Source of the DNA: Salvia splendens
Lineage: Eukaryota; Streptophyta; Magnoliopsida; Lamiales; Lamiaceae
Direction of reading: 5' to 3'
NCBI RefSeq assembly: GCF_004379255.2
Contig: NC_056041.1
Coordinates: 21,917,559-21,981,558, forward strand
Length of the DNA: 64,000 nucleotides
Shown one piece after another: positions 1-64,000 of this stretch. Position 1 is the first letter of the stretch; every line of letters starts with the position of its first letter. Position numbers and translations under genes: made by a program. Below the pieces are notes generated by a model. The model was given only the letters and a program-made list of their open reading frames with translations, was not told the origin of the DNA and ran no database searches.

Positions 1-243
1 TTGTTGTGATGATGCTGTTTGCTGTTGTTGTGATGGAGATTCTGATTGTAATTGGACTTGTATTTCTTCTATTTGTTTATTATTCTCTTCACTTTCTTGA
101 TTTTCTTCATCATTTATCATCCTGGTTTTCAGGCTTTTGACTTTCCTTGGTCTTGGTTTTCATAATGTGGGGCTTAAGCTTGTTTACATCTGCTAATCTT
201 CACTGGCTTTAGAAAAAACTCATCTGCCCCTTCCTCTAGGCAT
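1..243 (-). pseudogene. Response regulator pseudogene, exon 5 (runs off left edge)
   Basis: The acceptor ...TATGACAG at 244-250 opens this exon, which completes an Arg codon and reads CLEEGADEFFLKPVKIS, the end of the receiver domain with its conserved Lys. An extra base next to the codon after KIS shifts the frame; in the shifted frame the expected KLKPHIMKTKTKE follows. A second shift near position 90-105 leads into a Glu/Gln-rich tail (QIEEIQVQLQ...SQQQQ), as in ARR8/9-type C-termini. Confidence 0.85.
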
Positions 244-318
244 CTGTCATAAAAATATGATTGTGAATACCAATTTAGTGGGGATTCAAGATTGGAAACT
301 CATGAAAATAGAGGATAC

Positions 319-389
319 CTATTGATCCTAGAGGGGACATTTTCAGAGGACATAATTACCACGGGTATACCTCTCAGAACTGATGATTC
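319..389 (-). pseudogene. Response regulator pseudogene, exon 4
   Basis: Acceptor TTTTATCAG ends at 390 and donor GT is at 318-317. The 71 bases read ESS..., then [16 protein letters not shown] with no lesion. The phase-2 ending joins cleanly to exon 5 across a 75-bp intron, the intron position usual for type-A regulators. Confidence 0.88.
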
Positions 390-915
390 CTGATAAAATT
401 ATAAGGTTAATTAATTAGAGATGACAAATAGTGGACTAATAAAGATTTAGGCTTATGCGTATTGGAGTCTCAATTGAGTTCGTCACGAGTTTTAAGAAAT
501 GTAAAAAAAAGTTGGTGAAAAATAATAGTGGAACGTGAGTCTCATTTTTATGTATTAGTTTTATAATAAAATGTGAGTGAAATGAAGTTAGTGGAATGTG
601 AGTCGTATTCTTTTTTTCAACGTCTCAACAAAGTTTAGTCATTTCTTTGTTTTAATAAAAAACAAAGCATCCAATCATTCTTATGTTATTTCATCACATA
701 CTTTACTCTCTTTTATCTCTCCTATTTTTTTCTTTCTCCTATTTTATTTTACTTTCATTTAATCTATTCAACACAATTTCTTAATCAGTGTACCCATAAG
801 TTTTGTATCAATTTAGTTGGGACGGAAAGAATACTATTTATAGAATATTCTAATCAGAATTCATAATATGAAACGGACTAATAAATGGTAAACTATGATG
901 GCTAATGTGAGACTC
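390..915. other. Intron 3 remnant with MITE-like sequence
   Basis: AT-rich DNA inside intron 3 of the response regulator relic. Between about 480 and 835 it contains pyrimidine-rich stretches and a terminal-looking GGGACGGAAAGAATA, resembling the end of a Stowaway/mariner-type MITE, but the matching left end could not be placed. No gene was seen. Confidence 0.4.
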
Positions 916-918
916 TAA

Positions 919-2560
919 GAGCATCCACAACCGTGCTCTTGCCAGCGAGCACGGTTGTGGGCCCGGCGCCACTATTCATGCCTGCTCTCTGGCAAGAACA
1001 CAACACCCGCAGCTGTGCTCTTCCGCAAGGACGAGCACAATTCAATTTAAAATTTAATTAAACAAAAACATTTCCATAATATTAAAATTCATTAATAAAC
1101 CACAATAAATATTACAAATTACAAATAAAATAAAAAAGACATAATTAAAATCCTAAAAATTAAAATTTACATAATTAAAATACTAAAAATTAAAAATTAC
1201 ATAATTAAACTCCTAAAAATTAAAAATTACATAATTATTGGCTAATATTACCCGAGGAAGACTACTCATCCGGCGGCACTAACCCCAATTGTTTTTGGAG
1301 ACCCAATATCATGGTCTCGTGCGTTTGAAGTTTGGGGGTCATAGTTGACCTATCGGCCATATTGAGTTGGCCTAAGAGCATCCACAGCGAGTTGTTCGGG
1401 GGTGGAGGTGGCGCATAGGGAGCGGGGTCGGGAGCGGGGGCAGATGGAGTCGTGGCGCGACGGCGGTCGGCCGCCGCCTTCTTCCTTCCTTGCGGTCGGC
1501 GTCGGGAACCACTTGGTCCGGCGTCGGGTCTACCCAAGTTAGCTCCGGCGAGTTGGCTAGCCACTTCTTCGGAGACGGCGTCGGATAGGGATACCGACCT
1601 TGACCGTTTGGAGGAGCCGCTAGAGGAGGATGTTACGCCTCCCATATACTTCGGGTGCATTCGCGTGTCCTGCCAAACGTTGAGGTACTTGAACGACTTG
1701 CCGTTCATGGATTGGTAGGTGCTCAGCGCGGCAGTGATGATGTCGACCTCGCTCCGGCCGCTCCCGGCATTCCGCGTCTCCTGGAGGAAATAGCCATTGA
1801 ACTTGCCAATTTCTTCATTGGCTCGGCCGATGGAGTTGCGCACCATACTCTCGTTGCGCTCGATCGTTCCCGACGGCCGGTTTTCATTATACCGGCGAGA
1901 GACGCGCCACTAAAAGTGATCGCCGGATTGGTTCGTGCCAACCACCGCATCTACGGAGATTTCCAAGTACACCTTGAACAATTTATCCATCTCCGCCGGA
2001 GTTTACGGTGTGCGGACACCGCGAGTAGGAGGAGACGGAGTTTGGGAGGGGGCGGTCGGCCTAGGCTCCGGTGTCCACCCGTATCGCCCTTCGGAGGCAC
2101 CTTGGTCGTCGATTGGGTATGGCCGGTAGCCACCCGGAATGCCCGAATCTGGGGTTTGAGGAGGGGCCGAATATTCCGTTTCCGGTCTAGGAAACAGTTG
2201 TGAACCGAACCATTCGGGGTTCCAACCATGAGAGGGCGGGTGGTCATCGCCTTGGCCGGACATTGTTATGTTGTAGTTTGATGTGAATTTTTTGGTGTGA
2301 AAGTGGGAGTATTTATAGATGAAAATGTGTAATTTTGGGGGAAAAAAATAAAAAAAATTAAAAAGTGGTAAAAAACGGATATATTTTTTTGGGAAGTGAA
2401 TTTTTTTTAATCGGTTTTTTTAATTAAAAACCTATTTTTTAATTAAAAAAAAATTCAAAGGCAACGGCTATGCCGTTGCCCAATCGCCGCGCGCCACGTG
2501 TCCTGCTCTCTGGCACGGCGCGAGCGCAGCGGCGGCGAGACACGTCCGTTGTGGATGCTC
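919..2560 (-). mobile_element. PIF/Harbinger element H1 (ORF1-only)
   Basis: Terminal inverted repeats GAGCATCCACAAC (left) and GTTGTGGATGCTC (right) are flanked by a TAA target duplication (916-918, 2561-2563), the 3-bp signature of PIF/Harbinger. The element carries a single minus-strand gene, the MYB-like ORF1, with a TATA-like motif near 2310-2317, and no transposase. Both ends are almost the same as those of H4 (12480-14482), which carries the transposase instead. It sits in intron 3 of the response regulator relic. Confidence 0.88.
1262..2263 (-). pseudogene. PIF/Harbinger ORF1 (MYB/SANT-like), two premature stops
   Basis: One frame runs from ATG 2263 to the stop at 1262 (333 codons), broken by TAA at 2005-2003 and TAG at 1912-1910. 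It has a Gly/Pro/Tyr-rich N-terminus and a MYB/SANT-like segment (TPAEMDKLFKVYLEIS, then WRVSRRYNENRP), followed by GRANEEIGKFNGYFLQ and a Ser/Arg-rich tail with a terminal leucine-rich helix. In Harbinger systems ORF1 is the DNA-binding partner of the transposase. The TAG lies where paralogues have Trp; the TAA probably replaced Tyr. It is a non-functional copy. Confidence 0.85.
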
Positions 2561-2711
2561 TAAAGTGTGATGGAAGGAGTATAATAAAGAAATTAACATG
2601 TGAAATTAGTAAATGTGCCATCAACATCTTACAATCATATTAGGTGAGAGAGAGATTTTGCAAAGATCTCAATTGAATAGCAAGAAAGGGACCTTGTGTA
2701 CAAACTTGTCA

Positions 2712-4717
2712 GGGTGTCCACTATAAGGCGGACACCCCAATAGCCCCACCCCAGTTTTTGTGCATAGCCCAAGTTTTTTTATCCATAGCCCCAAAATTTT
2801 ATTTCCGCCATTATGGTGTACACTTCCAATAGCCCCCAAATTTTATAATCAATTTTCATTTTAAAATGTTTTTAGTTTTAATCAAGTATAATTAAAATCA
2901 TCGCAATATAAATAATTAGAAAACGAGGTAATTAGACCCGAATATTCGTTGTATTGCAAAAGGATAAAATTATACAACGAATATTTAAAATAAAATACAA
3001 CTAAAAACTCTGCCACCGTCTACTCGGTGTCGGAGTCAGTTTCCTCGTCTTCTTCTTCTTCTTCTTCTTCTTCTTCTTCTTCTTCAGCTCCTCTTCCTCC
3101 TCCCTCGCTGCTGCCGGCCGCGGTTTCCCCAGGAGCATCATCAGCCAACCCTAGCCCGACGCTCAATCCGAGTGATGAGCTTCTTGTAGATGTTCCTGAC
3201 GCGGCCGACGATAGGCGGGAGGCACTTCTAGCCCCTCTGGCCGTGCGGAAAGAGGCCTGTTGTCCCGGGGGCCGTCCTCGCCTAGTGTGTGTAGCGGCTG
3301 GCTCTTCGACTTGCTCGTCGGGCTGCTCGAACGAGTGCGAGCCGCTTCCGCTGATGTAGTCCCCGACAAGGTTGTGCCTTATACGCTTCGGCCCAGGTGC
3401 TGTGTTGACCTCTCGCGCCACGATGGCCTTAAATTTCGGACAATCCGCGCGGACCAGATACTCCTCCCACAGTGTGAACTTCAGCCAGCCCTCCGTGTTG
3501 TATTGGCCCATCGACAGGGCCTTCACGTCTGTTTCGCTTCGGCCACTCTCAGCGTGGAGAAGGTTGTTCTGGTATATGGACGCGAACCGATTGGTAGCCC
3601 GCAAAATCCTACCTCACTTTTTTCGGAGCTGTTCTGGGTCACGCTTATCGACGCCATCGGGTTTGAAGTCCTCGTATGCCATCATGACGCGCCTCCAAAA
3701 GCTCCCCTCGGGCTGATCGGTGCCCACCACGGGGTCCGATGTGATGGCATCCCACGCCCTCGCCACGGCAATGCTCTCTTGTTTGGTGTAGAGCTTGCCC
3801 TGGTTGGAGCCAGAGCCACCGCTACCGCCGACGCCGCTGACCTCGCCACCACCACTGCCGACGCTGCTGCCCGAGCCACCACCGCCGCTCCCCGAGCCAC
3901 GGCTGCCGCCGTTGCCGCCTCCGCCCCTACCGCAGCCGCCTCGGGCCTGAACCAACGTTTCCACCCGTTCTGCCGACGTATCCGGGACGCCGGAACTTAG
4001 CAGACCCATCATAGTATCCAGTGCGTCTTGATCTGCTTCGGTGAAAGGAGATTGGCTGGATTGGAAAGGAGACCCCGGACGCGGCTGGTTAAGCGCGTCG
4101 AGGTTGGGTCTGTAATCTCCAAATGCGGAGCGACTCAGATTCCGCTGAATAGGTGGGGGCGTTGGAGAAGACCTCCATGACTGAGATGGAGGTAGGTTTG
4201 GGCACGATGCCCACGGCGGGGGAGATTGACTCCACATCCACGGCTGGGACGGAGACCCGCCATATCCCGTCAGCTGAGAAGGATAACCGCCATATCCCGA
4301 TGGCTGTGAAGGATAGCCGGCCGACGGCTGTGAAGGATTGCCGCCATAGCCCGATTCCTGCGAGTCGGGTGATTCGTCGTCTCCACCGTGCACTTTTTAG
4401 AGAGTGAAAGTGTAGATAGTGAATGGAGGGATTTTGTGAAAATGGTGAAAAAATAGGTGGTGGAGAGTGGTATTTATAGAGGTAATTAAAAAAAATTAAA
4501 AATTTGACTAGGACCGCCGGCGTGCCTATAGGCGCGGCGAAAGGACGCCCGGCACGTCCCCGCCCTGGCGTCGCCTATCCGTCGTCCGCCGCCTACCGCC
4601 CCCATTTCCTCGTTCGCCCCGGGGGGCAGACATCTCCCTCACTATAAACCGCCCCGGGACCCCCCCCTCCCCTTCCCCGCCGGGGCTATAGGCGCGGTGG
4701 TCCCATAGTGGATGCTC
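2712..4717 (-). mobile_element. PIF/Harbinger element H2 (ORF1-only)
   Basis: Ends read GGGTGTCCACTAT... and ...ATAGTGGATGCTC, giving an imperfect inverted repeat. The flanking 3-bp duplication is TCA (2709-2711, 4718-4720), a departure from the usual TWA. Subterminal regions are GC-rich and include repeated ATAGGCGCGG-type motifs. The only gene is a minus-strand ORF1 with a TATA-like motif near 4470. It is inserted in intron 3 of the response regulator relic, about 150 bp from H1. Confidence 0.8.
3020..4393 (-). pseudogene. PIF/Harbinger ORF1 (MYB/SANT-like), one premature stop
   Basis: A single frame from ATG 4393 to 3020 (457 codons) is cut by one TGA at 3616-3614. The N-terminus has GYGG.PSQP-type repeats. 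The MYB/SANT-like block (KQESIAVARAWDAI, GSFWRRVMMAYEDFKP) ends at the stop, and the frame then continues RATNRFASIYQNN and FTLWEEYLVR. The C-terminus ends in a long Glu run encoded by a (TTC)n tract at about 3048-3085. Paralogues suggest the stop replaced Trp. It would be the DNA-binding partner of a Harbinger transposase; this copy is inactivated. Confidence 0.82.
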
Positions 4718-4996
4718 TCAGGACACATCGAATCAAATGTAACCTCAAATTAAACAAAATCTTGCCAAGGCATATTTTTCTTCATGTGGGATCAACCTCT
4801 TAATTTTTTTCATTTTAATCTCGTTCTTTTAGAAATGCCCCTTTTCATTTATGTTTAGAGCATCAGCAGTGGCGCGGAATTCCCGGCGCAATTTCCAGCG
4901 GAATTCCCAAAAACACCTCCTGCCACGTCATACAGATTTTCCACACTGCCACGTCATAAGGAATTCCCACTACACAGTGCCCAAGGACATCCCGAA

Positions 4997-5601
4997 TGTA
5001 ATAATGGAGTGCTCATTTCAGTTGGAAGAAGAAGGCAGAGTTCGGTAAGCTCGGCTTTGAGCTGGAACTAGCCGAGAAGAAGAAGGCAGAAGAAGGAAGC
5101 TCGGCTTTGAGCTGGAACTAGCCGAGAAGGAAGTTCGGTTGTGAGCCGAGAAGGGAGTTCGGTCTTGAGCCAAGAAGGGAGTTCGGTCTTGAGCCGAGAA
5201 GGGAGTTCGGTCTTGAGCCGAGAAGGGAGTTCGGTCTTGAGCCGAGAAGGGAGTTCGGTCTTGAGCCGAGAAGGAAGAAGCAACCTAGCCGAACTAGCCG
5301 TTGGAGCAGCAGTTAGTTAGCTGAGATGTAGCGGTTATTCTTCTTGTTTTCTTGATTCTTCTTGTAGTTAGTTAGTAGCAGTTGCTACTTGTTTGTAGAG
5401 CTTTAAATAGCTCATAAACCGTGTATGTAGTTTAGTAGGAGTTTAATCAATAAAGAGTTTTCCAGTTTCTCTCCAAGATTATCATCTTCAATACTCAAAG
5501 TGTGAGTGTGTGTGTTTCTGCATTGTGTGATCTCATACAACGGTGAGTGTGTGTGTGATCTTCTTGAGTGTGTGAAAGCCTTGTGTGTGCGAATCCCAAC
5601 A
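4997..5601 (+). repeat. 5' LTR of Copia 1
   Basis: Starts TG and ends CA, 605 bp. It contains five copies of a 24-bp unit (GTTCGGTCTTGAGCC...) at 5157-5276, against three in the 3' LTR. A region with TTTAAATAGC near 5402-5412 may be the TATA box, and AATAAAGAG near 5449 resembles a polyadenylation signal. Confidence 0.94.
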
Positions 5602-5603
5602 AG

Positions 5604-5621
5604 TGGCGCCGTCTGTGGGAA
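5604..5621 (+). other. Primer-binding site of Copia 1
   Basis: TGGCGCCGTCTGTGGGAA lies two bases after the 5' LTR, where the tRNA primer for minus-strand synthesis anneals. It is not the initiator-Met type seen in Copia 2. The exact tRNA was not determined. Confidence 0.7.
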
Positions 5622-5664
5622 GGGATATTGAAGCTGATTTGCAGAGGATCAAACGGTTTCAGAG

Positions 5665-8600
5665 ATGGCAGCAAGGCTTGATGCAGAAAAGTTCACAGGC
5701 AAGAATGATTATAGCCTGTGGAAGATGAAGATGAAGGCGGTTTTGATTCAACAAGGCTTGGCCGCAGTTCTTGCAAAACCAGAGGAGAAAGGAAAGGCTC
5801 CAGTGCTTGATGATAAAGCTCAGGCAAAGATGGAGGAGATGCAGCTCAAGGCACATTCTGCAGTGATTCTGTGCCTTGGAGATAAGGTCTTGAGGGATGT
5901 TCAAGAAGCCAAGACTGCGGTGGAGATCTTGGACAAGTTGGATGAAGTTTACTTGGCCAAATCCTTGGCTAACCGGCTGTATCTCAAGAAGAGGCTGTAT
6001 GCCTATAGTTTTTCTGGAGATAGGTCCATCATTGAGCAGCTAGAGGAGTTCAACAAGATCATTGATGACCTGGGATCTGTTGATGTCAAGATTTCAGATG
6101 AGGATAAGGCCATTCTCACATTGAATGCCTTGCCTAGCTCGTATGACCAGTTAAGTGATGCAATTATCTATGGAAGAGATAAACCTATCACCTATGCAGA
6201 AGTCTATTCAGCCTTGATGGCCAAAGAACTCCAGAAGACAGCCAACAGAGGCTCTGCAAGCTCCAATGTTCAAGCTGCAGAGGCCTTGAATGTGAAGAAG
6301 TTCAAGAAGCAGAACTTCAAGAAGAAGTTTGAGGGCCCTAAACCCTCAAGTTCTGATGCTCAGAAGGAAACCAGAGCTTGCTATTGGTGCAAGAAACCTG
6401 GACATTTGAAGAAAGATTGTCATGCATGGAAGAGAAAGATGGCCTCTGAGGGACACAACCAATCTGATTGTGTGGAGAGTGCTGATCCCCCGGCTCAACT
6501 TATGAATATTAGTGACAGTGGGGTCAGTCACAGGTGGATAATGGACTCGGGGTGCAGCTTCCATATGTGCCCCAATAGAAGCTGGTTTCATGATCTTCAA
6601 GAAGCATCGGGTACGGTTGTTCTTGGAAATAATCATACTTGTCAGATAAAAGGGATAGGGAAGGTGAAGCTAAGCCTACAAGATGACTCTGTGAAGATCC
6701 TGACTGGGGTGAGGTATATTCCAGAAGTGAAGAGGAACCTCATCTCATTGGGAATGCTGGAGAAGAAGGGGTTCACTATATTAATGAGTCAAGGAAAATT
6801 GTTTGTGAAATCTGGAGATGCAGTGATGATGGAGGCTGACAGAGAGCATATTCTCTATTATTTGAAGGCTAAGGCTGTTGATGGAGAAAGCAATGCTGTG
6901 TCAGATGATTCCCTAATGCTATGGCACAAGAGGCTGGGCCATCCAGCAGAAGGAAGCTTGAAAGAACTCATCAAGAAGGGCCTGATCTCTGGAGATTTCA
7001 ACAAGATGGACCCCTGTGAGCAGTGTATACTTGGAAAAGCAAAGAAGGCACCCTATCCTACAGGTATTCACTCTTCTACAGCCCCTTTAGACTACATACA
7101 TAGTGATCTTTGGGGGCCTTCACCAGTGTGTTCAATTGGTGGAGGAAAGTATTATCTAGCTATCATTGGTGACTATACAAGGAAGTTGTGGGTATATATT
7201 CTTAAGGAAAAATCTGAAACACTCACTAAGTTCAAGATATGGTGTAAGGAGGTGGAGCTAGAGAAAGGAAGGAGTGTTAAATGCTTAAGAACTGACAATG
7301 GCTTGGAATTCTTGTCTGCTGAATTTGATATATTTTGCAAAGAGAAGGGTATGAAGAGGCACCGTACTGTTCCTGGTAATCCCCAGCAAAATGGTGTTGT
7401 GGAGAGGATAAATAGGACTATCCTAGAGAGGGTGAGGTGCCTGCTTCTTGGTTCTGGTTTGAGCAGCAGGTTCTGGGGTGAGGCTGTGTATACAGCAGCC
7501 TATCTTATCAATAAATGCCCATCTACTGCCCTGAAATCTGAAACTCCTGATTACATGTGGTATGGAGCTCATAGTGACTACTCAAAGTACAAGGTGTTTG
7601 GGTGTGTGGCCTATGCTCATGCTAGGCAAAGCAAGCTTGAAGCTAGGGCTCTGAAATGTATTATGTTGGGGTATCAGAGGGGTGTTAAGGGGTATAGGCT
7701 CTGGTGTATTGAGCCCGGTAAGCAGAAGGTCTTGGTGAGTAGGGATGTGGTGTTCTTGGAGGATCAGATGCCATACCTGAAAGATAAGCTGGACTCCAGT
7801 GAAGATGAGGGTGATTTCTTCAAGGTGGAGCCTGTGGGGGTTGGCCTAGGAGCAGGTGGAGTCACTGACTCAGGGAGTGAGTCTGATTCAGATAAAGAAG
7901 AGGCTCCAACTCAGGGCAACCAGGCTGGTGAGTCTATATCAGACTCTATCAGAGACTATCAGCTTGCAAGGGACAGAGTTAGAAGAGAAACAAGGCCACC
8001 AACAAAGTTCTCTGATGTTGTGTATTATGCTCTGTGTGCAGCTGAAAGTATTGATGGTGCAGATCCACTCACATATAAAGAAGCTATGCAGAGTAAAGAT
8101 AGAGAAAGATGGATTGAAGCCATGAATGAGGAAATAGAGTCTTTACTCAAGAACAAAACATGGATTTTGGTGGACAAATCCAAGCTGAGTACAGATGGTA
8201 AGGAAAGGAGGCTGGTAAGCTGTAAGTGGTTGTTTAAAAGAAAGATTGAGACCACTGATAAGGATAGAGTCAGGTTCAAGGCAAGGCTGGTGGCTAGAGG
8301 CTTTACACAGCAGGAGGGAATCGATTTCAATGAAGTGTTTGCGCCTGTTGTGAAGCACACTTCAATTAGGATCCTATTGGCTGTGGTGAATCAGCTTGAC
8401 TGGGAGCTACAACAGCTTGATGTGAAGACAGCCTTCCTCAATGGAGATCTAGAGGAAACTATCTTCATGGAACAGCCAGAGGGCTATGTGAAGATTGGAG
8501 AAGAAGGCAAGGTGTGCCTGTTACAGAAAAGTCTTTATGGACTTAAGCAAAGTCCTAGACAGTGGAATAAGAAGTTTGATGCACAGATGAAGAAGATTGG

Positions 8601-9753
8601 CTTCTCCAAGTCAGAATATGATGATTGTATTTACATCAAGAAGGCAGGCAGGACTCCCATTGCCTACCTATTACTCTATGTGGATGATATGCTACTTGCA
8701 GGGCCTTCTATGACAGAAATTCAGAAAGTTAAACAAGATCTGAAGTCAAGCTTTGAAATGAAGGATCTAGGAGAGTCAAGGAAGATCCTAGGCATACATA
8801 TTCAGAGAGATAGAGGCTGCAAGAAGCTGTGGATGCTGCAAACTGACTATATTGAGAAAGTTTTGCAGAGATTCAAAATGGAAAATGCAAAAGCTGCATC
8901 AACTCCTCTGTCCCAGAGTTTTAAGCTTTCAAAGGAGCAGGCCTCTAAATCTAAGCAAGAGGCTGAGGAGATGGAGTCTATTCCTTATGCTAGTGTGGTT
9001 GGAAGTGTTATGTATGCTATGATCTGTACCAGACCAGATCTGGCACATGCTATCTCAGTGACTAGCAGATACATGGCTGACCCGGGGAAGGAGCATTGGA
9101 ATGCTCTTAAGTGGATATTGAGGTACATGAAGTCAACCAGTGGCTGGGGAATTGTCTTCAATGGCTGGGAAGGTGAATCTGAGGAGGTTGTGCAGGGCTA
9201 TTGTGATGCAGACTATGCTGCAAACCTGGACAACAGAAAGTCCCAAACAGGTTATCTTTTCACCATGTTTGGAACTGTAATCAGCTGGAAATCAGGTTTG
9301 CAAAGTGTTGTTGCTCTCTCAACAACAGAATCAGAGTATATAGCTCTCACTGCAGCTGTACAGGAGAGCTTTTGGATTCAGGGAGTGATTTCTGACTTTG
9401 GTTTTAACCAAAAGACAATGGTGATTCATTGTGACAGCAGCTCAGCTATGTGCTTGGCTAAACATCCGGGTTTTCATAAAAGGAGCAAGCACATAGACAT
9501 AAAGTTGCATTTTATTAGGGATGAGATTGAAAAGGGGAGAGTGAAGGTGATTAAGATTAACACCTTGCACAATCCGGCTGACATGCTAACAAAGTCTCTA
9601 GGTAGAGACAAGTTTGATCGTTGCAAGAAGTTGATCAATGTTTGTGCAAGAACTGAGATGAGCCCTCAGGTGGAGAATTGTAATAATGGAGTGCTCATTT
9701 CAGTTGGAAGAAGAAGGCAGAGTTCGGTAAGCTCGGCTTTGAGCTGGAACTAG
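5665..9753 (+). CDS. Copia Gag-Pol polyprotein (intact, 1362 aa)
   Basis: Domains in order: a Gag domain opening with FTGKNDYSLWKMKMKAVL; a CCHC zinc knuckle (C239, C242, H247, C252); an aspartic protease with DSG at 294-296; a pre-integrase His motif around LWHKRLGHP (H421, H426); an integrase core with SDLWGP, RTDNGLEF and NGVVERINRT; a reverse transcriptase with [12 protein letters not shown] and YVDD at 1005-1008; and RNase H around DADYAANLDNRKSQTGY. Protease-integrase-RT order defines Copia. There is no stop or frameshift, so the copy may be competent. The frame runs 75 bases into the 3' LTR before stopping. Tork-like lineage is possible but not established. Confidence 0.95.
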   Translation: MAARLDAEKFTGKNDYSLWKMKMKAVLIQQGLAAVLAKPEEKGKAPVLDDKAQAKMEEMQLKAHSAVILCLGDKVLRDVQEAKTAVEILDKLDEVYLAKSLANRLYLKKRLYAYSFSGDRSIIEQLEEFNKIIDDLGSVDVKISDEDKAILTLNALPSSYDQLSDAIIYGRDKPITYAEVYSALMAKELQKTANRGSASSNVQAAEALNVKKFKKQNFKKKFEGPKPSSSDAQKETRACYWCKKPGHLKKDCHAWKRKMASEGHNQSDCVESADPPAQLMNISDSGVSHRWIMDSGCSFHMCPNRSWFHDLQEASGTVVLGNNHTCQIKGIGKVKLSLQDDSVKILTGVRYIPEVKRNLISLGMLEKKGFTILMSQGKLFVKSGDAVMMEADREHILYYLKAKAVDGESNAVSDDSLMLWHKRLGHPAEGSLKELIKKGLISGDFNKMDPCEQCILGKAKKAPYPTGIHSSTAPLDYIHSDLWGPSPVCSIGGGKYYLAIIGDYTRKLWVYILKEKSETLTKFKIWCKEVELEKGRSVKCLRTDNGLEFLSAEFDIFCKEKGMKRHRTVPGNPQQNGVVERINRTILERVRCLLLGSGLSSRFWGEAVYTAAYLINKCPSTALKSETPDYMWYGAHSDYSKYKVFGCVAYAHARQSKLEARALKCIMLGYQRGVKGYRLWCIEPGKQKVLVSRDVVFLEDQMPYLKDKLDSSEDEGDFFKVEPVGVGLGAGGVTDSGSESDSDKEEAPTQGNQAGESISDSIRDYQLARDRVRRETRPPTKFSDVVYYALCAAESIDGADPLTYKEAMQSKDRERWIEAMNEEIESLLKNKTWILVDKSKLSTDGKERRLVSCKWLFKRKIETTDKDRVRFKARLVARGFTQQEGIDFNEVFAPVVKHTSIRILLAVVNQLDWELQQLDVKTAFLNGDLEETIFMEQPEGYVKIGEEGKVCLLQKSLYGLKQSPRQWNKKFDAQMKKIGFSKSEYDDCIYIKKAGRTPIAYLLLYVDDMLLAGPSMTEIQKVKQDLKSSFEMKDLGESRKILGIHIQRDRGCKKLWMLQTDYIEKVLQRFKMENAKAASTPLSQSFKLSKEQASKSKQEAEEMESIPYASVVGSVMYAMICTRPDLAHAISVTSRYMADPGKEHWNALKWILRYMKSTSGWGIVFNGWEGESEEVVQGYCDADYAANLDNRKSQTGYLFTMFGTVISWKSGLQSVVALSTTESEYIALTAAVQESFWIQGVISDFGFNQKTMVIHCDSSSAMCLAKHPGFHKRSKHIDIKLHFIRDEIEKGRVKVIKINTLHNPADMLTKSLGRDKFDRCKKLINVCARTEMSPQVENCNNGVLISVGRRRQSSVSSALSWN

Positions 9754-10235
9754 CCGAGAAGAAGAAGGCAGAAGAAGGAAGCTCGGCTTTGAGCTGGAAC
9801 TAGCCGAGAAGGAAGTTCGGTTGTGAGCCGAGAAGGGAGTTCGGTCTTGAGCCGAGAAGGGAGTTCGGTCTTGAGCCGAGAAGGGAGTTCGGTCTTGAGC
9901 CGAGAAGGAAGAAGCAACCTAGCCGAACTAGCCGTTGGAGCAGCAGTTAGTTAGCTGAGATGTAGCGGTTATTCTTCTTGTTTTCTTGATTCTTCTTGTA
10001 GTTAGTTAGTAGCAGTTGCTACTTGTTTGTAGAGCTTTAAATAGCTCATAAACCGTGTATGTAGTTTAGTAGGAGTTTAATCAATAAAGAGTTTTCCAGT
10101 TTCTCTCCAAGATTATCATCTTCAATACTCAAAGTGTGAGTGTGTGTGTTTCTGCATTGTGTGATCTCATACAACGGTGAGTGTGTGTGTGATCTTCTTG
10201 AGTGTGTGAAAGCCTTGTGTGTGCGAATCCCAACA
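9679..10235 (+). repeat. 3' LTR of Copia 1
   Basis: 557 bp, nearly identical to the 5' LTR but with three rather than five 24-bp units (9839-9910). A purine-rich stretch (AGGTGGAGAA) just upstream is the likely polypurine tract. CCGAA follows as target duplication. Confidence 0.94.
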
Positions 10236-10431
10236 CCGAAGGACTTCCCACAATTAAAAAAATTCATAAATTCACAAATTAAATAATTTCCGAAAGTAAA
10301 AAATTTACGGAATTAAATAGTCGACACGAATACGGAGAAAATGCAACCACTTTATTTAAAAAAACATACTTCATTATAAAAAAATACATAATTACTAAAA
10401 AAATTACATTATTAAAATAAAAACCGGCTTC

Positions 10432-11854
10432 TCACTCCTCGGATTCCCCGTCGCCGTCCCCGCCGCCGCCATCCCCGCCGCCGTCCCCACCACCATCCCC
10501 ACCGCCGCCATCCCCCTCGCCATCACCGTCTGACATGTCTCCGAACCCCAAATCACGCCGCATACTGTTGATGAGGGGTTTAAGCGATCGCTTGTAATGG
10601 GGGTCGGTCGATTGGCGCCATTCAACCATTGCACGTAACAAGGTTTCATGTGCCGCGATGCGGGAGAATGAGGGGTTCTCGGGATCATTTTGGGCGGGTG
10701 CTGCCGATTAGGCCTCGGCGGATCCGCTGGTGCTTCCCCTCGCCATCCGCGCCGCGGACTTTTGCTCAACCGGGCGACGGTGGTGGGCCGACGATGTGGG
10801 TGTCGGGAACTCTGCCTCGGCGGGGGGAGTTCCATGGAACCGGCACTGCTACTGTACTCTCCGGAGTCGCTGATCTTCATCCACTTCGGCCAGCCAGATT
10901 CAGCACCCGCAGTGAACTTGGCCGAAGACTGCACCACAAGATACACAGCCCAATATTTGAATTCCCCGAAGCCTAACTGAGTGTGAGGGAACTGCTGATG
11001 AGACAGGCGCTTCACATCCTCGACAGACATGCCGCTGGTTGCCGAGCGGAGGTTGTTTGTGCAAATGCCGGCAAATCGGCTGAGCTGCCTCTTCAGCCGA
11101 TCCCACTGTTTCCGGCATTTCTCTCCGTTGTAAGGTTTTCCCCCTGGCGGTTTGAACTGGAGGTAGCTTTGCCTAATGCGCCACCACATCCGGTCGATGT
11201 GCTGGTTCGCCCCGACGTAAGGATCCTCCACTACACTAATCCACGCCTTCGCCAGCGCGACGCACTCGTCCATGATCCAGACGGTCCTCATGTTCCCGCT
11301 GGATCCCTCCCCCATCTTAACGGCCCCCTCCTCACCACCGTACATCGGGACGCCCCGTCCCCTGCCCCTCCTTCGCACTGTCCTCCCCCTCCTCACTGTC
11401 ACCGGTGGTGCGTCGGTGGGAGAATCCCGGATCGGAGAAAGCCCCAACTCCTCGAGCGAGAACGTGTCATTGCCAGTGAACTGAGTCTCGAGAGGAGAAC
11501 TCGTCGGGTTGTTACTCGACAGTAAATCCATATAGGGCCGATAGATGTTGTCCACCGGCGATTGGAGGACCCCCTGTCTACTCTCCCCGCAGCGACATGT
11601 GATCCCTGCATCATCCTTGGCATCATCATCCCCGACATTTGGGGCATCATTCCGGACATCATCCCCGGCATTCCGGCACTCGCCCCGGGCATCATCCCAT
11701 ACCACTGCGGGTACATGTTGTAGTACCCGGGCATCATTCCCGATGGCATTTGAGATTGGGGCATCATCCCCGGCATTCCGGCACTCCCGCAGACGGGAAA
11801 ATAAGGCGCCGGTGACTCGCTAGTGGCGGGGGAATCGCTATTGTGGTGCTCCAT
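10432..11854 (-). pseudogene. PIF/Harbinger ORF1 (MYB/SANT-like) with frameshifts
   Basis: Begins at ATG 11854 (MEHHNSDSP) with a Met/Pro/Gly-rich N-terminus, shifts frame near 11540-11600 into DNIYRPYMDLL and FTGNDTFSLEEL, then reads the MYB/SANT-like core (IMDECVALAKAWISV, MWWRIRQSYLQFKP, CRKQWDRLKRQLSRFAG). A second shift lies at a run of six G at 10822-10827. The resulting frame has a TAA at 10710-10708 and then the conserved C-terminal helix HETLLRAMVEWRQSTDP and a Gly/Asp-rich tail. It is the ORF1 partner gene of H3, inactivated. Confidence 0.82.
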
Positions 11855-12187
11855 TGTTCTTCGAAAGAAAGGTATTTTTAGAGAGAGAGATACTCGTTAA
11901 TACAAGTGGTGCAAATGAAATGAAGTTCAACGTGACGTATTTATAGAAATTTTTAAAAAAACATTTAATGCAATAAACGGGAATTCCGCGCGGACGTCTG
12001 TGGGAGTCAACGCAATGGCAGACGTCCGCACGGCGTCGCGATGGAATTCTGCGTAAACGCCGCAGAACTGCGGTGTCCTCGGCGGAATTCCGTATCCGTG
12101 CCTACCATGCACAATGGCGGACGTCCGCCACGGAATTCCGGCACACCGGTCGGAATTCCTCCCGGACGGGCGCCATTGCTGATGCTC

Positions 12188-12349
12188 TTAGAAATGTTCA
12201 TTTTCATTTATGTTTATCCTTTTTTTTAGAAAAGAGGTTACTATTATTCTGCAAAGGTAAAAGTGTCCAAGGAGTTAGACAAAACAGACCATGGGAATTG
12301 CAAGAAATTAATTACAAGGAAAAGAGAACTTATGCAAAAAGCACAATAC
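12188..12349. other. Intron 3 remnant between H3 and exon 3
   Basis: Holds the right copy of a 29-bp repeat that also flanks H3 on the left (4829-4857) and the donor end of response-regulator intron 3. An acceptor-like TTTGCAG on the minus strand near 12250 is not followed by a recognisable exon. Confidence 0.5.
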
Positions 12350-12473
<124 letters not shown>

Positions 12474-12479
12474 TCATTA

Positions 12480-14482
12480 GAGCACCCACAACCGTGCTCT
12501 TGCCAGCGAGCACAGTTGTGGGTCCGACCCCACTTTTTCTGCCTGCTCTTCGGCAAGAGCACAATACCCACAGCTGTGCTCCTCCGCAAGGACGAGCACA
12601 ATTCAATTTAAAATTCAATTAAATAAAAACATTTCCATAATATTAAAATTCATTAAAAAACTAAAATATATTACAAATTACAAATAAAATAAAAAAGACA
12701 TAATTATGAACTTTTGAAAAATTAAAAATTATATAATTAAAATCCTAAAAATTAAAAATTACATAATTAAATTCATAAAATTAAAAAAAACCACTACTCG
12801 TTGCCGAATTTCGCCCACATGTGTTTGATTAAGTCTTCTTGTAGCTCAATGTGGGTTCGGGTATCGCGCATTGTGTGCCTTGTTTCGAGCCTCTCCCCCA
12901 CCGTCGTATGCCGACCTCGGCATAGGGGAGACCTCGCGGTTGAGCTTCCAGCTTCATGTTGTGTAAGATAATACACGTATACATGATGTGTAAGATAATA
13001 CACGTATACATGATGTCGGCGATATTATTCACGTACCAGAGCCGAGCCGGGGCCTGCACATTGTTGAATCGGGCTTGAAGGACCCCAAAGGCTCTTTCGA
13101 CGTCTTTCCGCATAGACTCTTGACGCTGCGCAAAAATAACCCGTCTCGGGTCTTGCGGGTTGCTGAGCGTCTTCACGAAAGTCGACCACCTTGGGTAGAT
13201 ACCATCGGCGAGATAGTAACCCATGTGGTATGTATTTCCGTTAATGGTGAAGTTGATCGCCGGTGCTACACCATTCATCACATCGTTGAAGAAAGGTGAA
13301 GAATAGAGCACGTTTAGGTCGTTGTTGGATCCGGCAACGCTGAAATATGCATGTCAAATCCATAGGCGGTAGTCGGCGACCGCCTCAAGGATAAGTGTTG
13401 GGCCGCCGCCTTTGTGACTGCTTAAGTGTTGCCTCATCCAAGCAGTCGGGCAATTCTTCCACCTCCAATGCATGCAGTCAATGCTGCCAAGCATTCCGGG
13501 AAAGCCATGGACTGGTTCGTGAAGACGAAGCAACCGTTGGCAATCATCGATGGTGGGTACCCGAAGGAATTCATCACCGAAAGCTGTACGAACGACATCG
13601 CAAAAAATTTTTAGACAAAGGATTTCAGTGGACTCACCGACATGCAAATACTCGTCGAAGAGATCGACCGTTTGCCCAGTAGCGAGTTGTCGGATGGCAC
13701 ACGTACACTTCTGCAACGACGTGATACTTTGCCGGCCGACTGCATCTGGACCTGTTTGGAAGAATTCAACACGTGCAGACAATGTGTTGACAATTCGCAT
13801 AAACAAGCGCTTTGACATGAGAAAACGACGCCTGAAGTAATCTGCCGGAAATCGCGGCTGGTCGGCAAAATAGTCGGCAACGAGCCTTTCGTGGGCTCCC
13901 TCCCGGTCACGATGGATGTAGCGGCGAGTTGATCTAGTTCGTTGAGGAGGAGGAGCAGGGGTATTCGCCGCGACATATGCTTCATAAGCGGCACAATGTT
14001 GTTCGTAGTATTCTTGTTCTTCGCACTCCGCTTCCTCCATAAGATGGGTGAAATCCATTTGAGGTTTTGAGTGAGAGATGAATGTGAAGATATGTTGTAT
14101 GAAAATTATGAATGAGAGATGAATGAAGGATGATTTGATGTGATAAATGGATGATGAATGTGTGTATTTATAGATGATTTTGGGAAAAAAAAATAAAAAA
14201 ATCAAAGAAATACAGAAAAAGGGCAAAAAACGACCATATTTTTGGGATTTGGAAAATATTTTTTTTATTTTTATCAGTTTTTATAATTAAATACCGAATT
14301 TTTAAAAAATAAAAAATAAAAATATTCAAAGGCAATGGCTATGTCGTTGCCCAATCGTAGCACGCCTCGTTAGCTGCTCGCTGGCACGGACGTGCTCGAT
14401 GCATCGAGCAGCGCTGTGCCAGCGGCGCGGGCGCAGCGGCGGACGACCTCCTCCGTGCCGCTGGCGCGGACGGACGGACGAC
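12480..14482 (-). mobile_element. PIF/Harbinger element H4 (transposase-only), right end truncated
   Basis: The left end GAGCACCCACAACCGTGCTC follows TTA (12477-12479) and matches the H1 left end over about 55 bp and, with small differences, about 300 bp of AT-rich 3' region. The right side shares with H1 the TATTTATAGATG promoter-like stretch and CAAAGGCAAYGGCTATG, but the terminal 13 bp and second target duplication are missing. The end abuts exon 2 of the response regulator relic. The only gene is a transposase. Confidence 0.82.
12794..14058 (-). pseudogene. PIF/Harbinger DDE transposase (ALP1/HARBI1-like), disrupted
   Basis: The likely start is ATG 14058 (MDFTHLMEEAE). The frame reads RDREGAHERLVADYFADQP, the first catalytic Asp in MLGSIDCMHWRWKNCP, then a TGA at 13356-13354 in place of a Trp conserved in H5 and H7. 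It goes on through AGSNNDLNVL (second Asp) and VERAFGVLQARF (Glu). A 27-bp tandem duplication repeats IMYTCIILH at about 12960-13015. After it the frame shifts, and the true C-terminus (THIELQEDLIKHMWAKF) is found in another frame ending at 12794. Inactive. Confidence 0.85.
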
Positions 14483-14567
14483 CTGATCAGTTTTGGGCGA
14501 GAAAAAAGCTTCATTAGACTTTTCATCATTCCAACCAAGAAATTCCTACCAGAATCAACTATAGTAA
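14483..14567 (-). pseudogene. Response regulator pseudogene, exon 2 (deleted and shifted)
   Basis: Acceptor GGGTGGCAG precedes V-T-I-V-D-S-G, as in the family. A short deletion then removes the usual SKALEF region and changes frame; DEKSNEAFFSP is readable in the new frame. The exon ends CAG at the boundary with H4. Its length is one base out of phase. Confidence 0.8.
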
Positions 14568-14655
14568 CTGCCACCCACAAATAAGCAACCAAAATATTAA
14601 TAAAAAACTGTAGTAACTGCCACCCACAAATAAGCAACCAAAATATTAATAAAAA
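14558..14655. repeat. 49-bp tandem duplication at the intron 1/exon 2 boundary
   Basis: Two copies (14558-14606, 14607-14655) of a unit holding the intron-1 acceptor and the first bases of exon 2, differing at about one base. This duplicates a splice acceptor in the response regulator relic. Confidence 0.85.
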
Positions 14656-14707
14656 AGCAATCTCTTTTCAAGAAAAGAAAAATCAATCCATTGAAAAAAT
14701 TTAGTAC

Positions 14708-14813
14708 CTTGGTAAGAAGTCTTCTTCAGCAGCATCTCAATAAGCTTCCTATCAATCAAGCTGCCATCAACAGCTAAATCATGAAACTCCGCTTCTACTG
14801 TAGCCCATCCCAT
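14708..14813 (-). pseudogene. Response regulator pseudogene, exon 1
   Basis: ATG 14813 opens [14 protein letters not shown], followed by [18 protein letters not shown]. The family has two consecutive acidic residues where this copy has Asp-Gly, so the acidic pocket is damaged. It ends in phase 1 at 14708 with donor GT. A pyrimidine-rich 5' leader upstream is interrupted by Copia 2 at 14866. Confidence 0.88.
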
Positions 14814-14865
14814 TGCTCCAAATTTGTTACAAAGTGATGAGAGATTCAAGAGAAGAAGAAGAAAG

Positions 14866-15309
14866 TGTTAGTAATTCTTGTATTCATCTAATGAGCGCAG
14901 CGGAAATTGCAGACAAGAATAACAGATCTAGATTCATAATCATACTGCAAGTTGAGCACGTAATACACAACGGAACTGAATCTTACTTGTTGTTGTGTTT
15001 TCTTCTACGATTGTGTCCTGCAAGTTGAATCCACTACTATCGAGGTCCACGTGTATTCTGATCCGATGCAGGAACAATTCCTTAGTACAATCGCTCTATA
15101 GAGAAAGCTAGGAATTCTCTACAAAGCTTTACGTATTTTCTCTCTAATGTTACGATATTTCTCATCTCCCACAATGGAGAATAAATAACCATTATATAGA
15201 CAAAGAGTCATTAGGGTTTCATGATTGTTGGGCTTATGGACTAATTATAATTGTAGCCCAACTATAATTATTTAATCCATATTAATCTAATCTAGCCCAT
15301 ATCCTTTCA
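14866..15309 (-). repeat. 3' LTR of Copia 2 (left copy)
   Basis: 444 bp, TG...CA bounded. The polypurine tract (minus strand AAGTGGGAGAT) lies immediately inside at 15310-15322. Confidence 0.93.
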
Positions 15310-15322
15310 ATCTCCCACTTGG

Positions 15323-16332
15323 ACTAGCATTAGATATAATACGCAGTTCCAACTTTGTACCCTTGAGCGGATCAAAATACACTTATAGTGTGACTCTTTA
15401 GGCCCTCATTATCGACGACGATCTAATCGAAGTCTGCACAAAACTCCTAGACTGCGTTGGCAGCGTAGCTCGATATATGAAGGACGTTTACGTGAATTCG
15501 GTAAACAAGCCTTTACACAAAGTTTATAGTAACATCCTTTCATTCACGAACCACCCGATTGAGCCTAAGATTTGTCATGTGTCATCCAAATAGCTCAATC
15601 ACTTTATCTCATCTTTATTAAATGACCCATTCGATCATATTCAATTACTTTAATTGAATATATCTTTGCATTGGCCAATGACTTAATGGTCAAGTAATAT
15701 AGAGAATTTGAGTGTTCTCTCGAAATTCTAATCGAGGAATGAATCTCATTCTTGGCTCAACTACCATTTCCATTTATCTTATGATGTACCCAACACAAGT
15801 CCGTGTCTTAATCCTCCGAGGGGAGGCAAAGCGTTGTACAAGGTCAAAGCACATCACTCAACAAACAAAATGTGCAATGACCTCAGATCCAAGGACTATT
15901 ACATACTTCATGTACTAATAAACTGTAGACACTCAACAAAACAGTTTAATAGTAGGGTATACCAATACTCTCCAAAGTATACCATGTGTCCATCACGAGT
16001 ATCTAATATCTCATAGTTGTGAGAACAACTACATTCTCGAAGAATGTGATGCAAACCTCATGCTAACCTATAACATATCACCAATATCTCATTCTTGATG
16101 ATCATTGGTTAGGGATATTTTAGAATTATACTATATCATTAATGTCTCACTCCATTAACGACAGTCATAATTCAAGGGAACAAATATTTAGAATAAATGC
16201 AAACATTTTAAACAATTATTCCAATAAGTGCACAAAACCCATAGAAAATAAAATTTTCATATAATGTGATCAAGTAATATTGTCTCAACACAAAAAGTTT
16301 CTAAGACATATAAAACTGTAACTCCCACTGAT
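15323..16332 (-). other. Copia 2 non-coding 3' region
   Basis: About 1 kb between the end of pol and the 3' LTR of Copia 2. No coding frame or domain is recognisable. Its length is unusual for a Copia 3' untranslated region. Confidence 0.5.
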
Positions 16333-19300
16333 TCAAAGCCATCTACCAACATGCTTAACACCTAAGCTCTCAAAGTGCTTGTTGTGTTTTGCTATACATA
16401 ACGGTTTGGTGAAAGGATCAGCCAAGTTATCATCAGTGGGTACTCTTTCTAATTTTATGTCGCCTCTTTCAATTATTTCTCTAATCAGATGATATCTTCT
16501 GGGAACATGCTTGTTCCTGTTCGTAGCTCTGGGTTCTTTTGCTTGCGCAACAACACCAGTGTTGTCACAACACAAAGGTATTGCACTATTGGCACTCGGA
16601 ATGACACTCAGTTCTTTAACGAACTCTAACAAAGCAACAACTTCTTTGGCAGCTTCAGATGCAGCAATATACTCGGCTTCGGTGGTGGAATCGGCAGTTG
16701 TACCTTGTTTGGAACTATTCCAACTCACTGCTCCACCATTGAGGACAAAAACATATCCAGACTGAGACTTATAGTCGTCATGGTATGTTTGGAAACTAGC
16801 ATCAGTGTACCCAGTAACTGATAACTCTGGTTGTCCACCATAGACTAAGAAATATTCTTTAGTCCTTCTAAGGTACTTAAGAATAGTCTTAACAGTTTTC
16901 CAATGTTCCTCACCGGGATTTTGCTGAAATCTGCCTGTCATGCTAAGCGCATAGGCCACATCTGGCCTAGTAGAAATCATGGCATACATAATAGATCCTA
17001 TAGCCGAAGCATACGGGATCCTTTTCATGTTGTCTCTTTCTTTGTCATTAGAAGGACAATCCTTCTTTGACAATACAATGTCATGTCCCATAGGAAGAAA
17101 ACATTTCTTAGAATTCTCCATTGAGAAGCGCCTTAGCAACTTGTCTATGTAAGTGGATTGTGATAATCCTAACATCCTATTTGGTCTATCTCGATAGATC
17201 TTAATTCCAAGGATGTAGGAAGCATCACCCAGATCCTTCATCATAAAGGAACTAGACAACCATTCTTTCACGGATTGCATCATGGAACGATCGCTTCCCA
17301 TAATCAAGATGTCATCAACATATATGATAAGGTATACGACGTTTCCATTTTCGCGTTTACTATAAACACATGGATCCTCTTTGCTTCTGACGAAACCAAA
17401 CGATTTGATTGTTCTGTCAAAACAAATATTCCAACTCCTTGAAGCTTGCTTAAGTCCATAGATGGACTTCTTTAGCTTGCACACTGATTCAGCCTTTCTT
17501 TTGATACAAAACCTTCAGGCTGCGTCATATAGACATCACCTTCTAATTCTCTATTGAGAAATGCGGTTTTGACATCCATTTGCCAAATGTCAAAATTGTA
17601 GTATGCAGCAATTGCAAGTAATATCCTAATGGACTTGATCTTAGCAACTGGCGAAAAGGTTTCATCATAGTCAATGCCTTCGCGTTGACTATAACCATTT
17701 GCCACTAACCTAGCCTTGTAGGTTTGTACTTTGCCATCTGCATCTCTCTTCTTTTTGAAGATCCATTTGCAACCTATGGGGTAAACCCCATCTGGCAAGT
17801 CAACTAGTTCCCAGACTAAGTTGAAGTACATCGAGTCCATTTCAGATATCAAGGCTTCAAGCCACTTCTCTCGATCGGTGTCTGACACCGCCTCGGTATA
17901 GGTCTTAGGCTCATCGTCATCTAAATCAACTTCATCATCTTGGTTCTCAACCATTAGATTCAGTCTCTCAGGTGCACGACGACTCCTTCTAGGCCTATTG
18001 AGTTGGTTTTCTTCTGGCTCGGGCTGTTCATTCTGAATGTGAGTAGGTTCAGGTATATCACTATGATCTTCTTGAGGTAGAGGTGATGCAACTATTGTAT
18101 CATCTTGTCTTTGATGCATCTCATTGTCTTGAGGAGGTTCTTCGAGAGTCCCTCTAAGGTCTCCTCCAATAGTAATTTCCCCTCCCAGTAGATCATCAAA
18201 TACTCCCACTGAGTTATTGTTCAAACCATTTGATAATACCCCATTCTCAATGTTATCTTGTGGTTCTTGAATTTCTTCAAGATCTACCATGTTGTGACTT
18301 TGTTCCTTTAAGACATAAGTGTCTTCAAGAAACTTCACCTTCCTAGAGATTATCACCTTGTGATCTCCGGGGCAGTAGAATTCATATCCCCTAGTTTGTT
18401 TAGGATATCCCACAAAGTAACACTTCTCACTTTTAGATTCCAACTTATCAGTCATTTGTTTCTTAACAAAAGCTGGACAACCCCAAGTCCGCATATAGTT
18501 ATGACAAGGCTTTTTGTCATACCATAACTCATATGATGTTTTCTCAACTGATTTAGATGGAACTCTATTCAGAATGTAAATAGCAGTCAATAAAGCATGA
18601 CCCCAGAGAAATAAAGGAAGACTAGCTAAACTCATCATGGATCGAACCATATCTAATAATGTTCGGTTTCTCCTTTCAGATACTCCATTCATTTGTGGTG
18701 TACCAGGAGGTGTCCAGTCCGACTGAATTCCGTGCGATTTCAAGTAATCAAGAAATTCTCGGCTCAAGTATTCCCCTCCTCGATCTGATCGAAGAGTTTT
18801 TATACTTTTCCCAAGTTGTTTCTCAACTTCACACTTAAACTCTATAAATTTCTCAAAGGCCTCAGTTTGTGTTTCATAAGATACACATATCCATACCTTG
18901 TCAAATCATCAGTGAAAGTAATGAAGTACGAATAACCACCTTTTGCTTGAGTTGGAAACGGTCCGCACACATCTGTGTGGATCAACTCTAGCACATCATT
19001 AGCACACACCCCTTTCCCAGAAAGTGGCTTATTAGTCATCTTTCCTTTGAGACAGAATTCACAAGCACCATATGATTCAAAATCAAATGAATTTAGATAG
19101 TCTAAATTTCTCAATCTCGCTATCCTTTTCTCATTGATATGACCAAGTCTACAATGCCAAAGATAAGTAGCATTATCCGTATTACATAGCTTAAGTCTTT
19201 TATTTTGCACATTGAGAATATCCCGTTTGCATTCAAGCATATATAATCCATTCTCTAAAGAGGCATTTCCATAAAACAATCCATTATTAGAAAACGAACA

Positions 19301-19741
19301 CCTGCTGTTTGCAAAATGGAAGGAAAAACCTTCGATGTCCAACATCGGAATGGAAATAATATTCTTTGAAATAACTGGAACGAAATAACAATTATGTAAA
19401 TCTAGTCTAAGTCCTGAGGGAAGATCTAATCTATAAGTTCCCACGCGTTCGGCAGCAACTTTTGCTCCATTTCCAACACGTAGGTCTACTTCCCTAGGCC
19501 TCACTTTCCTGCTGTCAATTAAACCTTGCACATTATTACAAATGTGTGAACCACAAGCGGTATCCAATACCCAGGATTGTGAGTTATTCATAGACATATT
19601 TATCTCAATAACAAACATAGCTGAGCTCCCACTCATTGCACCTTGTGCCTTGAGTTTTGGGCAGTCTCTCTGCCACTCCGTGAAATTTGACCTAGTCAAT
19701 TTGTTTGTTTCCATCATACACTCATAAGATAAGTTTGACAT
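16333..19741 (-). pseudogene. Copia pol (protease-integrase-RT-RNase H) with gag deletion and two frameshifts
   Basis: Three overlapping frames form one polyprotein. The first (19741-18842) joins the gag start to the end of a zinc knuckle (WQRDCPK), then has a protease-like WVLDTACGSHIC and a pre-integrase LWHCRLGHI. A frameshift near 18842-18860 leads into integrase ([14 protein letters not shown]) and RT ([14 protein letters not shown]). A second shift near 17475 leads into YVDDILIMGSD and the RNase H block TDASFQTYHDDYKSQSGY. Gag is almost wholly missing, so the copy is not autonomous. Confidence 0.9.
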
Positions 19742-20913
19742 ATTATCTGAACAGAAAATAAAACGAAAAACAAATTAGAAAAGCATATAAAGATCACATT
19801 CGCATCACTAATCAAACAAGGGTTTATTGTATTGATTAGCTCCCACTAATTTTAACATATATTATGCCCCCAAACATAAAATACGAATTTATATCAAATA
19901 TAAATTTTAGTGGTCCAAGATCCAAGTCTATATAGTTGTAGCCTCTGCGAGGGCTGATGACTACAATAATATCACCAGGTAGGCCTCCAAGCCAATTGTA
20001 ACAACAATTTTACAATTCTTGGTTTATTAATCTAATTAATATGCGTCCATAAATCATTTGGTTGCGAGGGCTACTCAAAATAATTTAAGCAAGTCAACCC
20101 CATCACACGTTGCCAACCATGCATCTATGAATGAGCCTAAACCTTGTAGATTTAGAATAAACGCGAGGGCGTAAAACTCGTGGTCGAAAAGACTAGGAAC
20201 ATCAAACAATTGTGATGGACGACGCGTTTGTTTCAAAAAACAAGACTTATATTTTATGGGGAATAATTTTGTGATACTAATTTTGTGAATATAATATCCA
20301 ATATTAAATTTCAAACAATTACTGGGCGCCGCCTACCCAAACATAGTATAACACGGACTACAAATACTGGGCGCCGCCTGCCCAGACATAGTATAACACG
20401 GACTACACATACTGGGCGCCGCCTACCCAGACGTAATATAACACGGTCTCTAACTACTATAGTTAAATAAAATAAGCATAAAATCAAATAGCATGCTTAT
20501 CACATAAGATATCAAATAATGCTCAACAAATAAAATCAAATTTTATTCTTTAATTAAATGTGGATTTAATTATTTATATTAATTTTAAATTAATACAAAA
20601 TTATAAAATACTAATCCAATTAATATTTATTAACGTAATTGGGATATACTATTATTTTAAAAGGAAATCTACTTACATTACATAAATCAATTAGATTACG
20701 TAAATTTTGAAAGGAAATCTGCCTTATTATTTTAAATGGAAATCCAATTGCATTACGTAAATTTTGATTGAAATCTAATTTCAATTTTTCCAACTTGAAA
20801 TCTAATTTCTCATGTGACCGTACATTCCCAGAATTCAAAATTTATTCCAATTACATTACCACGGTTAATCCACAAATAATTCGCAAACAAAATAATTATG
20901 AATCGAGCCATGA
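19742..20913 (-). other. Copia 2 leader region
   Basis: About 1.2 kb between the primer-binding site and the first open frame. It is AT-rich and shows no gag domain. It contains three 45-bp tandem repeats at 20321-20455. Confidence 0.6.
20321..20455. repeat. Three 45-bp tandem repeats in the Copia 2 leader
   Basis: Units at 20321, 20366 and 20411 each begin ACTGGGCGCCGCCTRCCC and then AT-rich sequence with ATAACACGG. They differ at only a few positions. The GC-rich core contains the palindrome GGCGCC. Confidence 0.9.
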
Positions 20914-20925
20914 GCTCTGATACCA
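20914..20925 (-). other. Primer-binding site of Copia 2 (initiator tRNA-Met type)
   Basis: The minus strand reads TGGTATCAGAGC one base inside the 5' LTR, the standard match to the 3' end of plant initiator tRNA-Met. Confidence 0.92.
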
Positions 20926-20926
20926 C

Positions 20927-21370
20927 TGTTAGTAATTCTTGTATTCATCTAATGAGCGCAGCGGAAATTGCAGACAAGAATAACAGATCTAGATTCATAA
21001 TCATACTGCAAGTTGAGCACGTAATACACAACGGAACTAAATCTTACTTGTTGTTGTGTTTTCTTCTACGATTGTGTCCTGCAAGTTGAATCCACTACTA
21101 TCGAGGTCCACGTGTATTCTGATCCGATGCAGGAACAATTCCTCGGTACAATTGCTCTATAGAGAAAGCTAGGAATTCTCTACAAAGCTTTACGTATTTT
21201 CTCTCTAATGTTACGATATTTCTCATCTCCCACAATGGAGAATAAATAACCATTATATAGACAAAGAGTCGTTAGGGTTTCATGATTATTGGGCTTATGG
21301 ACTAATTATAATTGTAGCCCAACTATAATTATTTAATCCATATTAATCTAATCTAGCCCATATCCTTTCA
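20927..21370 (-). repeat. 5' LTR of Copia 2 (right copy)
   Basis: 444 bp, about 98-99% identical by eye to the left copy. TG...CA bounded and followed by GAAAG. Confidence 0.93.
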
Positions 21371-21375
21371 GAAAG

Positions 21376-23359
21376 TAACGAATGATGGAAGGGAAAAAGT
21401 TTGGTTCTTTTTTATTCTTCACTTTGTTTCAAGCAAAAGTAGGAGGAGGAAAATAGAGATCAGAGTTATGTAATGTAATGAAATGAAAATTTTAAGTCCC
21501 ACCAAAATCCCACAACTCACAAAGCAAGATCTCCAAAGATTTGCCTCAAAGTTTCCAACTTGGAATTTGAATTACAAGGCAAGCAAGCAATGCTCCTACT
21601 AGTATTAGGTAATCAAAACTGGAAGTGTCTAGCAACATAGAATAAAGAAATATGTGAGCATATGTATTCAAATCATGGATTGATTCTTGAACAAGAAAAA
21701 AATGAATAGAAAAATGGAGTTTTTATTGGAATTCAAAGCTTAAAGGAGTGTGGGGGTCCCACCAAAATCCTTACAAGATATACATGTGATGTCAGCATAT
21801 TTAAATGCTCCTGTTGAGCATAGAGAGGGCAATTTATTTTGATTGTTTTAATAAGTAATGCTCCATCCCCAACTTTTCCATTCTTTTTTTTATTAGTGAT
21901 AAAATTTATTTTAGTTTTTCAATTTACTACTACTACCTCCATTTAAATTTGAGGAAAAAAAAAGAATGATCAAAATATTTTTAGTAATAACGAGTCTTCT
22001 CATCTAAGTAAAAAAAATTCTAAATTAAAAAATTCTAAATTTTAATAGGAAAAAAAAAATTCATACTTTCGTACACATTTAGGCAGTTATGAAAGTGTGT
22101 ATGTATGACCAACGTTGCTGGGTCATGATTGTTTCGATTTACTTTCGATGGGAGTGCTACGTTTGTTCAAATTATTTGATTATGAGGAATTAATTGAGGA
22201 TTATTACTTGACATAACACCAATGTACTCAATCTTTTTATTGTGCGAAAGTGAGTTCATGCAAAGGAAAATACAAGGGAGATTATTAAAGTCTTTTGTTA
22301 GACTCCAAAAGGGAAAATGTGAACAATAGAAATAATCTTTAGATCAACTCCAAAGATATAAAGAATCAAAGCCAATTAAAAATATTACATGTGGTTTTGG
22401 ATCACCTCAAATAAAAGAGTCCACATTAAATACATTTGGGCCTAGATAATTAAAATAACATGCACAAGTGTTGGGTTCCAAACTCCTACACCTAATTGCT
22501 TATTATAAGCCCAAAGAATAGGAAAAAAATCCTTTTTAGTCCAATCCTATTATTTTCCCTTTACACTCCAGCCTTTACCCTGTAGAAATAATCCACCAAT
22601 TAATTTCCAATCATGAGAATTAATCACCTGTTTTTAAACAAATTAAACCAGTCAATAATCATTCACTGACTCCATTAATTGGGATTGAAACACAACTTAT
22701 TGCAATCACAAATTCTTTCACTCCCAATTGCAAGCATTTTTATTCAAGCAAAACGTCAACAACTTCCGTAATCTGCCATCAATATCTGTTTCTCTCCAAT
22801 TCACTGTTACAATCAAGTTATGAATTACTCAAATGTACTAAAATTTAACAGGGTGTAATTAATCTCCTTTTCAATTATTTGAAATTTAACAGGGTATAAT
22901 AGTAATTGAGCTCAGTTCAATATTGTAATTTTTTGGGCCACAAATATTAAACTAAAAAGGTATTGGGCTGAAAATACAAAAACGTGGGAAAGTTAATTAG
23001 TGGTTGGGCTTCCCAATTAAAACCCGAGCATAGTAATTACTTGCGAGAATAATTAAATTGTGAAATTAACTACTGAATGTGATTTCACATTTAATTAAAT
23101 TTCATGATTTATTTTATTTTGCGAATTCTTCTATGGAAAATTCAAGGGGGTCGAATGAGAGGTTTTGGGGACGCGAGCGGCCGGCCGGTATCGCAAGCTA
23201 CAACTTGGGCTACCGTGAATAATAGAAAATGCCCGTTTTTATATGTTTTTTCAATATGCATTTGCGAGTGAAATGAGCGTCCATTTCAAAGTTTTAAGTT
23301 TGCTTCTCGTTGTATTTTTTTTCTAGTATTGTAATACAACAAAGATTTGTGTAGTATAT
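21376..23359. other. Intergenic; probable former promoter of the response regulator relic
   Basis: AT-rich. Immediately beyond Copia 2 the sequence continues the 5' leader of the relic on the minus strand. A TTTAAATA-like box is at about 21797-21804. No open frame or known domain was seen, and no transposon ends could be placed confidently. Confidence 0.4.
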
Positions 23360-23361
23360 TA

Positions 23362-23581
23362 CTCCCTCCGTCCCCAAAGAATATAAATTTTGGGTTCGGC
23401 ACGGGTTTTAATACAAAATTGGTAAAGTAAGAGAGATAGAGAGAAAACGTAAATAAAGTATTCTTAGTGGAGAATGAGTCCGACCTCGTCAGAAAGAGAA
23501 TAGTTCCAAAATTAGAAAGTACATATTCTTGTGGGACGGACTAAAAAGGAAAAAATGCATTTTCTTGTGGGACGGAGCGAG
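23362..23581. mobile_element. Stowaway-like MITE
   Basis: Inverted ends CTCCCTCCGTCC and GGACGGAGCGAG, TA duplication at 23360-23361 and 23582-23583, about 220 bp, no coding capacity. The CTCCCTCCGTCC end is the classical plant Tc1/mariner-type MITE end. Confidence 0.9.
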
Positions 23582-23790
23582 TATTTTGGTACTTTAATGT
23601 AATTTATTTAATAAGATATTATATATAGATGTGAAAAAAATAATGATGATGTGGAAATTAATGAGATATGCTGCAAGATAGGATGAACCATTGCATGGAG
23701 ATAAGCTATTGGATAATAGGGTGACGTGGCAGGAGGAAATATATAGAGATAGGTTGTGACTTAGGCTCAACCATTGTGAACGGTCTTAGG

Positions 23791-24886
23791 CAATGTTTTA
23801 AAAACCGGACCGGACCGGCTGGTTCGACCGGTTCAACCGCGAACCGGTCGGTGGTCCGGTCCGGTTAACACTATAAAACCAGTGACATGTTCAACCACCA
23901 TGAACCGCCGAAACCGGCCGGCCGGGAACCGGAAACCGGTTCAAATGCTTTTCAAAATTTTATTCTAAAATTTTGGCCTTGATAGGGGTCGAACTCAAGA
24001 CCTCCCAGTAAACTTACCAACAATTCTACCACTACACCACAAGGACTTCTTGGTAGTAATATGAACATAAGTTATTTTCATATGTTAAATACGAAATATT
24101 TTATCTATATAAACTAATAATCCGTGTTTAATACGTATATATGTATATTAAGAATATGTGATTAATTATATTAAAAGTTTACTACTATTTGATTATATAC
24201 TAGGAGTATTTATTAAATATATGTTTTTAATTTATGTTTATTCATATATCTTTGTGTATAATATTATTTTGCCGCATTACTTTTTGAAAATAATACTATG
24301 AACTTATTTATTTTTATACATAAATATTAATTTTTTTATTTACAATTACTTGCTGCTAGTATAATTTATATATTTAATTATATTTGTTGATAAAAAGTTA
24401 ATAAAATTCTATCATTCACTAAAAATATATTCTTTTTAATTTTATATTCTTTTAAGATAATTCATTTTAATTTTATATATTCTTTTAAGAAATTGTTAAT
24501 TATAATATATTTCTTATATTTTAATTATACTTTTACAATCACTAATGTTTTATAATATAGGAGTTTATAATTATACATAGAGTTTAATACTAGTTTTTAA
24601 TATTGTGTATTATAATTTATTATTGTATTTAAACTTAACGTCATTAAATATTCTAATATACTAGTACAAGACTTGTTTTCTATAATAATACTATTAAATG
24701 TATAATACTATAATATTTATTGATAAAATATTTTATTAAATTTTATTATTTACTACTAAATAAATATATATATATATATATAAAAACAGTATTCCGGTTC
24801 AACCAATGGTTCGACCAGTGAACCGGTTGAACCAGTGAACCAGTAATGACGCCAGTTCGCTTGTCGGTCCGGTTTTTAAAACATTG
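23791..24886. mobile_element. Non-autonomous hAT-like element with tRNA-like segment, copy 1
   Basis: Ends CAATGTTTTAAAAACCGG and CCGGTTTTTAAAACATTG are inverted repeats flanked by an 8-bp duplication GTCTTAGG (23783-23790, 24887-24894), which indicates hAT. The interior is AT-rich with ACCGGTTC-rich subterminal motifs. A minus-strand tRNA-like segment lies at 23985-24042. No transposase frame. Confidence 0.85.
23985..24042 (-). other. tRNA-like A/B-box segment inside hAT copy 1
   Basis: On the minus strand TAGTGGTAGAA resembles an A box and GAGTTCGACCC a B box of RNA polymerase III promoters, about 35-40 bp apart. A matching segment lies in the second hAT copy at 39698-39775. No full cloverleaf was worked out; it may be a captured SINE or tRNA remnant. 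Confidence 0.5.
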
Positions 24887-24894
24887 GTCTTAGG

Positions 24895-25854
24895 TCTTAG
24901 AGCCATGGCAGAGCTAGCCTTTGGAGGGGGTGGTGCAAATGGCCCCCTCATTTCCACTCCTCTCTATATTTTATAATCTATCCGTCATATAAAAATATGT
25001 GCACTTTATATTTTCGTATGTCCTAAAAAATATGAGCATTTTCATTTATAGAAAATTATACCTAATTTATTACCTATATAGATCAATTTATTTACAACTT
25101 ATACGTCTATGATCCACCATTATTCATTAAGAACTAATAATAATGTGAGTCACATTATCCACTAACACTAATTAAACAACCCTTCCCCTCTTCTCTCTAA
25201 CTTTAGTACTTTACCAATTGTACATTAATTTATGTATCATTTCAATTGCCCATATTTTTATGGGACGAGATAGTACTAATTTCTAATTCCAACTCAAATT
25301 ATTCACTAAATACCCCTTATTAAAATTTTCAAAATTACACTATAGTATATAAATTTGCCCCTACCGAATGATTTTAAAATTACACTATGCATAAATTTGC
25401 TCCTATTGAAATGATTTTTTGGCCCAGTCCCAGTCCCAGTCCCAGGTTAGAGCAAAACAAATATATATGAGCCTTTTCTTTAAATAATGGGTTTTCCAAG
25501 CCAAAACCAGATAAGCAAAACCCGTTAGAATTCAATTAACTTAATAATAATTGAAAATAATAGATCAACTTGACAAGCAGTCTAACATAAATATTGTTTA
25601 TTAAGTCACTCCAAATAAAAAAATCTGAGTTAAGTTCAACTTTTGAACCTCTATCAAATACAATAAGACCACTTGGATGCTAGTAGTATTAAATATGTGT
25701 AAGTAGTTGTGTTTAAACTCCTACAAAACTTAATATCACATCAATTTATTTTTTCATATTTAAAAAAATTAAATTATTATCAATTAATGTCAAAATACAT
25801 TCAGAGCGAATAATGCATTACACAAAAAACCTTTTAATTTTGATCGTAACATTT
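24895..25854. other. Intergenic, transposon fragments
   Basis: AT-rich, no gene. A stretch at about 24905-24940 (CATGGCAGAGCTAGCC) resembles the start of another hAT element, and 24985-25275 resembles a degraded mariner-type MITE. A short (CCCAGT)n tract lies at 25425-25445. Confidence 0.35.
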
Positions 25855-25861
25855 GAGCTTA

Positions 25862-27056
25862 GGGCATGGGTCGCTCTAAGGCGCGCCCTAAAGCCCGTCC
25901 TATGCACCGCCAAGTGAGCATTTTATCCCCCTACCCTTTCACCCGCAGTGGGGCGCCCTATAAGCCGCCCTAAGCATTTTCTTTTATTTGAATATTTAAA
26001 TAAATACAAAAATTAGGAAAAACCTTCATTTCATTTATAAAATTAATACATTACAATACGAATTAAAAAAAAACGCAAACTCAGCGACGACGGTTATGGG
26101 CCCACACTTCTTCATTCATGTCGTTCATGAGCTGAGCATGGTCTTGTTGGTTGCGCATTGAGGCCTGTATAGATATAACCTCATTGAAGCTCGTCGGTAA
26201 TCCTCGAGCGGGGGGCGCGGTCGCCGTGCTGGAGGAGCTAGATGCACCTTCATCATCGGTCCAATCGGTGATGCTCCCACCTTCATCTTCGACTATCATG
26301 TTGTGCAAGATAATGCACGCATACATGACATCGGCGAGGACTTCCTTGAACCAGAGAAGCGCCAGCCCTTTCACTATTGTCCACCGTAATCGGAGCACAC
26401 CAAATGTCCGCTCCACATCCTTGCGCGCCGCCTCCTGCTTTTGAGCAAATAAAACTCTCTTCTCACCGATTGGGCAGCTGATCGTCTTCAGGAAAACAGG
26501 CTACCTTGGGTATATGCCATTGGCCTAGTAGTACCTACCCCATGTGGTATTGGCGCATGTTGGCAGTGAACTCGATGGTCAGGTCGTTGCCATTGCATTG
26601 CTCGGTGAAGAGGGTGGATGAGTTGAGGACGTTGATGTCGTTTTTCGACCCGGCTACACTAAAGGACGCATGCCAGATCCAGAGCCGATGCTCAGCGACG
26701 GCTTCGAGGATCATCGTCGGGTGGCTGTCCTTGTATCCACTAGTAAATTGGCCTCTCCACGCCGTCGGACAATTCTTCCATTCCCAGTGCATACAGTCGA
26801 TGCTCCCTAGCATCCCAGGAAAGCCGTGCGCCGTCTCGTGCATCCTCATCAGGCCCTGGCAATATACAGCAGTCGGCTTTCGCAAATATGTGTCGCTGTA
26901 GACCTCCATAACTCCCCTACAAAATCTCTTCAGGCACTCGTGGCCTGTTGTCTCTCCGACGTGGAGGTACTCGTCGAACATGTCCGCCGTGGTGCCGTAG
27001 GCTAATTGACGGAGTGCAACCGTGCACTTCTGCAACGGCGTAAGACCGGGTCTGCC
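25862..27056 (-). mobile_element. PIF/Harbinger element H5 (transposase fragment), 5'-truncated
   Basis: From about 25862 the sequence matches the inverted right end and 3' region of H7 (35199 backwards), including GGCGCGCCCTA motifs and the AT-rich stretch before the transposase stop. Homology to the H7 transposase stops at about 27056, so the N-terminal third and the other end are gone. The left boundary is approximate. Confidence 0.7.
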
Positions 27057-27060
27057 ACAG
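26081..27060 (-). pseudogene. PIF/Harbinger DDE transposase fragment (H5)
   Basis: The minus strand reads GRPGLTPLQKCTVALRQLAYG, GMLGSIDCMHWEWKNCP (Asp), AGSKNDINVLNSS (Asp), then a 4-bp insertion and TAG stops around 26480-26535, then ERTFGVLRLRW (Glu) and ADVMYACIILHNM to a stop at 26081. It corresponds to the H7 protein from about residue 83 onward. Dead copy. Confidence 0.85.
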
Positions 27061-27200
27061 CCCAGCCACAAACTCCTCCTGCCATAGCCCAGCCACAAAC
27101 TCCTCCTGCCACATCATCAGCACTAAAACTCCTCCTGCCACATCATCAGGACAAGCAACTGGACAAGCAATAGCCTAGCCATAGCCCAACCACAATAAAC
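27057..27200. repeat. Tandem repeats at the H5/H6 junction
   Basis: About two and a half copies of a 27-bp unit (CCAGCCACAAACTCCTCCTG...) followed by a related pair ending CTCCTGCCACATCATCAG. This marks the breakpoint joining two truncated elements. On the minus strand GATGATGTGGCAGGAGGAG resembles a subterminal MITE motif. Confidence 0.6.
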
Positions 27201-28984
27201 AAAATTATTAAAAACAAATAAATAACAATCACACAAAATACAGAATTAAATTTTGCGACACATATATGGAAAAATTCAATAATAATATTAAAATATTAAA
27301 AAGTACATTAATTAAAAAAAAGTATATTAACAAAAAAAATTACATTAATTAAAAAAAACTCCTACTCCACGCACGAGCCCCCCGCCTCCTCCTCACGCCT
27401 CGCCGTCGTCACCGTTGTCGCCGCTATCCGGGACCCCCAAATCTGCTGCATCTGAGCCCTCCACCTGTGCCGCGGCGGCAGTCTAATCGGCTCGCATACT
27501 CACGAGCAGTGCATGAAAAAAACTCTTCTCCTCGGGGTCAGTGGCATTCTTCCAGTCAGATATGACCTTGTACATCTGAGCCCGCGTTTGTTGACGCGCC
27601 AAGAAGACGAGGTCGCCTTTCGGGCTGCCAACAGTGGGGGATGGCGACTGGACCTCCTTGGACCTTTGGCGAGCCTGTTGCGCCCGCCTTTGATCAACCG
27701 GGCGAGTGCGGCGAGTAAACGTGGGAGGGTACGGGGTCTCCTGCGCATCTTTAGGGAGGTCGTGGGAACCGCCGATGCTGCCGCCGGCGTAATCACCTGT
27801 ATAGTTCAGGCGCTGCTTCTTAGGCCAACCATCATCGACTCCTGCCCAAAACTTCTCGGAGTCCATTAGCACCAGGTAGCAGTTCCAGTAGGTGAACTCC
27901 TTGTAAAGCCCGGGCACGTGGAACTCTTTCTCCGCCATCCTCCTGCAGTCCTCGTCAGTTTGGCCACTGGACTGCATTCGGAGGGCGTTGGTGTACAAGC
28001 CCGAAAGTCGGGAGACCCCTTGCCGGATTCAGTCCCACCCCTTCCGGCACTCCTCCCCGCTGCGTGGCCTCTCCTCCGGGCAAAATGCCTTGTAGGCTGC
28101 TGCTATCTTAGCCCACAAGTTGACGATCCTCTGATTGTTTGAGGCGAGGGGATCATCACAAACACTCACCCACGCCTTGGACAGCGCAACGTTCTCTGCG
28201 TCCGTCCACTTCCTCCGTGTCGAGCTGTCGTCACCAGCTGGCTGCGACGACTCGCTGACCACCCTCTTCCCCTTCTTCTTCTTGGGCGCGCCCTGACCCC
28301 GTCCTACTCCCCACGTTTGAACAGGAGTGTCCGCATCCCCGAGATCTATTCTTAACTGCTCTAGGGAGAGAGTCTCAATCCCAGTGAACTGCATCTCCGC
28401 TGGGGTCGATGTGTGCGAAGAAGCAGTAACAAAATCAAAACTGGGGCGATAGACGTTGTCCCCCCCCCCCCCCCCGGCGTCCCCTGCATCCCCGGGTACC
28501 CTGGCGTCATCTGCATCCCGGGTCTCCACCCCGGCATCATCGGCATAGGGGGTTGCATCCTCGGTCCCCCCTGCCTGCCCGGACCCCCTGGCATCCCCTG
28601 GCATCCACGCATACCACCCTCGGATGCCACCCCGGGCATCATCTACTGCCAAGGGTAGTAGTACCCGGGCATCGGACCCCATCCACCTCCCGCGGGTACC
28701 GTCGGAGTTTGAGACCCGCTCGTCCCTGGAGTAGGCTCGTTGTTGTGCTACATTTCGCGTTGTTGATCTTGTACAGAAATTAAGATAAAGAGAAAACTCG
28801 TTAAAATAAGTGGTGCAAATGAAAATGTCGTGCAGATCGCGTATATATAGTGTTTCGAAAATTAAATAAAAAAAATCCCGCTCGCCAATCTGGCATCTGC
28901 AATAGCGCCCAGGAGATCGGCGAGCGCATCGCCGAGCGCTCGGGAATCGGCTAGCCGGTGCGCTCGCCGCTATCGGAGATACTC
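27201..28984 (-). mobile_element. PIF/Harbinger element H6 (ORF1-only), left end uncertain
   Basis: The right end reads ...GCTATCGGAGATACTC followed by TAA (28985-28987); GC-rich subterminal and TATATATAG promoter-like features sit inside it, as in H1-H4. The matching left terminus was not found, and the AT-rich 3' region runs into the repeats joining H5. The sole gene is a minus-strand ORF1. Confidence 0.6.
27483..28753 (-). pseudogene. PIF/Harbinger ORF1 (MYB/SANT-like), several lesions
   Basis: The presumed start at 28753 is followed at once by TAG, and another TAG precedes the Met/Pro/Gly-rich stretch (GYPGMQGTPGGGG). A 16-base C run at 28460-28475 shifts the frame into DNVYRPSFDF and FTGIETLSLEQL. 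The MYB/SANT-like core (RRKWTDAENVALSKAWVSV, LWAKIAAAYKAFCPEE) ends at a TGA (28031-28029) where the H3 copy has Arg. The frame then continues LYTNALRMQSSGQTDED and ends with a helix QMYKVISDWKNATDPEEK. Confidence 0.82.
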
Positions 28985-28987
28985 TAA

Positions 28988-29619
28988 ATAGAGTGTGTCG
29001 TGTTAGATAAACTGGTGCCTAGAATAACAAATGATTATTTGGCACGTGCCAGTACGTGTTTCCCTATCAATTGGTGCGATCCAATAATATAATTCTAATT
29101 ACATCATATTGGATGCAGAATTCCTTTAGTTGATGCAATTTATGTGTAAAATCTCTATACAGAATGAATGGATCTTTCTTTTTTCTTCTAAGTAAATGGA
29201 TACTATTTCTTTTATTTTTTCTAGTAGTATTTATGTAATGATCTCTTGAGTAGTAAGTATAATACTAGGGTTCTAAATATCATACTAATAAGGGCAAATT
29301 ATCCAATTATGATCGGTGCTCAATTTTAAAAATTACTTACAATAAATAAGAAAATTCGGATATGATTGTAATTATCTTATAACGATATTTTTAGATGAAA
29401 TTATATCAGATATATCAACCAAAAAAATATATGGTGATGTCACCACCAGGGTGCGTTATATTAATAACTATTTAATGCAATGTATTAAAAATGTAAATAC
29501 GATGATATTAAAATGTCAACACCTAATATCAACAGAGTATATAGAAGTTCAACAAAATTATGTGTTTTATAATAAAAATGTGAGTGAAATGAATTAGTGG
29601 AATGTGAAATCTATTTATT
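28988..29619. other. Intergenic, AT-rich
   Basis: No open frame, repeat end or RNA gene recognised. Confidence 0.4.
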
Positions 29620-29751
29620 AGTTATGGTAAAAGTGAAATAAAACTCTTATAGTAGGGCGTATCAGTTATGTTAAAAGTGAAATAAAACTCTTATCGTAAG
29701 GCGTATCAGTTATGGTAAAAGTGAAATAGAACTCTTACCGTGGGGCGTAGG
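29620..29751. repeat. Three 44-bp tandem repeats upstream of the bHLH gene
   Basis: Units at 29620, 29664 and 29708 read AGTTATGKTAAAAGTGAAAT... and end GGGCGTATC or a close variant. They end about 200 bp before the TATA-like box of the bHLH gene and could affect its promoter. Confidence 0.88.
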
Positions 29752-29951
29752 AAGTAACTGTGAACGAATCCTAAATTTATGAATTTTATCAAGTGGATTA
29801 ATTTTTTAAATCGTACAACGGACCAAAATTTAAAATTGATGGGATCTTGTCAATTTGTGATTTTAATAATTTGAGGAATATATGCGTCTTAATTTTATAA
29901 CCAAATTAAAAATTGAAGCTGACATAGCACTGTTGAAATTTTAATTAGGAG

Positions 29952-29963
29952 TATATATATATA
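29952..29963 (+). promoter_or_regulatory. TATA box of the bHLH gene
   Basis: TATATATATATA followed by GAGC, about 110 bp upstream of the first ATG of the bHLH frame. Position fits a core promoter; the transcription start is not known. Confidence 0.5.
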
Positions 29964-30070
29964 GAGCATGTCATCAACCACCAAAAACACCACATATCAA
30001 AACAGAGTAATTCATTTTCATAAAAAAAAAAAAAACGTTGGCTATTTCTCCACAATTTTGTTCATATGCC

Positions 30071-31167
30071 ATGATGGGCCATGAAGAAGAAAACTTAAGC
30101 TACTTTAGTAGAGAGAGAAGAGATACCTCAGATCTCCAAATCAATGATTTTATTATAAATGGAGATGATGGTGATAAGAAGGTGAAGAAACTCAACCTCA
30201 ATGCAAGCGAGCGTTATCGCCGCAAGAAAATGGACACTTTGTATGCCAATCTTCGCTCTCTTCTTCCTCCTCAAGATCTCTCTGTAAGACCCCTCTCTCT
30301 CGATTCCGGTTGCTATGGTTACGTTTGATTAAAGACAATAACTAATCTTATCTCTTGTCCAATTATAATTTTTTTAAAATTTGGTCTTTTGGTCGGTCTT
30401 TATCAGAGTAAAAGTCAATTTTGATTATAAACATATGACTAAAATACGAATTAGGTCCGAAACATTTACTTTTTGAAAAAACAGAGTCATAACAAATGAA
30501 AATATTGAAAAAGTAGTCCTTTTTTATGATTTCGTCAAAATATTAACGGTCAATACTAACTGCACAGTGGCATGACCATTAGTTTTTTGATGGAACCGTA
30601 AAAAAATGATCACTCCGACACAGATTTTATTTGTTATAGACTTTTTTTTCAAAAAGTGAATATTTTAGACTAAATTCGTATTTTTGGTCATATGTTTAGG
30701 ACCTAAATTGACATTTGCTCTAAAATTATTACAATTAGATTGTTTTTCATGGTCCCAATGATTAATTATTAAATCCTAGACAAATCTGACGTTATCTTGT
30801 TTAACGAACTGAACGCTAAACGTTGTCGCAGAAAAAGTTGAGCATTACGGCCACGATTTCGAGAGTGCTGAATTACATAACTGAGCTGCAGGCAGAAGTG
30901 GAGAGGCTAAAACACAAGGAGAGATTTGTCTCACAAAAGAGTCACATAAATTTAAAGAAATCAAGCTCCAATTCAGCAGCTTCAGCAACTCCAATCAGCG
31001 ACGTTGAAGTCGTGATCCAGATTTGCATTACCAAGGAAGAAAATGGTTCGTTTTCTGAAGCAATCTCGAGATTGGAAGAAGAAGGTTTTCTCATGGTCAA
31101 TGCTTCTTGTTTCCAATCATTTCAATCAAGGCTTTTCTATAATCTCCATTTTCAGGTAAGGATAATA

Positions 31168-31254
<87 letters not shown>

Positions 31255-31372
31255 TTGGGAATATGTTTTTTTTATTGATTAGGGTTCTTGTTTTTAACAG
31301 GCACAAGAAGGTCAAGTGATTTTGTATATATGTTGTATATATATGTTCGTGTCGTATTTTTATGTTGTGTAA
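30071..31372 (+). CDS. bHLH transcription factor, group Ib-like (bHLH38/39/100/101 type), 3 exons
   Basis: Exons 30071-30283, 30832-31155 and 31301-31372 join in phase 0 to about 202 aa. The basic region and helix 1 (KKLNLNASERYRRKKMDTLYANLRSLLPP) and helix 2 (KKLSITATISRVLNYITELQ) match group Ib bHLH proteins, which act with FIT in iron-deficiency responses; an ACT-like tail (VEVVIQICITKE, SRLFYNLHFQ) follows. Unusual residues: the DNA-contacting His (H5) is Leu43 and the residue after Glu47-Arg48 is Tyr, while Glu47 and Arg51 are kept. Intron 1 holds a MITE, and intron 2 starts with a long (TTA)n. Start ATG30071 was chosen because no ATG lies upstream in frame. The last exon is the least certain. 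Confidence 0.78.
30405..30721. mobile_element. Foldback MITE in bHLH intron 1
   Basis: Ends AGAGTAAAAGTCAATTTT and AAATTGACATTTGCTCT are inverted, and the arms stay complementary for over 80 bp (for example ACATATGACTAAAATACGAATTAGGTCC against GGACCTAAA...). A second copy is at 53272-53585. No coding capacity. Confidence 0.75.
31170..31253. repeat. (TTA)n microsatellite in bHLH intron 2
   Basis: About 28 uninterrupted TTA/ATT units beginning some 14 bp after the intron-2 donor. Poly-Tyr or poly-Asn frames read through it are artefacts. Confidence 0.95.
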
Positions 31373-32090
31373 TATTTATTAGTGGAGGCTATAGTGGACA
31401 TTATTTAATTATATAGTAGAACAAGAGGTGGAGCTAGAGTAGTTAAAAAGAAGTGTATACTAACTTTCATGAAGTTGTGGAATCCCACTATATATTTTGA
31501 ATTAGATAAATTTCTAGGTATGTACATAATTGAGCACCAAATGTCGTTTCACGTGATTAAGATTTTGTTAAATAATGTTCTCAAGATTATTGACTAAAGT
31601 CCAAATTTAGTTTCTTATATTTGTTTAAAAAAAAAATTCAATACTATATATGAGGTGTGTAATCTTTTGATCTCAAACAATATGTTTTGATTCAAAATTA
31701 ACATTTTCTGTTAAATGTAATTGTTAAATTAATAACCTAATTATAATCTAACTAACCTAACTTAATTAATGAATTTAATATGAAAATTTATAAAATATTT
31801 TTTCATAAAATAAAAATAGAATAAATTAAAAGGAAATTTGCTTTCCACAAATTGATGTTGTTTATACAAATTGAAGCCGGGTTGATAACACAAGCTACAA
31901 TATTGTGGGCTATTACGCCTATATTTTTTCCCATATTCTGTCCATTATATAGAATAACAACATTTAATTCTTGTTAATTAACTAAGTAAGAAATCAAGTT
32001 AAGTTTGAATAAAAAAGGTAACTACGTTTTGTACATTTAGGGTTTAGGGTTGCTAGCTTCAACGATACGTTTTGATTCAAGATGAATAAG
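31373..32090. other. bHLH 3' flank and intergenic DNA
   Basis: AT-rich; no gene or transposon end recognised. ATTTAGGGTTTAGGG at 32035-32049 is a short telomere-like motif. Confidence 0.4.
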
Positions 32091-32800
32091 CTAGGGATAT
32101 TTCCTCTTGTTATGAACCTTTTTGCCACATTTATAGCATGTGTAATCAGGCATCATTTGTTGTTTATTTCTCTTTAGATGTTTTTGGCCTTGCTCATTTT
32201 GGACAACCCGAAAGTTTGATGATTTCGGGTGGGACGACACAGGCATCATTTGTTGTTTATTTCTCTTTAGATGTTTTTTGCCTTGCTCATTTTGGACGGC
32301 CCGAAAGTTTGATGATTTCGGGTGGGACGACATCACGCTCCATCGTCTTGGGCCATAAGTTGTGACCTTCAACTGGGTGAATAATTGGTTGGTAAATCTT
32401 TTGGGAGCTTTCTTTTAAATAACAAGTATCCATAAACTGATTCCACCGCCTCACATGTTGTCTCTTTAGCTGCAATTGTGTGATAACACGGGATGCCTGT
32501 GAGCATCCATTTCCTGCAATTAATTGTTCTATCCCTCAAGTTAACAACAAATTGTTCATTTCACTTCGTGTTCACTTGGTAAATCCACTCTCCAGCCTCC
32601 CACGCCATGCATTCGCTTGTCCTCTCTTTGAGTTTTTCAATTTTCTTCCTTATTTCAGACCAAACAGTCTTGTATCCTTGAAGTAAATTGGTCTTGTATC
32701 CTTGAAGTAAATTGTCTTCTAGTTGTGAATCTATCCATCGTGTACATTCTGATGCACTCCAAAACCCCATACAATGGCTTTTCACGAGCAATAAAAACTC
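32091..32800 (-). pseudogene. MULE (MuDR-type) transposase C-terminal relic
   Basis: Minus-strand fragments in different frames: AWEAGEWIYQVNTK and a SWIM-like remnant with stops, then IYQPIIHPVEGHNLWP, VVPPEIIKLSGRPK and a zinc knuckle YTCYKCGKKVHNKRKY whose last Cys is Tyr. This order is the C-terminus of plant MuDR-like transposases. A 93-bp unit is duplicated inside it (32148-32240, 32241-32333). Heavily degraded; no inverted ends were found. Confidence 0.72.
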
Positions 32801-33342
32801 GTGCCTAACCCAAAATGCATATTCTTATGGAATGGAGGGATTAAGGTATTACTAGAATTCTTATCTTAATTTACTGTATCATGCAATGAATTAAAATTTG
32901 ATATATGATGTATTTATACTAATTGAGTATGAGATTTTGATTTAAAATTTTTCATAATTTTGATATTAACTTTTTACATTCCAAAATTTTTATTATTTCT
33001 AGAACATAACAACTCGATCAAAAAAAATCAACATGTTCTGAACTTATATATTTAACAATCTAAAGCTATAATATTAAATATTTTCACATTTTATTTGTAA
33101 ATATTAGAATTCTTAACTCTAAAAAATAAGATTATCAGATATAGTATTAGTAGATTTTACTATTCTTTATATTCTTAATTCTTAATCAATTCGTTGTTTG
33201 TTGGACTACACACAGTGAGCTAGACTACAATAACTACATTAGTTAGCTTTCTTCCTTTTCCTTGTTTGCCAGAGATGTGTTGCTGGTGTGATTATTTCGG
33301 CCTTGTCTAATTCTTCAGGTTGTGGTGTTTGTGTTGGTGTAA
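32801..33342. other. Intergenic, AT-rich
   Basis: No gene. At 33200-33340 the minus strand has a short coding-like stretch (EELDKAEIITPATHLW) that may be more of the MULE relic, interrupted by H7. Confidence 0.35.
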
Positions 33343-35199
33343 GGGCACCCACAATGGGGCGCCCGATGGCACGCCCTATGCGTGCCATCGTCCTCGGGCG
33401 CGGACGATGCCTCCATTATGGGTGCTCGCCATAGGGCGCGCCCTATGCCCACGCCCTAAGCTTCGGGCGCGGAAAAAGCGCGGACGATAGCCTATCGTCC
33501 GCGCCATCGAGCACCATTGTGGGCTCGGCGGACGATGGCACGCGTTTTTGAATTATCTTTTTTTTTCCGAATTTTGTCTATTTAAACCTCGTTTTTCATT
33601 CACTTGTTCATACGAACATCTCGCCTCTCTCATTTCTCTCATCTCTCACATTTCTACCTCTCTCACATACCAAAATGAACCACGACGACGACACTAGTTC
33701 TAGTTCCTCGGAGTCAGGTAGTCCGACCTCGGAAGCCTTAGATGCAGCCGTTGAAGAGGCCATGGCAGAATGCTTAGTCTAAATGCAGCGCGAGGAGGTG
33801 GCGGCGGAGCAGATCCATAGGCCTATTCGACATCGGACGGTTGTCCGACGCGACCACGCGGCAACTCACCAACGTCTGATTGCAGACCATTTTGTCGAGC
33901 AACCACGGTGGGGACCGACTGTTTTCCGCCGCCGGTTTAGAATGCCGCGTTACCTTTTTCTTAGCATTGTCCGGACTTTGTCGTCACGTGATGAATACAT
34001 GACGTATCGGGAAGATGGCGTCGGCAGACCCGGCCTTACACTGTTGCAAAAGTGCACGGCTGCACTCCGTCAGTTGGCCTACGGCACCACGGCGGTCATT
34101 TTCGACGAGTACCTCCATGTCGGGGAGACAACAGGCCGGGAGTGCCTGAAGAGATTTTGTAGGGGACCTGTGGAGGCCTACGGCGACACATATTTGCGCA
34201 GACCGACTGCCGTTGATTGTCAGGGCCTAATGAAGATGCACGAGACGGCGCACGGCTTTCCTAGGATGCTAGGGAGCATCGACTGTATGCACTGGGAGTG
34301 GAAGAATTGTCCGACGGCGTGGAGAGGCCAATTCACTAGTGGATACAAGGACAGCCACCCGACGATGATCCTCGAAGCCTTCGCTGACCATCGGCTCTGG
34401 ATCTGGCATGCTTACTTCGGCGTGGCCAGGTCGAACAATGACATTAACGTACTCAACTCATCCACCCTCTTCACCGAGCAATGCAATGGCAACTGCCCGG
34501 CCATCGAGTTCACTGTCAACAGGCGCCAATACCACATGAGGTACTATTTGGCCGATGACATATACCCACGGTGGCCTGTTTTTGTGAAGACGATCAGCTG
34601 CCCAATTGGTGAGAAGAGGGTTTTATTTTCGCAAAAGCAGGAGGCGGCGCGGAAGGATGCCGAGCGGGCATTTGGTGTGCTCCAAGCACAGTGGGCAATT
34701 GTGAAAGGGCCGGCTCGTCTCTGGTTCAAGGAAGTCATCGCCGATGTCATGTATGCGTGCATAATCATGCACAACATGATAGTCGAGCATGAAGGTGGGA
34801 CCATCACCGACTGGAACGATGATGAAGGTGCATCTAGCTCGTCCAGCACGGCGACCGAGCCCCCCGCTAGAGGATTACCGACGGGCTTCAATGAGGTTCT
34901 ATCTAGACATGCCTCAATGCGCAACCAACAAGACCATGCCCAGCTCATGAACGACATGATTGAAGAAGTGTGGGCCCGTAACCGTCGTCGCTGAGTGTGC
35001 GTATTTTTTAATTCGTATTGTAATGTATTAATTTTTATAAATGAAATGAAGTTTTTTCTCAATTTTTGTAGTTATTTAAATATTCAAATAAAAGAAAATG
35101 CATAGGGCGCGTCTTAGGGCGCCACACTGCAGGTGGGAGGGTAGGAGGATAAAATTGATTATGTGGCGGTGTATAGGGCGCGCCCCATTGCTAATGCTC
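33343..35199 (+). mobile_element. PIF/Harbinger element H7 (transposase-only)
   Basis: Ends GGGCACCCACAATGGGGCGC and GCGCCCCATTGCTAATGCTC are imperfect inverted repeats with TAA duplications (33340-33342, 35200-35202). The single plus-strand gene is a transposase, preceded by a TATTTAAACC box near 33580. There is no ORF1. GC-rich subterminal repeats (GCGCCCTA, GCGCGCCC) flank it. The family also includes H5. Confidence 0.88.
33675..34994 (+). CDS. PIF/Harbinger DDE transposase, nearly intact
   Basis: The frame opens at ATG 33675 (MNHDDDTSS), meets one TAA at 33780-33782 and continues from ATG 33783 for 403 aa. The part after the stop holds the whole catalytic domain: DHAATHQRLIADHF, a helix-turn-helix-like TLLQKCTAALRQLAYG, GSIDCMHWEWKNCP (Asp), ARSNNDINVL (Asp), and AERAFGVLQAQW (Glu) followed by DVMYACIIMHNM. 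Only 36 N-terminal residues precede the stop, so internal initiation could still give a full catalytic domain. Family members cut and paste Harbinger DNA with the help of ORF1. Activity is untested. Confidence 0.85.
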
Positions 35200-35202
35200 T
35201 AA

Positions 35203-35855
35203 GGTTAGGCCAAGGGCAATTTCTTTGTCTCCATTGTTTTAGGCGAAGAGCAATTTTTTCGCCTCCACTTGTTTAGCTTGGTGTGGTTGATGCTATAAGT
35301 TTTTTTTATTTGATATTTTTTTTTCATTTGATATTTTTTTTTCATTCGCCGGAGATTGAACAATTTGATGCATTTATCGCACTTATCGGAAAAAAAACTC
35401 AACTCAACTCATATGATTTATTTACATTAATATAACTTTATAAAACCATATTGCTATTTTTTCAAATTTTAAAATCTCATTACACAACACCAATAAAATC
35501 TCATTTTCAAGCATTATTTGGTGCGAACCACCATGAGTACGAATTAAACGAAAAGAAAGCTGCTGGGGATAAGTGTGTTTTATTTAATACACAAATTAGG
35601 ATGGATAAAGACTGAATTTGGACACAATCATTCTCTACTTTTTCATTCTTGAAATTGAATTATGGAAATAGAGAATGAATGTAGATGGAGAAGAAGAATT
35701 CATAATTGTTGGAATGGTGGTAGCCAGCAATTTTTGTACGAAAGTTCATTATAATATGGCATGTTGGCCAATATATGTTCAGCAAAATGAAGCCTCAAAA
35801 TTATCTCTCCCATATACGTATTATCTATGTACCATTAAATTTGAAATATTTTTTA
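35203..35855. other. Intergenic, AT-rich
   Basis: Contains short tandem T-rich repeats at about 35300-35345 and no recognised gene. A 66-codon plus-strand frame at 35675 has no family resemblance I can name. Confidence 0.35.
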
Positions 35856-36187
35856 CCCCCTCCGTTCCGGCCTAAGTGAAACGTATTCCTTTTTTTACGT
35901 CCCAACCTAAGTGGGACGTTTCCCTTTTTGGCAACAATCAACTCACTATTTTCTCCTACTTTATCCTCTTATCTCTCTTACTTTATCATCTCTCTTACTT
36001 TATTCTCTCTTTCACTTTCTTACTTTATTTTCTCTCTTACTTTTCTATTATAAAATGAATTAAACATTTTTTAAAAATAAAAATAATATCATTTCATTTT
36101 TTTTTCTCTCCATTTAACTCACAAAACAACTTTACATAAAATCTTGTGCCAAAAACAAATGTTTCTTATTTAGTAGATCGGAAGGAG
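35856..36187. mobile_element. Stowaway-like MITE
   Basis: CCCCTCCGTTCCGGCC at the left and GATCGGAAGGAG at the right, between TA dinucleotides; about 330 bp; CTCTTACTTTAT-rich interior as in related MITEs. Confidence 0.7.
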
Positions 36188-36511
36188 TATTAACTTATAT
36201 TTCATGATGATCATATTGATATTCATTTTAGGTTGCTCCATACACAAACGCATAGATCAATCCTCTGACCATTTGATTAAGGACAGATGAATATCATGCC
36301 ACCTGACTCGAGTTTATGTACCTTACTTTAGATACGAGAGAATTCTTATGAGTAAGAGATGTATATGTAGCCTGAAATCCGTGATCCAACTCAAATAGCC
36401 CACTAAATTTAAATGGTTATGAGTGTAAATTTATAACCTAAAAAATTCTCAACTCAATTAGGTAGGATGTATCTGATTAACCCTACCCTGTTAAATCATT
36501 ATTATCTGCTA

Positions 36512-36695
36512 CTCCTTCCGCTTCTTCTAACTGACACATTTTCCTTTTTGGGATGTTCCACTCTAAATGACACATTTCTAAATATATATAGAAACATTTC
36601 TCTTACTTTATTCTTACTACTTTACTCACAAAACAACATTATATAAAATTTCATAGCGAATTAGAAATTATGCACTTAAAGTGAGACGAAAAGAG
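36512..36695. mobile_element. Stowaway-like MITE
   Basis: CTCCTTCCGCTTC left and GAGACGAAAAGAG right between TA dinucleotides, about 184 bp, with the TGACACATTT interior motif. Confidence 0.65.
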
Positions 36696-36956
36696 TAGTA
36701 TATTATAAATACGTATAAAGTAGAGTATATGTTACGATTTACGATTGATCTTTATGTCCTACATGTTACATGGTTCAGTATTTATACAACGATATGTGAT
36801 TTTGACCAATATAGTTACAATGAGTTGCACTCACTTATAAGTGCTTAAAACAGATTAAAAAATCAATTTTTTAAAAGTATATCGTTACTTTAATTACAAT
36901 CTAGACCTACTTCACTACTTTATACTCTTTTCATCCCATAATAAATGTCACATTTA

Positions 36957-37135
36957 GAGCATTCACAATGGGAGAACTGATGTCCAGGCCTTGAGATTGG
37001 CCCTCATCAGCCCACCATGACAGTAGACGGGCCAATGAACGGCCCCTCCCTCCTCACTCCATATACCCGACACGTCGGCCTTGGCCGATGATCGGCCCTC
37101 CATTACGGGGATAGGGCGTGATCATCGGTCCTTCC
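36957..37135. mobile_element. PIF/Harbinger-like end fragment
   Basis: GAGCATTCACAATGGG after TTA resembles the ends of H1-H4, followed by a GC-rich stretch of CGGCC repeats as in their subterminal regions. No right end was found, so this is a truncated copy. Confidence 0.5.
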
Positions 37136-38022
37136 TTTTTTGAAATTTTTTTGAAATTTCTTTATTCCATATTTTCTATGCTTTCCATATCCCACACCAA
37201 TATCTTCTTTTCAGCTTTTGGCATATTGTACGTTAAAAAGCTGTATAAAATAATTGTATATATAGTGACGAAGAAATTAATTGTAGTTTCAGTAGCAATT
37301 ACTCTATGGAATCATGTCAAACTTGGCCAAACAAATTCATCGTATGTGTCCGTGCAAGTTCATTTTCTACAAATCTTTTCATTTATTCGAATAATTAATT
37401 GATCTAAACGCTTGATGTTGGAAGATAAACTGAGTGTGTATTGATTTTGTTCACACACCCAAAATATGACAATATTCCCACTTGTCTTATAGTTTCGTAA
37501 TCGCCATATATTATTTGATAACATTTGTAAATGTCGCTTTAATATGAGAAGGAGAAGAACAAAAAAAAAGAGAAATCCTAATTCATTTCCATACTACAAA
37601 AAAGTTGGAAAAATAACTATTTCACCAAAAATAAAAAGATCAAGATTCAAGAGAGACAAAGAAAGCTAATAATTGCGTACATAGAGAGGCTAATTGTCTG
37701 ACTAAATAATAAAGAAATGTATCCTCTTTTGTTGAAAAAAATAAAGATGCATGAATGAATGTAATATTAGTCTCGAATGCGTGTACGCCCACATTTAATT
37801 GTTTTCCACACCACTCAATAATTACATGCAGTACTAAAAGATAATTAGTGTACATATAATTATTTACTCTTTACTTATTGCAACTTATATTACCTGTCCA
37901 ACCCTTAAATGTATATTTGCTTAAATAAATAAGGTTGATTAATTACATCATGAATTATGATGCAAGAGCTAGAATTCCATGATCTTTGAAAAAAAGTGCA
38001 TTTGAAATAATTTTCTAGATTA
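37136..38022. other. Intergenic, AT-rich
   Basis: No supported gene or repeat. Confidence 0.4.
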
Positions 38023-38027
38023 ATGGT

Positions 38028-39481
38028 AGATAATGCTCATTTCATGCATTGGTTATGGGGATAAATTCTGTAAATTCAGTGAACTAATAAGTGTTTGTAA
38101 GTTCAGGGTCGTGAAAAATCTGCCAGACCTAGGAAATGCATACAAATTACCCGGGGCAGGGAAAAAAGAGCAAAAGTGAAGCAAGAAGCAGTTCTAAAAG
38201 ATCCTATTTCAGAGGACAAAAGTGACAAATCATGAAGAAAGAAGCCCTAGGGATCTGAGCCTCAGCTATAAAAGGAGCAACTATCTTGAAGAAGAGGAGG
38301 ATTCGACACCAGCTCCACATACTCCTTAGTTTCATTTCTAGTTAGCTCACTTCACACGCACTTGGCACCGATGGAAAATTCTGGGCAGGCTTGGCGATAG
38401 TTGGTTTCCGTGGTGTAACACCGTCCTCACTAGGGCGAAGATACAATATATATTTTTTTAATTTTCTTTCGTTTATTTCTCATCGTGAACTTCTTTGCCG
38501 GAAGCTCGGCGACTGCTTTTGTGTTTGAACCTTATTTCCGTGGTTATGGCAGTTTCTATTTTTTGTTTTACTTTGGTTTCTAATGCCTGATGTGGGTTTT
38601 ACTGATTTTGGATGCTTTTGGCAATTGACTGTTGAATTGTCGTTGAGATTGGTTGAATCATAGTTTGTTTGTTAAGGAATTGTTTGAATCGGAGTTGAAG
38701 GAGATGGATCTGAATGTTGTTGAGTTTGGATCGATTGGATCTGGGGTAGACTGTGGTTTCGAGAGATGAATCTGATACGTACTTGTTGGATCTGCATGGC
38801 TATGTCTGTTGCTTTCGATTTACTTGACCTGGTAGCTTAGATCTGATAGTTTTCTGTTTAATCATAATGTCTAAAATCTTATCCATGTTTACTCTGCTTT
38901 TGATGCTCTGTTTTGTTCATGTTCATGCTTATTTGCTGAAGAAGATGAAGATCGTTGGTAGTTAGACCCAGATCCGTTGTTTGTTTGCTTTTTGCAGCTT
39001 TTCTGTTGCTAGCTAATTCGGGAAATCTAATCTGTTGCTTTTTCTTGCTTTGTTGTCTCACCGTTTTAGGAAACCTTTTTACTTGACCCAATAGTTTGAT
39101 AATCTGCAGTTAATTTCAAGTTTCGAATCATGAATGCGTCTGTGTTTCTTTGTTCTTAGCTCTAGTACTTGAAGCGCTTTTAATTCTCGTGACCCAGTAG
39201 TTTAAAATTCTCGACCCACTTGTTGCGTGGCAGCAGCCAACCCCTCCCAAAACCCTCCAAATGCATACTAACTCATCCGTCCACGTAGGATCGATCTTTC
39301 GTTTCTCTATACTAGTCAATAGTATAGTGAGTTGAGGTTTTGAAGCGGAAAAGTGCATGTCCAATGGCCGAATTCTGAAGGTTCCACGATCTCCTAGACC
39401 CTGTGATCTAGCGAATCCTCTGGACCTAGGGGTTTGTGATATATCAATAGTGCAGTACACGCTCCTTCCAGCAACACTTCA
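38028..39481 (+). repeat. Solo LTR, Athila/Gypsy-like
   Basis: A 1454-bp block ends CACTTCA and is flanked by a 5-bp ATGGT (38023-38027, 39482-39486); its first bases AGATAATGC suggest a mutated TG start. TATAAAAG at 38267 is placed as in the LTR at 57824-59305 (similar length). Its last 260 bp (GTGGCAGCAGCC, CTATACTA..., CCTAGACCCTGTGATCTAGCG) resemble the block at 60978-61430. No internal region is attached, so it is likely a recombination product. Confidence 0.75.
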
Positions 39482-39504
39482 ATGGTGTATGTAGTAGTAC
39501 TAGA

Positions 39505-40205
39505 CAATGTTTTAACAATAGCAGCCGAGACCGATTTGGCCGCGAATCGGCAGGCGACTAGTACGGTTCACCTTTTAAAACCACTAACAAATAAAACCGC
39601 CCTGAACAAGTAAAACTGGTTGGTCGAGCTGCAAACTAGAAACTGATTTTTTGATTTTAAAATGATTTTTACAAAATGTTGTTAAATTTGTGCTTAGTCG
39701 GGTGCGAACACAAAATCTTTGGTTGAATTATCAGGATATCTACCACTCCACTATACCACTACACAAGACATTCAGAAATAAGCACAACATGAACTATATG
39801 TACATTAAACATAATCTTTTAGTGATATATTATGGGTCGCGTTAGGTAATACTAATTTACAGTAATAACTAATAACTTTCAATTATGTGTATTAAAATTA
39901 TCAACACAAAGATATAATTATATCAATACAATATGTAAATTTAAATAATCAACATAAAGACATAAGTTTATCAACACAAGACAATTGATAAATTTATGTC
40001 TTTGTGTTGATATTTTTAAGATACAAAATTGAAATTAGTTATTAGTTATAACTGTAAATTAGTTAGTATTAGATCACACACCATTATTAATTACTCCATA
40101 TACTAATTGTATTACAGTTTGACCAATTCCTCAACCGGTCTAATTGATTGAATCATGAACCAGTATCTTTGTTAGTTTACTCATCAATCCGATTTTTAAA
40201 CATTG
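39505..40205. mobile_element. Non-autonomous hAT-like element with tRNA-like segment, copy 2
   Basis: Ends CAATGTTTTAACAATAG and CGATTTTTAAACATTG match copy 1 (23791-24886). Flanking octamers GTACTAGA and TTACTAGA differ at one base. It is 701 bp, diverged, with no coding frame, and lies 18 bp after the solo LTR duplication. Confidence 0.8.
39698..39775 (-). other. tRNA-like A/B-box segment inside hAT copy 2
   Basis: Minus strand TAGTGGTATAGTGGAGTGG (A-box-like) and TGTGTTCGCACCCGA (B-box-like), in the same relative place as in copy 1. Confidence 0.5.
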
Positions 40206-40766
40206 TTACTAGACAAACTGAACAAAGTATTAGTCTTGTACCAATACTTTGCAGACGATGAACCAGTAAATTTGCATGTGTAGACTAGAATGCATATTGA
40301 ACACCCACAAATACACATAAAGAAATCTACATTGATACCATAAAAGACAGGGTTATCTAAGTAGGGGTGCGTTATGGTGATACCAAAGTTAAAATGACAA
40401 CTTGACAACTTAATCAAAGAATCTGCGATACATAGACAAACAACTCGATATATGGTTTCACGCAATCTGCGAACGAAATCAGAGCACTATAGTGATACTA
40501 GTTAAAATTATAACCTAGGCAAGCAATGTGCAATGCTAACCAAGCAATTTTTTCTGCGATACATAGACAAGATACTCGGCATATAGTTCCAAGAAATCTG
40601 CGATATGAAATCAGAAATAACAAGCAATCTATGATACATAGGCAAACAAGTCTGCCGCGTGGCAAGCTAAATTAAATCTATTCCTAAATCTAAGGGTCCT
40701 TACTGGTGGTACATTGTCATTTTAATTTGGGTTGTCATTTTAGTACAATCCAATTCAAGTATACAT

Positions 40767-40819
<53 letters not shown>

Positions 40820-41014
40820 AATATGAAGTGGATAGATCAAAACCCTATATATATATAGATGAGATATGATAAATATGAAGTGGATGTGTGACAAATAATA
40901 TGGGTTTTCAACATAATGGTGGTATTTGGTTTAATAGATAAAATAATAGTAAGATATAATCTAGAATTAAGCTGTGAATTAATCTATGACTAATTATCAC
41001 ATGATTATCCATCT
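40206..41014. other. Intergenic with repeats
   Basis: Contains three diverged copies of AATCTGCGATACATAGACAA-like sequence between 40420 and 40650, and the (TA)n tract at 40771-40817. No gene. Confidence 0.45.
40771..40817. repeat. (TA)n microsatellite
   Basis: About 23 uninterrupted AT units. Confidence 0.95.
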
Positions 41015-42146
41015 TGTTGGGAAAAAGTGATTGTGATTACTGTGATACAAAGATACACTAACCGGGCGTAATACAACCCAAATGAAGAATGAAGATAATA
41101 GTACAATAAACTAAATCGAAATAATCAAAACAATAATTGAAACTACTAACCGTAGATTTAGTTTGTAAGCCGAGTCGAGGAGTCCTCTTTCCGCAAAACG
41201 AGATACGCCCCGGTAGTACTCTCGGATTGACGTGTCGTCCCCAAAGATAAAACTGCTTCGTCTTGTTCGTTGCAGCACCGCAAACATAACAAGCTCCGAC
41301 GAATTGGATGATAGCGAGGGCAGAGCTTCGACAGAAGACTATGCAGAGAGAGCTATGCAAATGATATGCTTGGTTTGCAATGTGTAGAGAATGCAAGGGA
41401 TGCATGCCTATTTATAGGCCAAGTCCACCTATTGGGCATTGATGGAGTCAACAGCCATTGTGTGTCATGATGGCTTGACTGTAACCGTCGGGGGTTACAA
41501 GCCGTGACGGGAACTGGAGAGACATGATGTCTCTGGACACGCTACACGACGGGATTCATCGTGGACCTTTTGGCACACGATGCGTCGGGGTCCATCGAGG
41601 ACATGTTGTCACTCGCTATGCGTCGGGGTCCATCGTGGACCATTTGGGACCCGCTATATGACGGGATCCATCGTGGACCTTTTAGTACCCGTTGTGTGTC
41701 GGGTCCATCGTGAACCTTTTGACACATTGCACCGGCAGACGGGGTGAGGGTCACGGGACACGGTGCACTGAGCATGGCTCGCGGCTCGTGACGAGGCAGC
41801 GTGCACGCATGGGCTCTACTGCCCATCTTAGTTCACTATAATTATTACACGTAATAATTCATCTTATTAAATACATGTTTAATAAGGTTCTCTCCACCAA
41901 TGTGGGATAATTAAACCTTGTAATTAATCCATTTGTTTTATCGCATAGCTTCTTTATAGCTCACAACTGTGACAAACTTTAATTCATAATTTCTCACTCA
42001 TCGGGAATCGATTTTAGAGAAAATGAATATACCACAGATATTTACTCCGAAAGTAGATCGTCGCTATTGCATTTAATTTTACAAAATTAAATGTCTCGTC
42101 ATATTTATTATTGGTCAAAGTCCATTGACCAAACATGATTCCAACA
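41015..42146 (-). repeat. Probable solo LTR (Copia-like)
   Basis: Bounded by TGTTGGG...CCAACA. On the minus strand it starts TGTTGGAATCATG and has CTATAAATAGGC near 41408-41420 as a TATA box. No internal region or primer site adjoins it. The flanking pentamers CATCT and CAGTC do not match, so the boundaries are tentative. It contains a 38-bp tandem array at 41541-41730. Confidence 0.5.
41541..41730. repeat. Five-copy array of about 38 bp inside the solo LTR
   Basis: GGGRTCCATCG (TTCATCG in the first copy) recurs at 41551, 41587, 41625, 41663 and 41701, each followed by TGGACC/GAACC-type sequence and a CACGCTATGCGTC-like segment. Confidence 0.8.
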
Positions 42147-42613
42147 CAGTCGGGATTAAGTCATGAAATTAATCTCATAAACTAAATATAATATAAATTT
42201 AATCGTGGAATATAATCTTGCGGACCGAGCATTCCATTAAGATTTAAGAATATTCTCTTTACAGCTTTTGCATGTGTGCATACGTGTATGTATTTATGTA
42301 TGCATACGTAGAGTTGCAGTGTAGTTGGTGGCATTGGATTGATGTAGAAGGTTCAAGAAAATGACTGAATAAGAAGGGGACCTTACCCTGCACCTAAACA
42401 GCACAGAAAAATAGTTTTGTTTTTATTGCTATGCTACCGTTTTAGGACAGCTGATTATTAAATTAAAGGAGTAAGATTACAGACCTACTCTACTGCAATT
42501 TAGTCGTCAATGCAATAAGTTGAAAATTATGAATTATGAATATCAATTCGACAGTCATTATTACTAACTTTGTCATGTCATCATAACTATATACCTATTA
42601 TTTTACAGACCAA
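42147..42613. other. Intergenic, AT-rich
   Basis: No gene or defined repeat. Confidence 0.4.
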
Positions 42614-42652
42614 TAAAAGAAAGGCTTGGTTCACTAGACACTCCAAACTGAA
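42614..42652. repeat. Left flank of H8, also present at the empty site
   Basis: TAAAAGAAAGGCTTGGTTC... up to CTGAA is repeated at 51303-51341. Sequence left of 42614 and of 51303 is unrelated. Confidence 0.9.
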
Positions 42653-43149
42653 GGCCTCGTTTGATTGTCTGTTAGGCCTTGATAGGCCACACAATTTTAC
42701 CACTATCATTGGTTTGTTTGGTATGAAACACAACCCCAAATACCAGGGATATACCCACTGACCCGGTAGAAATTCAGATAGCAACCTACCAAATCCTGCT
42801 TCTCCTATCCCACCCTCACTCTCCGATAAAGAACTATGTCGGTCTTCTGGTTAGCCGCTTTCTGCTGAAATGTCGAATACATCCCTCTCCTTGTTCCCTC
42901 CTACGAATTTAACCTCAATTTCAATTTGATTTAACACAAGATCCTGAAATCGCTTCAATTGGGGGTTTTAAAACAAGGTCCTCAAATCGCTGCAAATTTT
43001 GGTATGTTAGACAGGCAATTTGCTGTCAATAAGAACGACGCCGACGAATCGAGGTGCACCCATTTACTGCAATTCCTCTCTGAAAGCGTATTACTTTGTT
43101 TTGCATTGAAATCGCTTCAAATTACGCGACGAATCTCGCTCGATTCTGC

Positions 43150-45044
43150 ATGGCTAATGAGGACGACATAACTAAGGTACACAATGTTCGTCGTTATTTC
43201 AATAATTCTTTATTAGGTCGATGCGTACCCAAATTTTCCCAATTCGACGTGGTTTTGGTTCAACGTATTCGAAGCTGTAGATCTTGGTACTTGGGTTGTA
43301 TTGATTTTTAAATTTTGCGGGCTGTCAATTGCTATACAGGTCTTCATCTCAACCTTCTGAAGGGTCGCTAATTTGATTTTGTGAATAAGTTCAGGCAATT
43401 GCATATAAGGAATGCCTAATTCGTGGATGTTTGAACTCGTTTGAACCGCAGTTTTTATAAATGATTGCTGGATTCGATTGTGTTTTTTTGGATTGTAATG
43501 TACTGGCTGGCTGCACCTATGTGCTTATGTATATTCATTATTCTGAATGGGTCTGGTCCTTTTTTTTTATTGAAGCTGTGGTGTTGTACTGATATCGAAT
43601 CTGTGTTTGGCTTCATCAGGGTGAACGTAGGCGTCATGAATTGACAACCGTGTTGATTTTATTGGAGGAAATACTTCTGAATCATCAAATCAATATGTTG
43701 CTCATATCTTTTATAATCACCCTCATTGGCCCAGAAACTCGTAAGCGCAAACGATTGGATAGGGTAGGAATTTCTCCTGTGCTCGACACAATACCTGCTC
43801 ATGTTAAGCATCTAGATAGACTTGTTCGTGTCAGTGATCGGGCATGTGTGGATAACTTACGGATGGATAGGAACACATTTGGGCGTCTTTGTCGCATTCT
43901 TCGTGATCGTGTAGGCTTGATAGACCAGAAATTCGTCACTGTAGAAGAACAAGTTGCTATGTTTCTGTGTGTTCTTTCCCACCACACAAAAGCGCGGATA
44001 GTTGGGTTCAAATTCATGCGGTCATCCCAAACCGTGTCAAAGTACATACACACTGTGCTACGTGGGTTGCTGACGCTACACAATCTTTTTTTAGTAAAGC
44101 CCACTCCTATAGATGAGGCTTGCTCTGACCGGCGTTGGAATTGGTTTCAGGTTTGCACGCTAAAACACAATGTTTTTTGATTAGTCAAACTTGCAGAATT
44201 AATATATCTCCGTGTAATTAATTTTGGTTATTCAATACAGGGATGTCTTGGCGCATTAGATGGAACCTATATCAACGTCCGAGTTCCGGTTGCTGACGCA
44301 CCTCGTTACAGAAATAGGAAAGGGCAAATCACGACAAACACACTTGCCGTGTGTGACCCACACCTACGCTTCACTTACATTCTGCCAGGATGGGAGGGAT
44401 CCGCTGGTGATTCAAGGATTTTGCGGGATGCAGTTAGTAGTCCTCTCGGTCTAAAAGTGCCTAAAGGTAATAATCTAACCAAGTATGCGATACATCTACT
44501 GGTTATAGTCCAAAAGTAATCATCCAATTTGTTCGGCGCCAAGCCAAATGTAGTCATCCAGTTGCTGATGTTTGTGTCAGGTTGTTACTACCTCTGCGAT
44601 AACGTGTATGCTAATGCCGAGGGGTTTGTGACGCCCTATAAAGGAGTACGTTATCATTTGAAGGAATGGGGCCCTGGTAGGCAAGCACCTCAAACCCCGG
44701 AAGAGCTGTTCAACTTGAGACACACAAAGGCCCGAAATGTCATCGAACGATCGTTTGCGGTGCTGAAAATGCGATGGGGCATACTCCGCTCTGCAAGTTT
44801 CTACCCGATAGAGGTTCAAACGGGTTTGATCATAGCATGCTTCTTACTACACAACTACATCAGAGGTGAAATGGCTGTGGATCCAATTGAGGCAGAGTTG
44901 AGCAATGAAGCAAATGATGAGGAAGAAAATGAGACTGATTCGGCTAATAGTGAACATATCAGCAGCGTTGAACCTTCAACAGCGTGGACCAAGAAACGAG
45001 ATGATCTTGCAAGAGCTATGTGGGCGGAGAGAACTGCACTGTAA
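43150..45044 (+). CDS. HARBI1-type DDE transposase, intact, 4 exons (415 aa)
   Basis: Exons 43150-43176, 43620-44150, 44241-44466 and 44581-45044, all GT-AG, join to 1248 bases with no stop. The N-terminal MANEDDITK is followed by a helical DNA-binding-type region (MDRNTFGRLCRILRDR, VEEQVAMFLCVLSHHTKAR, SSQTVSKYIHTVLRGLL). The catalytic triad is D193 (GALDGTYINV), D243 (GWEGSAGDSRIL) and E317 (RNVIERSFAVLKMRW), with the conserved YYLCDNVYANAEGF and LLHNYIRGE blocks. It would act in the nucleus on the H8 ends with the MYB/SANT partner. Unlike H4, H5 and H7 it has introns and no lesion. Nearest host relatives are HARBI1/ALP1-like proteins. Confidence 0.9.
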
Positions 45045-45575
45045 CCGGCGTTTCCCGTGAGCTACTATTAACCTTCTAGTTTCGTCTTGAGATTATTCCA
45101 AACGGATTTTTTTTAACTGTTGCCTTGTTTAAAATTAACACCTTTCATTGAACCACCGTTTGTATTCAACATTGTTACAATTGATATTCGATCGTCATCA
45201 GTTTTATATTGATTAAAAGTTTATATTGATTCACATAAAATGTTATGCAGATAAAAGTCATAGTCATGACAGTTTTTTGGTGGACAAGATTAAAACCAAC
45301 TAAACATAATACCTTAGGCTTCATTAAATTTCATTACAACGCATATGCCATTACAAGAGAGATGCTAGATTACTTGGAAAATTGGCACCATTTAATCTAA
45401 AAAGACTACCATAGAACTACTAAAACATAAAATACTTAACCATAAACTAAGGGCCCATGGGCTGCACCATAGAGTTGGAAAACTTGGTCCACGCCGTGCA
45501 CCCTTTACAACAACTAATACGAATCTACATACGACCTAAACAACACCGCATGCTTAAGGATTTTAAGCGGCGAAG
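45045..45575. other. Shared 3' region of the transposase and B3 genes
   Basis: The two genes converge here. AT-rich, no open frame of note; it should hold both polyadenylation regions. Confidence 0.5.
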
Positions 45576-46533
45576 TTAAGCACGATCGAACCACACGTAG
45601 AAGATGATTTCATTACGGTCAATGAGCTTGAAATGACAACGATGACCGACGGCCAGTCGGTTGGCCTCCTTGAAATGACGCCACCCTCGCTTCACCCAAA
45701 TTTTCGTGGCGCTATGAGCAAGATTGACCAACCATGTTTCTCCGTCCACATTGAAGTACACGGGGTCAAAAAGGGCCGCCATACGAATATGGCGTTGCCA
45801 AAATGCATAGGGGATCTCCAGTGTGCGGCTTATGTTGGCACGCGACAGAGTCACGGTGAAAGTTGGGCAACCGTCGTCTTCTAACACTCCTGCGTCGGAC
45901 GCATAGTCGTCATCATCCGAAGAATCAGCCTCAGTCTCCGACGGCTCGTATTCGTCTGAGGTATCCACATCCTCAGTGTAACTGTTGTCCGAAACCTCGT
46001 CATCTACAGCTACTCATTATGCCAAAACGGAGGGTTTATTAGGGTAAGTCTAATATTTCTAAAATCACGTTTAATATAATTGCATATACTCACGTTCTAC
46101 ATCACTTCGAGGGGGCATCCACTACCCCCCTTGTATCTTTTGACTTGGAAAACCCCCACGTCCACCAACGTGAATGTGAGCAAGTCCTCATGGACAATCC
46201 TGTTGTGGATACGGAATTGCGCCCATCCAACATGGAAGTGGCAGCCACTAGCGATCCGAAGGAGGTGTACGGGCCATTGCCTGCCCCTAGCCATCACAAG
46301 GCGGCAGTCAAAAGGGAGCTCCTGTCCATGGACCGCAACAAACTCGGGTGGAAGTCGCTGTACAGCGTGAGACGGAGTAGAGTGCATGAATGTGGCATGA
46401 GATTAAGGTAAAAATAAATGGTATAAGAATGAAAGAAGCACGGCGTTACCAACTCATCCATGCTTGTGTCCTCCGAGAACCTTTTGAAGAATGAGGGAAG
46501 CCTAAGGTAATCCCTTTCATCGTTGTTGGCCAT
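45576..46533 (-). CDS. Two-domain B3 (REM-like) DNA-binding protein carried by H8, 3 exons
   Basis: Exons 46533-46450, 46357-46126 and about 46003-45576 give about 247 aa (250-251 if the third exon starts at 46009 or 46012; all three keep frame). The first B3 domain spans YLRLPSFFKRFSEDTSMDEL, LPPEFVAVHGQELP and HFHVGWAQFRIHNRIVHEDLL; an acidic linker (SETEADSSDDDDYASD) follows; the second B3 domain reads FTVTLSRANISRTLEIPYAFW and IWVKRGWRHFKEANRLAVGH. B3 domains are plant-specific DNA-binding beta-barrels; two in tandem with an acidic linker suggest the REM family. The gene lies between the transposase and the MYB gene, inside the element ends. A role in transposition or in silencing escape is speculation. 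The exon 2 donor (GGGGG|GTAGTGG) is the least certain junction. Confidence 0.8.
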
Positions 46534-47078
46534 CTGATTTTGTCAAACGCTGAATGGGAGACTGACTTTGATTAGAGGAGCTTGAATTAGTGGGTTTTAA
46601 TACTCGAAAGTAACTGCAAACATGGAGTTTGAAAAGATTTGATGGTGGCTAGACACTGCCATGAATTGATGAGTGAAAGATGGGTTGGTTTGACTCAAAT
46701 AAATACAACCATGTATTATTAAATGCACTCAACCTTCCATATATGGTTGGAAAATGCATATGCCTTTTTTAATGTATGCACAAACAAATCATGGAATTGA
46801 AATATATCCATTTCAGATGACTCCAAAATAAATTACATTAATCACACAGTTTGAACAAGTTCAACAATATACAATTGCATACTACAAAATATTAGAGTTG
46901 GATCCGATCATATACAGTCATCGGATGTAAATGCATCGCCAACTCAAGTAGTTATATCCTACAGATTACTTCCATCGATGTTAATATAGTCTGATGGTAA
47001 ACATCCCAAAACAGAAGGATCACTGAGATCCACAAAAAACACAAACGTCTTCTAACAAGTGTCTGATGATTACAGCGC
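46534..47078. other. B3 promoter region and MYB gene 3' region
   Basis: The two minus-strand genes are separated by about 545 bp, so B3 probably has its own promoter here. TATTAAAAC near 46595 is a weak TATA candidate. Confidence 0.4.
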
Positions 47079-48610
47079 TTAAATCATCTCATCTTCTTCC
47101 AAAAGGTCGAAAACAAATGCTGCCCTAGCAACTTCAGCCAACCCTCGAAACAGGTCCATGAGCTCCGGCTCCTTAACTAGCTTCTTAGAAACATAGAACT
47201 GTTGTTTAAGAGTTAAGCCGGGAATACCTTTCAGTTGGTCAAACACTTCAGACCTTTTCGTACTAAGATCGAATTCGTAACCAATCCTAGCCGAAATCTC
47301 TTTAAGTCGATCGTTTGTGTCAGTGTGGATCTGGCTCATAAGATGAAGCACTCCATCCATATTGTCATCTAATTTCCTTTTCTTCACAACTTTGTTAGCC
47401 ACATTAGGCCCACTCCGAGCCCGAGCCCGAGCCCCAGTCTCAGCCCCAGCCCCATCCCCATCCCCATCCCCACAACCTGCCCCTGACCCAGCCCCATCCC
47501 CACAGCCTGCCCCTGACCCAGACCCACCAACTGTCCCTGCCCCTGCCTCTGAACCAGATACACCACCTGCTCCAAACACATGCCCAGCACCAGCCCCAGC
47601 ACCCCCTCCCTCAGTATAGGACTGACTTTCATCTACCATCTCAGGGAGAACTCCATCCGGGAATGATTCGTCCGGAAATAGGTCCTGCAACGTCATGTGT
47701 TGGGATATTCCAACATCGTCAGTCGGGTACTCTTTAGTACCATAGATTCTTCCAACTGCCTCACTGACGTGAACCTTATTGGCACCATCAGCACGGTCCT
47801 TGCCGAATATCTCCTTCCAATCTTCTATTAGAGACCATGATTTGTTCCTCATGTACTTAGCATTGCTATCTTTCTGCGGATATTAGTAAACATACAACTC
47901 GTATTAGCACAGGCAAGTATATTAGTATTTGTTTCTAACAAGCAGAATCATATATTAGCTAACCAAATGCATATAAACTTTGATATTGTTTCATACAAAC
48001 AAATACAATAATCAACGCATCATACAAATCAACTCTCCATATGCACATACAATAGACACAATTTCGTACATAAGGATATTGTTCCATATATATACAGAAT
48101 GAATAATATACCTTAACAAATTGAGCCCATTGTTCATCATCACACTCGATTTTGTATTTACCGTCCGAGCTGAACCCGATTCCACTATGGTTAAGCATCA
48201 TCATGAGCGACCCGTAATTCTTCTTCCAAGTTGTTATCTTCGAGTAGATATGGGGGTGAGTGAGGATATCGGTATTGGGAAATTCAAGCTTGATCGCCTC
48301 CCTGATACGTGTTAGATAACCTGCCCGGTAACCATTATCTCCCCTCCAACCATTCGCGGCCAATTCCTTCATCGTAGCCAACAGGATCTCTTCCTCGCGA
48401 ACTGACCAAGTTCGTCGGGACCTGTCGGTTTTCACATTCTTTGCGGTTCCAACGTCGTTGCTGCCTGCAACAAGATTTAGGGCCATTGAAACAGGGTCGC
48501 GCAATGTTTTCCGAGTTTGTTAAACACAGCAATATATACTGTAAAAAATTATTACCCTCGAGTGGTGGGCTACCATCTTCGTCGGCACCTCCGAGCTGAT
48601 CACCAGCCAT
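47079..48610 (-). CDS. MYB/SANT-like DNA-binding protein (Harbinger ORF1), intact, 3 exons (400 aa)
   Basis: Exons 48610-48556, 48464-48112 and 47873-47079 join to 1203 bases with no stop. The MYB/SANT-like domain (Myb_DNA-bind_3 type) is at about residues 36-136: RRTWSVREEEILLATMKELA, THPHIYSKITTWKKNYG, DDEQWAQFVK. Exon 3 has KSWSLIEDWKEIFGKDRADG, an unusual Gly/Ala/Asp low-complexity run at about 47390-47620 and a C-terminal helical domain (LKQQFYVSKKLVKEPELMDL). It is the likely partner that binds the H8 ends and recruits the transposase. It starts about 490 bp from the right end. Confidence 0.88.
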
Positions 48611-49099
48611 TGAAAATCAGACTCTGAATCGGTTCAGATCAAACACTGCAGACAAGTATATTGCAGACAAATTGATTCGATGTGAATGTTGATACAAAAC
48701 AAACCGAAATTGTCGCCATATCCGAACTGAATGTTGATAGAAAACATACCTTCACGCAGCACGTTATCGGAAGTTGATTCGGGAGAAGCGGTCCTCCGAT
48801 TTTTGTGAAGCGAGAGTTTGCCGCGCGTTCATTCTAAATTAGGGGGCGGCTATTTTATTTTTATGTGAATTAGGGTGGATGAGGACAAAGTTGGAATAAA
48901 GCATGTTTTTTGAGGACAATTTTGTCCAATCCATTTGCTATCAAGGATTTGTGAAGGATGAATCAAAGCAAGTATAACTCTCTTGGTCCTATGAATCATA
49001 CCAACCAAAACTCACATGATATATGGTGAAGTAACAACAATCATGGTTTAACTGATTGTAATAACACTATCTGACCCATCCCTAAGAGACCAATCAAAC

Positions 49100-49319
49100 G
49101 AAAGTGTGGCTAGATTTAATCCACTCAGATAGAAGGGGGTTGGATATGGAGTAGAAGATGCTAGTATTCACAATTTAATACACAATTAATTTATTTAAAT
49201 GTAGATACATGTATCACCCAATTCAAATTTATGAGTTCCTCCTTTTTTTACGTGACAATTTAATTATCTTATTTGAGCCCAAATTGCAAATGGTTTTTTT
49301 TATGAGACAAATCTCAAAT
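49100..49319. repeat. Right flank of H8, also present at the empty site
   Basis: GAAAGTGTGGCTAGATTT... is repeated with very few differences at 51339-51555, after which the two loci diverge. Confidence 0.9.
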
Positions 49320-50002
49320 AGCGTTTCAGTAAATATAGATATTTTTGGATATTAATAGTTTAATGGTTTCATTTAATGTTTAATTCAATTGACAATATTA
49401 TCCTTAGATTTTAATTGTGGTTTCTTTCTTTATTTTGTACTCAACTTTTTTACTACATTGTTTTTATTATTATTATTATATTATATAATCTTAATAATAG
49501 TTTTTTTAATTTTAGTTATCAGGAGTACAATACTCCATAATATATAATCAATAAGATAATGATGAAGTTACTTAACTCATATTATATACATATATAGTAA
49601 ATTAAATGATATATCAAAATATAACATCATATTTTTAAGTGAAATACTCTTATTCAAAAAATATTAAAATAATATTTTTATTAATTTTTATAAGTTACTT
49701 GAATATTATGATTAAATTTTTTAAAAAATAGTTAAAATTAAAATTTTAGTTATTAATTCAAAGCATTTCTACGGAACAACACATAATATGAAGCTACTAC
49801 AAAAATTTTGTGACACATATACCAAAAAAATTTTGTGACACATGTATACTTAAAATGAGTTTGAGTTTAGTGTAAATAGTTGGAGATGCCTTTATAGATT
49901 TTATTTTTCAAGTAAAGTAAATTTTTTTAGTATTATTTAATTTTATAAATTATTGATAAAGTCTTGTGCGATTGGGGATTTTAATATATTTAGATTTAAT
50001 TA

Positions 50003-50044
50003 TTAATTTTATGTACCATAAGATGTTATGGTACATAAAATTAA
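50003..50044. repeat. Perfect 19-bp-stem hairpin
   Basis: The arms TTAATTTTATGTACCATAA and its complement are separated by GATG. It abuts the first copy of the 69-bp direct repeat. It may be an excised-MITE or foldback remnant. Confidence 0.85.
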
Positions 50045-50229
50045 ATTACTATACTACATACTTTATGTGAGAATTATTCATTAATACAATTCTGATTTAG
50101 TCCATCTACACTTCATACTTTATGTGAGAATTATTTAGTCTATCTATAAAGTCTTGTGAAATTAAATTACTATACTACATACTTTATGTGAGAATTATTC
50201 ATTAATACAATTCTGATTAAGTCCATCTA
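50040..50229. repeat. 69-bp direct repeat pair
   Basis: ATTAAATTACTATACTACAT... to TCCATCTA at 50040-50108 and 50161-50229, almost identical, with a partial third copy (CATACTTTATGTGAGAATTAT) between them. Confidence 0.85.
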
Positions 50230-51302
50230 TGCATTGGTTTTTTTTCATTTTTTCCGTTTAGTTTATTACTTTAAAAGTCAATATTAATTCATTAGTATTT
50301 TACAAGATATTGAAATATCAAAATTCAATTTAACAATTTTCTATATAGTTTCAAAATAAGTTGTGAATATGTAGCGTTACATTTCCTTATTAGTGAGTAA
50401 GTTGTGATATAACACCAAGGTTAAATATATTTTATATATAAAATTAATTATAAAATTTAGTAAATAGTTAAATCTGAATTATCTTGACAAAATATTAATA
50501 TTATTAATAGTATGTGTTTTCATTAAATTTAAATGATTTCACTATAATTAAACAATAAATTAATCTGTAGTATAAATAAATTTGAATTGTTTTTATATCA
50601 ATAGATTGTTATAGTATTTACATGTATTTTAATCGCGACTTGTTTTAATAATAGGATAAGTTATAGTATACTTTAAATTAGTTTAAATTAAATAAGTGAA
50701 GCTAAACATAAATAATCACTAATAATAGAATTGAAATATCAGGAGCATATTTTATTAGGATTTCAAAATTAATTATACATATTAAATAATATGAATAATT
50801 TTTAGTACCTCTTTTTGAATTAATAAAATATGTGTTTTATTACAAATAAGTGCATGTTTGATTACTAAATAATTTTATAATAATTAAATATTAGTATAAT
50901 TAAAATTTTCAAAATAATTAAATTACGTAACTAAATTGTATGGTTCAATGTTTTCTAAATGTAGGCATTAGGAAATAACTAGGAAAAAGTATATTTTTTC
51001 ATCATGCCTTAGAGTTGGATCTATTGATTTTCCAATCAAGTCAAGAATGAAGAATGAAATTTGAAGTCCAAATTGTCGTATTATTGGTTGGATACAAATA
51101 TACGAGTACCATTTATATTTGAAGATACAAATACAATATATTCTACTACTAAATAAGCATTTAATATTTGAGGGTATATTAGTCTTTAAAAAATTGCAAC
51201 TCTCTAGATGCATAAATTTCACCAATTTAGCATTAAGTACACAGAATTTTAATAATTTTTTAATATTATGGCTGGCCATAATATGACCATTTAGCATCAC
51301 TC

Positions 51303-51555
51303 TAAAAGAAAGGCTTGGTTCACTAGACACTCCAAACTGAAAGTGTGGCTAGATTTAATCCACTCAGATAGAAGGGGGTTGGATATGGAGTAGAAGATGC
51401 TAGTATTCACAATTTAATAGACAATTAATTTATTTAAATGTAGATACATGTATCACCGAATTCAAATTTATGAGTTCCTCCTTTTTTTACGTGACAATTT
51501 AATTATCTTATTTGAGCCCAAATTGCAAATGGTTTTTTATGAGATAGATCTCAAA
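51303..51555. repeat. Empty-site copy of the H8 insertion locus
   Basis: Joins the sequences that flank H8 at 42614-42652 and 49100-49319 with one GAA and no element. Two or three substitutions and T-run length differences separate the copies. It shows the pre-insertion state of a duplicated locus. Confidence 0.88.
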
Positions 51556-52215
51556 CTATTGAAGAATGACGCGCTGAAATGCAACAACGAACCATAACGA
51601 GCTTACAGAAAACCTGCTCCAAACGAGCTGTTTTAGTTAGGACAGTGTACTTAAACTGACCGAAACAAAACAAAAGAGGCAACCAAGACACATATGGGCA
51701 CGAGCACAACACCCAAAAGAAAATACCCAAAAAAGTGTAGTCAGGCAGCAAAAAAGAAGAAGGAAGAGGACATGCATTGAACCTGTATTCAAGCGAGCAA
51801 CAAGAGTTGGGAATGAGTACCACTTCAATCCAGGGAAAGGGCGTAGAATAAGCAAGTCTTGTTGTAATTCGTCAAAGAAGCGGATCAAAGCAGTTAACTT
51901 TCAAAAATAGCCCTTGAGTTTACCCAACTCCTAACATTATTGAAAAGCTATCCATCACCTGTCTGGGTGAAAATGGGAGCTCCGGGTACCATCCTCTCAT
52001 CCATATACGAAGGCGCCACAAAAGTCAAATTCTTTTCAAACTCCCAATTGAGCTTAAATTCATGTAATATGATCTTATTCAGAATATCCCATATAGACCA
52101 TGAGACGACGTAGAATATGGTTATCTACATTTGCTTATCAATCTTCCTTAGGCGTGTGGCACACGAGAGAAAACAGTCCTTAGGATGATTAGGTAGATAG
52201 AGTGCCACGTTCTGG
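51556..52215 (-). other. Unrecognised coding-like remnant
   Basis: The minus strand has interrupted protein-like stretches: WEFEKNLTFVAPSYMDERMV near 51985-52050, and IRFFDELQQDLLILRPFPG and LKWYSFPTLVARLNTG near 51785-51885, in a region less AT-rich than its surroundings. I cannot name a family; a gene or transposon pseudogene is possible. Confidence 0.3.
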
Positions 52216-53271
52216 TACCACTACTAAAAAACTATTAACCGATATTTTTCTGGTCAATTAAGAATATAGAATTAAATTAAAGAACTCAAATGAAAGCATT
52301 CTAAAAAAATTAAAATATAGGAGTAGTATGAATAGATATTTGTGTCTTCAATTTATAAATATTTTTTCTTTGCATAATTTAAGTAATTTTGGTTATTGTT
52401 TGAAATTTTTCAATGCATATAATTGTCTCTAATTTTATATTCATTCTAATTTTATATTCATATAAAATAAGTTGTCATAATGTATTGAAAGTAAATATTT
52501 TTTTTTATCATTTTGTGAATAAGGAATGGCATGGTTTCTAACAAGCTACATCATAATGGCATAATTTATATTATAACTGACCATCAAGTATAGGTACATT
52601 AATATGATTGTCTAAACATAAAGAAGATTAAATGAATCTGCATGTATCCTATCCCTTTTATCAACTTTCAGTTCACTCATTGTCTCAAAGTATACAGGCA
52701 TCCCCTTTATCCACTTCCCAAAATATTCCGACACCATACTCATTATTTGAATAATATACTAAAATCATTATATTTTTAATTAAAGCATTCCAATTTCCAC
52801 AGTATAAAATTGCGTTAATTTCTCGAATTATATCCATTCATTTTAAGATGCACATTAATTGAACAAGTTTTGCTAAAATATTTGAGAATATTGAAATTAA
52901 ATATAATCTAAATATATAACAAATTTTCTATTTTTCAATTGTGATCAGATTATAAGAGATTTTTAAATAACAATGTGCATATATTACACGGTTCCAAATT
53001 TTGCAAGAGATATTTACCTTTTTAATAACGCCCAACCCGTTTACGTCATAACAGAAGACGATCTATGTCCAAGAATTAGAAACATAGTATGTTTATAGTC
53101 TTAATTTAAAATTTTGGTCGAGTTTGTGAACACTAAAAAGCTATTGTCTTTGTCACATGATTTTAACTTTGAAAAAGAATACCCATATTAGTTGTGTCCT
53201 ATCAAATAGTTAAAAAAAAGTCTAGCATTATAAAACTTATGCAAATAATTGAATTTGAATATAAACAAGTT
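52216..53271. other. Intergenic, AT-rich
   Basis: Nothing supported. Confidence 0.4.
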
Positions 53272-53585
53272 TAAAGGCCAATTTTAGTCCTACACATATG
53301 GCCAAAACATGAATTTGGTCTAAAACATTCGTTTTTTTAAAAACAGGTCTATAACAAATGAAATTCTTGTCGGAGTGGTCCTTTTTCGACGGTTCCGTCC
53401 TATAACTAACGGTCATGTCACTGTGTAACTAGTGTTGACCATTAGTTTTTTTTAGAGAATCATCAAAAAAAGGACTACTTCGTTGACATTTTTATTTGTT
53501 GTGGACCTGTTTTTCAAAAGGTGAATGTTTTGGACTAAATTCATATTTTCTTTATATGTTTAGGACCAAAATTGACATTTACTCT
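53272..53585. mobile_element. Foldback MITE, second copy of the bHLH-intron family
   Basis: GGCCAATTTTAGTCCTACACATATG at the left and its inverted counterpart TATGTTTAGGACCAAAATTGACATTTACTCT at the right; interior ACGGTCATG...GACCATTAG as in 30405-30721. Confidence 0.75.
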
Positions 53586-53845
53586 ATAAACAATAATACA
53601 AATTGAAATCAATATTTCTGCAATTGTATACGCCTTTCATCTCAAGGTAAATGAGTTGTATTCCATTTTGGATTGTCCCATGATAGGTGAATCATTTCTT
53701 TTTTTGGTAAAAACTTTATTTCATGTCTTACTTTACTATCTCTTCATCTATCTTACTTTATTCTATGTCTTACTTTACTCTCTCCACTTTAATTTTTAGC
53801 ATATCAATTCCTTAAATCCCGTAGCTAAAAGAAATGCCCCAACTA

Positions 53846-54485
53846 CCTTGGGATGAAGGGAATATTATTTTTTGTTCGGTTTTTCAAGTATTAATTATAG
53901 GGTTATTTGCCTATAAATACATGAACTTTCAACATTTTCTGATTTTTCCCCTGAACTTTTATTTTTGAAGGTAAATATGTGACCTTTTGATTTTTCCTGA
54001 TTTTTCCCCGATAAATAATTCCTAGCAAATCAAAGATGATGTGAAATACACTTGGCACATTATCCCCTATGTGGAAAGGTGTCAAATCAATATGACATGA
54101 TATTAGTTTGCAAATACACTAACATTTGACATTTTCTTATTTTCTCCAAAACTTTGTTTTTTCTAATTTAAATACATAAACTATGAGATTTTTTTAATTT
54201 TTGTTCCCAATTAACAATATCAATCATAGTAAAATTATTTTGTGAATTTCTCTAGTTTTATCCTTTTTAAAAATTGTAAATTTTTAATTGTTTTAGACAA
54301 TAAATATTTTAAAATTATAATGAACTATGTCTAATATTTTTAATTGTTCATGTATTTACATTCAAAATTAAAAGTTTACGGCAAAATTTAGAAAATGTTG
54401 AAAATTCATGTACTTATAGGCAAATAACCCTACAATTAATACTTGAAACACCTAATGGAAAATAATATTCCCTCCATCCCAAGGA
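53846..54485. mobile_element. Foldback/MITE structure with about 95-bp inverted arms
   Basis: The arms 53846-53941 and 54389-54485 are inverted copies with about 88-90% match by eye, containing GGGTTATTTGCCTATAA and CAACATTTTCT. The arm ends CTTGGGATGAAGGGAATATT resemble Stowaway-like termini. No coding capacity. Confidence 0.65.
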
Positions 54486-54978
54486 TAAAACAATTTAAAA
54501 TTGAATTAAAATTAACAAATTTCAAAAGATGTTATGAATTACCAAAAATCTCAATTCACAACATCTTTTAAAATTTGTTAATTTTTCAATATATTAGACA
54601 TAGTTCAATATAATTTAAAAATATTTACTGTATTTTCTAATAAACTAAAAATTATAATTTAAAAAAGAAGAAGATAAAACTAGAGAAATTCAAAAAATAG
54701 GTTTACTACTATTGAAGTGTTAATTTGGAATTAAAAAAAATCTCATAGTTCGTGTATTAAATTTGAAAAAAGTAAACTTTTGGGGGAAAATATGAAAATG
54801 TCGAAAGTTCGTGTATATGCAAGCTAATAATATGATTTAACACCTTTCGCTACGTATCGGAAGAAAAATTAGAAAAATCCAAAGCTCATGCCTTTTATAT
54901 ATAAAAAAATTAGAAAAAAAAAATCAGAAAGTGTTAGAAAGTTCATATACTGTATTTACTACAATATGTAGGGTAGTT
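54486..54978. other. Intergenic, AT-rich, with foldback fragments
   Basis: Shares short stretches (ATTTGTTAATTTT, AAAGTTCGTGTAT) with the preceding foldback structure. No gene. Confidence 0.4.
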
Positions 54979-54986
54979 AAAAATAC

Positions 54987-55525
54987 TAGGGCTGGCAATT
55001 TTCGACACGACACGATAATCTGACACGAATCCGCACGAAATTATTTGGTTGGGGTCAAATCTTATTGGATCCGTGTCCTTATCGGGTTGACCCATTAAGA
55101 ACCCGATAATTTCGGGTTGGGTTCGGGTCGGATGCGGGTCGGATACGGGTAACCCATTAAGAAATAATATTATTATTTTTATTATTATTTAAAAAATATA
55201 TATTACTTTAATTTTTTAATTTCTTATAAATTAGGTTTAAATAGTATAAAACGAATTTTAATTGTGTAAATTAGGTTAAAAATTAAGGTTTAATCGTGTA
55301 ATATCAGGTTCGGGTTGTTATCGTGTCGTGTCAACCCATATTATATCGTGTCGATAACCGGTTCGTGTCGGGTGCGGGTCGTGTTCGGATTTGAAGGTAG
55401 CAGGTCGGGTTCGTGTTCGGATTTACAGTTTCCTTAACAGGTCGGGTTCAGGTTAGGCCTTATTGGGTTGGGTCATTATCAGATTGACCCGATAACGACC
55501 AAATCCGCACGATTTGCCAGCCCTA
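54987..55525. mobile_element. Non-autonomous hAT element (TAGGGCTGGCAA family)
   Basis: Inverted ends TAGGGCTGGCAA and TTGCCAGCCCTA with a perfect 8-bp duplication AAAAATAC (54979-54986, 55526-55533). The interior is rich in GTCGGGTTCGGGT-type motifs. 539 bp, non-coding. Confidence 0.92.
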
Positions 55526-55606
55526 AAAAATACCCTCGACGCTCTCCTTTTAATTCCACAAGTCGCATAGCTTATAGCTTTCCTCACTTAATCACCACTG
55601 CATCCC

Positions 55607-55633
55607 CTCTCCTCTCCTCTCCTCTCCTCTCCT
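55607..55633. repeat. (CTCCT)n repeat in the ARGOS-like 5' leader
   Basis: About five CTCCT units some 40 bp upstream of the start codon. Confidence 0.85.
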
Positions 55634-55669
55634 ATCTTACATCTTAAATGCTTGAAGAAGAAGAAGAAG

Positions 55670-55954
55670 ATGGTTTACACAATTGAAGAAACGCTATCAT
55701 TCCAGTTGAATCGCACATCGCCGCCGCCACTGCAGAGCTCGTTGATGTACAGATACTTCAGCGTGAGGGCGTTGGCGCTGTTGCTGCTCCTCACGGTCTC
55801 CCTTCTTCTCCTGCCTCTGCTCCTGCCGCCGCTGCCGCCTCCGCCGCTCACGCTCCTCATCATCCCCGTCGCCATCATGGCGGTGCTCGTCTCCCTCGCC
55901 TTCGCGCCGCCGCACCTTCCCAACAATGTCGCTTCCGACCGATCGATACTATAG
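55670..55954 (+). CDS. ARGOS/OSR-like organ-size protein (94 aa)
   Basis: A single-exon frame from ATG 55670 (MVYTIEETLSFQL). The core is the OSR signature: two hydrophobic segments (about residues 35-52 and 60-78) around a Pro-rich turn, LLLPPLPPPPLTLLIIPVAI. ARGOS and ARGOS-like proteins are small ER/plasma-membrane proteins that promote organ growth and lower ethylene sensitivity. An upstream ATG at 55648 is out of frame. The length is slightly below the family norm. A MITE starts 3 bp after the stop, so the 3' untranslated region is transposon-derived. Confidence 0.85.
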   Translation: MVYTIEETLSFQLNRTSPPPLQSSLMYRYFSVRALALLLLLTVSLLLLPLLLPPLPPPPLTLLIIPVAIMAVLVSLAFAPPHLPNNVASDRSIL

Positions 55955-55957
55955 TTA

Positions 55958-56153
55958 CTCCCTTCGTCTCTGTCTAAGTGGATCATTTCTAATTCGGCAC
56001 GGGATTTTAAGTTGTGTAATTGTTTTCTGCTAAAACGGCGAGAATAAAATAAGAGATATTGCGAAAGTAGACAGAGTGGTGTTTCGTATTTTGAAATGTG
56101 TCGTTTAGATTGAGATATTCCTAAAAGGAAATGTGTCACTTAGAGTTGGATAG
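55958..56153. mobile_element. Stowaway-like MITE in the ARGOS-like 3' region
   Basis: CTCCCTTCGTCTCTG after TA at the left, GTGTCACTTAGAGTTGGATAG before TA at the right. The right end is diverged. Its right part is included in an 80-bp tandem duplication. Confidence 0.6.
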
Positions 56154-56266
56154 TACGTATAGGCGAGGAGATTTGATTATAGTTTGAGATTGAGATATTC
56201 CTAAAAGGAAATGTGTCACTTAGAGTTGGATAGTACGTATAGGCGAGGAGATTTGATTATAGTTTG
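56107..56266. repeat. 80-bp tandem duplication downstream of the ARGOS-like gene
   Basis: Copies 56107-56186 and 56187-56266 appear identical, covering the MITE right end plus its flank GCGAGGAGATTTG, so the duplication happened after the MITE inserted. Confidence 0.92.
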
Positions 56267-57073
56267 AATACGTATATTTGTATCAATGCTAATCCTTTGA
56301 TTAATCATCTTGATCTTGGCGATTATTTCTATTTTCCCAGATTAGGGAAAATGTTTTGTTAGTAAGGGAAATTTTGGATTGATGCTTCTTAAATTGATTT
56401 TGGATTAATTTTCTTGTTTTGCCGTCCGTTTTGGGACCAAGTATATTTTCCAGGTGCATTGTATGTGTTTATGAGAGAGAAATGAAATTAAATGCTAGAT
56501 TAATTGCATTTCCCTAGTGTCTACACCTAGAAGGTAGAGGTAGGTAAGTTATGGGAGTATTATTTTATTGTTTTATTATTTTTTATGTTGAATGCTTGGT
56601 TATAAATAGAAAGCACAATTGACTACTTTTTTTTACCTATCAGTCAATTCAATCTCTAAGAAGAGTTAGAATTTGAGAGTTTATAATAATAGGTAAATGA
56701 TATGTGCATATCTTACGTGAGCATTATATATAAACATCGCGTTGATTTAAGGTTAATTTATTTTATATATTTAGTTTGAGATCAATGCATTAAAAAAATG
56801 TAGTTCTCTTTTTATTTTATACATCTAGTTCGATTCTATTAAAAATTGTTATAGTCATTTTTAATTTTACAATTTTCATAAAAATCAAAGCTTGATATAT
56901 TCTTTTTCTCTATAACTTCAAATAAATATATAAAATGACAAATCAAATTTTAACTTTTATGCAAATTATATATTAAAAATATGAATAATATTTTTTGATC
57001 TATTAAAATCAAACTAAATGTATAAAATAGAATTAAAAATTACTATTAAATATATACATTAGATATTTAGATA
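56267..57073. other. Intergenic, AT-rich
   Basis: No gene or repeat boundary. Confidence 0.4.
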
Positions 57074-57075
57074 TA

Positions 57076-57266
57076 CCCCTCCGTTCCATAATAGATGTCA
57101 CAATCTTCCTTTTTAGTTTGTCTTATAAAAGATGTCATTTTTTTTAAAAAGTTATCTCTCACATTAATTTTAATTTTTTTTGTTCTGTATTTAACACACA
57201 AAACAACATTTTGTGAAATTTCGTGTCATTATTCAAATATGCTAATCTATTATGGAATAGAGGAAG
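57076..57266. mobile_element. Stowaway-like MITE
   Basis: CCCCTCCGTTCCATAATAG left and CTATTATGGAATAGAGGAAG right, between TA dinucleotides; about 190 bp. Confidence 0.85.
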
Positions 57267-57823
57267 TAGGAGTATATAATTTCCAATACTACAATTTGTT
57301 TATATTAAGAACCTTGTTGGCTGATTTGGAACCTGAAAAAGAGCTATCCCATCGACGATTATAAGATGTTACAAATTGGTTGGATGTAACAAGCTCATAA
57401 ACCACATGAAGAAAAATGAGTTGTAGCACAAGTTACAATTAATCCCTAATTTAATGATTGTTAGCATAATGTTCAACACGTGGTGGCCACAATTTATATA
57501 GCACTAGGCTTTGCCCAATGTAGAAGTCGAAAAATATAAATAAATGAATTGAATAAGAAAAAAATACTTTTCTGTGGGCAATAGATTCACCGTACTTAGA
57601 CGTCGCCGGCGCCGGCAAGTGGTTTGACGGCGGCACATATGTGCATCTATGAGGGGCAGTTTGGGAATTTTTTAAATAACCCCACATGCACGGATTTGTA
57701 CGGCACACATATTACTAGGTTAGAAATTTCAACGCGGCCTACAAATTACAAATTGTATTGCTTTATTTTAAACTAGTGTTCACACTCGTAGCATGAGATA
57801 AAAGATTTTCGAGTAATGAATAT
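57267..57823. other. Intergenic
   Basis: No supported gene. A minus-strand 85-codon frame here has no family resemblance. Confidence 0.4.
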
Positions 57824-59305
57824 TGATAAGTCGTATTCTAGGCCTTGGTTACTGGTCAGTATGATGTGCGTAATTGATTATATCTGCAAAACAGTTGCTC
57901 AAAGTGTGCAGGTTGAGTGTTCTAGCCAGTAGGCAAAGCTTCAAATACTTCAGGTGAAAAGGGCGTCAGGACGATTACGTACTGACCAGTATACATGCAA
58001 AAATGGCTCGAGATGGAGAAGAAGGATAGCTGGGACTGATCAACCACAATTAAGGGCAAAGAAGTCATCTCACCACAAGGTTTTACCCTAAAATCAAGGG
58101 TAAGCCTCCCTATAAAAGGAAGCCACATGGAGAGAAAAAAATGGATTCATCATCATCACTCTTAGGTAGAATTCTCTCGGTAGTTCAGTCCTTCAGCCCA
58201 GTCCAGAGTCTCGTTCCTCGCCACAGCCATGGTACTTGAAGATCATCAGTTCGCCGGAGTTCCATTCTTTCGTTCCAGTCAGCACGATCGTAGTTAGCAG
58301 TTCCATCGCCCGGAGTGGGAAAAACAATCTTTATTTGCTTTCTAGCTAATCTTGTTTGTTTTTCTCTACGTTGGATCTTTCGCATTTCCAGTATTTTGCT
58401 TATTTTGAAGTCTTGGTTGAGATCCAAACGTTTTCTAAATGCTATGAAGTTGTTTTCCAGCATCGGTTCATGTTTGTTTTCACTTCTTTCTGCCTAGATA
58501 GCTTAGATCTAGCTGTTACGGTAATTTCCAGTGAGGAATCGCATGTTTTAACTTCTGTAGTTAATCACTCTGAGTTTGCAAGTCTAGATAGCTGTTAGAT
58601 TTTAGATCTGAATTAGTTAAGTGTGAAAACTCAGTTTACGTGATTTCTGCCACCCTGCATGTTGACCAGTAAGCATAATTGCAGTTTTAGTGTTCGATCT
58701 GTTGATTTGAAGTTTTAATTGTAGATCTGTGTTCTTGAAGCTGTTAATCTGTGTTTTTATGGTAATGAATCTGGTTTTGCTGGTCTGATTCGATTCACGT
58801 TGAAGAAGACAACATCTCCATCCAAGTTTGGGACCACTTTTGCTTTTTGACAACTTTTTACTTTTGTCCTTACCTTTCAGCTGCTACTTTTCAGATCTGC
58901 AAGCCCAGTCACCTAACTACCACTACCTTCTGATATTCTGTTTAGCCCAAAATAGAAACCTAGTACTCTTCGAATATTTTCTGTTTCACCATGTCCACGT
59001 ACACAGCTGCATATCAGAATCCTCTCACACCTCCTAGTCAGTAGGATACCACTTTCAAATTCTTGCCTAGGTAGAGACTCAACCCAAGCGTGGTAGCTAA
59101 CCCAAACCTTTCCAGAATATCACCACAATCACTCCAACCGTCACCATCTCTGTGGGATTCGAACCCTACCTTCACTATACTACCCAGTAGAAGAGGGTTG
59201 AAGAATTATTGATACCAGGTTTTAGGCTTAGCAGGGGATTGTTTCATCCTGATCAGTAGGATACACCCTTTGCTTGAACGACACCTACGCAAACCTGCTC
59301 TTTCA
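57824..59305 (+). repeat. 5' LTR of the Athila-type element
   Basis: Begins TGATAAGTCG and ends CTCTTTCA, about 1482 bp, with TATAAAAGG at 58111. The left border is inferred from the TG start. Confidence 0.75.
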
Positions 59306-59307
59306 AA

Positions 59308-59326
59308 AGGCGCCGTTGCCGGGGAT
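59308..59326 (+). other. Primer-binding site of the Athila-type element
   Basis: AGGCGCCGTTGCCGGGGAT directly after the LTR. The GGCGCCGTTGCCGGGGA core is the usual primer site of Athila/Tat-type Gypsy elements. Confidence 0.8.
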
Positions 59327-59411
59327 GGATGGCATTATTAACTGTTATTGAGAGAGATATTTTGGCGTATATACTGTTCATAATTTTTCTCTTTTCTTTT
59401 CGTTTCAGTTT

Positions 59412-60977
59412 ATGAGCAGCAGTTCGGCTCCTGAGCAGTGGAGGCCGAAGATACTTCAGCGAGGATCTATACTCGTAACCACTCGATCCGGCTTGTCGAT
59501 GGCTTTGTCTGACTTAGGTTCGAGTAGTGACGAGGAGCAATACACCATAGAAGGACCAATACCGGAAGAGATACCAAGGATAGAGGGAAACCCAAGAAGG
59601 ATGGCCGCTCAAGGAGAAGAAAATCCTGAGATCGGGACGCTGAACGCACATACCGAGGGAGAACCACGTCAAGCCATAGTTGTGACCCCAGGAAAAACTG
59701 CCTGTGATGTGAAGCCTCATGTGATCGCAATTCTGCCTACATACTGCAGAAAGAGTTACGAAGGGCCTTACGGGTTCCTTCATGAGTTTTGTAAGATTTG
59801 TAGGGCGCAGAGGAGGCCAGCAGGGGCGACCGAGGATGATTACAGATTGAAGGCTTTGCCGTTCGTTTTGAAAGGGGAGGCAAACACCTGGTTCATGCGC
59901 CTGCCCTCCGACTCCATTGAGAGTTGGACCGATTTCAAGTCAGTATTCCTAGGCGAGTTTTTCCCATCATCCAAGACGAGCGCGCTGAAGAGGGAAATAA
60001 CTAGTGTGAAGCAAGGGTACGATGAACCCTTGAGCGATTATTGGGCGAGGTATATGAGCCTTTTAGATGCATGTCCCAATCATCGCATGGCGGACATTGA
60101 GATACATCATACTTTCTATGAGGGGATGAACATAACAACCAAGGACCTGGCCAATTCGTCGTCGGGAGGAAGCTTCACACAGCTAAGGGTCAGCGAAGCA
60201 AAGAGGGTCCTAAGGAAGCTACTGAGTGCGAAGAAGGAGTATGACCATTCAAGGGATGGATACAACCGAGAAAGGGTTGCAAGTGCCTCGTCTACTGACC
60301 AGGAGCAGAAGCTTGAACAGAAGATGGACTTGAAGATGGATGAGCTGAAGAAGTCACTCCTGAGCGCAATCGAGAAGAATACACCGTCGGTTTCCCCAGT
60401 TGGGAACTACAAGGGTGCAGAACAGGGAAACCAATGACAGAGCTATGATCAGCCAAACGACTCGGTCAGCATGGAACAGGCTAATGCTGCCGGGTATTTT
60501 AACTCAAATGGGAATTGGATCCAGGGGAGACAACGGGACGCACCATGGAGGGATCACCCAAACTTTCGATGGGGAGATGGGAACCAAAATCAAAACTAAG
60601 GTCAAGGTCAGAACCAATATAACCCCCACCAAAACCAAAACCCCAACCGTGGACCAGCAAACCCGGACCACCAGTTCAACTGGTCACGAAGGAACCAATA
60701 ATCCCATAACCAAAATCCTGTTTATGTACCACCCCACCAGAGAAACTTCCAAAATTATCAAAATCAGCCGAATCAAGCACCCCAACACCATCAGAACCAA
60801 AATCAGTTCCAAAACCAAAATCAGAACCAATATCACCAGGATCAGTACAACCCTCCTGGCCAGTATAACAAGTACCCACCTAACCAGAACCAGCAAAACT
60901 TCCAAAATTCCCAGCCCAACCAAAGTTCCCAGTACAACCAGCACCAAGGCCCAAATCAGTCACAATACCCTAGGTAG
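59412..60977 (+). pseudogene. Athila-type Gag with three premature stops
   Basis: ATG 59412 (MSSSSAPEQW) opens a frame to TAG 60975-60977, interrupted at 60435 (TGA), 60597 (TAA) and 60699 (TAA), all in the same frame. A retrotransposon-gag domain is seen (LKALPFVLKGEANTWFMRLP, WTDFKSVFLGEFFP, ITSVKQGYDEPLSDYWARY). After the first stop the frame encodes a long Gln/Asn/Pro-rich tail (NQNQYNPHQNQNPN). The two TAA stops fall within Gln codons' context. Inactive copy. Confidence 0.88.
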
Positions 60978-61430
60978 TTGCTTACTGTTTAGCTAGATTA
61001 GGTAGTCGTTTACTCAGTCTAGGGGGTAATTGGGTCTGTCGGTATTGATGTTTGACTCCAGTAAGTTTTCTGTGTCCTAGGTCTAGCGTTTACATTTCTT
61101 GCCTAAATCTAGTGGTAGTTTAAATCTCAACCCCTTTGTGTGGCAGCAGCCGTTTGTTCCCATAGTCTCTTAGCACTACTTTGCGAATCCATCTCTGTGG
61201 GATCGACCCCACTTCCCTATACTAATTCATAGTATTCGGGTTGAGGGATTTATTTTTGAAGAGGAGTCGAGTGTGTCCAACGACAAAAACACTGTAGTTC
61301 TCTAGAGTTCCTGGACCCAGTGATCCAGCGGATTTAAGGAGCGTTGTATCTGGACCGAGCTTTGCATTAATTCTCATATGTGCACACTCGCTTACTCCTG
61401 AGTCTAGTCATTCGACATTAGAGTCGAGCG
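60978..61430 (+). repeat. LTR-like block between gag and pol
   Basis: It contains GTGTGGCAGCAGCC, TCTCTGTGGGATCGACCCC, CTATACTAATTCATAGTAT and CCTGGACCCAGTGATCCAGCGG, matching the last 260 bp of the solo LTR at 38028-39481 rather than any gag or pol sequence. It resembles the 3' part of an LTR inserted or recombined into the element. The boundaries are approximate. Confidence 0.6.
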
Positions 61431-64000
61431 ATTACATCCTCCACTTCAAGAGACCATTCCCTTTCCGCTTTGTTACAAAAAGAAAGAAGGAGAACCCGGT
61501 GGACTACTTGTCGATTTTTGGGAAATTGGATGCCACCATACCATTCCTCCAAGCCGTGAAGCTACCCCTACTTGGGAAGTTCATTAAGGAATTCATAGCC
61601 GGGAAAGCCCAAGAGGATGGGAAGATCATGGTAGAAGGGATCGCGTCTGCAATTGTGCAGGAGAAGCTACCGCCCAAGAGGGCCGATCCAGGTATGTTCA
61701 CTCTACCCATAACTATAGGAGATGTGAAAGTCGAGCATGTAATGTGTGATCTTGGAGCTTCTATTAATGTCATGCCTTTGTCAATCTATAACCGATTGAA
61801 GAGAGTTTGATTGTCGAGCACTAGAGTGTTGATCCAACTGGCTGATAGGTCATGCATAAGTCCTGAGGGTGTTCTAGAAAATGTGTTGGTTAGAGTGCAT
61901 GATTTTACCTACCTTGCTGACTTCTATGTGATCAAAATGAGTGAGTCCGAGGCTAGGGAATCTAGTGGCATATTGTTAGGAAGGCCATTTTTTAGAACGG
62001 CCAAGACAATAGTAGACATGGCCGAGGGGACAATTTGCATTGATTTCCATGGAGAGAAATTTACTTTTGATATCAATGAGGCCATGAAGAAACCTATTGA
62101 TTCTGAAAACTTGTGCTATGTTGATGTGATTGACCCCCTTGTCCAAGATTTTCTTGAGACCGAACTATTGCAAGAGAAGCTCCAAGCTTTAGATGTTTAT
62201 GAGCAGGCGGACATAGAAGCTGCTGCATGGTGTGATCTGATCAGTAGCCAAGGGTTAACCGATGAAGAGATAGAGGGAGTAATTAAGGACTTCTGCCAGA
62301 AATCAGAATTTATTGGAGCCACAGGGGCCAAGCTACCAGTCAGTATAGAGGAATCTTTAGAGGGAGAAATAGAGAAAGAATGAGAGGCTGAGAAAAACCC
62401 TCTACCCGAAGACACGCTTCCACCCCAAGTTGAGCTGAAGAAATTGCCATCGAATTTGAAGTATGCCTTCCTCGGAGAGGAGAACTCATATCCGGTGATC
62501 ATCAGCAGCAGCCTTACAAAGGAACAAGAGGCAAGGCTATTGACTGTGTTGAGTAAGAACAAGAAAGCAATTGGATGGAGCCTTACAGATTTAGTGGGAA
62601 TAAGTCCCGATGTATGCATGCACCACATCAGGCTGGAAGAGGGAGCAAAGGCACATCGAGATGCCCAAAGGAAGGTAAACCCCGACATGCGAGAAGAAAT
62701 ATTGAAGGAAATCTTGAAATTATTGTCGCTAGGGATTATCTATTCAGTGTCAGATAGTGAGTGGGTCAGCCTGATCCACATGGTCCCAAAGAAGTCGGGA
62801 ATCCAAGTCGTTCAAAATGAGAGGAATGAGCTGATCCCAACGAGGCTGGTCACGGGTTGGCGAATGTGCATCGATTACCGTAAGCTAAATAATGCGACCA
62901 GGAAGGACCATTTTCCCTTGCCTTTCATCGACCAAATGTTGGAGAGATTAGCTGGGAAAAAGTACTTTTGTTTTCTAGATGGGTACAACGGATACTTCCA
63001 AATTTACGTAGATCCTGAAGACCAGGATAAGACCACCTTCACTTGCCCATTCGGAACCTATGCATACAGGCGCATGCCTTTCGGCTTATGTAACGCTCCA
63101 GGTACGTTTCAACGATGTATGATGAGCATATTCTCTGATCTGATTGAGGAATGTATAGAGATATTCATGGATGACTTCACGGTCTACGGAGACTCTTTCG
63201 ACTCATGCCTTCATCATTTGGACGTAGTTCTAGAAATGTGTCAAGCAAAAAGTCTGGTTTTGAATTTTGAGAAGTGCCATTTTATGGTCACCGAAGGGAT
63301 AGTTTTAGGACACGTGGTCTCAGAAAGAGGAATCCAGGTGGATCGAGCCAAGGTGGATGTTATATCCAAATTACCATTCCCTACTGATCAGAAGGGGTTA
63401 AGAGGTTTTCTAGGGCACGCCGGATTTTATCGAAGATTTATCAAGGATTTCTCCAAGATCGCCCAACCCCTTACCCGACTTCTTCATAATGAAGTGGAGT
63501 TCGTTTTTGATGAGCAATGCAAGGCCGCTTTCAACCTTCTCAAGGAAAAGCTGATATCCGCACCTATCATACGGGCTCCTGACTGGGACTACCCTTTCGA
63601 AGTAATGTGCGATGCCAGCGATTATGCAGTGGGAGCCGTACTGGGTCAGAAGATCGATGGGAAGAGGTACGTAATTTTTTATGCCTCTAAGACTCTGAAT
63701 CAAGCCCAGCGGAATTACGATACCACTGAAAAAGAGATGCTGGCAGTGGTGTATTCTTTCGACAAGTTCCGGCCATATTTGTTAGGATCCAAGGTCATCG
63801 TTTATACTGACCACGCAGCGATTAAGTATCTGATTGCCAAGAAAGAATCCAAACCCCGTTTGATCCGATGGGTCCTCTTGTTACAAGAATTTGATTGGGC
63901 GGTGGAAGATAAGAGATGAGTCGAGAACAAGGTGGTGGACCATTTGAGTAGAACAGTGCAAGATGGAAACAGCGAAGAGGTGCACGACAAGTTTCCAAAG
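61431..64000 (+). pseudogene. Athila-type Pol (protease, RT, RNase H), stops, incomplete at right edge
   Basis: One frame (through 61499) encodes RPFPFRFVTKRKKENP, a protease (CDLGASINVMPLSIY), a stop at 61808-61810, a linker, a stop at 62381-62383, then RT ([46 protein letters not shown]) and RNase H ([33 protein letters not shown]), a stop at 63917-63919 and the continuing chromatin-side linker VENKVVDHLSR. Integrase should lie beyond the window. Catalytic residues are kept, but three stops make it defective. Confidence 0.9.

What the first reader, a model, noticed from the sequence alone, without database searches (positions are those of the whole stretch)
42653..49099. PIF/Harbinger element carrying a third gene, a two-domain B3 (REM-like) DNA-binding protein
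H8 encodes an intact HARBI1-type transposase (4 exons, D193/D243/E317) and an intact MYB/SANT-like ORF1 (3 exons). Between them lies a three-exon gene with two B3 domains and an acidic linker. The joined frames total 1248, 1203 and about 744 bases without stops. PIF/Harbinger elements are known for two genes; a plant transcription-factor-type DNA-binding gene as stable cargo would be a new layout. It could help bind the element ends, control element genes, or act on host genes.
Basis: partly seen in the sequence, partly recalled or inferred. Interest (0 to 1): 0.92.

Follow-up and report, generated by a model that had tools for sequence, protein, structure and literature searches.

The report
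Three-gene plant Harbinger transposon with B3
In scarlet sage, a large group of jumping genes of the PIF/Harbinger kind carries, besides its two usual genes, one or more plant-type B3 DNA-binding genes that jump with it and are kept in working order by selection, which suggests the element took over a plant regulator for its own use.

Summary
The window is Salvia splendens. The element (42653 to about 49102) encodes an open 415-aa HARBI1-type transposase, an open 400-aa Myb/SANT ORF1 and, between them, a two-domain B3 gene. One detail was wrong: this copy's B3 exon 2 is frameshifted unless another splice site is used; an intact copy exists.

Genome-wide, the B3 gene belongs to the element. Of the 150 best-scored transposase hits, 77 have a B3 exon within 6 kb, all 77 downstream; among other listed Harbinger hits, 2 of 107 (within 6.5 kb). 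Of 79 transposase/ORF1 pairs, 55 have one to three B3 hits between them. Copies 99.8-99.9% identical sit at unrelated sites with TTA/TAA duplications. B3 exons show dN/dS of about 0.13, equal to the transposase, and B3 and transposase distances correlate (r = 0.96, 21 loci). Two layouts occur: one B3 gene facing the transposase, or one to three B3 hits in its direction. Named homologues came from S. splendens, S. hispanica and S. divinorum only.

My searches of an open-licence library found no B3 gene described in a Harbinger element. Function is inferred: most likely element regulation or counter-silencing; alternatively a transposition cofactor.

The parts
42653..49102 (.). whole PIF/Harbinger element; left terminal repeat GGCCTCGTTTGATTG from 42653, right terminal repeat about 49088-49102 (degraded, no clean target duplication)
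   Evidence: aligned to the C3:17.99M copy, whose ends and TTA duplication are clean
43150..43176 (+). transposase exon 1
   Evidence: spliced reading
43620..44150 (+). transposase exon 2
44241..44466 (+). transposase exon 3 (D193, D243)
44581..45044 (+). transposase exon 4 (E317)
45576..46009 (-). B3 gene exon 3: acidic linker and second B3 domain
46094..46357 (-). B3 gene exon 2: first B3 domain; frame shifted at the C-run 46111-46115 in this copy
   Evidence: the NCBI model fits an exon ending at 46126
46450..46533 (-). B3 gene exon 1 (start codon)
47079..47873 (-). ORF1 exon 3
48112..48464 (-). ORF1 exon 2 (Myb/SANT-like domain)
48556..48610 (-). ORF1 exon 1

Best explanation
A lineage of PIF/Harbinger transposons in Salvia has a third element gene, a two-domain B3 (REM-like) DNA-binding protein, placed between transposase and ORF1. 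Shown: it lies at the same place in dozens of copies, moves with the element, has shared the transposase's history within the main class, and is under purifying selection as strong as the transposase. Inferred: it is a working element function. Most likely (about 0.45 given the rest) its product binds element DNA and regulates it in trans: it raises expression of element genes or blocks or diverts host silencing, for instance by competing with host REM proteins that bring Pol IV to its targets. The confidence below is for the shown part.
For: Placement: 77 of the 150 scored transposase exon-4 hits have B3 exon 3 within 6 kb, 77 of 77 downstream; 55 of 79 transposase-ORF1 pairs have B3 between; other listed Harbinger hits 2 of 107 within 6.5 kb; 9 of 19 tagged, unmerged B3 gene models lie within six tags of an ORF1 model, 0.22 expected; 8 of 244 database proteins are merged models of B3 with ORF1 (7) or transposase (1). 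Movement: copies on C2 and C16 are 99.77% alike over 7,428 bp with unrelated flanks, both between TAA; the C3 copy (TTA) and the C6 copy (TAA) differ at 4 of 4,919 bp compared, i.e. 3,411 bp in the middle and the two ends. All three reading frames are open in the C3 copy. Selection: omega 0.135 (B3 exon 3, 24 sequences), 0.127 (exon 2, 20), 0.127 (transposase exon 4, 21); log-likelihood gains over omega 1 (kappa fixed at 1.5 in the null) 176, 111, 191. Shared history: Mantel r 0.957 over 21 loci, 0 of 5000 permutations. Mechanism hints: linker net charge median -19, B3 domains +2 and +4; B3 genes multiplied inside elements; Arabidopsis REM proteins recruit Pol IV (PMC12270911, abstract and passages); VANDAL elements encode sequence-specific anti-silencing proteins (PMC10398659, abstract).
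Against: No expression, binding or silencing data were available. The commonest 7-mer in the terminal 400 bp of four elements is no commoner than in internal stretches, so no B3 target was found. Of 79 transposase-ORF1 pairs, 24 have no listed B3 between them, so B3 is not kept in every related element; some may be deletion copies or have a B3 below the list's cut. Of 126 B3 clusters, 36 have neither gene in the capped lists within 8 kb. Only open frames entered the omega estimates. Across classes the B3 and transposase trees disagree for one lineage.
Confidence: 0.9

Rival explanations
1. The B3 protein is a cofactor of transposition: it binds subterminal DNA and helps ORF1 and transposase assemble on the ends or choose targets.
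For: PIF/Harbinger already splits DNA binding (ORF1) from catalysis (PMC2836001, passages); B3 is inherited with the transposase in the main class; a weak inverted match (E 0.009-0.36) sits near 57-80 / 90-112 bp from the ends in all four elements examined.
Against: Two element proteins sufficed in the assays of PMC2836001 (passages); related elements without a listed B3 exist; two or three diverged B3 genes in one element fit target diversification better (inference).
Confidence: 0.25
2. The B3 protein acts on host genes, for example reproductive-meristem genes, so that the element is expressed or replicated in the germ line.
For: Closest solved structures are B3 proteins At1g16640 and VRN1; 17 of the 53 homologue rows bear a REM name; REM genes are described as expressed mainly in flower, ovule and seed development (PMC6821719, abstract in listing).
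Against: No target data; such a benefit would be shared by all elements in the genome, which selects weakly for one element's own gene (inference).
Confidence: 0.15
3. Ordinary gene capture: a host gene carried passively, kept open only because it was captured recently.
For: DNA transposons, MULEs above all, tend to acquire host gene fragments (PMC6446971, abstract in listing).
Against: Omega about 0.13 among diverged copies; shared history with the transposase; homologues in three Salvia species; two to three B3 hits in some class II elements.
Confidence: 0.03
4. Host B3 genes form a tandem-rich family into whose neighbourhood Harbinger elements insert by chance.
For: 36 of 126 B3 clusters have neither transposase nor ORF1 in the capped lists within 8 kb.
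Against: 77 of 77 on the same side of the transposase; B3 lies inside copies bounded by TTA/TAA duplications at unrelated sites; 2 of 107 for other listed Harbinger hits.
Confidence: 0.01

Closest known systems
PIF/Harbinger (PIF, Ping/Pong) DNA transposons
   Same: HARBI1-type DDE transposase, Myb/SANT-like ORF1, TTA/TAA 3-bp duplication, short terminal inverted repeats
   Different: a third gene, or tandem B3 genes, conserved between the two usual genes
REM-type B3 transcription factors (At1g16640, VRN1; VDD, VAL, REM12/13)
   Same: two B3 domains; fold supported by model and sequence
   Different: encoded in a transposon, three-exon gene of about 250-260 aa; no REM subfamily placement by tree was made
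VANC anti-silencing proteins of VANDAL elements (PMC10398659, abstract)
   Same: a non-transposase gene that an element keeps for itself; proposed similar role
   Different: different superfamily and protein (recalled: VANDALs are Mutator-like); no repeated target found here
ALP1/ALP2, domesticated Harbinger nuclease and Myb protein in PRC2 (PMC7282668, passages)
   Same: Harbinger proteins tied to chromatin control
   Different: there, host genes taken from the element; here, a B3 gene inside the element
Pack-MULE-type gene capture (name recalled; PMC6446971 abstract in listing)
   Same: a host-type gene inside a DNA transposon
   Different: here a whole gene kept by selection with the transposase

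Membership tests
PIF/Harbinger | HARBI1-type DDE transposase | tested here: met
   Pfam DDE_Tnp_4 1.8e-22; D193, D243, E317
PIF/Harbinger | Myb/SANT-like ORF1 | tested here: met
   Pfam Myb_DNA-bind_3 3.3e-06
PIF/Harbinger | TTA/TAA 3-bp target duplication | tested here: met
   met in the C2, C16, C3, C6 and C10:24.09M copies; not visible in the window copy, and the C10:23.06M sister lacks a matching right end
PIF/Harbinger | terminal inverted repeats | tested here: met
   28 bp at 89% in C2, 27 bp at 96% in C10, 16-18 bp in C3 and the window
PIF/Harbinger | exactly two genes (usual description, PMC2836001 passages) | tested here: not met
   B3 gene(s) between them in 55 of 79 pairs
REM/B3 transcription factors | B3 domains | tested here: met
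   Pfam B3 1.6e-20, two stretches; model matches 1yel and 4i1k
REM/B3 transcription factors | placement inside the REM clade of plant B3 proteins | not tested
VANC-like anti-silencing system | binds repeats in noncoding element DNA and removes silencing | tested here: inconclusive
   no 7-mer commoner in the ends than inside; binding and methylation not testable with these tools
passive gene capture (Pack-type) | captured sequence evolves without purifying selection on the element | tested here: not met
   omega 0.127-0.135

The most novel reading that the evidence does not exclude
The B3 gene is a self-serving copy of a plant REM regulator. The element uses it to steer the host's Pol IV/RdDM or Polycomb targeting away from itself (or to switch itself on). 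It has been duplicated into up to three paralogues and passed between Harbinger lineages as a cassette, so that B3 targets diversify in an arms race like VANC in VANDAL elements.
Probability: 0.35. Interest if true: 0.93.

Novelty: new variant of a known kind. Interest (0 to 1): 0.8.

Why it matters
PIF/Harbinger elements are described as two-protein transposons (PMC2836001, PMC7282668, passages). A large, recently mobile clade with a third, selected gene of a plant transcription-factor family gives a natural system to ask how transposons recruit host regulators. Host REM B3 proteins guide Pol IV siRNA production (PMC12270911, abstract), so the finding makes a transposon counter-move against silencing directly testable. 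It also warns that B3/REM gene counts in Salvia may include transposon genes: 17 of the 53 homologue rows bear a REM name.

Tried and rejected
Chance insertion beside host B3 genes: rejected by one-sided placement and by clean target duplications around B3-bearing copies. Passive capture: rejected by selection and shared history. Independent repeated capture in class I: unlikely given Mantel r 0.957. A single origin for all classes was not settled. B3 genes of the I2b lineage sit among those of I2a/IIa (p-AU 0.048 for keeping them out, 0.076 for I2b as one B3 clade), while in the transposase tree IIa plus I2b as one clade is rejected (p-AU 0.010); this hints at exchange. Binding-site search in the ends: nothing commoner than inside. 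Database pieces (lgn, ena) were read as possible transcript evidence: of the nine I looked at (six B3, three ORF1), none joins two exons as a transcript would, as far as I can judge by eye, so they say nothing on splicing. Lone low-identity B3 hits as host source: the nine fetched fall into two repeated families, not a clear host gene. A test of the B3-lacking pairs for diverged B3 was not made.
Full report
What the window is. The best protein matches to the three genes are Salvia splendens, at 95-98% identity. The window is part of an 806-Mb plant assembly, contig C10 21917559-21981558.

The element. From 42653 to about 49102 lies a PIF/Harbinger element. The transposase runs on the + strand in four exons (415 aa; D193, D243, E317). 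ORF1 runs on the - strand in three exons (400 aa). Pfam finds DDE_Tnp_4, Myb_DNA-bind_3 and B3, the last in two stretches. The B3 gene lies on the - strand between the 3' ends of the other two. Its exon 2 is out of frame at its end in this copy: the C-run at 46111-46115 is one base shorter than in the three close copies aligned with it. These are the C3 copy, the C16:20.8M copy, and a roughly 99%-identical sister on C1 with large internal deletions; the C1 and C16:20.8M B3 genes are damaged elsewhere. Open readings of the window gene (211-253 aa) exist only with other splice sites, and the NCBI model P0001 fits one of them. The window copy also lacks a clean target duplication.

The B3 gene in other copies. 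Hit lists from the genome are capped at about 150 scored candidates, so counts are lower bounds. A search with B3 exon 3 gave 150 scored hits of 259 candidates, in 126 clusters, 22 of which hold more than one hit; some multi-hit clusters are broken pieces of one exon. A search with transposase exon 4 gave 150 scored hits of 7876 candidates. Within 6 kb, 77 of these 150 have a B3 hit, and in 77 of 77 it lies downstream of the transposase; chance is about 0.002 per hit. In 51 the nearest B3 faces the transposase; in 26 it runs the same way, 16 of them with two B3 hits, 9 with one, 1 with three. By identity to the window transposase, 58 of 81 hits at 70% or more have B3, and 19 of 69 below. With ORF1 (150 scored of 850), 79 transposases have a convergent ORF1 within 10 kb and 55 of those have one to three B3 hits between; 24 have none. 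The median spacing is 4.5 kb with B3 and 2.3 kb without. Of 126 B3 clusters, 55 have both genes within 8 kb, 24 the transposase only, 11 ORF1 only and 36 neither. As a control, of 150 listed hits to the transposase family, 107 lie outside the exon-4 list and 2 of these have B3 within 6.5 kb. Independent gene models agree: 9 of 19 tagged, unmerged B3 models sit within six tags of an ORF1 model, 0.22 expected and at most 4 in 10,000 draws (rows without a visible tag and merged models were left out). Of 244 database proteins, 8 are merged models of B3 with ORF1 (7) or transposase (1).

It moves. The C2 and C16:8.56M copies are 99.77% identical over 7,428 bp, have unrelated flanks, and are both bounded by TAA. 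The C3 copy is bounded by TTA. A copy on C6 is bounded by TAA and differs from it at 4 of the 4,919 bp compared: none in the 892 and 616 bp at the ends, 4 in 3,411 bp of the middle; the rest was not compared. In the C3 copy all three genes are open: 415, 392 and 260 aa, with exon bounds taken over from the window. A second layout (class II) has the B3 genes on the transposase's strand: the C10:24.09M copy is about 9.97 kb between TAA duplications, with two B3 genes and a fragment of a third. One of those two is frameshifted in that copy (my reading of the frames). Its sister at C10:23.06M shares the left end with TAA but not the right terminus.

It is selected. From 34 loci, 31 gave an open B3 exon 3, 28 an open exon 2 and 26 an open transposase exon 4; the rest were dropped for stops or short matches, and one locus each had no hit for exon 2 and for the transposase. 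Codon models give omega 0.135, 0.127 and 0.127, and fixing omega at 1 (kappa fixed at 1.5) costs 176, 111 and 191 log-likelihood units. Pairwise medians at dS 0.1-1.2 are 0.119, 0.141 and 0.107; among very close pairs (dS up to 0.1) single values are noisy, up to 0.68 for B3 and 1.6 for the transposase. Sampling only open frames may lower the values, but it was done in the same way for the transposase.

History. Transposase and B3 distances correlate at r 0.957 over 21 loci and 0.941 without the window group, the class II locus and L043 (18 loci). In the 100-row transposase tree (20 of the 24 B3-less pairs included), B3-bearing groups are clustered but mixed with B3-less ones; the fewest changes of the B3 label are 13, many near the tips and compatible with losses. 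Across classes the two trees disagree for the I2b lineage: AU p 0.048 for keeping I2b out of the I2a/IIa B3 clade, 0.076 for I2b as one B3 clade, and 0.010 against IIa plus I2b in the transposase tree. B3 exchange between element lineages is therefore possible, not shown. Named homologues are from S. splendens, S. hispanica and S. divinorum; S. miltiorrhiza, though present among the transposases, gives 0 of 53 B3 hits (six of the 53 are unnamed, and that search only reaches relatives sharing exact words). S. splendens is placed in subgenus Calosphace, S. miltiorrhiza is not.

The protein. An AlphaFold model of the S. hispanica relative P0002 from 23 sequences has two B3 folds (ten-residue blocks of pLDDT mostly 78-92) and a disordered linker; overall pLDDT 74.5, pTM 0.53. 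Closest solved structures are At1g16640 and VRN1. The linker's median net charge is -19, the domains +2 and +4.

How it may work. Shown: location, mobility, selection; the fold is predicted. Inferred: DNA binding, from the family. Not shown: targets, expression, role. I favour a regulator or counter-silencing role for three reasons: (a) two element proteins sufficed for transposition in studied relatives (PMC2836001, passages); (b) related elements without a listed B3 exist here; (c) B3 genes multiply inside elements. Host REM proteins recruit Pol IV (PMC12270911, abstract and passages), and VANDAL elements carry anti-silencing proteins (PMC10398659, abstract). A transposition cofactor and a host-gene regulator remain open.

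Literature. Searches for B3 with Harbinger, Salvia splendens with Harbinger, B3 with transposable elements and REM, extra Harbinger genes and B3 in Salvia listed no paper whose title or abstract start describes a B3 gene in a Harbinger element. I read passages of PMC9129072 and PMC8948837, where the B3 mentions are a reference title (the former) and host VAL proteins and another reference (the latter), and a term search of PMC2213677 found none of the six terms I tried for a further ORF. The other listed papers were seen only in the listings. The library holds open-licence papers only, so a description elsewhere cannot be excluded.

Noticed in passing
window 5638-9753 (+): An open 1371-aa Copia polyprotein (gag, integrase, RVT_2) with a repeated stretch at 5133 and 9815, so probably a nearly intact LTR retrotransposon.
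   Followed up: partly
window 16333-19774 (-): A second Copia element whose polyprotein pieces lie in three separate open frames.
   Followed up: no
window 33783-34994 (+): A single 403-aa open transposase of another Harbinger lineage (Plant_tran 8.6e-91); a fragment of the same Pfam family lies at 13354-14280 (-).
   Followed up: no
window 59352-63919 (+): Retrotransposon pieces: Retrotrans_gag at 59352-60437 and RVT_1/RNase H at 62384-63919.
   Followed up: no
G000 C5:39359266-39362586; about C10:24094618-24097750 (L048): Elements with three B3 hits or fragments in tandem; paralogues within one element fall into separate B3 lineages.
   Followed up: partly
G000 C18:794440-799416: A transposase with B3-like domains on both sides; nine single B3 domains fetched (L122-L129, L131) form two repeated families.
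   Followed up: partly
L094, L095, L099, L100 with L109-L111, L130 (I2b lineage): Transposases far from other B3-bearing lineages but B3 genes close to theirs: possible exchange of the B3 gene between element lineages.
   Followed up: partly
G000 C1:32347037 (L010): A roughly 99%-identical sister of the window copy with large internal deletions that kept part of the transposase, most of the B3 gene (with a stop, its last bases lost) and the ORF1-side end.
   Followed up: partly
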